From the NCBI GenBank assembly GCA_902805975.1, contig CADCUT010000056.1:1-44660 (forward strand): a stretch of 44,660 bases of DNA, given 5' to 3'. The position numbers and the translations under genes were made by a program. Source of the DNA: an uncultured Rubrobacteraceae bacterium. Lineage in GTDB: Bacteria > Actinomycetota > Rubrobacteria > Rubrobacterales > Rubrobacteraceae. A model generated the notes under the pieces. It made no database searches and was not told where the DNA came from. It saw only the letters and a list, made by a program, of their open reading frames with translations. Positions 1-44,660 of this stretch are shown here, in pieces; the first letter of the stretch is position 1; the number at the start of each line of letters is the position of its first letter.

Positions 1-264
1 GCGGGAGGCGTCCACCCTGTTGCCGTCGGCGCTCACGTCCGCCGCGACCCTGTTGCCGTTGGCCGCCCGGACATCGGTGCCGTTGAGCGTGTCGTTGCCG
101 CTGAGCAGGTCGTTGCCGTTCAGCGTCTCCTCCACGTCGGCGACGTCGTTGAGGACGCCAACGTCCTCGACGTCCTGCGCGAGCGCCGCGGGGGCGATGG
201 CCCCCGCGGACAGGGCCGCCGCGGTGACGCCCGCGGCGAAGCGGGCCTTCGTCTTGCTCCTCAT
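1..264 (-). CDS. Secreted Asn/Asp/Gly-rich protein, C-terminus cut off by the window edge
   Basis: Partial gene; the reading frame stays open to base 1, so at least 88 residues are visible. The product starts MRSKTKARFAAG, a basic n-region, followed by an Ala-rich hydrophobic stretch ending APAALAQ, a good Sec signal peptide with cleavage after ALA. The mature part is polar, with repeated N-G-N/N-D-T/N-G-T words (about residues 48-75). The ATG at 264-262 has an AGGAGGT-like site 6 bases upstream (GGAGGT, 276-271). A minus-strand promoter candidate sits at 331-304. The repetition suggests an extracellular or surface protein, but I recognise no named family. Confidence 0.75.
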   Translation of the reverse strand, partial: MRSKTKARFAAGVTAAALSAGAIAPAALAQDVEDVGVLNDVADVEETLNGNDLLSGNDTLNGTDVRAANGNRVAADVSADGNRVDASR

Positions 265-303
265 CTTCGTACCTCCAAAGAGGTAGCTTGCACACCGGGG
301 CCC

Positions 304-331
304 AAGGTATCAGCCGGGCCGCGCGCGTCAA
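304..331 (-). promoter_or_regulatory. Candidate housekeeping promoter for the secreted-protein gene
   Basis: On the minus strand, TTGACG (331-326) is followed after 16 bases by TACCTT (309-304), giving a predicted start near 297 and a leader of about 33 bases. The -35 matches well and the -10 matches weakly. Confidence 0.35.
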
Positions 332-544
332 ACGCACGTCCGTATCAATCGGCCCCGGTGCCTGCCCGGTTTTTTGCGGCGATCGCCATACCCGCGCCGG
401 AAGGCCCGCGCGGAGAAAAATCCGCGCCGCGGAAGAAAAACGTGACGGACCGGCGCTCCCCGAGTTGGTGTGCAAGGTGAGAAGCGGCCGCGGTGCGGCC
501 TCATCGCCGGCCCGTTGGGACATATCTTACAGCACCGGATTGGT

Positions 545-574
545 CTGCACCCTTCGGGCCATCTTTGCCCGATC
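545..574 (+). repeat. Dispersed 30-bp repeat, copy 1
   Basis: This 30-base stretch, beginning CTGCACCCTTCGGGCC and ending TTTGCCCGATC, recurs identically at 1939-1968. An 18-base inverted part lies at 1746-1763 and a diverged copy at 2924-2962. It lies in the 265-733 gene-free stretch, about 160 bases before the next gene. About 30 bases downstream is a GGTGCGGTAC word with a counterpart (GGTGCGATAC) after copy 2, so the shared unit may be longer than 30 bases. No gene is seen in 265-733. Confidence 0.8.
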
Positions 575-733
575 GTCGCCGGATCGGGTTTACGCCGGGA
601 GCTAGGTGCGGTACGAACATAGCCCCGGCGCCCGCTCCTCTTCCCCTTTCCCTTCCCCCGCTTTTGGGGGTCACCCCACCGAGGGGCGCCGGACTTCCGA
701 AACAGAAGCGACTTGATCGAGGTGATCGAGGAC

Positions 734-925
734 ATGACGCACGAGACAAACAACGACACCACCGCGGCCCTTCACGCCCTGCTGGACGGGGCCGAGGGAT
801 GCGGGCCGGCCGCCAGGAGCGCGAGGCTCGCCCACGACGACGAGCTGGCGGACTTCCTTTGCGGGGTCCAGGACGAGATCGTCGGCGAGGCCAGGCGTCT
901 GCTCGCCCAACGGGCCGCCGAGTAG
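734..925 (+). CDS. Small hypothetical protein (63 aa)
   Basis: Product begins MTHETNND and is acidic, largely helical, without membrane segments or a signal peptide; one central Cys (C-G) pair region and a C-terminal Arg-rich helix are visible. The ATG at 734 is chosen over an in-frame TTG at 713 because GAGGTGATC sits a normal distance upstream. It is the first of three closely packed plus-strand genes (734, 984, 1234), probably one transcript. The next gene also starts MTHE, hinting at a shared origin or just a shared translation-start context. Function unknown. Confidence 0.55.
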   Translation: MTHETNNDTTAALHALLDGAEGCGPAARSARLAHDDELADFLCGVQDEIVGEARRLLAQRAAE

Positions 926-983
926 AACGCGCGCGGTTATCCCGATGGGCACAACGAGGAACGAAGACCAGGAGCTGACGACG

Positions 984-1232
984 ATGACGCACGAAGAGTT
1001 CGCACACAGGGCGGAGAGGCGCCTCCAGGAGGCAGCCGACCGGCTGGAAGGTGAGGCGCGAGACCTGGGCGTCCACGGTGAGGCCTCCAAGACGCAGGCG
1101 CGAGCCGGGGAGCTGAGGGTGGCGGCGCTGCTGGTGCGTGGGGAGGCCGAGGCCGTGAGCCGCTCGGAGGCAACCCCCGCGGACCCAGAGGAGGATCCCG
1201 CAGGGGCACCGCCCCTGCGGGCGCAGGGCTGA
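984..1232 (+). CDS. Small helical hypothetical protein (82 aa)
   Basis: Product MTHEEFAHRAERRLQEAADR..., charged and Ala/Glu/Arg-rich, predicted to be one long amphipathic helix or coiled coil to about residue 55, then a Pro-rich tail. I prefer the ATG at 984, with AGGAG 9 bases upstream, over the in-frame ATG at 945, which lacks a site. The stop lies one base before the next gene's ATG, so the two are probably translationally linked. Unknown function. Confidence 0.55.
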   Translation: MTHEEFAHRAERRLQEAADRLEGEARDLGVHGEASKTQARAGELRVAALLVRGEAEAVSRSEATPADPEEDPAGAPPLRAQG

Positions 1233-1233
1233 C

Positions 1234-1599
1234 ATGGCCTCGATCATGCCCGACGAGGTGGGCTTGGCCATGCGCAGCACCGTGGGAGACCTGGAGGGCG
1301 GAGCCCAGCGGATGGGCGCCCAGGCGGCGCTGCCCGTCGTCGCCGGCTGGCAGCGCCGCCTGGAGGAGACCGGCCATCCCGAGCTCCTGCCCATCGCAAG
1401 GACCCTCTCGGAACTCGGGCTCCATCTTTCCGGCGGGGCGAAGGACCCGGCCGCGGTGGGGGCGCTGCTGGGGGTTCTAAGCGGGCAGGTGAGGGGCGTG
1501 TCCGGGTCGGGGCTTGGCGCGGGGGTCTCCGGGGAGCTGACGAAGCTTAGCGCCTTGCTCGCCAGCCAGAGCCGAGTCCTGGTCGCCCTCGCCCCCTGA
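1234..1599 (+). CDS. Hypothetical protein (121 aa), last gene of the small operon
   Basis: Soluble protein without clear motifs: an N-terminal part with MRSTVGDLEGG, a helical middle with a W-Q-R-R-L-E-E segment, and a Gly/Ser/Leu-rich C-terminal half (residues 75-121). The start follows directly on the upstream stop, so translation is probably coupled; an in-frame ATG four codons on is possible. Codon use fits the neighbours, which favours a real gene, but no family is recognised. Confidence 0.5.
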   Translation: MASIMPDEVGLAMRSTVGDLEGGAQRMGAQAALPVVAGWQRRLEETGHPELLPIARTLSELGLHLSGGAKDPAAVGALLGVLSGQVRGVSGSGLGAGVSGELTKLSALLASQSRVLVALAP

Positions 1600-1745
1600 C
1601 CCCGCGCCCCGCCCGGGCACGACCGGCCGCCCGACCGGGTAGTAGAGACCGACCGGATGGTAGAATATCTGCGGGCCTGGCGGCCCGTATCACCCCCCTC
1701 CTGGGCCCGCCGGGCCCTTCTCGTGCCCCACGCTTTTGACGCGGC

Positions 1746-1763
1746 GATGGCCCGAAGGGTGCA
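1746..1763 (-). repeat. Inverted partial copy of the dispersed repeat
   Basis: The reverse complement reads TGCACCCTTCGGGCCATC, identical to the first part of the 30-bp repeat at 545 and 1939, and lies about 175 bases before copy 2 in opposite orientation. Confidence 0.75.
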
Positions 1764-1938
1764 TGGACGCGCTCCCGGCCTCCTGCGACAATGCGCGGGC
1801 GAAGCGGGCCAGCGGACCTAGGAGGGGGCGCCGGCCCGTTTCGCTTCTTCTGCAGGCCCTGTTCCCTTTCCCGCACCCCGCCGCCCGTGCGGGCTTCCCT
1901 CGGCTGGTTCCCGCTGCCTGCCCCCCGCGCGGGGTGTC

Positions 1939-1968
1939 CTGCACCCTTCGGGCCATCTTTGCCCGATC
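1939..1968 (+). repeat. Dispersed 30-bp repeat, copy 2
   Basis: Identical over all 30 bases to 545-574. It sits 90 bases before the start of the gene at 2058. Downstream at about 1988 is GGTGCGATAC, similar to GGTGCGGTAC after copy 1, so similarity extends imperfectly for about 60 bases. A regulatory or mobile origin are both possible. Confidence 0.8.
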
Positions 1969-2057
1969 TGGGGTTGACCGACGGGCCGGGTGCGATACCA
2001 AATCCCGTGCACTCCGAACGCCCGGCCCTTCGGGGGCCGGCGCTGGAAGGGAAGGGC

Positions 2058-2585
2058 ATGGACGGACGCAGCACACGCCGGGTCCGGGAGGAACTCGGGC
2101 GGGTGGAGAAGGAGCTCGCGGCGGCGAGGCTCCTCGAGCGCCAGACCGAGGAGCGCCACGAGAGGGGGGGGTCCGCGGAGACCGAGGCCGTCCTGGAGGC
2201 CAGGCGGACCCGCGCCGGCAACCTGCAAGGGGAGCGCGGGGGGCTCGTGGACGAGCTAGGTAGGCGGGCGGTGGCCGAGGGGGGCTGGCGCCCCGACGAG
2301 GCCGGCGGCTCGCTCCCGGACGGCGGGCCCGCGCGCTCACCGGCGTGCGGGACGGCCGGGAGGCTGCGCGTGGGCCCCCACCCGCTGCTGCCCGAGCGAG
2401 GCTGGATCGTCCACGACCGCTCGGCCGGCACGGTGGCGTGGGTGCGCAAGGTACCCTCGCCCGCCGGCGCCGCGCAGATCCTCCACGAGCACGGGGTGGC
2501 GTGGGACGGGGAGCTCATCTCCCACTCCCTCGAGCCCGTGCCCGAGGAGGCGGAGGGGAACGGCCTTTCCGAGGCGGACGTTTAG
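2058..2585 (+). CDS. Hypothetical protein with N-terminal coiled coil (175 aa)
   Basis: The N-terminal 70 residues are an Arg/Glu-rich coiled coil (RRVREELGRVEKELAAARLL); a Gly/Pro linker follows, then a globular C-terminal part from about residue 95 (LLPERGWIVHDRSAGTVAWVRK) with mixed strands and helices. The ATG at 2058 has GGAAGGGAAGGG just upstream, and the upstream in-frame extension is intergenic in character. It is followed 71 bases on by a 53-residue gene and then a terminator. No family recognised. Confidence 0.55.
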   Translation: MDGRSTRRVREELGRVEKELAAARLLERQTEERHERGGSAETEAVLEARRTRAGNLQGERGGLVDELGRRAVAEGGWRPDEAGGSLPDGGPARSPACGTAGRLRVGPHPLLPERGWIVHDRSAGTVAWVRKVPSPAGAAQILHEHGVAWDGELISHSLEPVPEEAEGNGLSEADV

Positions 2586-2656
2586 GCCCCCGGTGGCGCG
2601 TGGTACGAGACAAACAGGAAGCACCGCAGGCGACCACGGAAGGAGCGGATGAGGCC

Positions 2657-2818
2657 ATGTGCTTTGAGCGCAAGGACCTCGGTCTAGACGAGGAGGCTCG
2701 CAGGCTAAGGGCGGAGGAGGACCTGCGCAGGAAGGCCGGGTCCGAGACCAGACCGGCGGACGGGGAGCGCGAGAAGACGCCCACCGAAAAGGCGAAGGAG
2801 ATGGTCGGCGCGAGATAG
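2657..2818 (+). CDS. Small charged hypothetical protein (53 aa)
   Basis: Product MCFERKDLGLDEEARRLRAEEDLRRK..., very hydrophilic, rich in Glu, Arg and Lys, probably helical or disordered. AGGAG lies 11 bases before the ATG at 2657. It is the last gene before the strong terminator at 2843-2880, which supports it being translated. Function unknown. Confidence 0.55.
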   Translation: MCFERKDLGLDEEARRLRAEEDLRRKAGSETRPADGEREKTPTEKAKEMVGAR

Positions 2819-2842
2819 GTCGACAGACAACCGCACCATACC

Positions 2843-2880
2843 GGACCCCCGGCTCGAAACGAGCCGGGGGTCCTTTCTCG
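2843..2880 (+). terminator. Strong rho-independent terminator
   Basis: Perfect 14-bp stem (GGACCCCCGGCTCG, 2843-2856), AAA loop, then the complementary arm to 2873, followed by TTTCTCG. It lies 24 bases after the stop at 2818 and ends the transcript of the small genes at 2058 and 2657. Confidence 0.9.
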
Positions 2881-2923
2881 TTGGGCGTGCCCCGTCGGGC
2901 GTGCCCGCGCGGCCCCTCCGTCG

Positions 2924-2962
2924 TGCGCCTTTCGGGCCATTCTGGCCCCCGTCTGGCCGATC
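2924..2962 (+). repeat. Diverged copy of the dispersed repeat
   Basis: TGCGCCTTTCGGGCCATTCTGG ends in GCCGATC, matching the 30-bp repeat with substitutions and an internal expansion of about 9 bases. Like the two intact copies it lies shortly upstream of a gene (3017). Confidence 0.5.
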
Positions 2963-3016
2963 TGCACCTTTAAGCCCATGAAGCGCCGCCGCCGGGGCGG
3001 TAGGGTCGGGGCCGCT

Positions 3017-3652
3017 ATGTTCACCCCATGCAAAGGATGCGGGCACAGCCTGTGGGTGGAGGTCAGGAGCGCCGGAACGTTCCGCTTCCTGGCCCACTTC
3101 GACGACGACGAGGGCAGCCCCACCTACACCGAGCACTCCCCCTCCTGCCGCACGTGCGGCCTGAGGCTGGACGCGGCCCTCCCGCCGGGCTCCTCGAGCC
3201 CGGTGGGGGGACCGCCTGTCAGAGGGCACCCCGCCCCCGCCACGGTGATCGCCTCGCGGGTCCTCATCTCCATGGAGCCCCTTATGTATGCCGAGGCGCT
3301 CGCCGCCTCCGTCCTCGGACGTCGCCCCCACGCCGAGGTGACGCTCCTGGGCCCCTCGGAGAACCTCGCGGCCGGCGTAGGACGCGTCCGCCCGCACCTC
3401 GTCGTGGCCAACCGGGTGGCGCCGGGGGTGCGGGAGATCGTGGCCTCCTGGGCCGAGGTCGCTGTGCCGAGTTGGGGCGAGGGACCCAACGAGAAACCCA
3501 AGGGGCTAGCCGCGGAGATCGGCGTCGACGGGACCGCCACAAAGAGGGTGGTAGACCTCGGCACGGGAGACTTGTTGGCCGCGCTCGAGCGGGCCGAGGA
3601 GCTGCTCTTGGACCACGCCCGGGCAGACGCCCGGGGCGGGGGCGGGCCGTGA
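3017..3652 (+). CDS. Zinc-ribbon protein with a receiver-like C-terminal domain
   Basis: 211 residues. The first 55 contain two Cys pairs (C-K-G-C near residue 5 and C-R-T-C near residue 48), a likely zinc-binding ribbon. After a Pro/Gly linker, residues 72-205 resemble a response-regulator receiver fold (V-L-I-S-M-E-P-L-M-Y-A-E-A-L near the start and a LLAALERAEELL helix at the end). It lacks the DD pair, the phospho-acceptor Asp and the Lys, so it cannot be phosphorylated in the usual way. The stop overlaps the start of the response regulator (GTGA), so the two are co-translated and may interact. An in-frame ATG at 2978 is possible. The receiver similarity is my inference. Confidence 0.6.
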   Translation: MFTPCKGCGHSLWVEVRSAGTFRFLAHFDDDEGSPTYTEHSPSCRTCGLRLDAALPPGSSSPVGGPPVRGHPAPATVIASRVLISMEPLMYAEALAASVLGRRPHAEVTLLGPSENLAAGVGRVRPHLVVANRVAPGVREIVASWAEVAVPSWGEGPNEKPKGLAAEIGVDGTATKRVVDLGTGDLLAALERAEELLLDHARADARGGGGP

Positions 3653-4332
3653 GCGTCGTGCGGGTGCACCTGGCGGACGACCACACCATCTTCAGGCAGG
3701 GCCTCGAGTCCCTCCTCGCCTCCCAGGAAGGTATAGAGGTCGTGAGCGCCTCCTCCACCGGCCCAGAGGCCGCCGAGCTGGTCCGCAAAACCAGGCCGGA
3801 CGTCATCATCACGCAGCTGGACATGCAGCCCAAGACCGCCCGGGAGATCATCGAAGGGCTGCGCGAGGCCTCGCCGGATTCCAGGATCATCGTTCTCACC
3901 CTGTGGGACAACCTGCGATACCTGCAGGCGATATCGAAGATGGGCATAGATGCCTACCTGCACAAGACCTCCTCCGCGGATGAGCTCCTCGCCACCATAG
4001 ACGCGGCGACCGGCGACGGGGGCGACGCGGTGATCTGCATGCCCCGCGCCCTGCTAGAGCGTCTCGGCGACGAGCCGGTTGGCGCCCTCTCGGAGCGAGA
4101 GACCGAGGTGGTGGTGCTCGCCGCCCGCGGGCTCTCCAACCGCCTGATTGGCAAGGAGCTGCAACTCGCAGAGGCGACGGTCAAACGCCACCTGGCGAAC
4201 ATCTACCAGAAGGTGGGGGTGCGCTCCAGGAACGAGGCGGTGAGGAAGGCGCTCATGGAGCAGTGGATCGGCATCCACGAGATAACCTCCGCCTCAGACG
4301 GGGACGGCTCCCGGGACGGACGGGGCGGCTAG
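3649..4332 (+). CDS. NarL/FixJ-type response regulator lacking the phospho-acceptor Asp
   Basis: 227 residues from a GTG start overlapping the previous stop. Residues 1-120 form a receiver: the acidic pair is present (ADDHTIFRQG), as are the Thr (IIVLTLWD) and Lys (YLHKTSS). In the usual PDVVLMDIRMP motif this protein reads PDVIITQLDMQ, so the phosphorylated Asp is Gln and the following Pro is Gln. Residues 145-205 are a LuxR-type helix-turn-helix (LSERETEVVVLAARGLSN, then EATVKRHLANIYQKV). No histidine kinase is nearby. It is probably a DNA-binding regulator controlled by something other than phosphorylation, perhaps its zinc-ribbon partner. The family is clear; the target is unknown. Confidence 0.9.
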   Translation: MSVVRVHLADDHTIFRQGLESLLASQEGIEVVSASSTGPEAAELVRKTRPDVIITQLDMQPKTAREIIEGLREASPDSRIIVLTLWDNLRYLQAISKMGIDAYLHKTSSADELLATIDAATGDGGDAVICMPRALLERLGDEPVGALSERETEVVVLAARGLSNRLIGKELQLAEATVKRHLANIYQKVGVRSRNEAVRKALMEQWIGIHEITSASDGDGSRDGRGG

Positions 4333-4346
4333 AGACCCGTCGGGGC

Positions 4347-4378
4347 CTATTCACCGGAGTGCGTGGAAGGCTCATTCC
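4347..4378 (+). repeat. 32-bp dispersed repeat, copy A
   Basis: Starts CTATTCACCGGAGTGCGTGG and ends GGCTCATTCC; all 32 bases recur at 5646-5677. Related copies lie at 4896-4915 and 27091-27140. It sits immediately after the response regulator and before the 3' end of the SnoaL-like gene. Confidence 0.85.
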
Positions 4379-4410
4379 GCGAACTTCGAGCGCCGACGGT
4401 AGCCCGGCCC

Positions 4411-4821
4411 CTAAGAGTTCCACCACTCGTCGAGCTCGTGCTGCATGTTCTGGAAGACGTCGACCTCGGAGATCTTGCCGTCGCGCAGCCGGAACATGAG
4501 CACCGTGCGCCACTCCAGCGTCTTCCCCTTCCTGGTGCCGCGTGGCAGCTCGTGCACGAGGGCCGCGGTTTCGTCGACCATGATCCGCTCGGTCTCCGAC
4601 GAGAAGTCGCCCCCGGTTCTCTCCCGCAGGCCGCGGAAGAAGCCAGCGACGTCCTCCTTGCCCCGGTACTCTCGGGACAGGGCGTTGCGCCCCGGGTAGC
4701 GCCAGACGACGTCCTCTGCCAGACACCCCATGATCGCCTCCTGGTCCTTGTTGGCCCTGGCCTCGCAGAACCTGCGCACGAGCGCCAGGTTCCGCTCCCG
4801 CAGCGTGTCCTTCTGCCGCAC
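4411..4821 (-). CDS. SnoaL/NTF2-like protein
   Basis: 136 residues with the NTF2-like pattern: an N-terminal helix (LALVRRFCEARANKDQEAI), then CLAEDVVWRYPGRN, the helix DVAGFFRGL, and final strands ending VDVFQNMQHELDEWW. Members include small enzymes and ligand-binding proteins, so the activity cannot be assigned. I choose the GTG at 4821 because GAAGGAGGAGGG lies directly before it; the ATG at 4854 has no such site. Repeats flank it on both sides (4347 and 4896), in the same orientation, as if it were an inserted cassette. Confidence 0.75.
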   Translation of the reverse strand: MRQKDTLRERNLALVRRFCEARANKDQEAIMGCLAEDVVWRYPGRNALSREYRGKEDVAGFFRGLRERTGGDFSSETERIMVDETAALVHELPRGTRKGKTLEWRTVLMFRLRDGKISEVDVFQNMQHELDEWWNS

Positions 4822-5214
4822 GCCCCCTCCTCCTTCTGCCGCCGTCCGTGGCACCCGTCAGGGTACAGCACTCCCGAAACGGCGCCGCTGTGCCCCTATT
4901 CATCCGAGTGCGCGGAGAAACTGTTTGGAAAAGGGCTGAAGGTTTCTCAACCGAGCGTTTTCGGCACCAAGAAGCGGCCGATCGAGGCTCCTCCGCACCT
5001 TCTTGGCGCCTCTCGGAAGCCCGATGTGGGACCCATCCCGCTTTTCCAAACAGTCTCGGAAGGATGATTCTCCGAACTTCGGGCGTAGGGGGTTCTCGGA
5101 AGTTCGTTGTAACAATGCCTCGTCAGTCCGATCGGGGTGCACGGCATTCCTGTATGGAGCGTATGCTACCCCTCGTGACCGATACACCCCGCCCTGCCAG
5201 CCCGAGGAGGACAG
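4822..5214. repeat. Gene-free stretch with nested inverted repeats
   Basis: No gene is seen. It begins with a partial 32-bp-family copy (4896-4915). An outer 14-bp inverted repeat follows: ACTGTTTGGAAAAG at 4920-4933 and its complement at 5041-5054. Nested inside is GGCACCAAGAAG (4963-4974) against CTTCTTGGCGCC (4999-5010), with one mismatch. A third pair, CGAACTTC (about 5073-5080) with GAAGTTCG (5099-5106), lies to the right. The arrangement resembles a small non-autonomous mobile element or a structured RNA. Words such as TTCTCCGAA also occur at 27120. Confidence 0.65.
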
Positions 5215-5613
5215 ATGCCGAAGACCGCGGCTTGCAAGGTGACGTGGGTGGGCGCGACCTTCTTCGCGGTGCTCGTGCTGGCGGCGCTGGTGGGTTGCTC
5301 GGGAGAGGCGGCTGACGCCGCGCGGCCACAAGCCAACGACGACCACGCGACCACCGCGATGGGGCGCGAGGTGCTAATCGAGATGGTCGCCAACGACTCG
5401 GGGGAGGCCCTCGAGATCGACAAGTTGCAACGGGGAAAGGCGCAGGGCGACATCATCTGCGATGCGGAGATCGAGTCGGGCAAGATACGGTCGTGCGCCT
5501 ACGCGCCGCCCGAGGGCTTCTCCGGCAAGGACGAGTTCTCGTACGTGGTCAAGGACGCAAGCGGAAGAACCGACTCGGCCAAGGTCTACGTCAGGGTAAA
5601 GCCCGCCAGCTAG
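5215..5613 (+). CDS. Lipoprotein with a cadherin/Ig-like domain
   Basis: 132 residues. A lipoprotein signal (hydrophobic run ending ALVGC, Cys at about residue 28) anchors the mature protein in the membrane. The mature part starts ANDDHATTAMGREVLIEMVANDSG and ends FSYVVKDASGRTDSAKVYVRV, the pattern of the Big_9/VCBS-type beta-sandwich repeat in bacterial surface proteins (N-D-x-A..., then FSYxVxDxxG...xAxVxVxV). Usually these domains come in tandem; here there is one. GAGGAGG precedes the ATG. A repeat copy follows the gene at 5646. Function probably adhesive or structural; ligand unknown. Confidence 0.75.
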   Translation: MPKTAACKVTWVGATFFAVLVLAALVGCSGEAADAARPQANDDHATTAMGREVLIEMVANDSGEALEIDKLQRGKAQGDIICDAEIESGKIRSCAYAPPEGFSGKDEFSYVVKDASGRTDSAKVYVRVKPAS

Positions 5614-5970
5614 CTCGGGCAACGTCTACGCGACACCCGTACGATCTATTCACCGGAGTGCGTGGAAGGCTCATTCCCCGAAGGCCGCATACAGCAATCT
5701 GCATAGTTTAGGCTGATCGGAGCACAACACCGGGGCAATACCGGCCCGGCGTATCTCTAGTGAACGCTAGATGTTGCAGCGCTTGGTCCTTTTGCGCGTT
5801 TCTGCATAGGGGAGGGCTGCGCCAGGAGCCTTTCGCCCGGTGGCGTGGAGCGATCGGGGAACATTTTTGTTGCCCACTGACGGGCAGGCGTGGTGGAGGC
5901 TACGTCAGGTTCGAATGCCCATGCGCGCGTAGAATGGGGGTGTGAGCGCGCACCGGGAGAGCCGGCAAGG
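5614..5970. other. 357-bp gene-free stretch
   Basis: It contains repeat copy B (5646-5677). The rest, including a TAGTTTAGGCTGATC patch and AACATTTTTGTTG near 5860-5875, probably carries the promoter of the transporter gene at 5971. A GGTTCGAAT word near 5908 resembles a tRNA T-loop, but no tRNA can be folded around it. Confidence 0.4.
5646..5677 (+). repeat. 32-bp dispersed repeat, copy B
   Basis: Identical over 32 bases to 4347-4378, in the same orientation, 32 bases after the lipoprotein stop. The bases before it (ACCCGTACGAT) also resemble those before copy A (ACCCGTCGGGGC). Confidence 0.85.
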
Positions 5971-7152
5971 ATGAAGTGGAACAGGTTGCTCGGGGCATGG
6001 CGGAAAGCGCTGAGGCGCGGTGCGAGGTCCGGCGGGGAAGGTGGCGAGTCCCTGGCCGGGAGGCAGCCGACCCCGATCTACGTCCCCGCGCGGGCGCTGG
6101 TTGGCATCGTCGCGATTGTCATCGTGGCGGTCGCGCTCTTCCTGTACGCCGCGCCGACCGTGCCCGTCGTCGCGCTCGGGGGGATGGCGCTCGCGATCGT
6201 GCTCTCCTTCCCGGTGCGGGCGCTCTCCCACTTCATGCCGAGGCCGCTGGCGATCCTGGTGACCGTGCTTGGGCTTCTCGGCCTCATCACGCTCGCGCTG
6301 TTCTACCTGGTCCCGTTGCTCATCCAGCAGCTCAGGGACCTCGTGGTGCAGGTGCCGATCATCGCGAACGGGGTAAACAGGCTGCTGCTCGACCTGATCG
6401 ACTTCCTCAACGAGCGCCAGTTGCTCCCGAGCTCGGACCCTGAAGAGTTCGGGCGCAACCTGGTCAACGACCTCTTCGACCGCGCCCAGAGCCTCACGGA
6501 GAACGTGCTGCGGGGTCTCGTCGGGTTTATCCCGCGGGCCTTCGGGTTCGGGGTGGCCCTCTTCGGGGTGCTTTTCGTGGGGGTCTACCTGCTGGCCGAC
6601 GTGCGGATGGTCAAGGCCGCGTACCTCAGGACCGCGCCGAGGTCCTACCGGCGCGACGCCCGCGACCTGTGGAACGCCTTTGGCGAGTCGCTCAGTCGCT
6701 ACCTCGGCGGGCTGGCGACGGTCGTGGTCATACAGGGCGCCCTCGCCGCGACGGCGCTCTACCTGCTTGACGTGCCCTACGCCATCCTGCTCGGCGCGTG
6801 GGTCTCCGCCACCGCGATCATCCCCTACCTCGGCGCGTTTATCGGGGGGATACCGGCCGTCATCGTGGCCGCCGTCTTCGAGGACGCCTCTCCCACCATA
6901 GAGTCCACGACGACGCGCGTGATCCTGGTGATCGTGGTCTACACCCTGATCCAGCAGTTCGAAGGCAACTTTCTTACCCCCCGCATCCAGGGCAACGCCC
7001 TCCACGTCCACCCCATCCTCGTCCTCCTCGCCGTTATAGGCGGCGGCGAGATGGCGGGCCTCGCCGGCGTCGTCTTCGCCGTCCCCGCCGTCGCCGTCCT
7101 CCGCGTCTTCTTCGACTTCCTCAGGGTGCGATTGAAGACGAAACCAGAGTAG
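5971..7152 (+). CDS. AI-2E family (PerM/YdiK-type) membrane transporter
   Basis: 393 residues. After a basic N-terminal tail (residues 1-35) come a membrane hairpin (ALVGIVAIVIVAVALFLYA, then a second segment), a third segment (ILVTVLGLLGLITLALFYLVPLL), a soluble amphipathic region (about 125-200), and a C-terminal set of membrane segments holding the family's conserved parts: GAWVSATAIIPYLGAFIGGIPA and FEGNFLTPRIQGNALHVHPILVLLAVIGGGEMAGLAG. The family exports small molecules; some members move autoinducer-2 and others ions, so the substrate is uncertain. The ATG at 5971 is preferred because upstream codons are not membrane-protein-like. It is convergent with the next gene. Confidence 0.88.
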   Translation: MKWNRLLGAWRKALRRGARSGGEGGESLAGRQPTPIYVPARALVGIVAIVIVAVALFLYAAPTVPVVALGGMALAIVLSFPVRALSHFMPRPLAILVTVLGLLGLITLALFYLVPLLIQQLRDLVVQVPIIANGVNRLLLDLIDFLNERQLLPSSDPEEFGRNLVNDLFDRAQSLTENVLRGLVGFIPRAFGFGVALFGVLFVGVYLLADVRMVKAAYLRTAPRSYRRDARDLWNAFGESLSRYLGGLATVVVIQGALAATALYLLDVPYAILLGAWVSATAIIPYLGAFIGGIPAVIVAAVFEDASPTIESTTTRVILVIVVYTLIQQFEGNFLTPRIQGNALHVHPILVLLAVIGGGEMAGLAGVVFAVPAVAVLRVFFDFLRVRLKTKPE

Positions 7153-7156
7153 GGAG

Positions 7157-7299
7157 GTTTCAGGCTTCAGGTGTCAGCCGTCAGGATGGACGCCGAGAGA
7201 CAACCCCTGGCAGGGAGGTTCGCGGTGCCGCTACGGGACGCAGCCGGTTGCCGGCCTCTCAGAGAGAACCTGAAGCCTGTTGCCTGAAGCCTACCCGGC
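7157..7299. repeat. Inverted-repeat element of CAGGCTTCAGG type, copy 1
   Basis: The left arm GGTTTCAGGCTTCAGG and the right arm (reverse complement GGTAGGCTTCAGGCAACAGG) flank about 90 unrelated bases. The same kind of element, with CATCAGG words, is at 30870-31031. It fills the gap between two convergent genes and its right end runs into the 3' end of the binding-protein gene, so it could also act as a two-way terminator. Confidence 0.65.
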
Positions 7300-8622
7300 C
7301 GCCTCCTCCGCCTGCCTGACGAGGCTCGACAGATCCTCCTGGAGGGTCGCGACGGCGCTTTCGGGGGACATATCCCCGGAGAGGGAGGCGTTGAACTTCT
7401 CCGCCATCTCGAGCGAGACGTCCGAGTAGATGGGGGAGACGGGCCTGGGGCGGGAGTTCTGGATGATGACGTCCTTGCCGAGCCTGGCGACGGGGACGTT
7501 GTCCAGGATCTCCTGGTCCTCGTAGAGCGCGCGCCGGACGGGGAGCCTGGAGCCTTCGAGCGCGTTCTTCTTCAGTTGCGCGGGCTCCGTCATCCACCGG
7601 ATAAACTCCCAGGCCTGGTCCTGCTTCTCGGAGGCGGCGTTGACGAAGAAGTTCCAGCCGCCCAGCGCGCTGGCGCTCTGCCCGCCCTGCACGGGCAGCG
7701 AGGCGACGCCGACCTGGTCCGGCTTGATCTGGGACTCTTCCGGGTTGGAGAGGAGGGCGTAGACGTAGGGCCAGTTGCGAAGGAACACGGAGTCCCCGCG
7801 CACGAAGGTGCCGTGGGACTCGTCCTCCTGATACTGGAGCACGGCCTGGGTTGTGGCTCTGTCCTCGATCATGGCCCGCTGGGTGGTGAGTCCCGCCACG
7901 GACTCCGGGCTCTCCACGATGACCCGGCTCGGGTCGTTCGGGTCGAGCACGTCGCCGCCGTGGGTCCAGATGTACTCCAGCCCGTTGCACACACCCCCCT
8001 CGTACTCCCCGCCCTGGAAGACGAACCCGAACGGCAGGCCCTCGTCCTGCTGCGTCTTTGTGGCCTGCTCGATGAGCTCCTCCCAGGTCTCGGGCGGGTC
8101 GGAGAAGCCTGCCTTCTCGAGAAGGTCCTTGCGGTAGTAGAGGAGGCCCGCGTCCGTGTACCAGGGGACCCCGAAGATACCGTCCTCGAACCTCATGGCC
8201 TCCATCGGGCCCGGCAAGAACTGGTCGCTGTCGGTGAAGCGGTCCGAGAGGTCGGCGATGTAGCCGTTACCGGCGAACTGGGCCGGCCAGATGACGTCGC
8301 CGCCTATCACGTCGATGTCGCTGGCCCCGGCCTGGAACTGGGTGCGGAGCTGGTCGAAGTACTCGCCCGTGTCGGAAGGCATCTCCCTGTAACGGACCTT
8401 AAAGCCGTTGCTCTGATTGTTGAAGGTCTTGATCAAGTCCGGCAGAACGCCCGTGTCGTCGGGACCCCACGAGAAGACGATGTCGTCCCCCTCGGCACCC
8501 CCGCCGCCGCAACCCGCCAGCGCCCCGCTTCCAAGCAACGCCGCCCCCGCAAGCCCCGTCCCACCCATCCTGAGAAAGTGCTTGCGGCTGAACCTGGCAC
8601 CGCCGTTCGTCGCACGTCGCAT
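7291..8622 (-). CDS. ABC transporter extracellular solute-binding lipoprotein (sugar type)
   Basis: 443 residues. The N-terminus has a twin-Arg-like motif (SRKHFLRMGG) and a lipobox (ALAGC, Cys near 38), so it is an exported lipoprotein. The rest matches family 1 binding proteins for malto- or trehalose-type sugars: FSWGPDDTGVLPDLIKTFN, IDVIGGDVIWPAQFA, GIFGVPWYTDAGLLYYRKDLL, GWNFFVNAASEKQDQAWEFIRWM. It should hand sugar to an ABC permease, but no permease or ATPase gene is adjacent, so it is an orphan here. AAGGAGG lies just before the ATG. Confident for family, not for sugar. Confidence 0.9.
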   Translation of the reverse strand: MRRATNGGARFSRKHFLRMGGTGLAGAALLGSGALAGCGGGGAEGDDIVFSWGPDDTGVLPDLIKTFNNQSNGFKVRYREMPSDTGEYFDQLRTQFQAGASDIDVIGGDVIWPAQFAGNGYIADLSDRFTDSDQFLPGPMEAMRFEDGIFGVPWYTDAGLLYYRKDLLEKAGFSDPPETWEELIEQATKTQQDEGLPFGFVFQGGEYEGGVCNGLEYIWTHGGDVLDPNDPSRVIVESPESVAGLTTQRAMIEDRATTQAVLQYQEDESHGTFVRGDSVFLRNWPYVYALLSNPEESQIKPDQVGVASLPVQGGQSASALGGWNFFVNAASEKQDQAWEFIRWMTEPAQLKKNALEGSRLPVRRALYEDQEILDNVPVARLGKDVIIQNSRPRPVSPIYSDVSLEMAEKFNASLSGDMSPESAVATLQEDLSSLVRQAEEAAG

Positions 8623-8847
8623 GCATCCTCCTTGCTATAGTCTTTCCCCCGCCGGACTGGCCGGCACCCGCATTATGCTAGAAAACGGCCGCCCGCGCCC
8701 CTCCTGCCCGCACCGCCGAACTGCGGGGTCGCGGAGGTGAGGCCGTCGCGCGGGATCCCGGCCCCCAAGAGCCTCCGACGATAGCAGCGGGTCGGCGACC
8801 GTGTCATGCTAACGCCCCACTGGCACATCCTGGAAGGGGCGGGGGGC

Positions 8848-9615
8848 ATGAGCGAGGCGGCAGAGAGGCATCGCGCACTCGAGGGGAAAGCGGCGCTGGT
8901 CACGGGGGCCAGCAGCGGGCTTGGAAGGGCCACGGCGGTAGCCCTGGCGCGGGCCGGCGCGGACGTCGCGCTCGTGGCCCGTAGTGCTGAGGAGCTTGAA
9001 GAGACGGGGGAGGAGGTCTCCAGGACCGGCCGCCGGGCGCTGACCTTGCCGGCGGATCTGGCCGACGGGAAGGAGGCGTCGGCGACCGTCGGGCGGACGG
9101 TCGGGGAGTTCGGGCGCATCGACGTGCTGGTCAACGCCGCCGGCACCGACGCCCCCGGCACGGTAGAGGAGCTGAGCGCGGACGGCTGGGATCTGACGCT
9201 CTCCGTAAACCTCAAGGCGCCGTTCTTGCTGTCCAAAGCCGCCTTCCCGCACATGCGCGGGGCCGGCGGCGGCACGATCGTAAACGTCTCCTCGGTGGCG
9301 GGCAAGAAGGGCTGGGCGGGCGCCTCGGCCTACTGCGCCTCCAAGTTCGGCCTTACAGGTCTCACCGAAGCCCTGGCCGACGAAGGAAGGGCGCACGGCA
9401 TCCGGGTGATCGTGCTCTACCCCGGCGCCATGGCGACCAACTGGGGCGCCTTCTCCCCCGAGGAGCGCCAACAGAACGGACCGGAGGAGGTCCCGGCGAC
9501 GCAGGTCCTCCCGCCGGATCAGGTCGCGGACTTTATCGCCTGGTTTGTCGCCTCACCGCCAGGGTTCGTGCTGACGGAAGGGGTCGTGCTCCCGATCGAA
9601 GAAGGTTTGCCCTAG
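8848..9615 (+). CDS. Short-chain dehydrogenase/reductase (SDR)
   Basis: 255 residues. Classical SDR: nucleotide motif TGASSGLGRA (near residue 20), NAAG (residue 92), and the catalytic Ser and Tyr-x-x-x-Lys in VNVSSVAG and AYCASKFGLTG. The Arg in VALVARS after the second strand favours NADP(H). The start at 8848 (MSEAAERH) has GGAAGG and GGGG upstream; a start 14 codons earlier is less likely. No partner gene is adjacent, so the substrate is unknown; FabG-like and other oxidoreductase roles are all possible. Confidence 0.88.
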   Translation: MSEAAERHRALEGKAALVTGASSGLGRATAVALARAGADVALVARSAEELEETGEEVSRTGRRALTLPADLADGKEASATVGRTVGEFGRIDVLVNAAGTDAPGTVEELSADGWDLTLSVNLKAPFLLSKAAFPHMRGAGGGTIVNVSSVAGKKGWAGASAYCASKFGLTGLTEALADEGRAHGIRVIVLYPGAMATNWGAFSPEERQQNGPEEVPATQVLPPDQVADFIAWFVASPPGFVLTEGVVLPIEEGLP

Positions 9616-9666
9616 GGCCCGGCCCGAGTCTTAGACGTCCCGCTCAACATAGGCACGACGGGCCGT

Positions 9667-9843
9667 CTACGCGTTACGGCACCGCTCCAGGGAAATCGCA
9701 TGCCAGGTCGGATGGCTCGATTTGATTTTCTGCGCCTCCACGCGGGCCTGCCAGATGCGACGTAGCCGCGTGCGCTTCAGAAAGCGCCGATTCGTCTCTC
9801 TCCAGTCGAGAACGCGGGGACCATACGTCACCCTCCCCGACAT
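9667..9843 (-). CDS. Possible short gene or gene remnant (58 aa)
   Basis: An ATG at 9843 opens MSGRVTYGPRVLDWRETNRR..., a very basic product ending ISLERCRNA. Codon use is less GC-rich at third positions than that of its neighbours and there is no ribosome binding site, so it may be a decayed fragment of imported DNA. The rest of the gap 9616-9962 shows nothing else. I do not recognise the family. Confidence 0.25.
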   Translation of the reverse strand: MSGRVTYGPRVLDWRETNRRFLKRTRLRRIWQARVEAQKIKSSHPTWHAISLERCRNA

Positions 9844-9962
9844 GGGGTGATCGAGTGCGTCGGAGCGGGGTACCCTTAACCACAACCCGCCTTCGTGCGA
9901 GCCCGGCCACCGGGGAGAACGAACCTGTCGGTCGAGGCCGACGGGGGCTTGGGCGCTCCGAC

Positions 9963-11168
9963 TCAGCCGGGGCGGACGCCTGCCCCGAGCGCCGCGTAGC
10001 GCCTCGTCTCGACGCCGATCAGGACACCGAGGAGGAGTACCAGCCCCGCCAGCCCGACGAGCGGCGGCAGGAACGCCGCCGCCGGGAGGGCGAGGAGCAG
10101 GACGGCGACCGCGACGAGCCGCGGCACGCCGAGCGCGGCGTGCACGCGCCGCTTGAAGAGGACGTGTCCGGCGAGGTAGAGCGCGAACCCCCCGTACAGG
10201 ACCGCGGCGTAGAAGAGACCCAACGGCTTGACGTCGCCGGCGTGCGCGATCACGCCCTCGACGCCGACCGCGCCGACGATGATGCCGGCGACGATCGGGA
10301 AGTGCCCGTACGAGTATGCCTCGAGCGCCATCCGGACGCGTGCGGGGCCCCGCGCGTCGCGGAGCCGGTGTTCGGCGGCGCGGGAGACCACGTCGAAGTA
10401 CAGCCACCACAGGCATATGGCCGCCGCGACGCCGAGCACGGCAGCGGCGATCAACGGCGCGCTGATCGGCTGGCCGGCGGCGCCGACCCCGATGGCGACG
10501 ACGGACTCGCCGATGGCGAGGATGATGAACAGGCCATGGCGCTCGGTCCAGTGGGCCGCGCTGTGAATGCGCCAGTTGCCCTCCCGGGAGGTGAGGTAGG
10601 TGCCGCCCCAGTCCACGACGAGGGCGCCGGCGAAGAACGCCGTCTGCAGCCGACCCCCCAGGAGGGCACCGGCGACCAGCAGGATGGCCCCGGCCGCAAG
10701 GGGAACCCACGTGATAGCCAGCTGCCGGCGCAGGCCGGTGTCGCCGCGCGCTGCCAGCGCGTAAACGGTCAGGTGCACGCATCGCACGACCAGGTAGGCG
10801 CCGACCAGCACGAGCGGCCCGTTGAGGCCCCCCTCGGCGTCGTCCCAGGCCTCCGGGACCGTGAGGGCCACGACGAACAGCGCCGCCATCGCCACGGCCA
10901 TGGCGGCGCGCACGACGCCGGTGTCGGCCCGGGCCTGGTTGCCGAGCCAGGCGTACGCGGACCAGGTCCACCACAGCAGCGCGAGGACGAGCAGGCCCTG
11001 GAGTACCCCTAAAGCGTCGTGGGCGTGCACCATGTAGCCGGTGACCTGGGTTGCGGCGAAAACGTAGACGAGGTCGAAGAAGAGCTCGAAGGGGGTAACG
11101 GTATCATCCTCGCCCGTGGGGCGCGCGCCGCCGAGGATCCCGGAGCGTCGTCTGCTTGCTTCGGCTAT
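9963..11168 (-). CDS. ltrA: Low temperature requirement A (LtrA) family membrane protein with no canonical start
   Basis: About 401 residues, with many membrane segments, plus the LtrA hallmarks FELFFDLVYVFAATQVTGY at the N-terminus and HWTERHGLFIILAIGESVVAIG in the middle. The first in-frame ATG (11033) lies after the conserved FELFFDLVYVF motif, so a start there would remove the most conserved part. Between the upstream in-frame TAG (near 11180) and 11033 there is no ATG, GTG or TTG. An ATA at 11168-11166 follows AGGGGG at normal spacing, so initiation may use ATA, or an ATG has mutated, or there is a sequence error. Function of the family is poorly known. Confidence 0.8.
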   Translation of the reverse strand: MAEASRRRSGILGGARPTGEDDTVTPFELFFDLVYVFAATQVTGYMVHAHDALGVLQGLLVLALLWWTWSAYAWLGNQARADTGVVRAAMAVAMAALFVVALTVPEAWDDAEGGLNGPLVLVGAYLVVRCVHLTVYALAARGDTGLRRQLAITWVPLAAGAILLVAGALLGGRLQTAFFAGALVVDWGGTYLTSREGNWRIHSAAHWTERHGLFIILAIGESVVAIGVGAAGQPISAPLIAAAVLGVAAAICLWWLYFDVVSRAAEHRLRDARGPARVRMALEAYSYGHFPIVAGIIVGAVGVEGVIAHAGDVKPLGLFYAAVLYGGFALYLAGHVLFKRRVHAALGVPRLVAVAVLLLALPAAAFLPPLVGLAGLVLLLGVLIGVETRRYAALGAGVRPG

Positions 11169-11331
11169 GGCGACCCCCTATCCTCGAACCTCACCGGAGT
11201 ATAGCCTCTTGGCTTCGTGGCTCCCGCGCCGCGCCAAGGCTACCCGGTCGTGGTTTGCTGTCTGGCCGCCGATCAGCCGCGGAGCCGGTGTTGCGCTTCT
11301 ACACGCGGCCCGGCCGGGCGCCGCAGCCGGC

Positions 11332-12390
11332 CTAGCTCAGAAACGAGGCCAGTCGTCCGTAGCATTCTTCGAGCAGCGGCAGCCCGGCGTGCTCGGCGTC
11401 CTGGTGGGCCTGGGACGGCGAGCCCGGGCCGAAGTTGACGGCGGGGACGCCGCGCTCGGCGAAGCGGGCGACGTCCGTCCACGCCTGCTTGGGTCGTACC
11501 TCGAGGCCGGTCTCTATCAGCTCTCGCATGAGCGGGTTGTCGAGGTCCACCGAGCCGCTCGGGGCGTAGTCCGGGATCTCGTAGGTCGCCTCGTCGCCCA
11601 GCAGCCCGTCGAAGAGGCGTTTTACGTCCTCCACGTCCTTGCCCGGGGCGAAGCGGTGGTTGACGTTGATCCAGAACGAGTCGGGGACCACGTTCTTGGC
11701 CCGGCCGCCCCGCGCCGTCGTCGGCGTCAGCACCTCGTAGAAGGGGAGGCCGTCCACGACCACCTCGTTGGCGGGACGGTCGTGCAGCGCCGCCAGGAAC
11801 CTGCCCGCCCTGGTGATGGCGTTCTCCCCCTGCCAGGGACGGGCCGCGTGGGCGGACTTCCCCCTGAAGGTGACCTCCACCTGGCACGTGCCCACGCACC
11901 CGACCTCCAGAGCCCCCTCCGTCGGCTCCGGCACGATGGCGAGGTCCGCCTCCAGCACCCACGGGCTCCCGGCGAAGACGGCCTCCAGGCCGTTCTCGGC
12001 GTAGGGGCCCTCCTCCCGCTCGTAGAAGACGAACACCGGCTCGAAGCGGCCCGCGTTCCAGTCAAAACCCTCCAGGAGCGCCAGCATCACCGCGTCCCCG
12101 GCCTTCATGTCCGAGGCGCCCCGCCCAAAGACCACGTCTCCCTCGACCCTGACCTCGATAGACTCCTCCGGCTGCGGCACCGTGTCCAGGTGCCCGGCGA
12201 AGACGACCCTCCGGCGGGATGGGTCCGGCTCCCGGCGGCGCACCATGAGGTTGTTCGAGATGCGTTGGACTTCCCACCCGGAAGCGCCGCCTATCCGGGC
12301 TTCCAGATCGTCGCAGAGGTCCTTCTCCCCTCCGGTGACGCTCGGACGTTTCAGGAAAAAGAGGAGCGTCTCCAGCAGTTGCTCCCTCAC
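11332..12390 (-). CDS. dapE: Succinyl-diaminopimelate desuccinylase (M20 peptidase family)
   Basis: 352 residues. Removes succinate from N-succinyl-LL-diaminopimelate in lysine and cell-wall diaminopimelate synthesis, using two metal ions. Visible metal-ligand motifs: FAGHLDTVP, GRGASDMKAG, YEREEGPYAENG and the C-terminal SQAHQDAEH; the lid domain holds GKSAHAARPWQGENAI. The GTG start at 12390 overlaps the dapD stop (GTGA), so the two are co-translated. The product is a typical actinobacterial length. Other M20 deacylases look similar, but dapD next door settles the role. Confidence 0.92.
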   Translation of the reverse strand: MREQLLETLLFFLKRPSVTGGEKDLCDDLEARIGGASGWEVQRISNNLMVRRREPDPSRRRVVFAGHLDTVPQPEESIEVRVEGDVVFGRGASDMKAGDAVMLALLEGFDWNAGRFEPVFVFYEREEGPYAENGLEAVFAGSPWVLEADLAIVPEPTEGALEVGCVGTCQVEVTFRGKSAHAARPWQGENAITRAGRFLAALHDRPANEVVVDGLPFYEVLTPTTARGGRAKNVVPDSFWINVNHRFAPGKDVEDVKRLFDGLLGDEATYEIPDYAPSGSVDLDNPLMRELIETGLEVRPKQAWTDVARFAERGVPAVNFGPGSPSQAHQDAEHAGLPLLEECYGRLASFLS

Positions 12391-13193
12391 GCGCCGACGC
12401 CGAACTCGCGCAGGGCCTCGTTCAGGGACGTCTTGCGGTCGGTCGACTCGCGGCGCTCGCCGACTATGAGGGCCGTCTGGACCCCGTAGGAGCCGGCGGG
12501 AAACTCGCGGGCGCGGGTACCGGCTATGACGACCGAGCGGGCCGGGACCCGGCCCCTGTAGACGACCTCCTCCCCGCCGGTTACGTCGACGATCCTGGTA
12601 GAGCCCGTCAGCACCACGTTCGCACCCAGCACCGCGCCCTCCTCGACGCGCACGCCCTCGACCACCACGCACCTGGACCCGATAAAGGCGTCGTCCTCGA
12701 TCACCACGGGCATGGCACCCGGCGGCTCAAGCACGCCCCCGATGCCGACCCCGCCCGCGAGGTGGACGTTGCGGCCGATCTGGGCGCCCGAGCCGACCGT
12801 GGCCCAGGTATCGACCATCGTGCCGCTGCCGACGTAGGAGCCGATGTTCACGTAGCCGGGCATCACGACGACGCCCCTCTCGACGAAGGCCCCGTAGCGG
12901 ACCGTTCCGGGCGGGACGACGCGGACACCCGCCTCGGCGAGGTTCTTTTTGGTCGGGATCTTGTCGTGGTACTCGAAGGGGCCTGCCTCTATCGTCTCCA
13001 TCCCAGCGACGGTGAAATACAGGTTGATCGCCTTCATCACCCACGCGTTGGACTCCCACCCGTCGCCGCGCTTCTCGGCGACCCGCAACTCCCCCCGGTC
13101 CAGCGCGGCTATGGTGTCGAAGACGGCCTGGCGATGCTCCCCGTCTTCTAGCAGGCTTCTGTTCTCGAACGCGGCTTCTATGTTCTCTCTCAT
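12387..13193 (-). CDS. dapD: Tetrahydrodipicolinate N-succinyltransferase
   Basis: 268 residues. Adds succinyl from succinyl-CoA to tetrahydrodipicolinate, opening the succinylase branch. The N-terminal helical domain contains RGDGWESNAWVMKAINLYF and the middle is a left-handed beta helix built from hexapeptide repeats (about residues 100-215), including GYVNIGSYVGSGTMVDTWATVGSGAQIG, the conserved catalytic stretch of DapD. I choose the ATG at 13193 (MRENIEAAF) rather than the upstream ATG at 13211 because the homologous N-terminus starts there. It is first in the dapD-dapE operon, 292 bases from dapC. Confidence 0.95.
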   Translation of the reverse strand: MRENIEAAFENRSLLEDGEHRQAVFDTIAALDRGELRVAEKRGDGWESNAWVMKAINLYFTVAGMETIEAGPFEYHDKIPTKKNLAEAGVRVVPPGTVRYGAFVERGVVVMPGYVNIGSYVGSGTMVDTWATVGSGAQIGRNVHLAGGVGIGGVLEPPGAMPVVIEDDAFIGSRCVVVEGVRVEEGAVLGANVVLTGSTRIVDVTGGEEVVYRGRVPARSVVIAGTRAREFPAGSYGVQTALIVGERRESTDRKTSLNEALREFGVGA

Positions 13194-13485
13194 AGCCCGG
13201 CAGTGTAGCAAGGGGCTGGTGTTTTATGGGCACGCCAGCCGGAACCTTCCGCTCTTCGCCGCGTGGCGTATGCCCGTCCGGGGCCTCGCGCCCGGGCGCG
13301 AGGCCGCGCCCTCCAGCTTGAACTCGACGGGGTCCCTCTGGACTTCGCAGTCGTTTGAGACGGTGTCGCCAAAACGGCCAACGTTTGCTGGCCAAGTGGA
13401 AAGTGAGGGAGATTCACGGAGGCCCCGGCCCGCGAGTCCTCGGGGATGCTGCGGTCCCGAGGACCGCCACATCCGGCGCAGCCTC
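13194..13485. other. Gap between dapC and dapD with palindromes
   Basis: No gene. It holds a perfect 24-base palindrome (13282-13305, GGCCTCGCGCCC and complement) and a stem TCCTCGGG (13437-13444) with complement CCCGAGGA (13456-13463) just after the dapC stop, a terminator-like hairpin without a T run. The promoter for dapD should lie here but I cannot point to it. Confidence 0.5.
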
Positions 13486-14694
13486 CTAACCGGAGAGACG
13501 CTCCCATCGCTCTATTGCCCGCCCGCACTCCTCGAGCCCCGGCACGAGCGCGACCCGCACGTAGCCCCCTCCGCCAATCCCAAAGGAGCGCCCTGGCGCC
13601 ACGACGATGCCCTCCTCGAGAAGGCGCATCGCGTACGCTTCGTCGTCGCCGGCGAACGCCCCTGGCACGGCGACCCAGAGGTAGAAGCTCGCGTCCGTGG
13701 GGAGGTACTTGAGGCCGATCCTGCCGAAGAACCGCGTGAAGAGGGTGCGTTTCTCGTCAAAGATTCGGCGCCGCCTCTCCACGTGTTCATCATCGTTCCA
13801 GGCTGCGGTGGCGGCGTCCTGTACGAAGGCCTGGGAGGCGACGCCGATGGAGGGGCGGAGCTTCTTGAGGGCGGCGATGAGTTCCGGGTCGCCGGCCATC
13901 ATCGCCGAGCGGTAGCCGGTCATGCCGCTGCGCTTGGAGAGGGAGCAGAACGCTAGAGTTCGCTCCTTCGTGACCTCCAGGATGGATGGCGGCGGTTTGC
14001 CCGAGTAGAGGTCGTTGTAGCACTCGTCGGAGAAGAGAAGTATCTCGTGCTCGCGGCAGAAGGCGGCGGCCCTTTCGAGGTACTCGTAGGTCGCCGTGGC
14101 GCCGGTTGGGTTGTGGGGGTAGTTGATCCAGAGTATCCGGGTCTCCCCGGGGTCGACCGCCCCGGTCTGCAGCAGGAACCCGTCCCCCTCGTCCAACTCG
14201 ACCGGCCGCGCCTCGCCGCCGGCGAAGAGGGTCCCGCGTTCGTAGACCGGGTAGCCCGGCGTGCCGTAGGCGACGCCGCGCCTCCCGTGCGATGGATGCA
14301 AAAAGGCGAGCGGGGCGTGGAAGATGGCTTCTTTGGAACCGGCGGCGGGCAGGACCTCCGTCCCCGGGTCGAGCGTTACGCCGTGGCGGCGCCCCATCCA
14401 GCCCGCGAAGGCCTCGCGCAGTTCCCGCTTGCCGGTCGTCGTGGGGTAGCGGCTCGTCTCGGTGACGCCCTCTCTAAGAGCCTGCCGGATAAGCGCATCC
14501 GTCGGTTCGCGAGGGTCGCCGGTGCCGAAATCGAAGGTCTCAACGCCCCTCTCCTCGAGCTCCCTGCGGCGCTCGTCGAGGCGGAGGAGGGGGTAGGCGC
14601 CCTGGTCTTCGAGGATCGGGTTCAGGAGCAGGGGCGGCACCTCTACGAGGGGTTTGATCTCTTCTCCAGGTGGTGTCGCGCGGGGTTTCGTCAC
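13486..14694 (-). CDS. dapC: Class I/II aminotransferase, probably succinyldiaminopimelate transaminase
   Basis: 402 residues. PLP-dependent fold type I: the substrate-side loop FDFGTGDPREPTD, NYPHNPTG (PLP-binding Asn), SDECYNDLY (Asp on the pyridine nitrogen) and the Schiff-base Lys in CSLSKRSGMTGYR. With dapD, dapE and lysA adjacent, the likely reaction is transfer of an amino group from glutamate to N-succinyl-2-amino-6-ketopimelate. It starts 77 bases from lysA in divergent orientation, so the two may share a control region. The family also contains LL-diaminopimelate and aspartate aminotransferases; the context favours DapC. Confidence 0.85.
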   Translation of the reverse strand: MTKPRATPPGEEIKPLVEVPPLLLNPILEDQGAYPLLRLDERRRELEERGVETFDFGTGDPREPTDALIRQALREGVTETSRYPTTTGKRELREAFAGWMGRRHGVTLDPGTEVLPAAGSKEAIFHAPLAFLHPSHGRRGVAYGTPGYPVYERGTLFAGGEARPVELDEGDGFLLQTGAVDPGETRILWINYPHNPTGATATYEYLERAAAFCREHEILLFSDECYNDLYSGKPPPSILEVTKERTLAFCSLSKRSGMTGYRSAMMAGDPELIAALKKLRPSIGVASQAFVQDAATAAWNDDEHVERRRRIFDEKRTLFTRFFGRIGLKYLPTDASFYLWVAVPGAFAGDDEAYAMRLLEEGIVVAPGRSFGIGGGGYVRVALVPGLEECGRAIERWERLSG

Positions 14695-14771
14695 GGGGTA
14701 TATTCTCCCCTACGGCTCCGGTTGCAGGAGCGAGAATATAGCACTTCCATGGCGGAGCGAGGAGGAAGGTC

Positions 14772-16031
14772 TTGGACGACTTCTACTACGAGGGGGGAGC
14801 CCTCCGCTGCGAGGGGGTCGCCCTCGACGAGATCGCCCGCGCGGCAGGCACCCCCACCTACGTCTACAGCCACGCCGCCATACAGAGGGCCTACACGGAA
14901 CTCGACGAGGCGTTCTCGGGCCTCGACCACCTCGTCTGCTACGCGGTGAAAGCGAACGGCAACCTCGCCGTGCTGCGGGCGCTCGCGTCGCTCGGGGCCG
15001 GCGCCGACATCGTCTCCGGCGGGGAGCTCTACCGGGCGATGCGCGCCGGGTTCGACCCGAAGAAGGTCGTCTTCGCTGGCGTCGGGAAGACCGAGGCGGA
15101 GCTCATGGCCGGGCTCGGGGAGCGCATCCTGCTCTTCAACGTCGAGTCGGCCTCGGAGCTCGAACGGCTCGAACAGCTCGCGGCCCGGTTCGGGAAGCGG
15201 GCCAGGGTCTCGTTGCGGATCAACCCGGACGTGGACGCCGGCAGCCACGACCACATCACCACGGGAAGGGAGCGGGACAAGTTCGGCATCCCGGTCGACC
15301 AGGCCCTTGCTCTCGCCGAGCGGGCCGGGCAGTACCGGTGCGTGGACATCATCGGGGTCCACCAGCACATAGGGTCCCAGATCACCAAGCTCCAGCCCTT
15401 CAGGGACTCTGTCGAGAGGTCCGCCGGCCTCGTCGAAGAGTTGCAGGAGCGCGGCTTCGACATCCGGTACTTCAACATCGGGGGCGGCCTCGGCATCCGC
15501 TACAAGGACGAGGAGACCCCGACGCCCAAAGAGCTTGTGGAGGAGATACGGCCCATCCTCCAGCGCCTGCAGAGCAAGCCCGTCAAGATCCTGTGCGAGA
15601 TGGGCCGCTTTATCTCGGGTGCTGCCGGCGTCCTTCTGACCGGCGTGGTCTACCGCAAGACGAGCGGCGAGAAGGACTTTATCGTCGCGGACGCCGGGAT
15701 GAACGACCTCCTCCGTCCGAGCCTCTACGACGCCCACCACGAGATACGGGCCGTCAGGGAGAATGGCTCCGTCGCGCGCGCCGACCTCGTTGGGCCCGTC
15801 TGCGAGTCCGGCGACTACCTGGCCCGCGACCGCGAGCTCCCCGACGCGCAGGAGGGCGACCTGCTCGCCGTCATGGACGCCGGTGCCTATGGCTTCTCGA
15901 TGGCCTCCAACTACAACTCCCGCCCCCGCCCGGCCGAGGTGATGGTCAGCGGCGACCGCTGGGCCATGGTGCGCGAGCGCGAGCACAACGCAGACCTCGT
16001 AAAAGGCGAGCTGGTACCGGCGTTCTTGTAG
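14772..16031 (+). CDS. lysA: Diaminopimelate decarboxylase
   Basis: 419 residues from a TTG with AGGAAGG just upstream. Final step of lysine synthesis: meso-diaminopimelate to lysine and CO2. PLP fold type III: Lys60 in VCYAVKANGN forms the Schiff base, HIGSQI and GGGLGIRY bind phosphate and substrate, and the second active-site Cys is in GPVCESGDYLARD. In the phosphate-binding stretch, where most relatives read E-P-G-R, this protein reads CEMGRFISG (Pro replaced by Met), a mild change. It diverges from dapC. The length is normal. Confidence 0.95.
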   Translation: MDDFYYEGGALRCEGVALDEIARAAGTPTYVYSHAAIQRAYTELDEAFSGLDHLVCYAVKANGNLAVLRALASLGAGADIVSGGELYRAMRAGFDPKKVVFAGVGKTEAELMAGLGERILLFNVESASELERLEQLAARFGKRARVSLRINPDVDAGSHDHITTGRERDKFGIPVDQALALAERAGQYRCVDIIGVHQHIGSQITKLQPFRDSVERSAGLVEELQERGFDIRYFNIGGGLGIRYKDEETPTPKELVEEIRPILQRLQSKPVKILCEMGRFISGAAGVLLTGVVYRKTSGEKDFIVADAGMNDLLRPSLYDAHHEIRAVRENGSVARADLVGPVCESGDYLARDRELPDAQEGDLLAVMDAGAYGFSMASNYNSRPRPAEVMVSGDRWAMVREREHNADLVKGELVPAFL

Positions 16032-16059
16032 GTTTCAGGGTTTCGTCGTGGGAGGGTAG

Positions 16060-16611
16060 TTGCTCCGCGGAGAGAGGGTGACGCTCCGGGCCCCGACCCG
16101 GGAGGATCTGGACCGCCTCGCGCGTTTCGAGAACGACCTCGGGTTCGTGTTGGCCGGCGGTGGAGACCCGCCGGAGCCGGTCCCTCTAGAGCGTCTGCAG
16201 CGGGATTTCGATAGGGATATCTCCGATCCCCCGGTGGGCAAGATCGAGTTCGCCATCGAGGCCGACGGCGCCTACATCGGCCGTTGCGGCCTCTACGGCA
16301 TCGACCGGACCGCCAGGCACGCCGAGCTCGGCATCGGGATCGGGGATAGTGAGTACTGGGGACAGGGCTACGGACGGGAGGCCGTCAGCCTGCTGCTGGA
16401 CTACGCGTTCCGGCTCAGGAACCTGCGCCGCGTGTGGCTCGAAGTCCATTCGGCAAACGAGAGGGCGATCCGGTCCTACCGTTCGTGCGGTTTCTTGGAG
16501 GAGGGCCGGATGCGGGAGCACGTCTGGCTCGGCGGGCGTTACGTGGATAACGTGATCATGGGCGTGCTGCGCGCGGAGTGGGAGGGCAGGCAGGCCGGGA
16601 CGGCCCGGTAA
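16060..16611 (+). CDS. GNAT acetyltransferase (RimJ/RimL type)
   Basis: 183 residues starting LRGERVTLRAPTRED, the common opening of RimL-type N-acetyltransferases, initiated at TTG with GGAGGG close upstream. The acetyl-CoA-binding motif is ELGIGIGDSEYWGQGYGREAVSLLLDYAF, followed by NLRRVWLEVHSANERAIRSYRSCGFLEEGRMR. Substrates of the family include ribosomal protein N-termini, amines and antibiotics; nothing here decides. It follows lysA by 28 bases and could share its transcript. Downstream sits the 11-bp repeat array. Confidence 0.85.
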   Translation: MLRGERVTLRAPTREDLDRLARFENDLGFVLAGGGDPPEPVPLERLQRDFDRDISDPPVGKIEFAIEADGAYIGRCGLYGIDRTARHAELGIGIGDSEYWGQGYGREAVSLLLDYAFRLRNLRRVWLEVHSANERAIRSYRSCGFLEEGRMREHVWLGGRYVDNVIMGVLRAEWEGRQAGTAR

Positions 16612-16642
16612 CCTTTCGGGAACCTCTGCGTAACCTCTGGAG
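16607..16642 (+). promoter_or_regulatory. Pho-box-like array: three 11-bp-spaced repeats
   Basis: AACC occurs at 16610, 16621 and 16632, exactly 11 bases apart, in the units GGTAACCT-TTC, GGGAACCT-CTG and CGTAACCT-CTG. Eight-base repeats with three-base spacers match the layout of Pho boxes bound by PhoB/PhoP/SphR-type regulators. The array lies 55-85 bases before the AAA ATPase start. A weak -10 candidate, TAAAGC, is at 16653-16658. Confidence 0.55.
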
Positions 16643-16695
16643 GATCGTCCCGTAAAGCGACCACCCCGCGCGGCGTGGGTTAGAATCGGTGGAAG

Positions 16696-18249
16696 ATGAA
16701 GGTCAGAGTAGATTTCCCCCTCGCTACCGAAGGCCACCTCGGGCGGGCAGCCGCCGCGGCGGCCGGCCATGCCTCCTACGGGGTCTCGGGAACGAACGGC
16801 CGGGCGCGGGTCTCCGTGGAGCTCGACCTGCCCGCCGACTGGCGGCTTCTGGACGACTTCTCGGGCCTGCTGCGCGGCGAGAGGGAGGCCGGGTACGCGG
16901 CGGACGGCACGCCCGTCTCGGGCGAGGAGCTCTTCGCGGGGACGCGGTGCTTTCTGCGCAAGCAGCGGTCCGGGACCGCGGCCAGGGAATGGTGCACGCC
17001 CAAGCATCTGGAGGACAAGCAGCTCTTCCCGTGCCGCCAGATCCACCTCTACGACAACAACCATCTGACCAACAACTCCTGGTACGCCTACGGGCAGATA
17101 GATGACGAAGCGGCCTTCCGGGTGGACAAGGACGCCATAACGGAGCGCGTCCTCTCCGACCTCGGCCCGTGCGTCCGCTGCCCCATCCTCGACCTCGACG
17201 CGACCGCCGAGCTCGTCGCCCGCCTCCCGGAGAAGATAGAGCCCGGTCGGGACGACGCCTGGGCCTACCGCGAGAAGGGTCCCCTCTCGTCGTGGAAGGT
17301 CGTGAAGACCCGCGAAGGCCGCGAGCCCGAGAAGGCGCCCATAGCGGAAGACAGGGAGGGCCTCTTCGAGCGCCTGGCGCGCAGCGTGAGGAGCGGGGGG
17401 GCGAACGTCGCGGCGGCGAGCGGGACGGCCCCCGGCACCCGCAACGTGCCGTCCACCCGCTACGAGGACGTCGGCGGGATGCGCGAGACCATAGAGATGG
17501 TCAGGGAGGCCGTCGAGCTGCCCATAACGCACCCGGAGATCTTCAAGAGGATGGGCATCCGGCCGCACAAGGGCATCCTGTTCTACGGCCCGCCCGGAAC
17601 GGGAAAGACGCTCCTCGCCCGCGCGGTGGCCAACGAGAGCGGGGCGCACTTTATAGCGGTCTCGGGGCCGGAGATCCTCAACAAGTTCTGGGGCCAGAGC
17701 GAGGCGAAGCTGCGCTCCATCTTCGGCGAGGCCCGCGCCAAGGCGCCGGCGATAGTCCTCTTCGATGAGATCGACTCCTTCGCCTCATCGCGCGACGCGA
17801 TGAGCGAGAGCTTCGAAGCGACCCTCGTCTCCCAGCTCCTCTCCCTGATGGATGGCCTGAACGACCTCGGTCAGGTCTGCGTCATCGCCACGACCAACCG
17901 CCCCTCGGCCCTCGACTCGGCCCTCCGCCGTCCGGGCCGCTTCGACCACGAGATAGAGGTCGGCCTGCCCGACGCCGAAGCCCGGCTGCACATACTCAAG
18001 ATCCACGCCGCGGGCATGCCCACCGACCCCGACCTCGACCTCGAGCAGATAGCGCGCGCCACCGGCGGCTACTCGGGTGCCGACCTCGAAGCCCTGTGCC
18101 GTGAGGCGGCCCTCGTCTGCATGCGCCGCACCATAAACCTCCGCGACTTCGAGAAGCGCATCGCCCCGCACCAGCTCTCGGCCCTCTCCGTCACCACCTA
18201 CGACTTCCGCACCGCCACCAAGCGCGTCGGCGCCTCGATCCGGCGCTGA
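16696..18249 (+). CDS. AAA+ ATPase, Cdc48/p97-type single module with a novel N-terminal region
   Basis: 517 residues. Residues 250-500 are one AAA+ module: YEDVGGM, Walker A GPPGTGKT (about 298-305), Walker B IVLFDEID (354-361), sensor ATTNRP and the RRPGRFD arginine-finger region. It should hydrolyse ATP to remodel or unfold proteins as a ring. The N-terminal 240 residues match no family I know. They include five Cys, one CxxC (GPCVRCP near residue 158), and an odd Asn-rich stretch (LYDNNHLTNNSWYAYG). Cdc48 itself has two AAA modules; this has one and no HbYX proteasome-docking tail (it ends GASIRR). The control site upstream is Pho-box-like. It may be a substrate-adaptor-bearing unfoldase; the target is unknown. 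Confidence 0.85.
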   Translation: MKVRVDFPLATEGHLGRAAAAAAGHASYGVSGTNGRARVSVELDLPADWRLLDDFSGLLRGEREAGYAADGTPVSGEELFAGTRCFLRKQRSGTAAREWCTPKHLEDKQLFPCRQIHLYDNNHLTNNSWYAYGQIDDEAAFRVDKDAITERVLSDLGPCVRCPILDLDATAELVARLPEKIEPGRDDAWAYREKGPLSSWKVVKTREGREPEKAPIAEDREGLFERLARSVRSGGANVAAASGTAPGTRNVPSTRYEDVGGMRETIEMVREAVELPITHPEIFKRMGIRPHKGILFYGPPGTGKTLLARAVANESGAHFIAVSGPEILNKFWGQSEAKLRSIFGEARAKAPAIVLFDEIDSFASSRDAMSESFEATLVSQLLSLMDGLNDLGQVCVIATTNRPSALDSALRRPGRFDHEIEVGLPDAEARLHILKIHAAGMPTDPDLDLEQIARATGGYSGADLEALCREAALVCMRRTINLRDFEKRIAPHQLSALSVTTYDFRTATKRVGASIRR

Positions 18250-18264
18250 GGTCCGGCCCCTGGC

Positions 18265-19197
18265 CTAGGCCGGCACCCGCTCCCGGGACGTCACCGCGAG
18301 GCCGAGCTCTCTGCCGGAGCGGAGTGCTTCCGAGACCAGGGAGAAGCCCTCGGGGGAGAGCTCCACGCAGCACGAGGGTCGTTCGGGGAAGTCCATGCGC
18401 CGGAACAGGTCTTCTAGTGGGATGGTCCCCCTGCCGGGTGGGAGGTGAAGGTCCCCCAGCCCGTAGACGGTGTGCTCGGAGACGGGCGGCTCTCCGGTGA
18501 GGTTGGTCTTTTGCAGGTTATCGTGGAGGTGAACGTGGCGGACGAGGGGTGCTGTGGCGGCGCACTCCTCGATAAGGTCGAAGCCGAAGAAGCCGGCGGC
18601 GAGGGCCGCGTGGCCCACGTCCAGGCAGATGCCGACCGCGGGGTGGTCGACACCGGAGATCTGCTCTGCAAGCTGCGAAGGCCAGACGGAGTAGTCGTAG
18701 ACCGCGCCGCGCAGGATCGGCCGCTCCGGGTAGTAGTTCTCGACGGCGAGGACCACGCCGAGCTCTTCCGCCAGGCCTCCCGCCTCCCGCAGGGCGGCGC
18801 GCTCCGCGGCGAGCTGGTCCTCCATGCTGTGCCGGGCGTCGCGCGCCGCGAAGCGCTGGCCGGCGTGGCAGACCACCGTCTCCGCGCCGATGCCCTTCGC
18901 GAACCTGAGGCTGGCGTCCAGAACGTCGCGCTGGAGGTCGCGGGAGGTGAGGTCCATGAGGTTGACCTGGAGCGGGGCGTGTACCGTGTACGCCAGCCCC
19001 GCCTCCTCTAGCAGCCCCCCAACCGCCTCTAGCCTGTTCGCATCCAGGCGACCGCCGAGGATGACCCCGAGGTTCTCGGGCCAGACCTCCACGAAATCCA
19101 CCCCGGCACTCCCTAGCGCCCCGAGGTCCTCAGCGAGCCCCCCGACGCCGTCGAGGTACAGCCGGGACAGGTTGGTGCCCACATTCCGAAAAACCAT
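18265..19197 (-). CDS. Sugar phosphate isomerase/epimerase-like TIM-barrel enzyme
   Basis: 310 residues of the xylose-isomerase-like AP-endonuclease-2 fold, with typical metal-ligand stretches: YTVHAPLQVNL (His), VCHAGQRFA (His), AVENYYPE (Glu), CLDVGHAAL (Asp, His), RHVHLHDN (His), ELSPEG (Glu). Usually acts on a sugar or inositol derivative. I use the ATG at 19197 with GGAGAGAGG upstream. It diverges from the methyltransferase, and its own promoter region carries a Pho-box-like repeat array (19263-19306) with a TATACT -10, so it is plausibly controlled by phosphate supply. Substrate unknown. Confidence 0.82.
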   Translation of the reverse strand: MVFRNVGTNLSRLYLDGVGGLAEDLGALGSAGVDFVEVWPENLGVILGGRLDANRLEAVGGLLEEAGLAYTVHAPLQVNLMDLTSRDLQRDVLDASLRFAKGIGAETVVCHAGQRFAARDARHSMEDQLAAERAALREAGGLAEELGVVLAVENYYPERPILRGAVYDYSVWPSQLAEQISGVDHPAVGICLDVGHAALAAGFFGFDLIEECAATAPLVRHVHLHDNLQKTNLTGEPPVSEHTVYGLGDLHLPPGRGTIPLEDLFRRMDFPERPSCCVELSPEGFSLVSEALRSGRELGLAVTSRERVPA

Positions 19198-19237
19198 CCG
19201 GTTCCTCTCTCCCTCGGGGCCGCACAAAACCGCGCGC

Positions 19238-19306
19238 AGTATAGGCTCGCCACTACTTCGTTGGGTGAAACGGGGGTTAACGATGGGTAAAACCTGGGTT
19301 CAACGG
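19238..19306 (-). promoter_or_regulatory. Pho-box-like array of four 11-bp repeats with a -10 for the isomerase gene
   Basis: GGGT on the plus strand starts at 19263, 19274, 19285 and 19296, a strict 11-base period. Read on the minus strand the units are GTT-NN-ACCC (CGTTTCACCC, CGTTAACCC, GGTTTTACCC, CGTTGAACCC). A -10 candidate TATACT lies at 19243-19238; its -35 position (19266-19261, ACCCAA) falls on the first repeat, as expected where an activator replaces the -35. This points to activation of the gene at 19197. Confidence 0.6.
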
Positions 19307-19318
19307 GCCCCATCGGAT

Positions 19319-19332
19319 GGGTACATGTACCC
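19319..19332. promoter_or_regulatory. 14-bp palindrome upstream of the methyltransferase gene
   Basis: GGGTACATGTACCC is a perfect palindrome, followed by a further TTGTACCC. It lies 44 bases before the TTG at 19376 and could be an operator. Confidence 0.35.
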
Positions 19333-19375
19333 TTGTACCCTTGAGAGAAGACGGATCGAGGGGAGAAAGGCCAAA

Positions 19376-20203
19376 TTGAGCAGCTACGAGGACTACACGC
19401 GCGCGTCCGGCAACTACGACAAGACCAGGGAGCCTGTGGGGACCGAGATCCTCGTCGGTTGTTTCGCCCACGCGCCCGTGCCGCTTGACCGGACGGTGGT
19501 GCTGGACGCAGGGTGCGGCACCGGCAGCTACTCCGACGCGCTGCTCGGTTACGTCGGCCGGATCGAGGCGGTGGATATGAACCCCGGGATGCTTGAGGTC
19601 GCCGCGCGCAAGCTGGCTTGGGCCGGGGACCGCGTCTCCTTTCACTCCTCCAGGATCGACGAGCTGCCCTTCCAGGACGCGACGCTCGACGGGGTCATGA
19701 TCAACCAGGTGCTCCACCACCTGCCGGACAGTGCCGCGCAAGGATTCCCCGCCCACCGCCGGGTCTTCCGGGAGTTCGCCCGGGTCTTGAAGCCCGGAGG
19801 AGTCCTCACGATCAGCACCTGCTCGCAGGAGCAACTGCGCCACGGCTACTGGCACTACCACCTGATCCCGGAGGCCGCCGACGCCCTCCGGAACCGCTAC
19901 GCCCCCATCGACGAACTGCGCGAGATCCTCGACGACTGCGGCCTCGACTATCGGGGAAGCTTCGCGCCCATCGACGCTACGGTCCAGGGCGCCGCCTACT
20001 CCGACCCCCGCGGCCCCCTGAGCAAGGAGTGGCGCGACGGTGACTCGGTCTGGTCCCTGGTCGCCGAAGACCGCCTGAACCGGGTCCTCTCCCGTATCCG
20101 GAACCTGGACGAGGGGGGAGAGCTCGAGACCTACGCGGCCCGCAACGACGCCCAGCGCGCCCACATCGGCCAGGTAACCGTCGTCTTCGCGTCCCGCAGG
20201 TAA
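19376..20203 (+). CDS. SAM-dependent methyltransferase
   Basis: 275 residues. Class I methyltransferase: SAM-binding motif I VVLDAGCGTGSY (near residue 40), acidic residue VDMN, motif II region LDGVMINQVLHHL and motif III FARVLKPGGVLTIS. Resembles small-molecule or lipid-headgroup methyltransferases; the substrate is unknown. The start is the TTG at 19376 (LSSYEDYTRAS), with GGGGAGAAAGG upstream. It is followed by a choline-kinase-like gene and sits beside Pho-box-like repeats, so a role in phospholipid headgroup or lipid remodelling is possible, but this is inference. Confidence 0.82.
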   Translation: MSSYEDYTRASGNYDKTREPVGTEILVGCFAHAPVPLDRTVVLDAGCGTGSYSDALLGYVGRIEAVDMNPGMLEVAARKLAWAGDRVSFHSSRIDELPFQDATLDGVMINQVLHHLPDSAAQGFPAHRRVFREFARVLKPGGVLTISTCSQEQLRHGYWHYHLIPEAADALRNRYAPIDELREILDDCGLDYRGSFAPIDATVQGAAYSDPRGPLSKEWRDGDSVWSLVAEDRLNRVLSRIRNLDEGGELETYAARNDAQRAHIGQVTVVFASRR

Positions 20204-20235
20204 CCCTACCCCAAACCCCCGAAGGTTTGCGCGCG

Positions 20236-20253
20236 GTTAACACGGAGTTTACA
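20236..20253 (+). promoter_or_regulatory. Pho-box-like dimer before the choline-kinase-like gene
   Basis: GTTAACA (20236-20242) and GTTTACA (20247-20253) are heptamers 11 bases apart with a four-base spacer, the classical Pho-box dimer layout, 65 bases before the TTG at 20318. Confidence 0.5.
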
Positions 20254-20317
20254 ATCTCCCGACTGCATCACGGGCGCTGGGGGCGTCCGCCCAAGGTAGA
20301 CAGGGAGAGGAATACGA

Positions 20318-21316
20318 TTGGACCATGTGTACGCCGCGCTGGCACGCGTGCCTTTATTCGGGGACGTCCAACGCGAAGTTGTCAAGCTAGATCGTCTCGG
20401 CGGCGCCCTCACGAACACCTGTTACAAGGTGACGACGGGTAACTCGGCTTACGTGCTGCGGCTCGCCGGGGAGGACACCTCTGACTTTATCGACCGCACC
20501 GCCGAGGAGCACAACGCGCGGGTCGCGGCGGGGGCCGGGGTCAACGCGGAGGTGGTCTACTTCGACGCGAGGGACGGCACGATGGTGACCCGGTTCATCG
20601 AGGGTGTCTCCATGAACGCCGGGAACGGGTTCGGCAGCGACCCAGGGGCGCCGGTACGGGCCGCGCGTGCGCTCGGGCGGGTTCACCGTCTGGGGAGGGT
20701 ATTCAGGTCCCGCTTCGACGCCTTCGACGCCATCGACGGTTACCTGGACTTGCTGCGCGGGCAGTGGGCGCCGCCCGAGGGTTACCATGAGGTAGGGCGG
20801 AAGGCGAGGGTGGTGCGCCGGGCGTTGAAGGCCTCTCCCGCGACCCTCGTACCCTGCCACAACGACCCGTGGCCGGGGAACCTCCTCGACGCGGACGGAC
20901 GCCTCTACCTCATCGACTGGGAGTACTCCGGCATGAACGATCCGGTGTGGGATCTCGCCGACCTCTCGGTCGAGGCCGGGTTCGGGCCCAGACAAGACCG
21001 CGCCATGATGGAGGCCTACCACGCGGCCGTACCTTCCCCGGCGCACTACGCGCGGCTGGAGGTCTACAAAGCGATGAGCGACCTGCACTGGTCCATCTGG
21101 GGCTTTGTCCAACACGCGAAAGGCAACCCCACGGAGGACTTCTGGAGCTACGGGCTGGAGAGGCTCGCACGCGCCAGAGCACGGATGGTCAGCGCCGATT
21201 TCAGTCGGTACTTGAGCATGGTGCGCGATAGCGGACGCCCGCGTGCCACCAAACGCGCCTACCGGTTAGAACCCGGGAAAAGAAAGCCCGTCCGCACGGT
21301 CCCCGAGAACGGGTAG
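20318..21316 (+). CDS. Choline/ethanolamine kinase-like phosphotransferase
   Basis: 332 residues, TTG start with GGGAGAGG upstream. Protein-kinase-like fold of the choline kinase/aminoglycoside phosphotransferase group: N-lobe RLGGALTNTCYKVTT with Y-V-L-R-L-A, catalytic loop PCHNDPWPGNLL (Brenner motif) and metal motif LIDWEYSGMNDPVWDLADL, followed by the helical C-lobe. The IDWEYSGMNDPVWDLAD wording favours choline/ethanolamine kinases (LicA type) over antibiotic kinases. The C-terminal tail (about 290-332) is basic. A Pho-box-like dimer lies upstream and a methyltransferase precedes it. Alternative substrates such as other alcohol or amino groups cannot be excluded. Confidence 0.8.
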   Translation: MDHVYAALARVPLFGDVQREVVKLDRLGGALTNTCYKVTTGNSAYVLRLAGEDTSDFIDRTAEEHNARVAAGAGVNAEVVYFDARDGTMVTRFIEGVSMNAGNGFGSDPGAPVRAARALGRVHRLGRVFRSRFDAFDAIDGYLDLLRGQWAPPEGYHEVGRKARVVRRALKASPATLVPCHNDPWPGNLLDADGRLYLIDWEYSGMNDPVWDLADLSVEAGFGPRQDRAMMEAYHAAVPSPAHYARLEVYKAMSDLHWSIWGFVQHAKGNPTEDFWSYGLERLARARARMVSADFSRYLSMVRDSGRPRATKRAYRLEPGKRKPVRTVPENG

Positions 21317-21762
21317 TCCCCGCCACCAAATGCGCCGGCGTTTCCATCCGGCGCTCCGGCCTCTCGCCCGGTTCTCCTTTTCCAGGCTTGTCACCCTGGC
21401 GAACGTTGTTGATCGCGGGCTTCACGTCCCGGCCGGGCATCCTACTCCGGAGAGGGGACGGCGGGCTCGTTCTCGCCGCGCATCAGGCGCCGGCGGGCCG
21501 TCTCCCGGCCTCCGACGGCCCGGACGTGCTCCGTTGCTTTGGCGAGCCCGAAGACGGGCATGTTGCCGTAGACGGCCTCGTAGGCACCGCGTTCGACCAC
21601 ATAGGATCCTTAGTGCACATAACCTGATCTTCACCGCTGTGCTCGCGGGGCGGTGGTCGGAGCCGGAGGTCATGGTGGCGCTAGTCTAGCGAAGGGGCGC
21701 TAGTACCCTGCTCACGGGGCTGCGTGAAAAGGGGTTCTCGGAAGTACGGGCTGCGCTCCTCC
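21317..21762. other. Gap holding the DUF4188 fragment and short repeat-like words
   Basis: Apart from the fragment at 21442-21603, no gene. A possible remnant ending VLAGRWSEPEVMVALV is readable on the plus strand before 21689 but is too short to assign. Near 21730, GGGGTTCTCGGAAGTAC resembles the GGGGTTCTCGGAAGTTC at 5090-5105. Confidence 0.45.
21442..21603 (-). pseudogene. C-terminal fragment of a DUF4188 gene
   Basis: The minus-strand translation ends VFGLAKATEHVRAVGGRETA..., closely matching residues 121-168 of the intact DUF4188 protein at 27353-27859 (same MPVFGLAKATEHVRAVG run and the same ENEPAV...SPE end). The first 115 residues are missing, so this is a truncated duplicate. The bases around its stop also resemble the corresponding flank at 27353. 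Confidence 0.8.
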
Positions 21763-22524
21763 TCAGGAGGCCGGCATCGGCGTCGCGCGGCTCAAGGACA
21801 GCCCGTCCCCGGAGGCCAGGATCGTGCCCGAGTGCGAGGCGAGCGCCCTCCTGAGCGCAGACGCCGGCCACCCGTCGATGGTCGCGTCCAGCGTGGCCGT
21901 CTTGACCACCAGCCGCCGGGAGTCCACAAGCTCGTTCAACTTCTCTTGCTGGCCGAGGGCCGTCTCCAGGTCCACCTCCAGCGCCCAGTCGAAGGAGGCC
22001 CACACCGTGCGGCCCTCGCTCGACGCCTCCTCCAGGATCCGCCCGAGCCTCTCGCCCCTGCCCTCCAGCGGGTCCCCCTCGTTCCTCATCAAGAGGCGTC
22101 CCTCCCGCTGCAGGCGCCCGGCCTCCAGGCCGTTTCCCTCCAGGGTGGCGCGCAGCTCCCCCTCGGGGACGCTCTCCCCGCCGTAGAACTTCACCAGCAG
22201 CCCGTCACGCGCCTCCCCCACCCGGAAGAAGGCGGCGTCCAGGCGGCGCAGCACGTCCTCGTCGGCGGCTATGGCGAGCACGTTGTCGGGCACCCGCAGG
22301 AAGGACTCCATGCGCCTGAAGAGCGTGGCCGGGCGCTCGTTCTCCTTCAGGAAGTCCTCAAGCACCCCGCGCCTGATACGCCAGTGCTTTCCCACTTTCA
22401 GGCACGGCAGCCGCCCTTGTCGGCACCAACGCCACACCGTGGACTCCTTCACCCCGACGAGGCCGGCGACCTCCTCGGCCGCCAGCAGCTCTATTTCCCG
22501 CCCCGCTCCATTGCCGTTCCGCAC
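21763..22524 (-). CDS. Excisionase-type HTH protein fused to a MEDS-like sensory domain
   Basis: 253 residues. Residues 10-60 form a MerR-like/excisionase helix-turn-helix: ELLAAEEVAGLVGVKESTVWRWCRQGRLPCLKVGKHWRIRR, similar to BldC-type and DcmR DNA-binding domains. Residues 80-245 (LAIAADEDVLRRLDAAFFRVGEARDGLLVKFYGGE ... ALGQQEKLNELVDSRRLVVKT) match the MEDS domain of DcmR, a repressor of dichloromethane catabolism, and related signalling proteins. It probably senses a small molecule or protein signal. It is transcribed away from the AT-rich spacer before the gene at 22718, so autoregulation is plausible. Domain assignment is from pattern. Confidence 0.7.
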   Translation of the reverse strand: MRNGNGAGREIELLAAEEVAGLVGVKESTVWRWCRQGRLPCLKVGKHWRIRRGVLEDFLKENERPATLFRRMESFLRVPDNVLAIAADEDVLRRLDAAFFRVGEARDGLLVKFYGGESVPEGELRATLEGNGLEAGRLQREGRLLMRNEGDPLEGRGERLGRILEEASSEGRTVWASFDWALEVDLETALGQQEKLNELVDSRRLVVKTATLDATIDGWPASALRRALASHSGTILASGDGLSLSRATPMPAS

Positions 22525-22564
22525 GCCACCACCGGTCCCGTCCGCCCGTTCGTCTGGGTAGGTT

Positions 22565-22660
22565 GTCTCATGAAAGATGAGTGTAACTTGTCTTGGTCCA
22601 CTTTGCTTTAATTTAGCTTAATATACTTGACTTTACTTGATTATAGACTACCCTGGTGGT
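22565..22660. promoter_or_regulatory. AT-rich regulatory region with repeated CTT words
   Basis: This is the most AT-rich stretch in the window, between the divergent HTH-MEDS gene (22524) and the membrane protein gene (22718). CTT words begin at 22587, 22592, 22601, 22606, 22617, 22626, 22631 and 22636, often 9 or 5 bases apart. BldC-type HTH proteins are known to bind direct AT-rich repeats with about 9-bp period, so it is a candidate binding array. A TTGACT near 22628 could be a -35. Confidence 0.45.
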
Positions 22661-22680
22661 GTAGGGCAATGTAGCCCACC

Positions 22681-22701
22681 GCCGCGGGTTCGCCCCGTGG
22701 C
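22681..22701 (+). other. Short leader hairpin before the gene at 22718
   Basis: GCCGCGGG (22681-22688), loop TTCGC, CCCGTGGC (22694-22701): an eight-bp stem with one G-U pair, 10 bases before the GAGAGGAGGGG ribosome binding site. Confidence 0.35.
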
Positions 22702-22717
22702 AACCGAGAGGAGGGGC

Positions 22718-22993
22718 ATGGCCGAGCAGAGCGCAGTGCCCAGGGTCCACGCCAGGGACGAGCGGGGCCGGGACGAGACCCTTAAGGGCACCGAGACCAA
22801 GGCGGCCTTCAAGACCACCGAGCTGATCGTGTTCGTGGTCGCCTCGGCCATGATCTTGATCGCGGGCCTGATCGTGGACGGCTTCAACGCCACGGAGACG
22901 TGGAGGTACTTCACGTACCTGGCCATCGGCTACATGATCAGCCGGGGCCTGGCGAAGTCCGGTTCGCGCAACCCGAAGGCCGAGGGCGAGTAA
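22718..22993 (+). CDS. Small two-segment membrane protein (91 aa)
   Basis: A hydrophilic N-terminal 33 residues, then two membrane segments (TTELIVFVVASAMILIAGLIV and WRYFTYLAIGYMISRGLA), and a short basic tail. GAGAGGAGGGG lies before the ATG. First gene of a plus-strand cluster of small membrane and LEA-like proteins. A terminator follows at 23019-23053. No named family, but such proteins occur beside envelope-stress genes. Confidence 0.7.
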   Translation: MAEQSAVPRVHARDERGRDETLKGTETKAAFKTTELIVFVVASAMILIAGLIVDGFNATETWRYFTYLAIGYMISRGLAKSGSRNPKAEGE

Positions 22994-23018
22994 GGTCCGA
23001 CGACCTTCTTGGAGCGCA

Positions 23019-23053
23019 GACGGGGCTGGGGTTTCAAAGATCCCGGCCCCGTC
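23019..23053 (+). terminator. Terminator-like hairpin
   Basis: GACGGGGCTGGG and CCCGGCCCCGTC form a 12-base stem with one mismatch around an 11-base loop, 26 bases after the stop at 22993. A short T-rich stretch (GTGTTT) follows. Confidence 0.6.
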
Positions 23054-23095
23054 CGTGTTTCCGGGCAGTAGAACCGACAAGAGAGGCGGGTCGAG

Positions 23096-23197
23096 ATGAT
23101 ACGGGTCCCCGGGGGGTGCCTGTTCTGGGTGCTGATCAGCGTGGTCCTTAGCGTGGGCCTTACCGTCTTCGCGAACCTCGTCTTGAACCTGTTCTGA
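23096..23197 (+). CDS. Tiny membrane protein (33 aa), relative of the gene at 25403
   Basis: Encodes one membrane segment after a short head: MIRVPGGCLFWVLISVV..., ending ANLVLNLF. It shares GCLFW-xxx-S-x-VLSV-x-LTV-xx-NLVL-x-LF with the C-terminal half of the 65-residue protein at 25403, a strong case for homology and for translation, although at 33 codons it is easily missed. AGAGGCGGG lies upstream of the ATG. It sits between the hairpin at 23019-23053 and the gene at 23262. Function unknown; perhaps a membrane-complex subunit. Confidence 0.7.
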   Translation: MIRVPGGCLFWVLISVVLSVGLTVFANLVLNLF

Positions 23198-23261
23198 TCC
23201 GGGGCCGGAGGGTTACGGCCGGTCCGTGAAAGTCGTGGAGAGCTATCGGAAGGAGAGAGTC

Positions 23262-23939
23262 GTGGAACAGAACCCAAGCGGTGCGTCCAGGCGGACCGGG
23301 GGCGCGGTGTCGCCGGGCCTGCTCAACGAGTTGCTGCGCGTGCTGATGCGCCTGCTCAACGGGCTGCTGACGCAGGCCAACGACCTGGCGGACCGGGGCG
23401 GGGAGCGGGTCAAGGCCCAGTGGGACGAGCAGCGGGGTGGAGAGCAGGTCAGGTCGCGTTTGTCCGACCGGAAGCACGAGGCCTCCCAGAGGCTGGCGCC
23501 CGTCGAGACGGCGCTCAGGGAGACCGCCCAGCAGCTGCGCCGGCAGGGCCAGGGGCAGGTCGCCGGGTACGCGGACCAGGCCTCCGACCAGGTCGAGCGG
23601 GCGTCGGACTACCTGCGCGACACAGACGTGGACGAGATGGTGGACCAGGCGCGCGGCTTCGCCAGGCGCAGGCCGGCCCTATTCCTGGGCGGCGCGGCCA
23701 CCCTCGGGTTCCTCGCCGCCCGGTTCCTCAAGAGCTCCTCTCGGGGAGCTTCCGCGGGCCAGGTTCCCGGCGGGGCGACCGGCAGCGCAGCGTTGTCCCA
23801 CGGGACCGGGGAGCCCGCTTCGACCCCGCGAGGCATCGCCGAGGGGCCGGGGAGAGCGGCGGCGCCGGCGGGGGGGCAACCCCTTGAGGACAGGTACGAC
23901 CAGGTGGCGGGCCGGACAGAGCCCCCCCGAGGGTCCTAG
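23262..23939 (+). CDS. Uncharacterised protein with amphipathic helices and one membrane segment
   Basis: 225 residues from a GTG with AGGAGAG upstream. Residues 15-130 are long amphipathic helices rich in Gln, Arg, Ala and Glu (LLNELLRVLMRLLNGLLTQANDLADRGGERVKAQ...). One hydrophobic stretch (ALFLGGAATLGFLAARFL, about residues 145-165) follows an Arg-rich stop-transfer sequence. The tail is Pro/Gly/Ser-rich and disordered. The pattern matches YtxH-like and DUF3618-neighbourhood proteins, which sit in actinobacterial holin/DUF3618 clusters. It is followed 9 bases on by the holin-like gene, so probably one operon. Confidence 0.65.
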   Translation: MEQNPSGASRRTGGAVSPGLLNELLRVLMRLLNGLLTQANDLADRGGERVKAQWDEQRGGEQVRSRLSDRKHEASQRLAPVETALRETAQQLRRQGQGQVAGYADQASDQVERASDYLRDTDVDEMVDQARGFARRRPALFLGGAATLGFLAARFLKSSSRGASAGQVPGGATGSAALSHGTGEPASTPRGIAEGPGRAAAPAGGQPLEDRYDQVAGRTEPPRGS

Positions 23940-23948
23940 GAGGCTTCG

Positions 23949-24338
23949 GTGCAGGGTAGGGACGAACGCACGCTCGGGGAGCTCTTCTCCGAGCTCGCGC
24001 AGGAGACCTCCACGCTCGTCCGCCAGGAGGTGAACCTCGCCAAGACCGAGGTGAGCCAGAAGGCCTCCCGCGTCGGCAAGGACGTGGGCTTTCTGGCGGC
24101 GGGTGGTGCCGTGGCCTACGCGGGGCTGCTGGCGATACTCGCAGGGGTGATCGTGCTGCTCGGGCAGGTAATCCCCATGTGGCTCTCGGCTCTGCTGGTG
24201 GGGCTCGTGGTGGTTGCCGTGGGCTACTTCCTGGTCAAGAAGGGCCTCGACGCCCTCAAGAGGGAGGACGTGGCGCCCCGGCAGACGATAGAGACGCTAA
24301 AGGAGGATGGACAATGGATCAAAGACCAGACAGGGTAG
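23949..24338 (+). CDS. Phage-holin-like (holin 3_6 superfamily) membrane protein
   Basis: 129 residues from a GTG. The N-terminal amphipathic part (TLGELFSELAQETSTLVRQEVNLAKTEVSQKASRVGKD) and two membrane segments (FLAAGGAVAYAGLLAILAGVIVLLG and WLSALLVGLVVVAVGYFLVKKGL) match the chromosomal Phage_holin_3_6 (PF07332-type) family. It is not a lysis gene here. The family usually sits next to DUF3618 genes, as here. Its 3' end overlaps the DUF3618 gene start by 25 bases, indicating co-translation. The role is probably envelope organisation. Confidence 0.85.
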   Translation: MQGRDERTLGELFSELAQETSTLVRQEVNLAKTEVSQKASRVGKDVGFLAAGGAVAYAGLLAILAGVIVLLGQVIPMWLSALLVGLVVVAVGYFLVKKGLDALKREDVAPRQTIETLKEDGQWIKDQTG

Positions 24339-25303
24339 GGCGCGACCCGCTCGGCGGCGGCACCCCCGGTTTCGACCCGGCCACCGACGCCTTCGAGCCC
24401 GACGCCGTCAGGGACCCCGCGCTCGGCAGGACTGATGTCGACGAGGTCGAGGTGGACCGGGTCGAAGTGGACCCTGTCGAAGTCGATGAGGTCGAGGCGA
24501 CGAGGGTCGAGATCGAGCGCACCAGGGCGGACATGAGCGAGACGGTGGACGCCATCCAGGAGAGGCTCTCCCCGCAGAACCTCAAGGAGCAGGCGAAGGA
24601 TAGGGTCAAGGAGGCGACCGTGGGCAGAGCAAGGGACGCAAGGGCCGGTGTGGTCGAGACCGTGAAGGCCAACCCGCTGCCGGCGGCGCTGACGGGTATC
24701 GGCCTCGGCTGGCTCCTGATGAGCGCGCGCCAGCAGGGCTCGGCGCAGACGCGCTACCGGGACGACGCTTACCGTTACCGTACCCCCACCAACGAGTACG
24801 CCCCCGAGGTACACGAGTACCGGGTGCGCGAGCCCGAGGGATCGGGCGGCCCCTCGGCGGGCGAGGCCGTGGGCAACGCCGTGGGCGGCGCCAGGGACAG
24901 GGTAGGCGAGACCGCCACCGACGCCCGGGACAAGGCGGGGGACCTCGCCGGCCGCGCCCAGGACAAGGCGGGGGACCTGAGCGACCAGACACGCGACCAG
25001 GCGAGTCATCTGGCCAACCAGGCCCGCCACCAGGCGCGGCGGGCCGGGGGCGGGTTCCAGAGGATGCTCCGGGAGAACCCCCTGACGGTCGGCGCACTAT
25101 CCGTCGGGGTCGGGGCGGCGATAGGGCTCGCCATCCCAGAGACCTCCAAGGAGCACGAGGTTATGGGAGAGGCCCGAGACAACGTCGTGGAGAAGGCCCA
25201 GGAGAAGGCCCAGGACGTCCAGCAGAGCGTCCAGCAGGTGGCCGAGGAGGCCAAGGGCGCGGCCCAGCAGGAGGCCGAGAACCAGGGCCTCACCCAGCAG
25301 TAG
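24314..25303 (+). CDS. DUF3618 protein with LEA-like repeats
   Basis: 329 residues; the ATG at 24314 lies inside the previous gene's end with AGGAGG upstream. Domains: an acidic N-terminal tandem of E-V-D units (VDEVEVDRVEVDPVEVDEVE, residues 37-56); the DUF3618 core (RVEIERTRADMSETVDAIQERL); membrane segment 1 (about 125-140); a Tyr/Arg-rich linker; then LEA-like helical repeats of D-K-A-G-D-L/Q-A type (about 200-250), membrane segment 2 (NPLTVGALSVGVGAAIGLAIP, 258-278) and a Gln/Ala-rich tail. The LEA-like part resembles desiccation-tolerance proteins, fitting a stress or envelope role. Repeats may make the length variable between strains. Confidence 0.82.
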   Translation: MDQRPDRVGRDPLGGGTPGFDPATDAFEPDAVRDPALGRTDVDEVEVDRVEVDPVEVDEVEATRVEIERTRADMSETVDAIQERLSPQNLKEQAKDRVKEATVGRARDARAGVVETVKANPLPAALTGIGLGWLLMSARQQGSAQTRYRDDAYRYRTPTNEYAPEVHEYRVREPEGSGGPSAGEAVGNAVGGARDRVGETATDARDKAGDLAGRAQDKAGDLSDQTRDQASHLANQARHQARRAGGGFQRMLRENPLTVGALSVGVGAAIGLAIPETSKEHEVMGEARDNVVEKAQEKAQDVQQSVQQVAEEAKGAAQQEAENQGLTQQ

Positions 25304-25342
25304 CGGCCGATGGCCTGCGAACGCGAACGCGAAGCGACCGTC

Positions 25343-25375
25343 CGACACGCCCCGCACGCCGCGCGGAGCGTGTCG
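25343..25375 (+). terminator. Hairpin after the DUF3618 gene
   Basis: CGACACGC (25343-25350) pairs with GCGTGTCG (25368-25375) around a GC-rich loop, 39 bases after the stop. No T run, so weak as a terminator. Confidence 0.35.
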
Positions 25376-25402
25376 CGGCAAGAAGAGAGGACGTAGAGGA
25401 CC

Positions 25403-25600
25403 TTGCCGAACGTGCTGTTGCTCAACCTGTTGATCATCGTGTTCGGCGGCGGAGGGGGCAGACGCCGGAGCGGCTGCGCCGGCAGGGGCTGCCTGTTCTG
25501 GATAGTGGCGAGCATCGTGCTCAGCGTGGCCCTGACCGTGCTGGTCAACCTCGTCCTGCTGCTGTTCTCCGGCGGCGGGGCCGGGGTCAACAACGTCTGA
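25403..25600 (+). CDS. Small membrane protein (65 aa), relative of the 33-aa protein at 23096
   Basis: Starts at TTG with GAGAGGACG upstream. Two hydrophobic parts: the head MPNVLLLNLLIIVFGGGGG, then a Gly/Arg loop (GRRRSGCAGRG), then CLFWIVASIVLSVALTVLVNLVLLLF. The second half aligns with the 33-residue protein at 23096 with high identity, so they are paralogues within the same cluster. Two Cys lie close together in the loop. Function unknown. Confidence 0.65.
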   Translation: MPNVLLLNLLIIVFGGGGGRRRSGCAGRGCLFWIVASIVLSVALTVLVNLVLLLFSGGGAGVNNV

Positions 25601-25633
25601 CCGCAAGCACCCGCGATAGAGCGAGGAGGGAAG

Positions 25634-25765
25634 ATGTTCCGCTGGGGACGGAGGAGACACAGAGGCCAGAGCCGGGGTTGCTGCGTGGTCGTGCCGATCG
25701 GCTGCCTGATGGGCGCGGCGCCGGTCCTGCTGTTAGCCGGGATGGCCCTGGCCCGGCTGCTCTAG
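25634..25765 (+). CDS. Tiny Cys-containing membrane protein (43 aa)
   Basis: MFRWGRRRHRGQ is a very basic head, then GCCVVVPIGCLMG, then a hydrophobic Leu/Ala-rich segment ending MALARLL. GGAGGG lies 6 bases before the ATG. Its place between two other small membrane genes supports it, although 43 codons alone would be weak evidence. The three Cys might bind metal or a lipid. Confidence 0.55.
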   Translation: MFRWGRRRHRGQSRGCCVVVPIGCLMGAAPVLLLAGMALARLL

Positions 25766-25833
25766 GGACGCCCCCTGGGGACGGCCCGGAAGGCCTCACG
25801 AAGATGCCCACGAAGACGAAGGAGGCAACGAAG

Positions 25834-26055
25834 ATGAGAGATCCGGCCAAGGCGGCGCTCCTGAGCGCCATAATCCCCGGGGTGGGGCAGTTCTACAACG
25901 GCCGCGTCTTGGCCGGCGTGCTGTGGCTCATCGTCACGCCGGGGCTGTGGATCGGCACGGGCGGGCTGCTCGGCTGGACGGCGCACGTCGTCTCGGCCTA
26001 CACCGCCTACTCCTACGCCCGAGACCGCGGGGTACGCCCCGGGGCTCGTCCCTGA
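25834..26055 (+). CDS. TM2-like small membrane protein (73 aa)
   Basis: MRDPAKAALLSAIIPGVGQFYNGRVLAGVLWLIVTPG... followed by a second membrane segment (GLLGWTAHVVSAYTAYSYARD). The GVGQFYNG turn with two helices is the TM2 signature. I choose the ATG at 25834 because GGAGG lies 8 bases upstream; an ATG at 25804 is in frame but weaker. It ends the small-membrane cluster. Function of bacterial TM2 proteins is not known. Confidence 0.75.
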   Translation: MRDPAKAALLSAIIPGVGQFYNGRVLAGVLWLIVTPGLWIGTGGLLGWTAHVVSAYTAYSYARDRGVRPGARP

Positions 26056-26138
26056 AGCACACGGCCAGCGATCTGGAGACGACCTTACGAACGGGACGAA
26101 CCCGACGTAGCAGCGCCCGGAAAGGAAGGCCCGGCGGC

Positions 26139-27011
26139 ATGACGACGGCGGTTATCATTGGCAACCCCAACTCCGGGAGTGCGGGGGACGAGAACTACCT
26201 GGAGGGCTTCGCCGCCACTTTGCGTGCCGGAGGCCTGACGGTAGAGGTCCTGAACACGGAGCACCCGGACCACGCCACCGAGCTTGCGGCCGCGGCCGGC
26301 GACCGGCTCGTGATCGCCGCAGGGGGCGACGGGACGGTGAACGAGGTCATAAACGGCCTCTCCGAAGACGCCACCCTCGGCATCCTGCCGCTCGGCACGG
26401 CGAACGTGCTGGCCCGGGAGCTCGGGCTGCCGCTGGAACCGGGCGAGGCCTGCGGGAGGATCCTGAGCGGCAAGGCCTTCCGGATAGACATCGGGGTGGC
26501 GACCGACGGCGGGGAGACCGAGCGGCGCTTCGCCTGCATGGCCGGCATCGGCTTCGACGCCGAGGTCGTCCGCGAGGTCGGTCCGCGCCTCAAGCGCTAC
26601 CTGAGGTCTCTCGCCTTCCCGCTCGCCGCGCTCAAGGTGTACATCCGAGGCGACCGGCCGGGCCTGCGGATCGCGGACGCGGAAACCACCCGCCCGGCCC
26701 GGTTCGCCGTCGTCGCCAACGGCCGGTACTACGGGGGAGAGTTCGAGACGGCGGAGGAGGCCTCGTTGACGAGCGGCGAGCTCCAGGTCGTCCTAGTCGA
26801 GAAGGTCGGTAGTCTCGCCCGACCCGACGTCCTGGCTCACATCCTGGCGAAGAGATCCCTCGACCGCACGATGAAGTCGTTCGCGTCGCGGGACGTCTCA
26901 GCAGAGTCCGCCAGTGCGGTGCGCGTCCCGGTTCAGATAGACGGCGAGGTCTGGGGAGAACTGCCGATGTCCTTCCGCGTCGAACCGGCGGCGGTGTCGG
27001 TGATCCGGTAG
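26139..27011 (+). CDS. Diacylglycerol kinase family lipid kinase (YegS/DgkB type)
   Basis: 290 residues with NPNSGSAGD, the nucleotide-binding GGDGTVNEVINGL, and ILPLGTANVLARELGLP, all typical of DAGK_cat; the C-terminal lobe has FAVVANGRYYGGEF and an RVPVQIDGEVWGELP end. Phosphorylates diacylglycerol or a related lipid, returning it to phospholipid synthesis. GGAAAGGAAGG lies before the ATG. The start is supported by the lack of homology upstream. It follows the membrane-protein cluster by 84 bases. Confidence 0.88.
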   Translation: MTTAVIIGNPNSGSAGDENYLEGFAATLRAGGLTVEVLNTEHPDHATELAAAAGDRLVIAAGGDGTVNEVINGLSEDATLGILPLGTANVLARELGLPLEPGEACGRILSGKAFRIDIGVATDGGETERRFACMAGIGFDAEVVREVGPRLKRYLRSLAFPLAALKVYIRGDRPGLRIADAETTRPARFAVVANGRYYGGEFETAEEASLTSGELQVVLVEKVGSLARPDVLAHILAKRSLDRTMKSFASRDVSAESASAVRVPVQIDGEVWGELPMSFRVEPAAVSVIR

Positions 27012-27352
27012 GGACGGCACCGGAATGTCCCAACCGGGGAGCCCCACCGGGGCGAACCCGGACCTGAGGCTATCGGAGATGGCCAAGGCCCCCATTCACC
27101 CTAGTGCGTGGAAGGAAGATTCTCCGAAACTCGGATGCAGCTTCTTGTACAACCCCGTCCTGACGGAGGCGAAGAGGGGGTTAGGACAGCCGCGAGGGTC
27201 GAGGCCCGACCACAACATACGGGCGGCCTGCATAAAGATTCGCCCCGCCGGATGCCCTACGTCCAGGGCGTGCGCTACTTGTCGCTTTTCTCCCGCGCTG
27301 GCCGCTTCGACGTCGCTACATCATCGCGACCTCCAGTGCCGGGCACACGGAC
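27012..27352. other. 341-bp gene-free stretch with a 32-bp-family repeat
   Basis: No reliable gene. A diverged repeat of the 4347/5646 family is at 27091-27140. The rest may be decayed sequence between the lipid kinase and the DUF4188 gene. Confidence 0.45.
27091..27140 (+). repeat. Diverged copy of the 32-bp repeat family
   Basis: CCCATTCACCCTAGTGCGTG, then GAAGGAAGATTCTCCGAAACTCGG, matching copies A and B in the first half and the 5068-5085 word (GATTCTCCGAACTTCGG) in the second. Confidence 0.6.
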
Positions 27353-27859
27353 CTACTCGGGGGAGTGCACGGCGGGCTCGTTCTCCCTGCGCATCAGGCG
27401 CCTGCGCGCCGTCTCCCTGCTACCGACGGCCCGTACGTGCTCGGTGGCCTTGGCCAACCCGAAGACCGGCATGTCGGAGTAGATCGCCTCGAAGTTCCGC
27501 CGCTCCACGATGAAGGTCTCGTGGAAGATGCCGACGGTGCCGTCAGAGCCCACGGTGCTGTTGAAGCGCTGCCAGGCCGGCAGGTGCGGGTCGTTGGGGT
27601 TGCGGGCGAACTTCTCCAGATCCTCGAAGGAGCGCCAGTACTGGACGAGGGCCGGGCCGCGCCAGTAGAGGAAGAACTCGCCGCCGAGGAAGCCTTTCTC
27701 GGGATGCTGGTAGAGTTCCCGGAGCATCGGGCCCATCGCGCGCACCGTGGGGAGCCACTTTCTCACGGCGAGCAGATTGTTGATGCGCATTCCGATTATG
27801 AAGACGACGAACGGGTCGTCCATCCGTGCCGTAAACCTGCCGTTGACTACACCGGTCAC
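27353..27859 (-). CDS. DUF4188 protein
   Basis: 168 residues matching the DUF4188 family: GRFTARMDDPFVVFIIGMRINNL, EFFLYWRGPALVQYWRSFEDLEKFARNPND and MPVFGLAKATEHVRAVG. The family is related to small heme-containing dehydratase- or monooxygenase-like proteins, but no activity is established. GTG start with AGGAGG upstream. A truncated copy lies at 21442-21603. It is apparently monocistronic. Confidence 0.85.
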   Translation of the reverse strand: MTGVVNGRFTARMDDPFVVFIIGMRINNLLAVRKWLPTVRAMGPMLRELYQHPEKGFLGGEFFLYWRGPALVQYWRSFEDLEKFARNPNDPHLPAWQRFNSTVGSDGTVGIFHETFIVERRNFEAIYSDMPVFGLAKATEHVRAVGSRETARRRLMRRENEPAVHSPE

Positions 27860-27987
27860 GCGCCTACGCCTCCTGCCTGTGTTCCTGGTCGACGATCAAC
27901 TCTCGTACCCCCAGGCGCCCGACCTCCAACCCTTCGATGGAGAGGCGTCCCATCTTGTCCCGCTTTTCTTGCGCACATCCACCGACT

Positions 27988-28503
27988 TCAGCTCACTTCC
28001 GGGGTTCGGGATCTCGCCCGGATCGCACCAAGGGCGACGATTGCGAGCGCCGCCACGCTGGCTATGAGGCCGGCCAGCACCCCGAGCGCGAGCACCCCGG
28101 TGAGCGGGCTCTCGTAGACCAAGTAGATGTCCCGGATAGGTGCCTCGTAATCTCCCGTGGGTACGAAGTGGACGAAACCGAGGAGCGCCAACCCAACAAC
28201 GGCCACGAACAGGTGGTAGCCGGGAATGGAGCGCCCCCTGGCAGTCAGATAGATGCCGGGCAGGATGAGGACGTATCCCAACAAGCTGAACGTGAATGGC
28301 GTGATCTCCGCCACGAACGGCCATCCGGAGTGGTTGCCCCGCACGACGTGGTCCGCGTGGTGCAGAAAGGTCAATACCGTCGCCGCCGAAGCAAGGGCTA
28401 GCAGGGGACGCCGGTAGGGAGCCCGCGCCGTACCGGGACCGATCTTCCTACCCGTACCGGCGCTTATTGCGCGCCCTCGATCTGGCGCGTCCCGGCCTCC
28501 CAC
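27988..28503 (-). CDS. Polytopic membrane protein of unknown function (171 aa)
   Basis: About four membrane segments: PLLALASAATVLTFLHHADHV, a second at ITPFTFSLLGYVLILPGIYLTA, a third at YHLFVAVVGLALLGFVHFV, and GVLALGVLAGLIASVAALAIVALGAI. HHADHVVRGNHSG is striking: several His in one stretch, possibly a metal site. Its start (28503, GTG) overlaps the end of the gene at 28464-28961, so the two are probably co-translated. Function unknown. Confidence 0.65.
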   Translation of the reverse strand: MGGRDAPDRGRAISAGTGRKIGPGTARAPYRRPLLALASAATVLTFLHHADHVVRGNHSGWPFVAEITPFTFSLLGYVLILPGIYLTARGRSIPGYHLFVAVVGLALLGFVHFVPTGDYEAPIRDIYLVYESPLTGVLALGVLAGLIASVAALAIVALGAIRARSRTPEVS

Positions 28504-28961
28504 AGCGCGTAGAAGAGCCCGCCGCCCCGGACCCGCACCTCCAGGTGGCCGGCCTCCGCCAGCTCCTTGAGCCTCCGGTCGGCCTCATCGACCGAGAGCG
28601 AGGTCTCGGCGGCGATACCGGCCGCCGTCATCTCACCGCGGGACATGAGCGTCGCGAGCAACTCCCGCTCGGGGTCGGCGGCCACGGGCCGGGACCTCCG
28701 CTCCTCCCCAAGCCCCGCGAGCCCGCTACCCAGCAGCCCGAGCGCCGGAAAAGCGATCCAGAAGTACGTCGTGAAGATCCACCACATTCCGGGGACCAAC
28801 ACCACCAGCAAGAGACCGCTCAACGCCACCGGACCCAACACAGATAACGCCACTCCGACCTTCGCCCTCGGCCCGAGCTTGTCCGCGTCGATCCCGAAGA
28901 ACTCAGGACCATGCCGCCTATCGAACCCCGCCCCACCCCACGTTACCGATCTGCCGCGCAC
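28464..28961 (-). CDS. Membrane protein with C-terminal winged-helix-like domain (165 aa)
   Basis: Two membrane segments (VGVALSVLGPVALSGLLLVVLVPGMW and IFTTYFWIAFPALGLLGSG), then a cytoplasmic part (ERELLATLMSRGEMTAAGIAAETSLSVDEADRRLKELAEAGHLEVRVRG) that reads like a MarR/winged-helix DNA-binding domain. GTG start with GGAGAGGGG upstream. It is divergent from the PadR gene and lies beside its operators, so PadR may control it. A membrane-tethered regulator is possible, but DNA binding is not shown. Confidence 0.6.
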   Translation of the reverse strand: MRGRSVTWGGAGFDRRHGPEFFGIDADKLGPRAKVGVALSVLGPVALSGLLLVVLVPGMWWIFTTYFWIAFPALGLLGSGLAGLGEERRSRPVAADPERELLATLMSRGEMTAAGIAAETSLSVDEADRRLKELAEAGHLEVRVRGGGLFYALWEAGTRQIEGAQ

Positions 28962-28987
28962 CTTGGCCCCTCTCCGTTGCCGTTCTC

Positions 28988-29007
28988 ATATGTCTATCAC
29001 GACATAT
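28988..29007. promoter_or_regulatory. PadR-type operator 1
   Basis: ATATGTC-N6-GACATAT, a perfect inverted repeat, 27 bases from the start of the divergent membrane-protein gene. It shares the core of operator 2 and starts exactly 42 bases before the same core there. Confidence 0.75.
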
Positions 29008-29027
29008 ATACTCTACGACCTGTTAAA

Positions 29028-29051
29028 CTATATGTCAAGAGTGACATATAG
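29028..29051. promoter_or_regulatory. PadR-type operator 2
   Basis: CTATATGTC-N6-GACATATAG, a perfect inverted repeat ending 15 bases before the PadR start. The ATGT...ACAT core is typical of PadR regulators, so autorepression is likely. Confidence 0.8.
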
Positions 29052-29066
29052 AAAAAGCGAGGGTTC

Positions 29067-29633
29067 ATGGCTACGACGCTCGGGTACGCGATCTTGGGTT
29101 TGTTGGCGCGGGAGGCGCTGAGCGGGTACGACGTGACGCAGAGGATGAAAGAGAGCGTTGGGTTCTTCTGGGGGGCTGGTCACAGCCAGATCTACCCCGA
29201 GCTCGCGCGGCTCGAAGAGGGCGGCCTCGTTGCCCACAGTGTCGTCGAGCAGCGCGAGAGGCCGGACAAGAAGGTCTTCGAGATCACGCCGGCGGGAATC
29301 GACGCGCTCGGGGAGTGGGTGATGCAGCCCCCGCCAAGACGGCCGACAAAAGACGAGCTGACGCTGAAGGCGTACTCCGTGTGGCTCGTAGACGGGGGGG
29401 AGGCGGCGCGGCTCTTCCGGGAGGAGGGGCGCCGCTACGAGGAGCAGCTCGCCCGGTACGAGCAGATACGGGGCTGGATGGAGGAGGAGTGGGCCGACGA
29501 CATCGGCCGGCCGGAGACGCCGCGCTTCGCCTCCTACGCGACCCTGCGGCGCGGCATCCTATACGAGAGGGGAAACGCCGAGTGGTGCCGCTGGCTCGCG
29601 GACGCCGTCGAAGGGAAGCCTGAGGGGGTCTGA
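29067..29633 (+). CDS. PadR family transcriptional regulator
   Basis: 188 residues. N-terminal winged helix: TLGYAILGLLAREALSGYDVTQRM, GHSQIYPELARLEEGGLVAHSVVEQ, RPDKKVFEITPAGIDALGEW. The C-terminal domain (about 110-188) is a helical dimerisation region (RLFREEGRRYEEQLARYEQIRGWMEEEW), of the Vir_act_alpha_C type. GAGGG lies before the ATG. Upstream are two matching palindromes, one near the divergent gene, giving a shared control region. Ligand unknown. Confidence 0.92.
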   Translation: MATTLGYAILGLLAREALSGYDVTQRMKESVGFFWGAGHSQIYPELARLEEGGLVAHSVVEQRERPDKKVFEITPAGIDALGEWVMQPPPRRPTKDELTLKAYSVWLVDGGEAARLFREEGRRYEEQLARYEQIRGWMEEEWADDIGRPETPRFASYATLRRGILYERGNAEWCRWLADAVEGKPEGV

Positions 29634-29688
29634 TCCTTGAAGGCCCCTTCCGTTAGAATCCGGGCCGGAGGCGAGGTTTCGGAGGCGC

Positions 29689-30864
29689 ATGAAGATCCGC
29701 ACGTACCAAGAGGGAGACGGCGAGGCGCTGGCGCGGCTCATGGTGGCGGCCTTCGGGGGCGAGGCTACCTACGCTAACGAGTACTTCGACCCGCGGCGGA
29801 ACCCGCGGCTGGACCCTGAGCAGGTCCACATCATAGAAGAGGATGGGGAGGCCCGGGCGAGCGCCACGGTGCTGCCGATGGAGGTCCTCGTGGACGAGAA
29901 GCCGGCGGCGATGGGCGGCGTGGCGGCCGTCATGGTCCATCCGGCCTACCGCAGGCGGCGCTACGCGGGCGACCTGATGCGTACCGCTCTAGGAGACATG
30001 AGGGAGCGGGGTACGGGCCTCTCCCTGCTCTCGCCGTTCGCCCACGCCTTCTACCGCTCCTTCGGCTACGAGCTCGCGACCGAGGCCGTCGAGTACACGC
30101 TAAAACCGACGGACCTGCCTACAGATCCCGGTCAGAGCAAGCTGCGGGCGTACCGCGAGGAAGACCTGCCCGCCATGATGGCGCTCCTCGAAGCCGAGTC
30201 GCGCGGGCACCAGCTCTGCGCGCTCAGGAGCGAGGCCTTCTGGCGCAAGACCCTCGGCCAGAAAGAACACGAGGCCGCCGTCTACGAGGACGAGGGGGAG
30301 GTCAGGGGGTACCTGATCTACAAGATGTCCGGCATCACCGAGGGCCGCGAGCCCGGACGCCGCCTCGAAGTGCAGGAGCTCGTCGCCGCCATACCCGAAG
30401 CCCGGCGGGGCCTCGTCTCCTTCCTGGGCGCCCTCGACCCCGACGCCTTCGACATCAGGCACTGGACCAGCCGCGAAGACCCGCTCCACCCGTACCTCCG
30501 GAGTTCCTACGTCGACGCAAAGGTCGAGCCCGACCAGATGCTCCGGCTGGTAGACGTGGAGGGCGCCCTCCGCCTGCTCGACAGAGAAGGCGGCCCGCTC
30601 GTTCTCGAAGTGACCGACGATGTCATCCCCGAGAACGCCGGGGAGTACACCGTCGGGGGCGGCGAGATCGCGCGGGGGGCGGAGACCGAAGACCGGGTCG
30701 CGCTCGACGTGCGCCAGCTCGCCCAGCTCTACGCCGGTTACCTCCCGGCCCGCCAACTCGCGCGGCACGGCCTCATCGGGGCCGGCTCGCCCGGTGCCAT
30801 AGACCTCCTGGAAGAGCTCTTCCCGACCGGAGATCCATGGCTGTTCGCCCCGGATCATTTCTGA
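29689..30864 (+). CDS. eis: Eis-type GNAT acetyltransferase
   Basis: 391 residues, the length of the enhanced-intracellular-survival family: an N-terminal GNAT domain (MGGVAAVMVHPAYRRRRYAGDLMRTAL), a second GNAT-like half (about 150-290) and a sterol-carrier-protein-like C-terminal third. The C-terminal Phe (DHF), whose carboxylate serves in catalysis in this family, is present. Known relatives acetylate aminoglycosides at several positions and some host proteins; the natural substrate here is unknown. GGAGGCG lies before the ATG. Followed by an inverted-repeat element. Confidence 0.88.
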   Translation: MKIRTYQEGDGEALARLMVAAFGGEATYANEYFDPRRNPRLDPEQVHIIEEDGEARASATVLPMEVLVDEKPAAMGGVAAVMVHPAYRRRRYAGDLMRTALGDMRERGTGLSLLSPFAHAFYRSFGYELATEAVEYTLKPTDLPTDPGQSKLRAYREEDLPAMMALLEAESRGHQLCALRSEAFWRKTLGQKEHEAAVYEDEGEVRGYLIYKMSGITEGREPGRRLEVQELVAAIPEARRGLVSFLGALDPDAFDIRHWTSREDPLHPYLRSSYVDAKVEPDQMLRLVDVEGALRLLDREGGPLVLEVTDDVIPENAGEYTVGGGEIARGAETEDRVALDVRQLAQLYAGYLPARQLARHGLIGAGSPGAIDLLEELFPTGDPWLFAPDHF

Positions 30865-30869
30865 GGAGG

Positions 30870-31031
30870 CATCAAGCATCAGGTATCAGGCAACAGGTTC
30901 ATGAAGTGTGGAGACTCTCCGCCAGATGGGAGCCGTACCTTACGCAGCGGTTGTAAACTGTCTAGAGAAGACGGCGAAAAGCTTCGTCCAAACAAAAACC
31001 TGATGCCTGAGACCTGATGCCTGATGCCTAC
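30870..31031. repeat. Inverted-repeat element of CATCAGG type, copy 2
   Basis: The left arm GCATCAAGCATCAGGTATC and the right arm (reverse complement GGCATCAGGCATCAGGTCTC) flank about 100 unrelated bases. The layout is the same as the element at 7157-7299, but the inner parts differ. Two gene ends lie beside them, so these are dispersed intergenic elements, possibly a small transposable family. Confidence 0.65.
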
Positions 31032-31045
31032 AACGAGGAGGGCAC

Positions 31046-32047
31046 GTGAACACTACGGGAACCGTAGGCTACGCGGCGATGTTCGAGCAGTTCCATCCGA
31101 CGGACCTGTTGGGGTGGTGCAAGACGGCAGAGGAGTCGGGGTTCTCGTCCGTGATGGCCTCCGACCACTTCCACCCGTGGACGCCCGAGCAGGGGGAGAG
31201 CGCCTTCGTGTGGAGCTGGATGGGCGCTCTGGGCGCGACGACCAACCTGCGCTTCGGGACCGGCGTCACGCCGCCGGGCTTCCGGTACCATCCCGCGATT
31301 ATCGCCCAGGCCGCCGCGACTCTAGAGGCCATGTACCCAGGGCGCTTCTGGCTCGGGCTCGGGGCCGGGGAGGCCCTCAACGAGCACGTCGTCGGCGAGT
31401 ACTGGCCGGAGGCCCCGACGCGGCTGCGCATCCTCATGGAGTCCATCGAGGTCATCAGGAGGCTCTTTACCGGCAAGGTCGTGAAATACACTGGGGACCA
31501 CATAAAGCTGGAGAGCGCGAGGCTCTACACCATGCCGGAGACGCCGCCCCCGATCTACGTGGCGACCGCCGGGCCGATCCAAAGTCGCCGCACCGGCGAG
31601 TTCTGCGACGGCATCATAACCGTGGGCGCCGCTGACGAGAAGATAAAGATGCTCATGGAGAAGTTCGAGGAGGGCGCCCGCCGCGCTGACAAGGACCCTT
31701 CCACGATGCCCCGCATGATACAGCTCCACGTCTCTTGGGCCGACAGCCAGCAGGAGGCCGAGGATCAGGCCGTCAAGGAGTGGCCCAACGGCGGGATGCC
31801 CTTCCCCAAGGGCGACATAAGAAATCCCGAGGACTTCGCCGCGATGGCGAAGCAGGTCTCCATCGAGAACTTCGCGAACCGCGTCCTGACCAGCGCCGAC
31901 CTCGACGAGCACCTCGAGCACGTCCAGCACTACGTGGAACTCGGCTTCGACGAAGTCTACGTCCACAACGTCGGCCGCAACCAGGAGGAGTTCATCCAGG
32001 CCTACGGCGAGCGCGTCATCCCCAAGCTGCGCTGGCCGGGGAGGTAG
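31046..32047 (+). CDS. F420-dependent luciferase-like oxidoreductase
   Basis: 333 residues from a GTG with GGAGGG upstream. Bacterial-luciferase-like TIM barrel: TVGYAAMFEQFHPTDLLGWCKTAEE, SVMASDHFHPWTPEQGESAFVWSWMGAL, GTGVTPPGFRYHPAIIAQAAATLEAMYPGRFWLGLGAGEALNEH. These match the TIGR03557-type F420-dependent G6PD-related group. The reaction is hydride transfer to or from F420; the substrate is unknown. An F420 user supports an actinobacterial host. It is probably monocistronic. Confidence 0.85.
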   Translation: MNTTGTVGYAAMFEQFHPTDLLGWCKTAEESGFSSVMASDHFHPWTPEQGESAFVWSWMGALGATTNLRFGTGVTPPGFRYHPAIIAQAAATLEAMYPGRFWLGLGAGEALNEHVVGEYWPEAPTRLRILMESIEVIRRLFTGKVVKYTGDHIKLESARLYTMPETPPPIYVATAGPIQSRRTGEFCDGIITVGAADEKIKMLMEKFEEGARRADKDPSTMPRMIQLHVSWADSQQEAEDQAVKEWPNGGMPFPKGDIRNPEDFAAMAKQVSIENFANRVLTSADLDEHLEHVQHYVELGFDEVYVHNVGRNQEEFIQAYGERVIPKLRWPGR

Positions 32048-32337
32048 CGTCCGCAAGGACCGACGAGGACACGTACGCTCGAACCCGGAGATCCGGCCTT
32101 CCAGGAGGCCCGAAGGACCTCTCGCTCGGCCCACCCGCCAACGTCGTCAGCGAGGAGTACGTTTTCGAGATCCAGACGGGGTGTGTCGGGGCGGACGCCA
32201 CTCCGTCTCCCGACATCCCTGGCCGGCGCCCGAGGGCACTCTTGAAACAGGTTGCGCCATACGATACAGTGCCCGCACCGTTTGCTAGGAATAGAGCAAG
32301 ATGTGGCGTTGGTAAACCGGGGAAGGGATAGATAGAT
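32048..32337. other. 290-bp spacer carrying the BCCT promoter
   Basis: No gene in the first 190 bases. Toward the transporter gene the DNA becomes AT-rich and includes the promoter listed separately. TAGGAATA at 32286-32293 also occurs at 40931-40938 in the second methylamine promoter. Confidence 0.5.
32234..32274 (+). promoter_or_regulatory. Promoter within an inverted repeat, for the BCCT transporter
   Basis: TTGAAA (32242-32247), 17-base spacer, TACAGT (32265-32270): a good housekeeping-type promoter. GGGCACT (32234-32240) and AGTGCCC (32268-32274) form a perfect 7-base inverted repeat around it, placing a repressor-type site over both elements. Confidence 0.55.
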
Positions 32338-33993
32338 ATGCAAAGGCCGGCAAGCCCGAGTGTAGACCCCACCGTGTTCTGGGTCGCGGCCGTTCTCTCG
32401 GCGGTGTTCGTGGCGTGGGGGGTGTTCTTCGCGGAGAGTTTGGCGGCCGTCTTCGACTCCGTCCTTTTCGGCTTTCTGGTGCCGAACTTCGGCTGGGTGT
32501 TCATCCTGTCGTCTTTCGGTTTTCTGGCTTTCTCGGTCTACCTGGCCTTTAGTCGCTACGGCAGGGTCAGGCTCGGCGGCGACGACGAGCAGCCGGAGTT
32601 CAGCACGGTGTCCTGGGTCGCGATGATGTTCAGCGCGGGGATGGGTATCGGGCTGATGTTCTTCGGGGTCGCGGAGCCCATGACCCACATGGGCGCTCCC
32701 CCGGGGGGAGCGGCTGAGCCCAACACCAGGGGTGCCGCCCAGGTCGCGATGGAGTACTCGTACTTCCACTGGGCGTTCCACCCGTGGGCTATCTACGCGA
32801 TCATGGGCCTGGCCCTCGCCTACTTCACTTTCCGCAAGGGGATGCCGAACCTCATAAGCACGGCGTTCCACCCGCTCCTCGGCGACAGGGTCTACGGGCC
32901 GGTCGGCAAGGCCATAGATATACTGGCGATCTTCGCCACCCTGTTCGGTTCGGCGACGTCGCTGGGTTTGGGGGCGTTGCAGATCAACGAGGGGCTCGAT
33001 GTCCTGTTCGGGTTCGGCGGGCGGGAGGCGGTGGGGCTTGCGATCGTGGTCATCGTCGTCCTTACCTTGTGCTTTATCGTCTCGGCGGTCAGCGGGGTGC
33101 ACCGCGGGATCCAGTGGTTGTCGAACACCAACATGGTCCTTGCGGTGTTTCTGCTGTTCTTCGTGTTCGTGTTGGGGCCGACGGTCTTTATCCTCGACAC
33201 CTTCGTGCAGTCCATCGGGGGCTACCTGGCGAACCTTATCCCGATGAGCTTCAGGACAGCCTCCTACGGGGACTCGGAGTTCGTATCGGGTTGGACCATC
33301 TTCTACTGGGCGTGGTGGATAAGCTGGGCGCCGTTCGTGGGCACCTTTATCGCCCGCATCTCGCGCGGTAGGACCATCCGGGAGTTCGTCGTCGGCGTGA
33401 TCCTCGTCCCGAGCGTGGTCAGCTTCGTGTGGTTCGCCATCCTCGGGGGTGCTGCCATCAACCTGCAACTCTCTGGAACCGCGAACATCGCCGACGCTGT
33501 GGCCGAGAGCCAGCCGGCGGCGCTCTTCGCCACCCTCGGCGCGTTCCCGCTCTCCGGCCTGATGTCCCTTATAGCCATAATCCTCGTAGCACTCTTCTTT
33601 ATCAGCGGGGCTGACGCGGCGGCGATGGTGATGGGCATGCTCTCGTCTAGGGGCGACATAAATCCCAGGGCGTGGACGGTCGTGGTGTGGGGCGTCTTTA
33701 CCGGGTCGGCGGCGGCGATCTGCCTGCTAGCCGGGGCGATACAGGGATCGGTGGACGCGGCGATAACCGCCCTCCAGTCGGTTGCTATCGCATCGGCGGC
33801 GCCGTTCGTGCTGATCCTGATCGGGCTGTGCTTCTCCCTCTTCAAGTCGCTGCGGACCGAGCGGCTGCCGGACCGACTCCCCGGGCCGTCGGCGCCGGAA
33901 CCTGGCAGGGCGATGTCCCGCCCCAGCGGGGCCCCCAACCCGCAGCAGATGTCCGCGGAGGGCCCCCAGGAACGCGACCAACGCCGCGCCTAG
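32338..33993 (+). CDS. BCCT family betaine/choline/carnitine transporter
   Basis: 551 residues with 12 expected membrane segments. Sodium-coupled BCCT signature: SAGMGIGLMFFGVAEPMTH (glycine motif as in BetP, not CaiT) and the Trp-rich WWISWAPFVGTFIARISRGRTIREF. Imports a quaternary ammonium compound such as glycine betaine or choline as osmolyte or carbon source. The C-terminal tail is short and only weakly basic, so osmosensing is uncertain. It lies upstream of the choline/methylamine genes, which suggests it supplies their substrate. The promoter is at 32242. Confidence 0.92.
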   Translation: MQRPASPSVDPTVFWVAAVLSAVFVAWGVFFAESLAAVFDSVLFGFLVPNFGWVFILSSFGFLAFSVYLAFSRYGRVRLGGDDEQPEFSTVSWVAMMFSAGMGIGLMFFGVAEPMTHMGAPPGGAAEPNTRGAAQVAMEYSYFHWAFHPWAIYAIMGLALAYFTFRKGMPNLISTAFHPLLGDRVYGPVGKAIDILAIFATLFGSATSLGLGALQINEGLDVLFGFGGREAVGLAIVVIVVLTLCFIVSAVSGVHRGIQWLSNTNMVLAVFLLFFVFVLGPTVFILDTFVQSIGGYLANLIPMSFRTASYGDSEFVSGWTIFYWAWWISWAPFVGTFIARISRGRTIREFVVGVILVPSVVSFVWFAILGGAAINLQLSGTANIADAVAESQPAALFATLGAFPLSGLMSLIAIILVALFFISGADAAAMVMGMLSSRGDINPRAWTVVVWGVFTGSAAAICLLAGAIQGSVDAAITALQSVAIASAAPFVLILIGLCFSLFKSLRTERLPDRLPGPSAPEPGRAMSRPSGAPNPQQMSAEGPQERDQRRA

Positions 33994-34002
33994 CGTTCGG
34001 AT

Positions 34003-34034
34003 TTCAGGGGACAGGATGGTCTTCGTCCCCTGAA
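34003..34034. terminator. Hairpin after the BCCT gene
   Basis: TTCAGGGGAC (34003-34012) and GTCCCCTGAA (34025-34034), a perfect 10-base stem with a 12-base loop, just downstream of the stop at 33993. There is no T run, so it could also be a repeat-family hairpin. Confidence 0.45.
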
Positions 34035-34132
34035 CCCCGGCCAGTAGTACGCGGCCCCCGGCACCGGGGGCCCGGAAGCGTGAACCGGCCGCGACGAGAC
34101 GTAACCCGCAGAGAGGGCCAGAAGGAGGAAGA

Positions 34133-34594
34133 ATGGGCAGAGCGCGCAATCCGTTCAGGGGACTCATAGACCACATGAGCGAGATGACCCGGATGCGGGA
34201 GTACGCCGAGGGCGGGGGGCAGGCACAGGAGGACCAGCGCAGAACCCACGCCACGGCGTGGGTACCTACCACCGACATATTCGCCAGGGGCAGCGATCTG
34301 GTGATCCGGTGCGAGCTCGCCGGCGTGTACCAGGAGGACATAGACGTCTCGCTCGCCAACGGCGTGCTGAGCATATCCGGCGAGCGCAGGAGCGAGCTGG
34401 AGGGGGAGGAGGTGGAGTTCTACACCCGGGAGCGCTTCTTCGGGCACTTCCGGCGCACCATCAACCTGCCCGAAGGCGTCTCCGAGAGCAAGATGGACGC
34501 CGGGTTCGTGAACGGCCTGCTGGAGATCACCATAGAGGGCGGCGCCAACCTGCCGGAGCCCCGGCGCGTCCGGATCCGAAGCCAGGTCGATTGA
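34133..34594 (+). CDS. Hsp20/alpha-crystallin small heat shock protein
   Basis: 153 residues. The alpha-crystallin domain (about 40-145) is clear: WVPTTDIFARGSDLVIRCELAGVYQEDIDVSLANGVLSISGERR, FFGHFRRTINLPEGVSESKMDAGFVNGLLEITI. ATP-independent chaperone holding unfolded proteins in large oligomers. A C-terminal IXI motif is not obvious. AGGAGG lies just before the ATG. No HAIR or CIRCE operator is seen upstream. Isolated between the transporter and the IclR gene. Confidence 0.93.
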   Translation: MGRARNPFRGLIDHMSEMTRMREYAEGGGQAQEDQRRTHATAWVPTTDIFARGSDLVIRCELAGVYQEDIDVSLANGVLSISGERRSELEGEEVEFYTRERFFGHFRRTINLPEGVSESKMDAGFVNGLLEITIEGGANLPEPRRVRIRSQVD

Positions 34595-34952
34595 GCTGGC
34601 CGGACCCCGGGCGATTCTCCGATGATCCGCATCTCTTTGGGTCCGGGCGGCAACCCCGCGGGCGGGAGAGGCGGAGTGCGCCGCTCAACGCGCCCGTCAG
34701 GAGGCGATGAGCCTGTTAACCGGCGAGCGTCAGCGGACCGGAGGCTGCGCGGTCCAAAAGGCAACGGCGCCGCCCACGGTTACCCACCTCAAGATCGAGC
34801 GTAGGCTCAGAGCAGCGGCGCGTTTGCTCTGATAGAGGCGGCGGTAGCCGACGCGGAAGCATAGAGGTAGCCCTCGTCCGGAGCGGCAAGCGGGGCTTGA
34901 TGTGGTATTGTCAACGGATTATGGGTTTCGTGTCAGATCCCGGACGGTTCTC
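34595..34952. other. 358-bp spacer before the IclR gene
   Basis: No gene. A weak promoter, TTGATG (34897-34902), 17 bases, TATGGG (34920-34925), overlaps an alternative GTG start at 34902, which favours starting translation at 34953. TTGTCAA (34908-34914) is a small palindrome similar in type to TTGACACAA at 35936. Confidence 0.4.
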
Positions 34953-35723
34953 GTGCTGAAAACGGTTGACCGCGCGTTGAGGCTTTTGCTGCTCTTCGAT
35001 GAGATCGATCGGGAGTACCGGGTTGGCGAGATAGCAAGCATGCTCGGCACTGACAAGAGCATCGCGTCCCGCCTGGCCGCCACGCTGGCCAAACGGGGGT
35101 TCCTCGAGCGGGCCCCGGGGAGCGAGGCCTTCCGGCTGGGTCCCGAGTTCGTCCGCCTCGGTATGCTCGCAGCGTCCAGCAGCCAGAACATGGTCGAACT
35201 GGCCAGGGTGCCAATGGAGAGGTTGGCCGAAGAGACGGGGGAGACGGTCAACCTGGCCCGCCTCGAGGACGGCAAGACCGTCAACATCGCCCAGGCCGAC
35301 GGGCCGCGTCTGGTCGGTGTTGGAGACTGGATCGGCTGGAGAACGGAGCCGCACACCACCGCAAACGGCAAGGTGCTGCTCGCGTTTATGGAAGACCCTA
35401 TAGGGACCCTCAACCTGCAAGATCCCCTAGAAGCGGTTACGGAACAGACGATCACCAGCGTCGCCGAACTTCGCTCCGAGCTCGAGCGCGTCAGATCCGA
35501 GCGCGCGGCCTTCACCATCGGCGAGCTCGAGGACGGGTTCAACGGCGTCGCGGTCCCCGTCCTGGACACGTCGGAACGCTGCCTGACCGTCCTTAGCGTC
35601 TCGGGGCCGGAGTACCGAATGCCCCCGGAACGCCTACCGGAGGTCGCCGCCCTCAGTAAGGCTGCCGCCGAGGACATCAGCGCCCGTCTGGGGAGAATCC
35701 CGCAGCGCGTCCTGCAACTCTGA
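34953..35723 (+). CDS. IclR family transcriptional regulator
   Basis: 256 residues from GTG (34953); a GTG at 34902 is in frame but lies in the promoter. N-terminal winged helix: VDRALRLLLLFDEIDREYRVGEIASMLGTDKSIASRLAATLAKRGFLER. C-terminal GAF-like effector domain (about 80-245): ETVNLARLEDGKTVNIAQADGPR, EPHTTANGKVLLAF, VAVPVLD. These regulators often sit beside and control catabolic operons. The next operon begins 606 bases downstream with a palindromic promoter; it is the most likely target. Effector unknown, perhaps choline or betaine-like. Confidence 0.9.
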   Translation: MLKTVDRALRLLLLFDEIDREYRVGEIASMLGTDKSIASRLAATLAKRGFLERAPGSEAFRLGPEFVRLGMLAASSSQNMVELARVPMERLAEETGETVNLARLEDGKTVNIAQADGPRLVGVGDWIGWRTEPHTTANGKVLLAFMEDPIGTLNLQDPLEAVTEQTITSVAELRSELERVRSERAAFTIGELEDGFNGVAVPVLDTSERCLTVLSVSGPEYRMPPERLPEVAALSKAAAEDISARLGRIPQRVLQL

Positions 35724-35933
35724 TCTAACGCGGCCCGCGCCCACCGCCCGGCCTACGCCGCTTGTCGGGGGCACCCGCCGGGCAACCCCCGCCCGACCGG
35801 CCCCAAACCGTCCGTACCCCTTCCTCCACCCTTTGCGGCCAACGGCGGGTGGGGTTCCCACCGGAACACTCGACGGTTCGCATGGCGCAACCCGGCGCTT
35901 CTTTTCGAACACGCCACCGAAATCCGAGAGGCT

Positions 35934-36002
35934 TATTGACACAATACCAGCTATGTGATAGAAGTTGGTTAATGAGCAACTGGTGCACAGTTCGCAACAT
36001 AG
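35934..36002 (+). promoter_or_regulatory. Promoter and operator module P1, shared with P2 at 40893
   Basis: TTGACA (35936-35941), 17 bases, TAGAAG (35959-35964). The -35 lies in the palindrome TATTG-ACA-CAATA (35934-35946). TATGT is at 35952. Downstream, GGTGCAC (35982-35988), four bases, CGCAACA (35993-35999) occurs with the same spacing in P2, 23 bases after the -10. AACTG-N5-CAGTT (35978-35992) overlaps it. The position downstream of the start favours repression. Confidence 0.65.
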
Positions 36003-36277
36003 ACGACGCGGTGGCGGCCGCGTCGTGGGGGCCGTCCGGCGACGCGTCTCGTGCGTGGGACGGTAACGCCTTCGGTCTGCTGCAGAGGTGGACAAAGGTG
36101 TTCAGGCGCGAGCTCGTTCGGTTCCTGTTGCTCCTGTTTTGTTGGGCTGCCGGACCTGACAGGCTGGTTCGTCGGGGCCGCATGCTCTGGTGGTCTCACG
36201 GGGCTTTCGGCAACAAGGGGTGCCTGTTCGGCGCGCAGTACCTCGCCGGGCGCCGCGCCCCGCCTTTCCTGCGTTAG
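35972..36277 (+). CDS. Possible leader ORF (101 aa), weak
   Basis: An ATG lies one or two bases after the predicted start of transcription, so it would be leaderless. The product is Trp- and Arg-rich with one hydrophobic run (VRFLLLLFCWAAG). Codon use is less GC-biased than that of neighbours. The operator motif is inside its first codons. It might be a chance ORF in a long leader; I list it only because the leader is otherwise unexplained. Confidence 0.2.
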   Translation: MSNWCTVRNIDDAVAAASWGPSGDASRAWDGNAFGLLQRWTKVFRRELVRFLLLLFCWAAGPDRLVRRGRMLWWSHGAFGNKGCLFGAQYLAGRRAPPFLR

Positions 36278-36330
36278 GAGCCGGCACAGGCGTCTATCAG
36301 GGCGCACAGAGCCTCAACGCAGGAGGATAC

Positions 36331-37815
36331 ATGCAAGACCAAGCTCGCCCCAACGTCGTGGTCATCGTTGCGGACACCTTCCGCCGGGACCATCTGGGGG
36401 CGTACGGCAACCCGTACATACACACGCCGAACCTCGACGCCTTCGCGCGTTCGTCGGTGGTGTTCGACCAGCACGTCATCTCTTCGTTCCCCACCATGCC
36501 TGCCAGGGCGGACATGCTTACGGGGAACTTCTCCTACACCTTCATGGGCTGGGAGCCCCTGTGGTTGACCCTGCACACGCTGCCGGGGCTCCTGTCATCG
36601 GCCGGGTACACGACGATGGGCATCGTGGACACACCGTACTTTGTCCGCAACCGGTTCGGTTACGACAGGGGCTTCGACGACTTTATCTGGGTGAGGGGGC
36701 AGGGGGACGACACCAGGCCCCACGAGCGCTCCGACTACCGCTCGACGTGGAGGTCGGAGTCCGACCGGCTCGTGGCGCGGACGATGACCGAGGCCGAGGG
36801 GTGGCTGGAGCGCCACCACGACGAGCAGTTCTTCCTGTACGTCGACACGTGGGACCCGCACGAGCCCTGGGACGCGCCCGAGTACTACACCGCCAAGTAC
36901 AGGCCCGGCTACGGCGGGCGCCAGATCTACCCCAGCTACGCGAACTGGAGGGAGGCCGGCCTCGAGGAAGACGACGTGGACCTCGCCCACGCGACGTACT
37001 GCGGCGAGGTGACGATGGTTGACTTCTGGATCGGCCGTCTACTGGCGAAGCTGGACGCGCTGAACCTGACGGACAACACCATCGTCTTCTTCGCCTCGGA
37101 CCACGGCTTCTACTTCGGCGAGCACGACTTTTTCGGCAAGGCCGAGTGGCTCAACACGCTCGACGCGGGGATCATAGACATCGCGCAGAACGCCAACGTG
37201 CCGGCGTGGCTCAGGGAGTCGTGGTTGCTGACCGTCGGCTGGTCGCCGCTCTACCAGGAGCTCACGAGGGTTCCCCTGATCGCGCGCGTCCCGGGGATGG
37301 AGCCTGGCCGCCGCTCGGCGATGACGACCGCGCCCGACCTTACGCCCACCATCCTCGAGTTGACGGGCATCGAGCGCCCTGGGCCCGAGGCTATGCAGGG
37401 GAGCTCGTTCGCGGACGTGCTCACCGGAAGACGGGATGAGCACCGGCCGTTCGTGGTCAGCTCGTGGCCGCTGTACTTCGCGGAAGGCGAGATGACCACC
37501 GCCGTGGATTCCCGGCCCCGGCGCATCGCGAGCTACATGCCGATCACCATCACCACCCCCGAGAGGTCCGTGATCCTCGGCGGGCCGACGGACACGCCGG
37601 AGATGTACGACCTGACCACCGACCCGCACGAGCAGGTCGACATCTGGGCCTCGCACGTCGACGAGGGCCGGGCCCTCATAGCCGACGCGATCTCGTTCAT
37701 GGAGCAGCAGGGGGCACCGGCGGAGTACCTGGAGCCCAGGAGGCAGGCCCTGGAGCGCGCCGCGGCTGACCCCGAACCGGTCTCCGCCAACCCCGGCGAG
37801 CCTTCGGAGGGTTAG
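36331..37815 (+). CDS. Sulfatase-like hydrolase with Thr at the nucleophile position
   Basis: 494 residues of the alkaline-phosphatase/sulfatase fold. Metal ligand Asp15 in VVIVADTFRRDHLG; the C-terminal site has FASDHGFYFGEHDFFGK (Asp257, His258, Lys270). Where sulfatases have Cys or Ser for formylglycine (C/S-x-P-x-R), this protein has T-M-P-A-R (Thr55 to Arg59) followed by ADMLTG. Thr cannot become formylglycine, but it is the nucleophile in phosphodiesterase and phosphotransferase branches of this superfamily (NPP, LtaS). With GMC and aldehyde dehydrogenase genes next, it may release choline from a phospho- or sulfo-ester. The ATG has GGAGG upstream. First gene of the operon. Confidence 0.85.
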   Translation: MQDQARPNVVVIVADTFRRDHLGAYGNPYIHTPNLDAFARSSVVFDQHVISSFPTMPARADMLTGNFSYTFMGWEPLWLTLHTLPGLLSSAGYTTMGIVDTPYFVRNRFGYDRGFDDFIWVRGQGDDTRPHERSDYRSTWRSESDRLVARTMTEAEGWLERHHDEQFFLYVDTWDPHEPWDAPEYYTAKYRPGYGGRQIYPSYANWREAGLEEDDVDLAHATYCGEVTMVDFWIGRLLAKLDALNLTDNTIVFFASDHGFYFGEHDFFGKAEWLNTLDAGIIDIAQNANVPAWLRESWLLTVGWSPLYQELTRVPLIARVPGMEPGRRSAMTTAPDLTPTILELTGIERPGPEAMQGSSFADVLTGRRDEHRPFVVSSWPLYFAEGEMTTAVDSRPRRIASYMPITITTPERSVILGGPTDTPEMYDLTTDPHEQVDIWASHVDEGRALIADAISFMEQQGAPAEYLEPRRQALERAAADPEPVSANPGEPSEG

Positions 37816-37817
37816 CC

Positions 37818-39356
37818 ATGGACCATACGGCGGAATTCGACTACCTCGTCCTCGGCGGCGGCACGGCGGGGGCCGTTGTGGCCGCCCGCCTCGCCGAGGA
37901 CCCCGAGACGAGCGTGTGCCTGGTAGAGGCCGGGCCATCCGACGAGGGAGACTGGCGGATACTCGAGCTCTGGAACTGGGTCAACCTGCTCGGCACGGAG
38001 CTCGACTACGACTACTTGATCGAGCCGCAGGAGCGGGGGAACGGCCTGATCCGTCACAGCCGCGGCAAGATGCTCGGCGGCTGCAGCTCGCACAACTCGG
38101 CCATCGCCTTCCGCACCCCGGACGTGGACCTGAGGATCTGGGAGAGGGCCGGCGCCACGGGCTGGGGGCCCGAGGATGCGCATCCGTACTTCGAGAGGCT
38201 CTTCGACCGCGTCAACATCGAGACGGTCTTTCCCGGCAACACCTGCTCCGAGGCCTTCGTGGCGGCGGCCCGGCAGGCCGGCTTCCCGCCCATCCGCTTT
38301 AACGAGGAGGAGCTCAGGGAGGGGGTGGGGTGGCTCCAGCTCAACGCGCGCGGGGCCATCCGGCAGTCGAGTTCGGTCGCCTACCTCCACCCCATCGGCG
38401 AGCTGCCGCCGAACCTCACGCTCCTGACGGATACAAAGGTCGACCGCATCCTCATCGACGACCACGGCGACGCGGTGGGCGCAGAGACTGACCGGGGCAC
38501 CATCCGCGCCCGTCGCGAGGTCGTCGTCTGCTGCGGCGCCTTCGACACGCCGAAGCTCCTTATGCTCTCCGGGATCGGCCCGGCTGACCACCTCTACGAC
38601 GTCGGCGTTCCGGTCGTGGCCGACGTGCCAGGCGTGGGCGAGCACCTCCTGGACCATCCCGAGGGGGTGGTGATGTGGGAGGCGACGAGGCCCGTACCCA
38701 CGATGTCGCGCCAGGGCTGGGAGGCGGCGCTTTTTGCCCGCACCGACCCTTCGGCCGGGGAGCCGGACGTGATGTTCCACTTCGGCACCAGCGCCTTCGA
38801 TCTCAACACTGTTCAACTCGGCTACCCGACCGCCGAGCAGGCGTTCTGCCTTACCCCGAACGTGATGCGCGCCAGGAGCGAGGGGGTCGTGCGGCTGCGC
38901 TCCGGGGACCCGGCGACCCCGCCCCTTATAGACTTCCGCTACTTCACGGACCCCGAAGGGTACGACGACCGGGTCATAACCGAAGGCGTCAAGCTCGCGC
39001 GCGCCATCGCCGCACAGCCTGCCCTTAGGCCCTGGGTCAAGCGCGAGCTCGCCCCCGGACCCAACGTCAGGACGGACGAGGAGATCTCCGAGTACGCCCG
39101 CCGCACGGCGAACACCGTCTACCACCCCGCGGGCACCTGCCGGATGGGTGCGGCGGACGACCCCGGCGCCGTGGTCGACCCGCAGCTGCGCGTCCGGGGT
39201 GTCGGCCGGCTGCGCGTCGCGGACGCCTCCGTCTTCCCGACCATGATAGGGACCAACCCCTGCATCACCTGCATGATGATCGGGGAGAAGTGCGCGGACC
39301 TCGTGAAGGAAGCGGCGCTCCCCACACCGCTGGCTGAAAGGAACCTCGTTATATGA
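37818..39356 (+). CDS. GMC oxidoreductase, choline-dehydrogenase-like
   Basis: 512 residues. FAD motif LVLGGGTAGAVVAARLAE, second GMC signature HSRGKMLGGCSSHNSAIAFR, and the catalytic C-terminus VYHPAGTCRMGA (His) with MIGTNPCITCMMIGEKCADLV (Asn). Oxidises an alcohol to an aldehyde, most likely choline to betaine aldehyde given the aldehyde dehydrogenase next door and the flavoprotein operon downstream. Length is slightly under BetA (about 550). It starts 3 bases after the previous stop and overlaps the next gene by four bases (ATGA). Other alcohols, such as polyethylene glycol types, remain possible. Confidence 0.85.
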   Translation: MDHTAEFDYLVLGGGTAGAVVAARLAEDPETSVCLVEAGPSDEGDWRILELWNWVNLLGTELDYDYLIEPQERGNGLIRHSRGKMLGGCSSHNSAIAFRTPDVDLRIWERAGATGWGPEDAHPYFERLFDRVNIETVFPGNTCSEAFVAAARQAGFPPIRFNEEELREGVGWLQLNARGAIRQSSSVAYLHPIGELPPNLTLLTDTKVDRILIDDHGDAVGAETDRGTIRARREVVVCCGAFDTPKLLMLSGIGPADHLYDVGVPVVADVPGVGEHLLDHPEGVVMWEATRPVPTMSRQGWEAALFARTDPSAGEPDVMFHFGTSAFDLNTVQLGYPTAEQAFCLTPNVMRARSEGVVRLRSGDPATPPLIDFRYFTDPEGYDDRVITEGVKLARAIAAQPALRPWVKRELAPGPNVRTDEEISEYARRTANTVYHPAGTCRMGAADDPGAVVDPQLRVRGVGRLRVADASVFPTMIGTNPCITCMMIGEKCADLVKEAALPTPLAERNLVI

Positions 39357-40807
39357 TCACGACCAAGGACTACCCCATGTACGTGGCGGGAGAGTGGACG
39401 GACTCCGAGTCCGACGCCCGCATGGACGCGACGAGCCCCGCCACGGGGGAGAAGATAGGTACCGTCCCCCAGGGCACCCGCGGGGACGTCAGGCGCGCCA
39501 TAAAGGCCGCGAACGACGCCTGGGGCTCGTGGGCCAACCTCTCGGCCTTCGAGCGGGCGGCGGCGATGGGGCGCGTCGCGGAGATCATCGAGGAGCGCCG
39601 CGAAGACCTGGCCCGGACCCTGACCCTGGATCAGGGCAAACCTTTAGAGGCCGAGGCCTACGACGAGGTGGACGAGCTCGTCGAGTACTTCACGATGGCC
39701 GCCGCCGAGACCACGCGCCTCGAAGGCTCGATGCCGCCCTCCGTCCACGCGGACAAGCGGGTTCTGCTCTACAGGGTCCCGCGCGGGGTGGTCGGTATCA
39801 TCAGCCCCTGGAACTGGCCGTACACGATGCCGGCCGAGATGCTCGCACCGGCCCTGGCTTCCGGGAACGCGGTCGTCTGGGTGCCCGCCCCCTCGACGTC
39901 CGTATGCGCCGTAAAGCTCGCAGAGTGCATCGTGGACGCCGGGCTGCCCGCCGGCGTCTTCAACGTGGTCTGCGGCCCCGGGGCGGAGGTCGGGGACGAG
40001 GTGGCGGTTAACCCCGGCACCCAGGCCATCGGGTTTATCGGGTCCATCGAGACCGGGCAGAGGGTGGCGGCCCGCGCCGCGGGCAAGGCCCTCCTCCTGG
40101 AGATGGGCGGCAACGGGCCTATGGTGATCCTGGACGACGCCGACCTTGCCGTCGCCGCCGAAGAGAGCCTGACCTCGGCCTTCCTGGGCGCCGGCCAGAG
40201 CTGCACCGCGGGCGAACGCTTCCTGGTCCACGAGAGGGTCTACGACGCCTACCTTGAAGAACTGGGGCGCGCGATGGAGCGCGGGGTCAGGCTCGGCGAC
40301 CCCTTCGACCCGACGACCACGCTCGGCCCGCTCAACAACGAACCGACCGCCCAGAAGATGGACGGGCATATCTGGGACGCGCTCGAAAGCGGCGCCGAGC
40401 TGATCTCCGGCGGCTCCCGCGCGCCCGGCTTCCCCACGGACCTCTACTACCAGCCGACGGTCCTGGGCAACGTCAGCCCCAACATGCGCGTCTCGAAGGA
40501 GGAGACCTTTGGCCCGATAATCCCCGCCACCGTCATCGGCAGTGAGGAGGAGGCGATAAGGACGATCAACTCCTCCCCCTACGGCCTGCTCTCCGCCGTC
40601 TTCACCGGGGACCTGAAGCGCGGCCTGCGCTTCGCCGAAAGCGTGCGAACCGGTTGGGTCAACATCAACGCCTCCTCGAACCACTGGGAGAGCCACCTTC
40701 CCTTCGGCGGGAGGGCGGGGTCGATGTCCGGCGTGGGACGCGTCGGCGGACGCTACGCGATGGAGACCTTCACCGAGTTCAAGACCGTCATCCTGAACCT
40801 GGGCTGA
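39353..40807 (+). CDS. Aldehyde dehydrogenase, betaine-aldehyde-dehydrogenase-like
   Basis: 484 residues of the NAD(P)-dependent ALDH fold: ISPWNWPYTMPAEMLAPALASGN, catalytic Glu in LLLEMGGNGPMVILDDADL, catalytic Cys in GAGQSCTAGERFLVH, and SKEETFGPIIP. Converts an aldehyde to the acid, here probably betaine aldehyde to glycine betaine. Its ATG overlaps the stop of the GMC gene, a tight translational coupling. Last gene of the three-gene operon; a GC palindrome follows at 40848. Confidence 0.88.
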   Translation: MITTKDYPMYVAGEWTDSESDARMDATSPATGEKIGTVPQGTRGDVRRAIKAANDAWGSWANLSAFERAAAMGRVAEIIEERREDLARTLTLDQGKPLEAEAYDEVDELVEYFTMAAAETTRLEGSMPPSVHADKRVLLYRVPRGVVGIISPWNWPYTMPAEMLAPALASGNAVVWVPAPSTSVCAVKLAECIVDAGLPAGVFNVVCGPGAEVGDEVAVNPGTQAIGFIGSIETGQRVAARAAGKALLLEMGGNGPMVILDDADLAVAAEESLTSAFLGAGQSCTAGERFLVHERVYDAYLEELGRAMERGVRLGDPFDPTTTLGPLNNEPTAQKMDGHIWDALESGAELISGGSRAPGFPTDLYYQPTVLGNVSPNMRVSKEETFGPIIPATVIGSEEEAIRTINSSPYGLLSAVFTGDLKRGLRFAESVRTGWVNINASSNHWESHLPFGGRAGSMSGVGRVGGRYAMETFTEFKTVILNLG

Positions 40808-40847
40808 CGTGAAACGGGACGCCCCCACGCGCCGCCGCCCGGTACCA

Positions 40848-40865
40848 CCCCGGCGGCCGCCGGGG
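40848..40865. terminator. GC palindrome after the aldehyde dehydrogenase gene
   Basis: CCCCGGCGGCCGCCGGGG, an 18-base perfect palindrome 41 bases after the stop. No T run follows, only GCAGGAAAATT, so terminator function is likely but not certain. Confidence 0.5.
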
Positions 40866-40892
40866 GGCAGGAAAATTGGCGAGTAGGACGCC

Positions 40893-40977
40893 TTGACTCA
40901 GATGCGGACGTATGTTACTAGTGCCGCATATAGGAATAAGGTGCACGATGCGCAACAGACAAGGTTCACGACGAACC
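40893..40977 (+). promoter_or_regulatory. Promoter and operator module P2, shared with P1 at 35934
   Basis: TTGACT (40893-40898), 17 bases, TACTAG (40916-40921); TATGT at 40911; then GGTGCAC (40940-40946), four bases, CGCAACA (40951-40957), matching P1. ATGCGG (40902-40907) and CCGCAT (40924-40929) form an inverted repeat over the -10. GGTTC-N5-GAACC (40963-40977) follows. Controls the flavoprotein gene at 41049. Confidence 0.65.
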
Positions 40978-41048
40978 CCGATCGGAAGGTCTTGGCAGGT
41001 TCTTTCTAGATCGCGCGGGGCGACGGCGGGGCGGACGGAGGTTTAGCT

Positions 41049-43496
41049 GTGGAAGACAGGGCGGGCGTCGTGGTCATCGGGGCCGGCATCGTCGGGTGCA
41101 GCGCAGCGGCGCATCTGGCGGGGCTCGGGTGGCGGGACGTCGTCGTCTTGGATCAGGGGCCGCTCTTCGAGGCCGGCGGCTCGACCTCGCACGCCCCGGG
41201 GCTCGTCTTCCAGACCAACCCGTCCAAGACGATGACGCAGCTCGCGGCCTACGGCGTGAAACGGTACTCGGAGTTGGAGTCGGACGGCGAACCCTGCTTC
41301 TACCCTGTAGGAAGCATCGAGGTCGCGACGACGCCGGAGCGCTGGACGGACTTGAAGCGGAAGCACGGGATAGCGACCTCCTGGGGGCTGGAGTCCGGGC
41401 TGCTCTCGCCCGAAGAGTGCGCCGAGAAGAGCCCGCTCCTGGACCCGAAGGAGATCCTGGGCGGCTTCTACGTCCCCTCCGACGGGCTCGCCAAGGGCGT
41501 GAGGGTGAGCGAGGCGATGGCCCGGGAGGCCAAGGGCCTCGGCGCGAAGTTCTACGGCGAGACCGAGGTGACGGGTATAGAGGTCAGGGACGGGCGCGTC
41601 AGGGCGGTCGAGACCTCGCGGGGGCGGATAGAGACCGAGCATGTCCTGAGCTGCGCCGGGATGTGGGGCCCCAGAATCGGGCGGATGGCGGGGGCGTTCG
41701 TGCCGCTCCTGACGCCGATGCAGCACCAGTACGCCTGGACCACGCCGGTGCCGGGGCTGGAGGCCGTCTCGGATGAGGCGGACCACGTCATCGTCAGGCA
41801 CCAGGACAACGCCATGTACTTCCGCCAGCACGGGGAGCGGTACGGGATCGGCTCCTACAAGCACCGCTCGATGCCCGTGACGCCGGACGAGATCCCACGG
41901 AAGCACCTCCCGAACGGGGAGATGCCCTCGCTCATGCCTTTCACGCCGGAGGACTTCGAGGGACCGTGGGAGGAGTCGCGGAGGCTGATGCCCGCGCTGG
42001 GCGGTGCGGGGATAGAGCGGGGCATAAACGGGCTCTTCTCCTTCACGCCGGACGGCGGGTCGCTGCTCGGCGAGTCGAGGGAGGTGCGCGGGTTCTGGAT
42101 GGCGGAGGCCGTGTGGGTAACCCACGCGGCGGGGGCTGCGAGGATGATCGCCGAGTGGATGACAGACGGCGCCCCGAGCATCGACCCGGCAGGTGTCGAC
42201 GTCCACCGCTTCGACGAGTTCCAGAAGAGCCCCTCCTACGTGCTCGCCCGCTCCTCGCAGGCCTTCCAGGAGGTCTACGACATCATCCACCCCCAGCAGC
42301 CCATGGAGGAGCCGCGCCCCCTGCGCACAAGCCCCTTCTATCCGCGCCAGCGGGAGCTCGGCGCGTACTTTCTCGAGGCCTCCGGCTGGGAGCGTCCGCA
42401 GTGGTACGGGGCCAACGAGTCGTTGCTCGCCGACTACGACGTCCCCGAGATGGGGGAGTGGGCCGGACGCTACTGGTCGCCCATCGTCGGGGCCGAGCAC
42501 CTCGCCACCCGCGAGAGGGTGGCCCTCTACGACATGGCCTCGCTCAAGAAGGCCGAGGTCACCGGCCCCGGGGCGCTGGAGTTTCTGCAGGGGCTCAACA
42601 CCAACCAGCTAGACAAGCCCGTTGGCAGCGTCACCTACACCCTGATGCTCGACGGGAAGGCGGGTGTGAGGAGCGACATCACCGTCGCCCGGCTCGGGGA
42701 GAGCCACTTCCAGCTCGGCCTCAACGGGCCGCGGGACATCGAGTGGATGGGGCGTCACCTGCCGGCCGACGGCTCCGTGCAGGTGCGGGACATCTCCGGC
42801 GGGACCCTCTGCGTAGGGCTCTGGGGGCCGCAGGCCAGGGAGCTCCTGCAGGAGCTCAGCCCCGACGACCTCTCCAACGAGGCGTTCGGGTTCTTCAAAG
42901 TTAGGCGCATCTACGTCGGCGAGGTGCCCGTCGTCGCCATGCGGGTCTCCTACGTCGGCGAGCTCGGGTGGGAGCTCTACGCCTCGGCGGAGATGGGCCT
43001 CAGGCTCTGGGACCTCCTGTACGAGGCGGGGCGTCCGCTCGGTGTGATCGCGGGCGGCCGGGGGGCTTTCAGCGGCCTCAGGCTGGAGAAGGGCTACCGT
43101 TCGTGGGGTGCGGACATGACCTCGGAGCACGACCCCTACGAGGCCGGTCTCGGCTTCGCGGTCAAGCCGGAGAAGGGCGATTTCGTCGGCAGGGAGGCGC
43201 TGCTGCGCCGCCAGGAGGAGGGGCCGCGGCGCAAGCTCACCTGCCTGCTGCTCGACGACCCCGGGGTGGTGGTCATGGGCGGCGAGCCCGTGTACGCCGA
43301 AGGCGCGCCCGTCGGCTACGTCACAAGCGCTGCCTACGGGTACTCCATCGGGCAGAGCATCGCCTACGCCTGGCTGCCGCCGGGGCTCTCGGAGGAGGGG
43401 CAGAAGGTCGAGGTCGCGTACTTCGGCGGGCGCCACGCAGCGACCGTCGCCGAGGAGCCGCTCTTCGACCCGGCGATGAAGCGGATGCGGAGCTAA
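41049..43496 (+). CDS. Dimethylglycine/sarcosine dehydrogenase-like flavoprotein with GcvT domain
   Basis: 815 residues from a GTG with GGAGG upstream. The N-terminal DAO-type domain has VIGAGIVGCSAAAHLAGLG and the covalent-flavin site GGSTSHAPGLVFQTN (His). Residues 430-815 form an aminomethyltransferase (GcvT) folate domain: VTGPGALEFLQGLNTNQ, VSYVGELGWELY, SGLRLEKGYRSWGADMTSEHDPYEAGLGF, DFVGREALL. Oxidises N-methyl groups of dimethylglycine or sarcosine, passing the one-carbon unit to tetrahydrofolate. The two-domain length is typical. Which of the two substrates it prefers is not decided by the sequence. First gene of the second operon. Confidence 0.9.
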   Translation: MEDRAGVVVIGAGIVGCSAAAHLAGLGWRDVVVLDQGPLFEAGGSTSHAPGLVFQTNPSKTMTQLAAYGVKRYSELESDGEPCFYPVGSIEVATTPERWTDLKRKHGIATSWGLESGLLSPEECAEKSPLLDPKEILGGFYVPSDGLAKGVRVSEAMAREAKGLGAKFYGETEVTGIEVRDGRVRAVETSRGRIETEHVLSCAGMWGPRIGRMAGAFVPLLTPMQHQYAWTTPVPGLEAVSDEADHVIVRHQDNAMYFRQHGERYGIGSYKHRSMPVTPDEIPRKHLPNGEMPSLMPFTPEDFEGPWEESRRLMPALGGAGIERGINGLFSFTPDGGSLLGESREVRGFWMAEAVWVTHAAGAARMIAEWMTDGAPSIDPAGVDVHRFDEFQKSPSYVLARSSQAFQEVYDIIHPQQPMEEPRPLRTSPFYPRQRELGAYFLEASGWERPQWYGANESLLADYDVPEMGEWAGRYWSPIVGAEHLATRERVALYDMASLKKAEVTGPGALEFLQGLNTNQLDKPVGSVTYTLMLDGKAGVRSDITVARLGESHFQLGLNGPRDIEWMGRHLPADGSVQVRDISGGTLCVGLWGPQARELLQELSPDDLSNEAFGFFKVRRIYVGEVPVVAMRVSYVGELGWELYASAEMGLRLWDLLYEAGRPLGVIAGGRGAFSGLRLEKGYRSWGADMTSEHDPYEAGLGFAVKPEKGDFVGREALLRRQEEGPRRKLTCLLLDDPGVVVMGGEPVYAEGAPVGYVTSAAYGYSIGQSIAYAWLPPGLSEEGQKVEVAYFGGRHAATVAEEPLFDPAMKRMRS

Positions 43497-43506
43497 GGAG
43501 AACGTC

Positions 43507-44463
43507 GTGATCCGGACCCGTCAACCAGGCCAGGCCCGAACCACGCCCGCCGACGTGCTCGACGCCATAGGGAACACCCCCCTGATAGAGCTCGAAGGCG
43601 TCCACGTAAAACTCGAGTACCTGAACCCCTCAGGCTCCATCAAGGCCCGCATCGCGAAGTACATGGTCGAGAAGGCAGAGGGCGAGGGCCTGCTAAAGCC
43701 CGGCGACACCATCGTCGAGGCGACGAGCGGCAACACGGGCAACGCCCTCAGCATGGTCGCCGCGGTGAAGGGTTACAAGATGCTCGTCGTCATGCCCACG
43801 GGCCTAAGCGGGGAGCGGATCGCCATAAGCCGGGCTCTGGGAGCCGAAGTCCTGGAAGTCGGGCACTTCCACGTCAACGAGGCGCTTGAGAAGGCCAGGG
43901 AGCTCGGCCGGCAGGACGGCTACTTCAACCCGGCCCAGTTCGACAACGAGTGGAACGTGGAGGAGAACCGCACCTGGCTGGGGCCGGAGATACTCGGTCA
44001 GCTGCCCGAGGGCGTGGTGCCCGATGCCCTGGTCATGGGCGTAGGCACGGGTGGCACGCTCGTCGGCGTGGGCCAGGCGTTCCGGGAGGTCAACCCAAAC
44101 GTCCGCCTCTACGCGATGGAGCCCGACGAGTCGTGCACGATCCTGTGCGGGGAGGTCGGGGAGCACTTGGTGGAGGGGATCTCCGACGGCTTCGTCCCCG
44201 GCATCTTCGAGCGGCACCGGGATCTTGTGGACGGGGTCTACCCGGTGAGCTCAGAGGAGGCCGTCGGGGAGATGCGCCGGTTGGCCCGGGAGCACGGGCT
44301 CTTCGTGGGGCCTTCGAGTGGGGCGAACCTGGTGGCGGCGCGGCGCGTGCGCGGGGAGCACCCGGAGCTGGAGCACGTCGTCACCCTGTTCTGCGACGAG
44401 GGCGAGAAGTACATAAGCGAGCACTTCGGAGGCGCAAAGGGAGGCAGAGATGCGACGAAGTAG
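43507..44463 (+). CDS. Cysteine-synthase-like PLP enzyme
   Basis: 318 residues of the fold-type-II PLP family: NTPLIELEG, LEYLNPSGSIKARIAKYMVEK (Schiff-base Lys), ATSGNTGNALSMVAA (phosphate/Asn loop), GVGTGGTLVGVGQAF, and GPSSGANLVAARR. Could make cysteine from O-acetylserine, but paralogues act on other beta-substituted amino acids; the usual N-P-x-G-S-x-K-D-R reads N-P-S-G-S-I-K-A-R. It is 10 bases after the flavoprotein gene with AAGGAGA upstream, so it is part of that operon. Its role there is unclear: perhaps linking glycine/serine formed by demethylation to cysteine. Confidence 0.85.
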   Translation: MIRTRQPGQARTTPADVLDAIGNTPLIELEGVHVKLEYLNPSGSIKARIAKYMVEKAEGEGLLKPGDTIVEATSGNTGNALSMVAAVKGYKMLVVMPTGLSGERIAISRALGAEVLEVGHFHVNEALEKARELGRQDGYFNPAQFDNEWNVEENRTWLGPEILGQLPEGVVPDALVMGVGTGGTLVGVGQAFREVNPNVRLYAMEPDESCTILCGEVGEHLVEGISDGFVPGIFERHRDLVDGVYPVSSEEAVGEMRRLAREHGLFVGPSSGANLVAARRVRGEHPELEHVVTLFCDEGEKYISEHFGGAKGGRDATK

Positions 44464-44540
44464 CTGAGAACCCACAGCAGGCGAAGCGTAAGAGCGGCCT
44501 CCGACAAGGTCGCGGCAAACCAGGAAAGGAGATATCCGCT

Positions 44541-44660
44541 ATGGCGGTAAACGACAACCCGGGTATCCTGCAGTACACGAGGTTATTCAAGTCCCCGTAC
44601 TTCTACGGCTCGCGCCAGCACGGGGTCCAGAAGTACAGCGTCTACAACCACCACTACCAC
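44541..44660 (+). CDS. Aminomethyltransferase/GcvT-DmdA-like gene, cut off by the window edge
   Basis: Only the first 40 codons are visible: MAVNDNPGILQYTRLFKS, then PYFYGSRQHGVQKYSVYNHHYH. The SPYFYGS...YSVYNHHYH pattern opens folate-dependent aminomethyltransferase-family proteins of the GcvT/DmdA type. AAAGGAGA lies 8 bases before the ATG. It follows the cysteine-synthase-like gene by 77 bases in the same direction, fitting further one-carbon handling. Identification from so short a stretch is tentative. Confidence 0.6.
   Translation, partial: MAVNDNPGILQYTRLFKSPYFYGSRQHGVQKYSVYNHHYH

Follow-up and report, generated by a model that had tools for sequence, protein, structure and literature searches.

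RAPP is known as a motif that arrests translation, and precedents for ribosome stalling at it have been described in systems that monitor protein export (PMC10951233) and copper (PMC9426467). A survey from 2025 predicts many further RAPP targets (PMC12992588), and the opening of a stem by a stalled ribosome has its precedent in leaders of the SecM-secA type (PMC10987492). The locus described here resembles each of these systems in part. Like ApdA and ApdP, which precede secDF, it has a small upstream ORF (uORF) with a C-terminal RAPP in front of a gene that it would control (PMC10951233); unlike them, the candidate would act on a catabolic operon instead of protein export, shows no clear localisation signal by hydropathy and has tail conservation that extends to about 26 residues. 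CruR, the copper-sensing RAPP uORF of Bordetella, likewise carries RAPP about three residues from its end and has a metabolic rather than an export target (PMC9426467), but no common CXXC pattern is found here, and CruR acts via Rho whereas a Shine-Dalgarno stem is proposed for the present locus. Such a stem, opened by the stalled ribosome, would be shared with SecM-secA leaders (PMC10987492), which differ in having RAGP instead of RAPP, a different tail and a different target. Literature searches returned nothing on IclR together with dimethylglycine, sarcosine and choline, nor on Rubrobacter uORFs or arrest peptides, and, among the entries listed, nothing related on an arrest peptide with a sulfatase and nothing on topic for choline leader-peptide stalling or for a Rubrobacter glycine betaine/choline regulator. 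PMC10951233, PMC12992588 and PMC10987492 do not contain the word sulfatase in their main texts; the figures and supplements of PMC12992588, beyond this scope, could list the present group.

The stretch of DNA analysed (the window, 44,660 nucleotides) belongs to an uncultured Rubrobacteraceae bacterium whose assembly (G000; 3,528,030 bases) is 82% complete, and it was compared within a set of 39 genomes of the class, labelled G000 onwards. It carries the following genes:

32338-33993, + strand: BCCT transporter gene (Pfam BCCT, 5.8e-190; NCBIfam betaine BCCT, 624.9 bits, slightly below the cut-off of 650).
34902-35723, + strand: IclR-A, the regulator proposed by the sequence-only reading, with a start likely nearer 34953 (Pfam IclR_C, 1.5e-34; below all NCBIfam cut-offs).
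36331-37815, + strand: sulfatase-like hydrolase with SSFPTMPAR (Pfam Sulfatase, 1.6e-49).
37818-39356, + strand: GMC oxidoreductase, choline-dehydrogenase-like (Pfam/NCBIfam; below the betA cut-off).
39353-40807, + strand: aldehyde dehydrogenase, betaine-aldehyde-dehydrogenase-like (Pfam/NCBIfam; below cut-offs).
41049-43496, + strand: dimethylglycine/sarcosine-dehydrogenase-like protein with DAO, FAO_M and GCV_T domains (Pfam), called the demethylase here for its putative activity.
43507-44463, + strand: PLP enzyme, cysteine-synthase-like (Pfam/NCBIfam).

In sulfatases the C/S-x-P-x-R signature opens with Cys or Ser. The hydrolase has Thr at this place (SSFPTMPAR), T-M-P-A-R being present in all 26 sequences examined out of 28, and it scores 91.7 bits against the choline sulfatase model TIGR03417, whose cut-off is 433.45. 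The release of choline esters, which had been ascribed to this operon, is thus unproven. A permissive Rfam search of 31500-44660 gave no riboswitch and three miRNA matches, all below cut-offs.

We propose, with a probability of about 0.68 and on the basis of sequence comparisons, that the choline-type operon is under two layers of control, a promoter/operator module and a uORF that would arrest at RAPP. In the first layer, a promoter of the form TTGAC-N17-TAnnnG and an imperfect palindrome (roughly GNTKCRYNATRCGCAAC) just past the predicted start site would serve the choline-oxidation-type operon and the demethylation/C1-folate operon, and also the BCCT transporter, where the site would lie inside the promoter. 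With an IclR-type dimer on the operator, RNA polymerase would be blocked until the dimer is released by a metabolite of the pathway. In the second layer, the ribosome may stall at the prolines of RAPP in the uORF tail. As long as no ribosome is stalled there, the Shine-Dalgarno region of the sulfatase-like gene would be base-paired with the codons that follow RAPP, including the stop. Once stalled, a ribosome would cover one arm of this stem, leaving the Shine-Dalgarno free and the operon translated. Because the operator and the uORF start overlap, both layers would be stacked on one 30-base stretch. The elements of the first layer are:

32242-32270, + strand: predicted BCCT promoter TTGAAA-N17-TACAGT, with the operator-like GTTGCGCCATACGATAC (32251-32267) in and beside its spacer; the block is kept in G000, G004, G005, G006 and G008.
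35875-35892, no strand assigned: extra operator-like site GGTTCGCATGGCGCAACC, 107 bases 5' of operator copy 1, in all four aligned genomes (G000, G002, G004, G005) with one base different in G002.
35936-35964, + strand: predicted promoter of the sulfatase operon, TTGACA-N17-TAGAAG, kept in four genomes; its position resembles that in other genera.
35982-35999, + strand: operator copy 1, an exact match within codons 4-10 of the uORF.
40893-40921, + strand: predicted promoter of the demethylase operon, TTGACT-N17-TACTAG, from the alignment with relatives.
40940-40957, + strand: operator copy 2, an exact match before the demethylase operon; the module is found in relatives.

The sites at 32251-32267 and 35875-35892 were absent from the sequence-only reading, and both recur in relatives.

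That reading had placed TTGAC(A/T), a -10 element and an operator in the same order before both operons, and all three are there, with TTGACA at 35936 and TTGACT at 40893 followed by TATGTGATAG and TATGTTACTAG, respectively, before the operators. The gap of 24 or 23 bases that it gave between -10 and operator is correct when TATGTG and TATGTT are taken as the -10. We prefer TAGAAG (35959-35964) and TACTAG (40916-40921), assigned 17 bases past the -35, because relatives keep TGnTA at that distance; the start sites are predictions. As claimed, the 18-base cores agree at all 14 specified bases, and with 0 mismatches GGTGCAC-N4-CGCAACA has these two sites as its sole matches in the window and in the whole genome. 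Such perfect identity is confined to the window's genome: G004, G005 and G002 have GGTGCAC at the sulfatase site, and AGTGCGC, TGTGCGC or TATGCGC at the start of the demethylase site. The operator is an imperfect palindrome, to which an IclR protein would presumably bind. With up to three mismatches the window holds 6 matches against 4.04 expected, the exact pair alone standing out, and relaxed searches of the whole genome stayed at chance level both with two mismatches (15+15 against 29+40 in the reversed control) and with another relaxed form (10+7 against 6+7), so that only the exact and composite patterns are informative.

In the 39 genomes the composite pattern TTGACN{9,16}TGNTANNNGN{16,34}AYRCGCAAC occurs 18 times, spread over 16 of them, and the reversed control gives no match. 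Thirteen precede a demethylase gene, four the small ORF with the sulfatase-like gene and one a DmdA-like/MTHFR/FTHFS operon, an operon that elsewhere is located 3' of the demethylase. All 18 thus sit before demethylation or sulfatase-like operons; since the pattern was built from known sites, matches at these genes are not independent, and the informative part is their absence elsewhere. A relaxed module is found before 18 of 23 demethylase genes (not in G013, G020, G021, G026 and G027) and 10 of 17 uORFs, the other seven having no TTGAC-type -35 where one is expected, and it precedes none of the 12 sulfatase-like genes that lack the conserved tail; this count leaves out the G028 uORF and a second, 44%-identical demethylase-like gene of G011. 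The 9-base core ATRCGCAAC precedes 12 demethylase genes, 11 uORFs and no tail-less sulfatase-like gene. Shuffles gave 0-0.4%. Common transcriptional control of both operons, as had been suggested from the window, is therefore well supported by these comparisons. For the demethylase site a coding cause was rejected because the frame that opens with ATG in the leader of the window lacks this ATG in G005 (judged by eye). It could also be argued that the operator before the hydrolase is merely uORF coding sequence for M/I/V-R-N, since most loci have CGC AAC in frame with the uORF and ATGCGCAAC could serve as a start codon in several; this is very improbable, as the identical bases are out of frame in G011 and G013 and recur before the demethylase at the same distance from a similar promoter.

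The identity of the regulator is a separate matter. In IclR-family regulons such as those of BhcR, AllR, KdgR and PcaR, short palindromic sites lie at promoters, an arrangement that the present operator would share; the targets here, unlike theirs, would be genes for choline-type oxidation and demethylation and C1-folate genes, and both IclR-A and a second IclR protein, IclR-B (34-40% identical to IclR-A), match these models, in every case below the curated cut-offs. The sequence-only reading explained the locus by transcriptional control alone, with IclR-A on both sites. IclR-A does adjoin the first operon in G000, G002, G004, G005 and G006, six of the seven genomes that carry it have the uORF (p = 0.019), and the extra site at 35875 occurs in four aligned genomes that all have IclR-A. 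Nevertheless, this explanation is quite unlikely: orthologues of at least 68% identity are limited to 7 of the 39 genomes and show no association with the demethylase (p = 0.38), G008 keeps the BCCT and demethylase sites without IclR-A, and the uORF tail is left unexplained. The expectation that the motif would accompany these genes together with the adjacent IclR gene thus held for the genes, and for that regulator it is weakly supported. IclR-B, in contrast, is present in 22 of the 39 genomes, comprising 22 of the 23 with the demethylase and none of the 16 others (p = 4.5e-10), and it lies between both operons in G008, G019, G022, G023 and G028. Regulator and operator-bearing genes thus co-occur for IclR-B and not for IclR-A, which suggests that, across the family, IclR-B is more likely to be the regulator than IclR-A, the latter being a local addition. 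G003 (640 contigs) has the module and the uORF, and neither IclR gene nor demethylase was found in it.

Transcriptional control alone is probably incomplete for the first operon because this opens with a conserved small ORF ending in RAPP. The 101-codon uORF had been missed by the sequence-only reading, and the sulfatase-operon operator falls within its first codons. The elements of the second layer are:

35972-36277, + strand: uORF of 101 codons, possibly leaderless, ending in GAQYLAGRRAPPFLR and a stop; equal length in G000, G002, G004 and G005, tail in 18 of 39 genomes.
36254-36265, + strand: RAPP codons, the proposed arrest site, from the tail alignment.
36268-36323, + strand: proposed stem of CCTGCGTT (36268-36275) and AACGCAGG (36316-36323), which would hide the Shine-Dalgarno AGGAGG (36321-36326), from folding and cognate-pair tests.

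In each of the 18 genomes the tail GxQY[LR]AGRRAPP lies directly 5' of this sulfatase-like gene, typically as WWSxGAFxxxGxLEGxQY[LR]AGRRAPP at the end of an ORF of about 84-108 codons. RAPP is present in all 18 uORFs, two to five codons before the stop in 16, nine in G038 and 32 in G003; the RAPP that can be read 5' of the sulfatase-like genes in G022 and G023, where the tail is absent, was not counted, nor were seven weak profile rows (E > 0.01) in G005, G008, G017, G023 and G035. A separate contig scan gave at least 11 tail loci, corresponding to 11 of the 18 tail genomes, and in a survey of 30 loci six had no script-called start, four of them being covered by separate examination. The last ten codons differ pairwise at 15 loci by 516 synonymous against 36 non-synonymous changes (G026 left out, G028 and G038 outside the set), so selection acts on the peptide and not just on the DNA. 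The front of the ORF is weakly constrained, with 104 synonymous and 119 non-synonymous differences over the whole ORF in the four closest genomes.

Such conservation at the amino-acid level, together with the fixed gene order, would also be expected of a small working protein that depends on its tail, with translational coupling to the hydrolase and no arrest. We consider this unlikely. Conservation is restricted to the tail (77% identity, against 31% in the N-terminal parts, in eight representatives), known arrest motifs likewise lie a short way from the stop, as RAPP does here, and searches with the protein gave nothing below E 0.094 in Pfam, no NCBIfam match and no PDB relative (best E 0.74). 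Export-monitoring arrest peptides commonly have a signal peptide or a transmembrane segment. By hydropathy, the best 19-residue values lie between 0.1 and 1.9 in 11 uORFs, and a candidate segment of this kind is clearest in G025 and G027 and weak in G006 and G008. The arrest proposed here would offer a concrete, family-wide candidate before a catabolic, osmolyte-type operon, with a conserved tail of the length that would occupy the ribosome tunnel. It is doubtful, although conceivable, that the nascent peptide itself senses the substrate or product of the operon, with the tail aromatics (W at -26/-25 and Y at -9 from the last Pro) caging a quaternary amine in the tunnel, so that choline or betaine would set or release the stall; our estimate was lowered slightly because G038 has no WW pair and G028 one W only. 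Which signals nascent chains can sense becomes a testable question here, the leader from Rubrobacter taiwanensis being one example.

The proposed arrest could also reach the hydrolase by another route. It may be real and act as in CruR, whose RAPP stands three residues from the end and which works via Rho (PMC9426467), so that the stalled ribosome would keep Rho off the leader and no Shine-Dalgarno stem would open. This is consistent with the folding of the leaders once the stretch covered by the ribosome is removed: the Shine-Dalgarno is then at least 0.48 unpaired in 6 of 16 (G000, G004, G005, G011, G026 and G027), and in most others it pairs with an alternative partner. The two Shine-Dalgarno groups compared overlap (p = 0.018), which we count against the two-layer proposal. 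Against shuffles, and with G026 and G022 left out here and in the pair tests with 17 and 12 loci below, 11 of 17 loci pass at 0.05, while G002, G003, G005, G011, G023 and G038 do not. The CruR-like alternative nevertheless seems unlikely, as uORF ends and Shine-Dalgarno regions bind better in their own pairs than when exchanged: the observed value is reached in 24 of 20,000 permutations with 17 loci and 10 of 20,000 with 12 and, with one locus per genus, in 207 of 20,000 with 10 loci and 66 of 20,000 with 8.

Two operons, one headed by a sulfatase-like hydrolase gene and one by a dimethylglycine/sarcosine-dehydrogenase-like gene (the demethylase), had been proposed in the sequence-only reading to share a promoter and operator, and both operator sequences (GGTGCAC-N4-CGCAACA) indeed lie at the positions it named. 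Neither the window nor its 3.5-Mb genome, an assembly that is 82% complete, contains any other exact match. The elements concerned are the following:

35972-36277, 101-codon upstream ORF (uORF) with a RAPP-ended tail
35982-35999, operator copy before the sulfatase operon
36331, start of the sulfatase-like gene, more than 300 bases 3' of the promoter
40940-40957, operator copy before the demethylase operon

With three mismatches allowed, six operator matches occur in the window against 4.04 expected, which is no excess, so that it is the exact pair that carries the evidence. Among nine genomes of the genus (class genomes are numbered G000 to G038, G000 being that of the window), exact matches were found in G000, G002 and G005, and the lone matches of the latter two both precede the uORF and sulfatase-like gene. 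Aligned upstream regions display conserved islands separated by poorly aligning spacers. The sulfatase operon is preceded by TTGACA..TGTGATA.AAGTTGGT..GGTGCACAGTT.GCAAC, the demethylase in most cases by TTGACT..TATGTTACTAGTGCCG..RTGCGCNATRCGCAAC, and the BCCT transporter gene by GTTGCGCTATGCGCTACAG; GGTTCGCATGGCGCAACC lies further upstream, between the sulfatase operon and the IclR gene preceding it (IclR-A).

At the class level, a composite promoter-operator pattern gave 18 matches in 16 of the 39 genomes, all before these operons, and its reversed control gave none. Thirteen lie 5' of the demethylase (truncated by the contig end in G002), four 5' of a uORF and sulfatase-like gene, and one, in G013, before the DmdA-like/MTHFR/FTHFS operon, the demethylase of that genome being located elsewhere. 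A relaxed module precedes 18/23 demethylase genes, 10/17 uORFs and 0/12 sulfatase-like genes without the conserved tail, and the core ATRCGCAAC precedes 12, 11 and none in the same sets; shuffled sequences contain either in 0 to 0.4%, and all 17 uORFs satisfy one or the other. Across 28 aligned sites the search pattern itself imposes the final five bases, GCAAC; of the other columns, column 5 has C in 26 sites, column 10 has T in 27 and column 3 has T in 23. A second operator-like site lies 5' of the uORF site in G024 (L105, near 1219; L-numbers denote stretches of relatives' DNA) and G011 (L107, near 1267), comparable to window position 35875, hinting at paired operators.

The uORF, overlooked in the sequence-only reading, lies between promoter and sulfatase-like gene and starts close to the predicted transcription start. 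It is equal in length in G000, G002, G004 and G005, where differences at codon positions 1/2/3 amount to 78/61/147 (six pairs summed), with 104 synonymous versus 119 non-synonymous codon differences over the whole uORF. Over its last ten codons, 15 loci (the near-copy in G026 left out, G028 and G038 not included) exhibit 516 synonymous versus 36 non-synonymous pairwise differences. Of the 25 residues that end at the final proline and are numbered back from it, 13 are invariant across these loci (W-25, G-22, A-21, G-12, Q-10, Y-9, A-7, G-6 and RRAPP), and their codons vary, with five for Arg-5, four for Ala-3 and three for Gly-6. A search with the window uORF found relatives in 16/39 genomes of eight genera, and a tail profile (A1, built from 14 rows) added G038 (2.1e-9) and G028 (3.3e-5), both with GxQYRAGRRAPP and conserved from G-12 onward only, raising the count to 18/39. 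At least 11 loci were recovered from an 84,980-species collection. Their labels are Rubrobacter, Rubrobacteraceae or unplaced actinobacteria, and by length every one of their contigs matches a contig of a class genome already counted. RAPP stands two to five codons before the stop in 16/18 loci and nine in G038, and the G003 frame continues for 32 codons.

A sulfatase-like N-terminus follows within 87 bases of the tail in 18/18 loci, that of G019 being established by separate inspection. Of 30 sulfatase-like loci inspected, 12 carry the tail, ten have no RAPP ORF and two (G022, G023) have RAPP in another context, the other six not being parsed (four are known from separate inspection). Since the tail is present at some of these loci and absent at others, the uORF is tied to one regulatory context and not to the enzyme. 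The frames of G023 (L169) and G022 (L171) are dissimilar, with ..G[HY]RAPPG.. at near-equal distance before the gene, and may reflect a diverged arrest peptide or chance. Sulfatase-like genes lacking the uORF (L173, L174, L175, L183, L184, L186, L191) have a different kind of promoter region, in which a box resembling GTAGACAA sits just ahead of the start codon; this points to a second regulator acting on these paralogues. In G028 (L267, about 2900-3320) the tail is intact and a sulfatase-like N-terminus is next, with search homology beginning only at residue 93; this hydrolase copy may be frameshifted.

RAPP is established as an arrest motif at the ends of small upstream ORFs, as described by cryo-EM for ApdA and ApdP (PMC10951233), and in the copper sensor CruR it stands three residues from the C-terminal end (PMC9426467). 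A 52,895-genome survey reports RAPP as rarer than AAPP, closer to the ends of small proteins and 5' of diverse genes (PMC12992588). Because the uORF shares with ApdA/ApdP and CruR a RAPP near its end, we infer by analogy that it would encode an arrest peptide, its stalling and the signal for it being presumed.

In an RGPP case, the stalled ribosome opens a stem that hides the downstream Shine-Dalgarno (PMC10987492). In the window, CCTGCGTT (36268-36275), made up of the final codons and stop, has its complement in AACGCAGG (36316-36323), which overlaps the Shine-Dalgarno, and in other genera the pairing is kept with different letters (for example CTGCGTCGGT/ACCGACGCAG in G019, CCTCCGG/CCGGAGG in G025, CTGATCT/AGATCAG in G027). 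Own pairs of uORF end and Shine-Dalgarno exceed exchanged pairs, the observed total being reached in 24/20,000 permutations (17 loci), 10/20,000 (12 loci), 207/20,000 (10 loci, one per genus) and 66/20,000 (8 loci). Against shuffled uORF ends, 0.05 is reached in 11/17 loci; in G002, G003, G005, G011, G023 and G038 pairing does not go beyond them at this level. Folding of 18 leaders predicts an unpaired share of the Shine-Dalgarno of no more than 0.34 in all 16 with the conserved tail, and of 0.76 in G023 and 0.54 in G022. Deleting the ribosome-covered stretch brings it to at least 0.48 in only 6/16 tail-bearing leaders, so that clear release is predicted for a minority. Unpairedness is 0.15 with the uORF (15 loci) versus 0.31 without (9 loci; p = 0.018), two of the 28 loci not being scored and two counted apart. 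Together, these results support, without settling, a stem over the Shine-Dalgarno.

IclR-A had been proposed as the regulator. Its orthologues (at least 68% identity) are in seven class genomes (G000, G002, G004, G005, G006, G009, where partial, and G034), and it is present in 6/17 uORF genomes (p = 0.019); three further matches, at 40%, resemble a second protein, IclR-B. The latter is encoded by the last gene of the demethylation/C1 cluster, ordered demethylase, DmdA-like, MTHFR, FTHFS, GcvT-like, N-methyltryptophan/sarcosine-oxidase-like and IclR-B. It occurs in 22/39 genomes, comprising 22 of the 23 bearing the demethylase (G010 has the demethylase without IclR-B) and none of the 16 others, and in 15/17 uORF genomes (p = 0.00048). 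What we take to be the recognition helices are unlike (KSIASRLAATL in IclR-A, KSTAYRLLTTL in IclR-B), and the two proteins therefore need not bind alike. In G003, uORF and module are present, and neither IclR gene was found. As to the operator-binding protein, whose identity we infer, IclR-B is the likelier candidate, IclR-A is possible where its gene occurs, and some other protein stays in consideration. Shared control of both operons is supported, its attribution to IclR-A is doubtful, and the earlier interpretation is incomplete without the proposed arrest peptide.

Concerning the pathway, the window operon is ordered hydrolase, GMC oxidoreductase, aldehyde dehydrogenase, and in G008 and G006 an iron-containing alcohol dehydrogenase, in our view reminiscent of Bacillus GbsB, takes the slot of the GMC oxidoreductase (L089:6207-7577, L091:5739-6986). 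Unrelated dehydrogenases sharing one slot argue for a common step, plausibly the one from choline to betaine aldehyde. No gene was attributed to the step that would lead from betaine to dimethylglycine. With the hydrolase motif T-M-P-A-R in 26/26 sequences inspected, phosphoester and sulfate-ester substrates would be equally likely.
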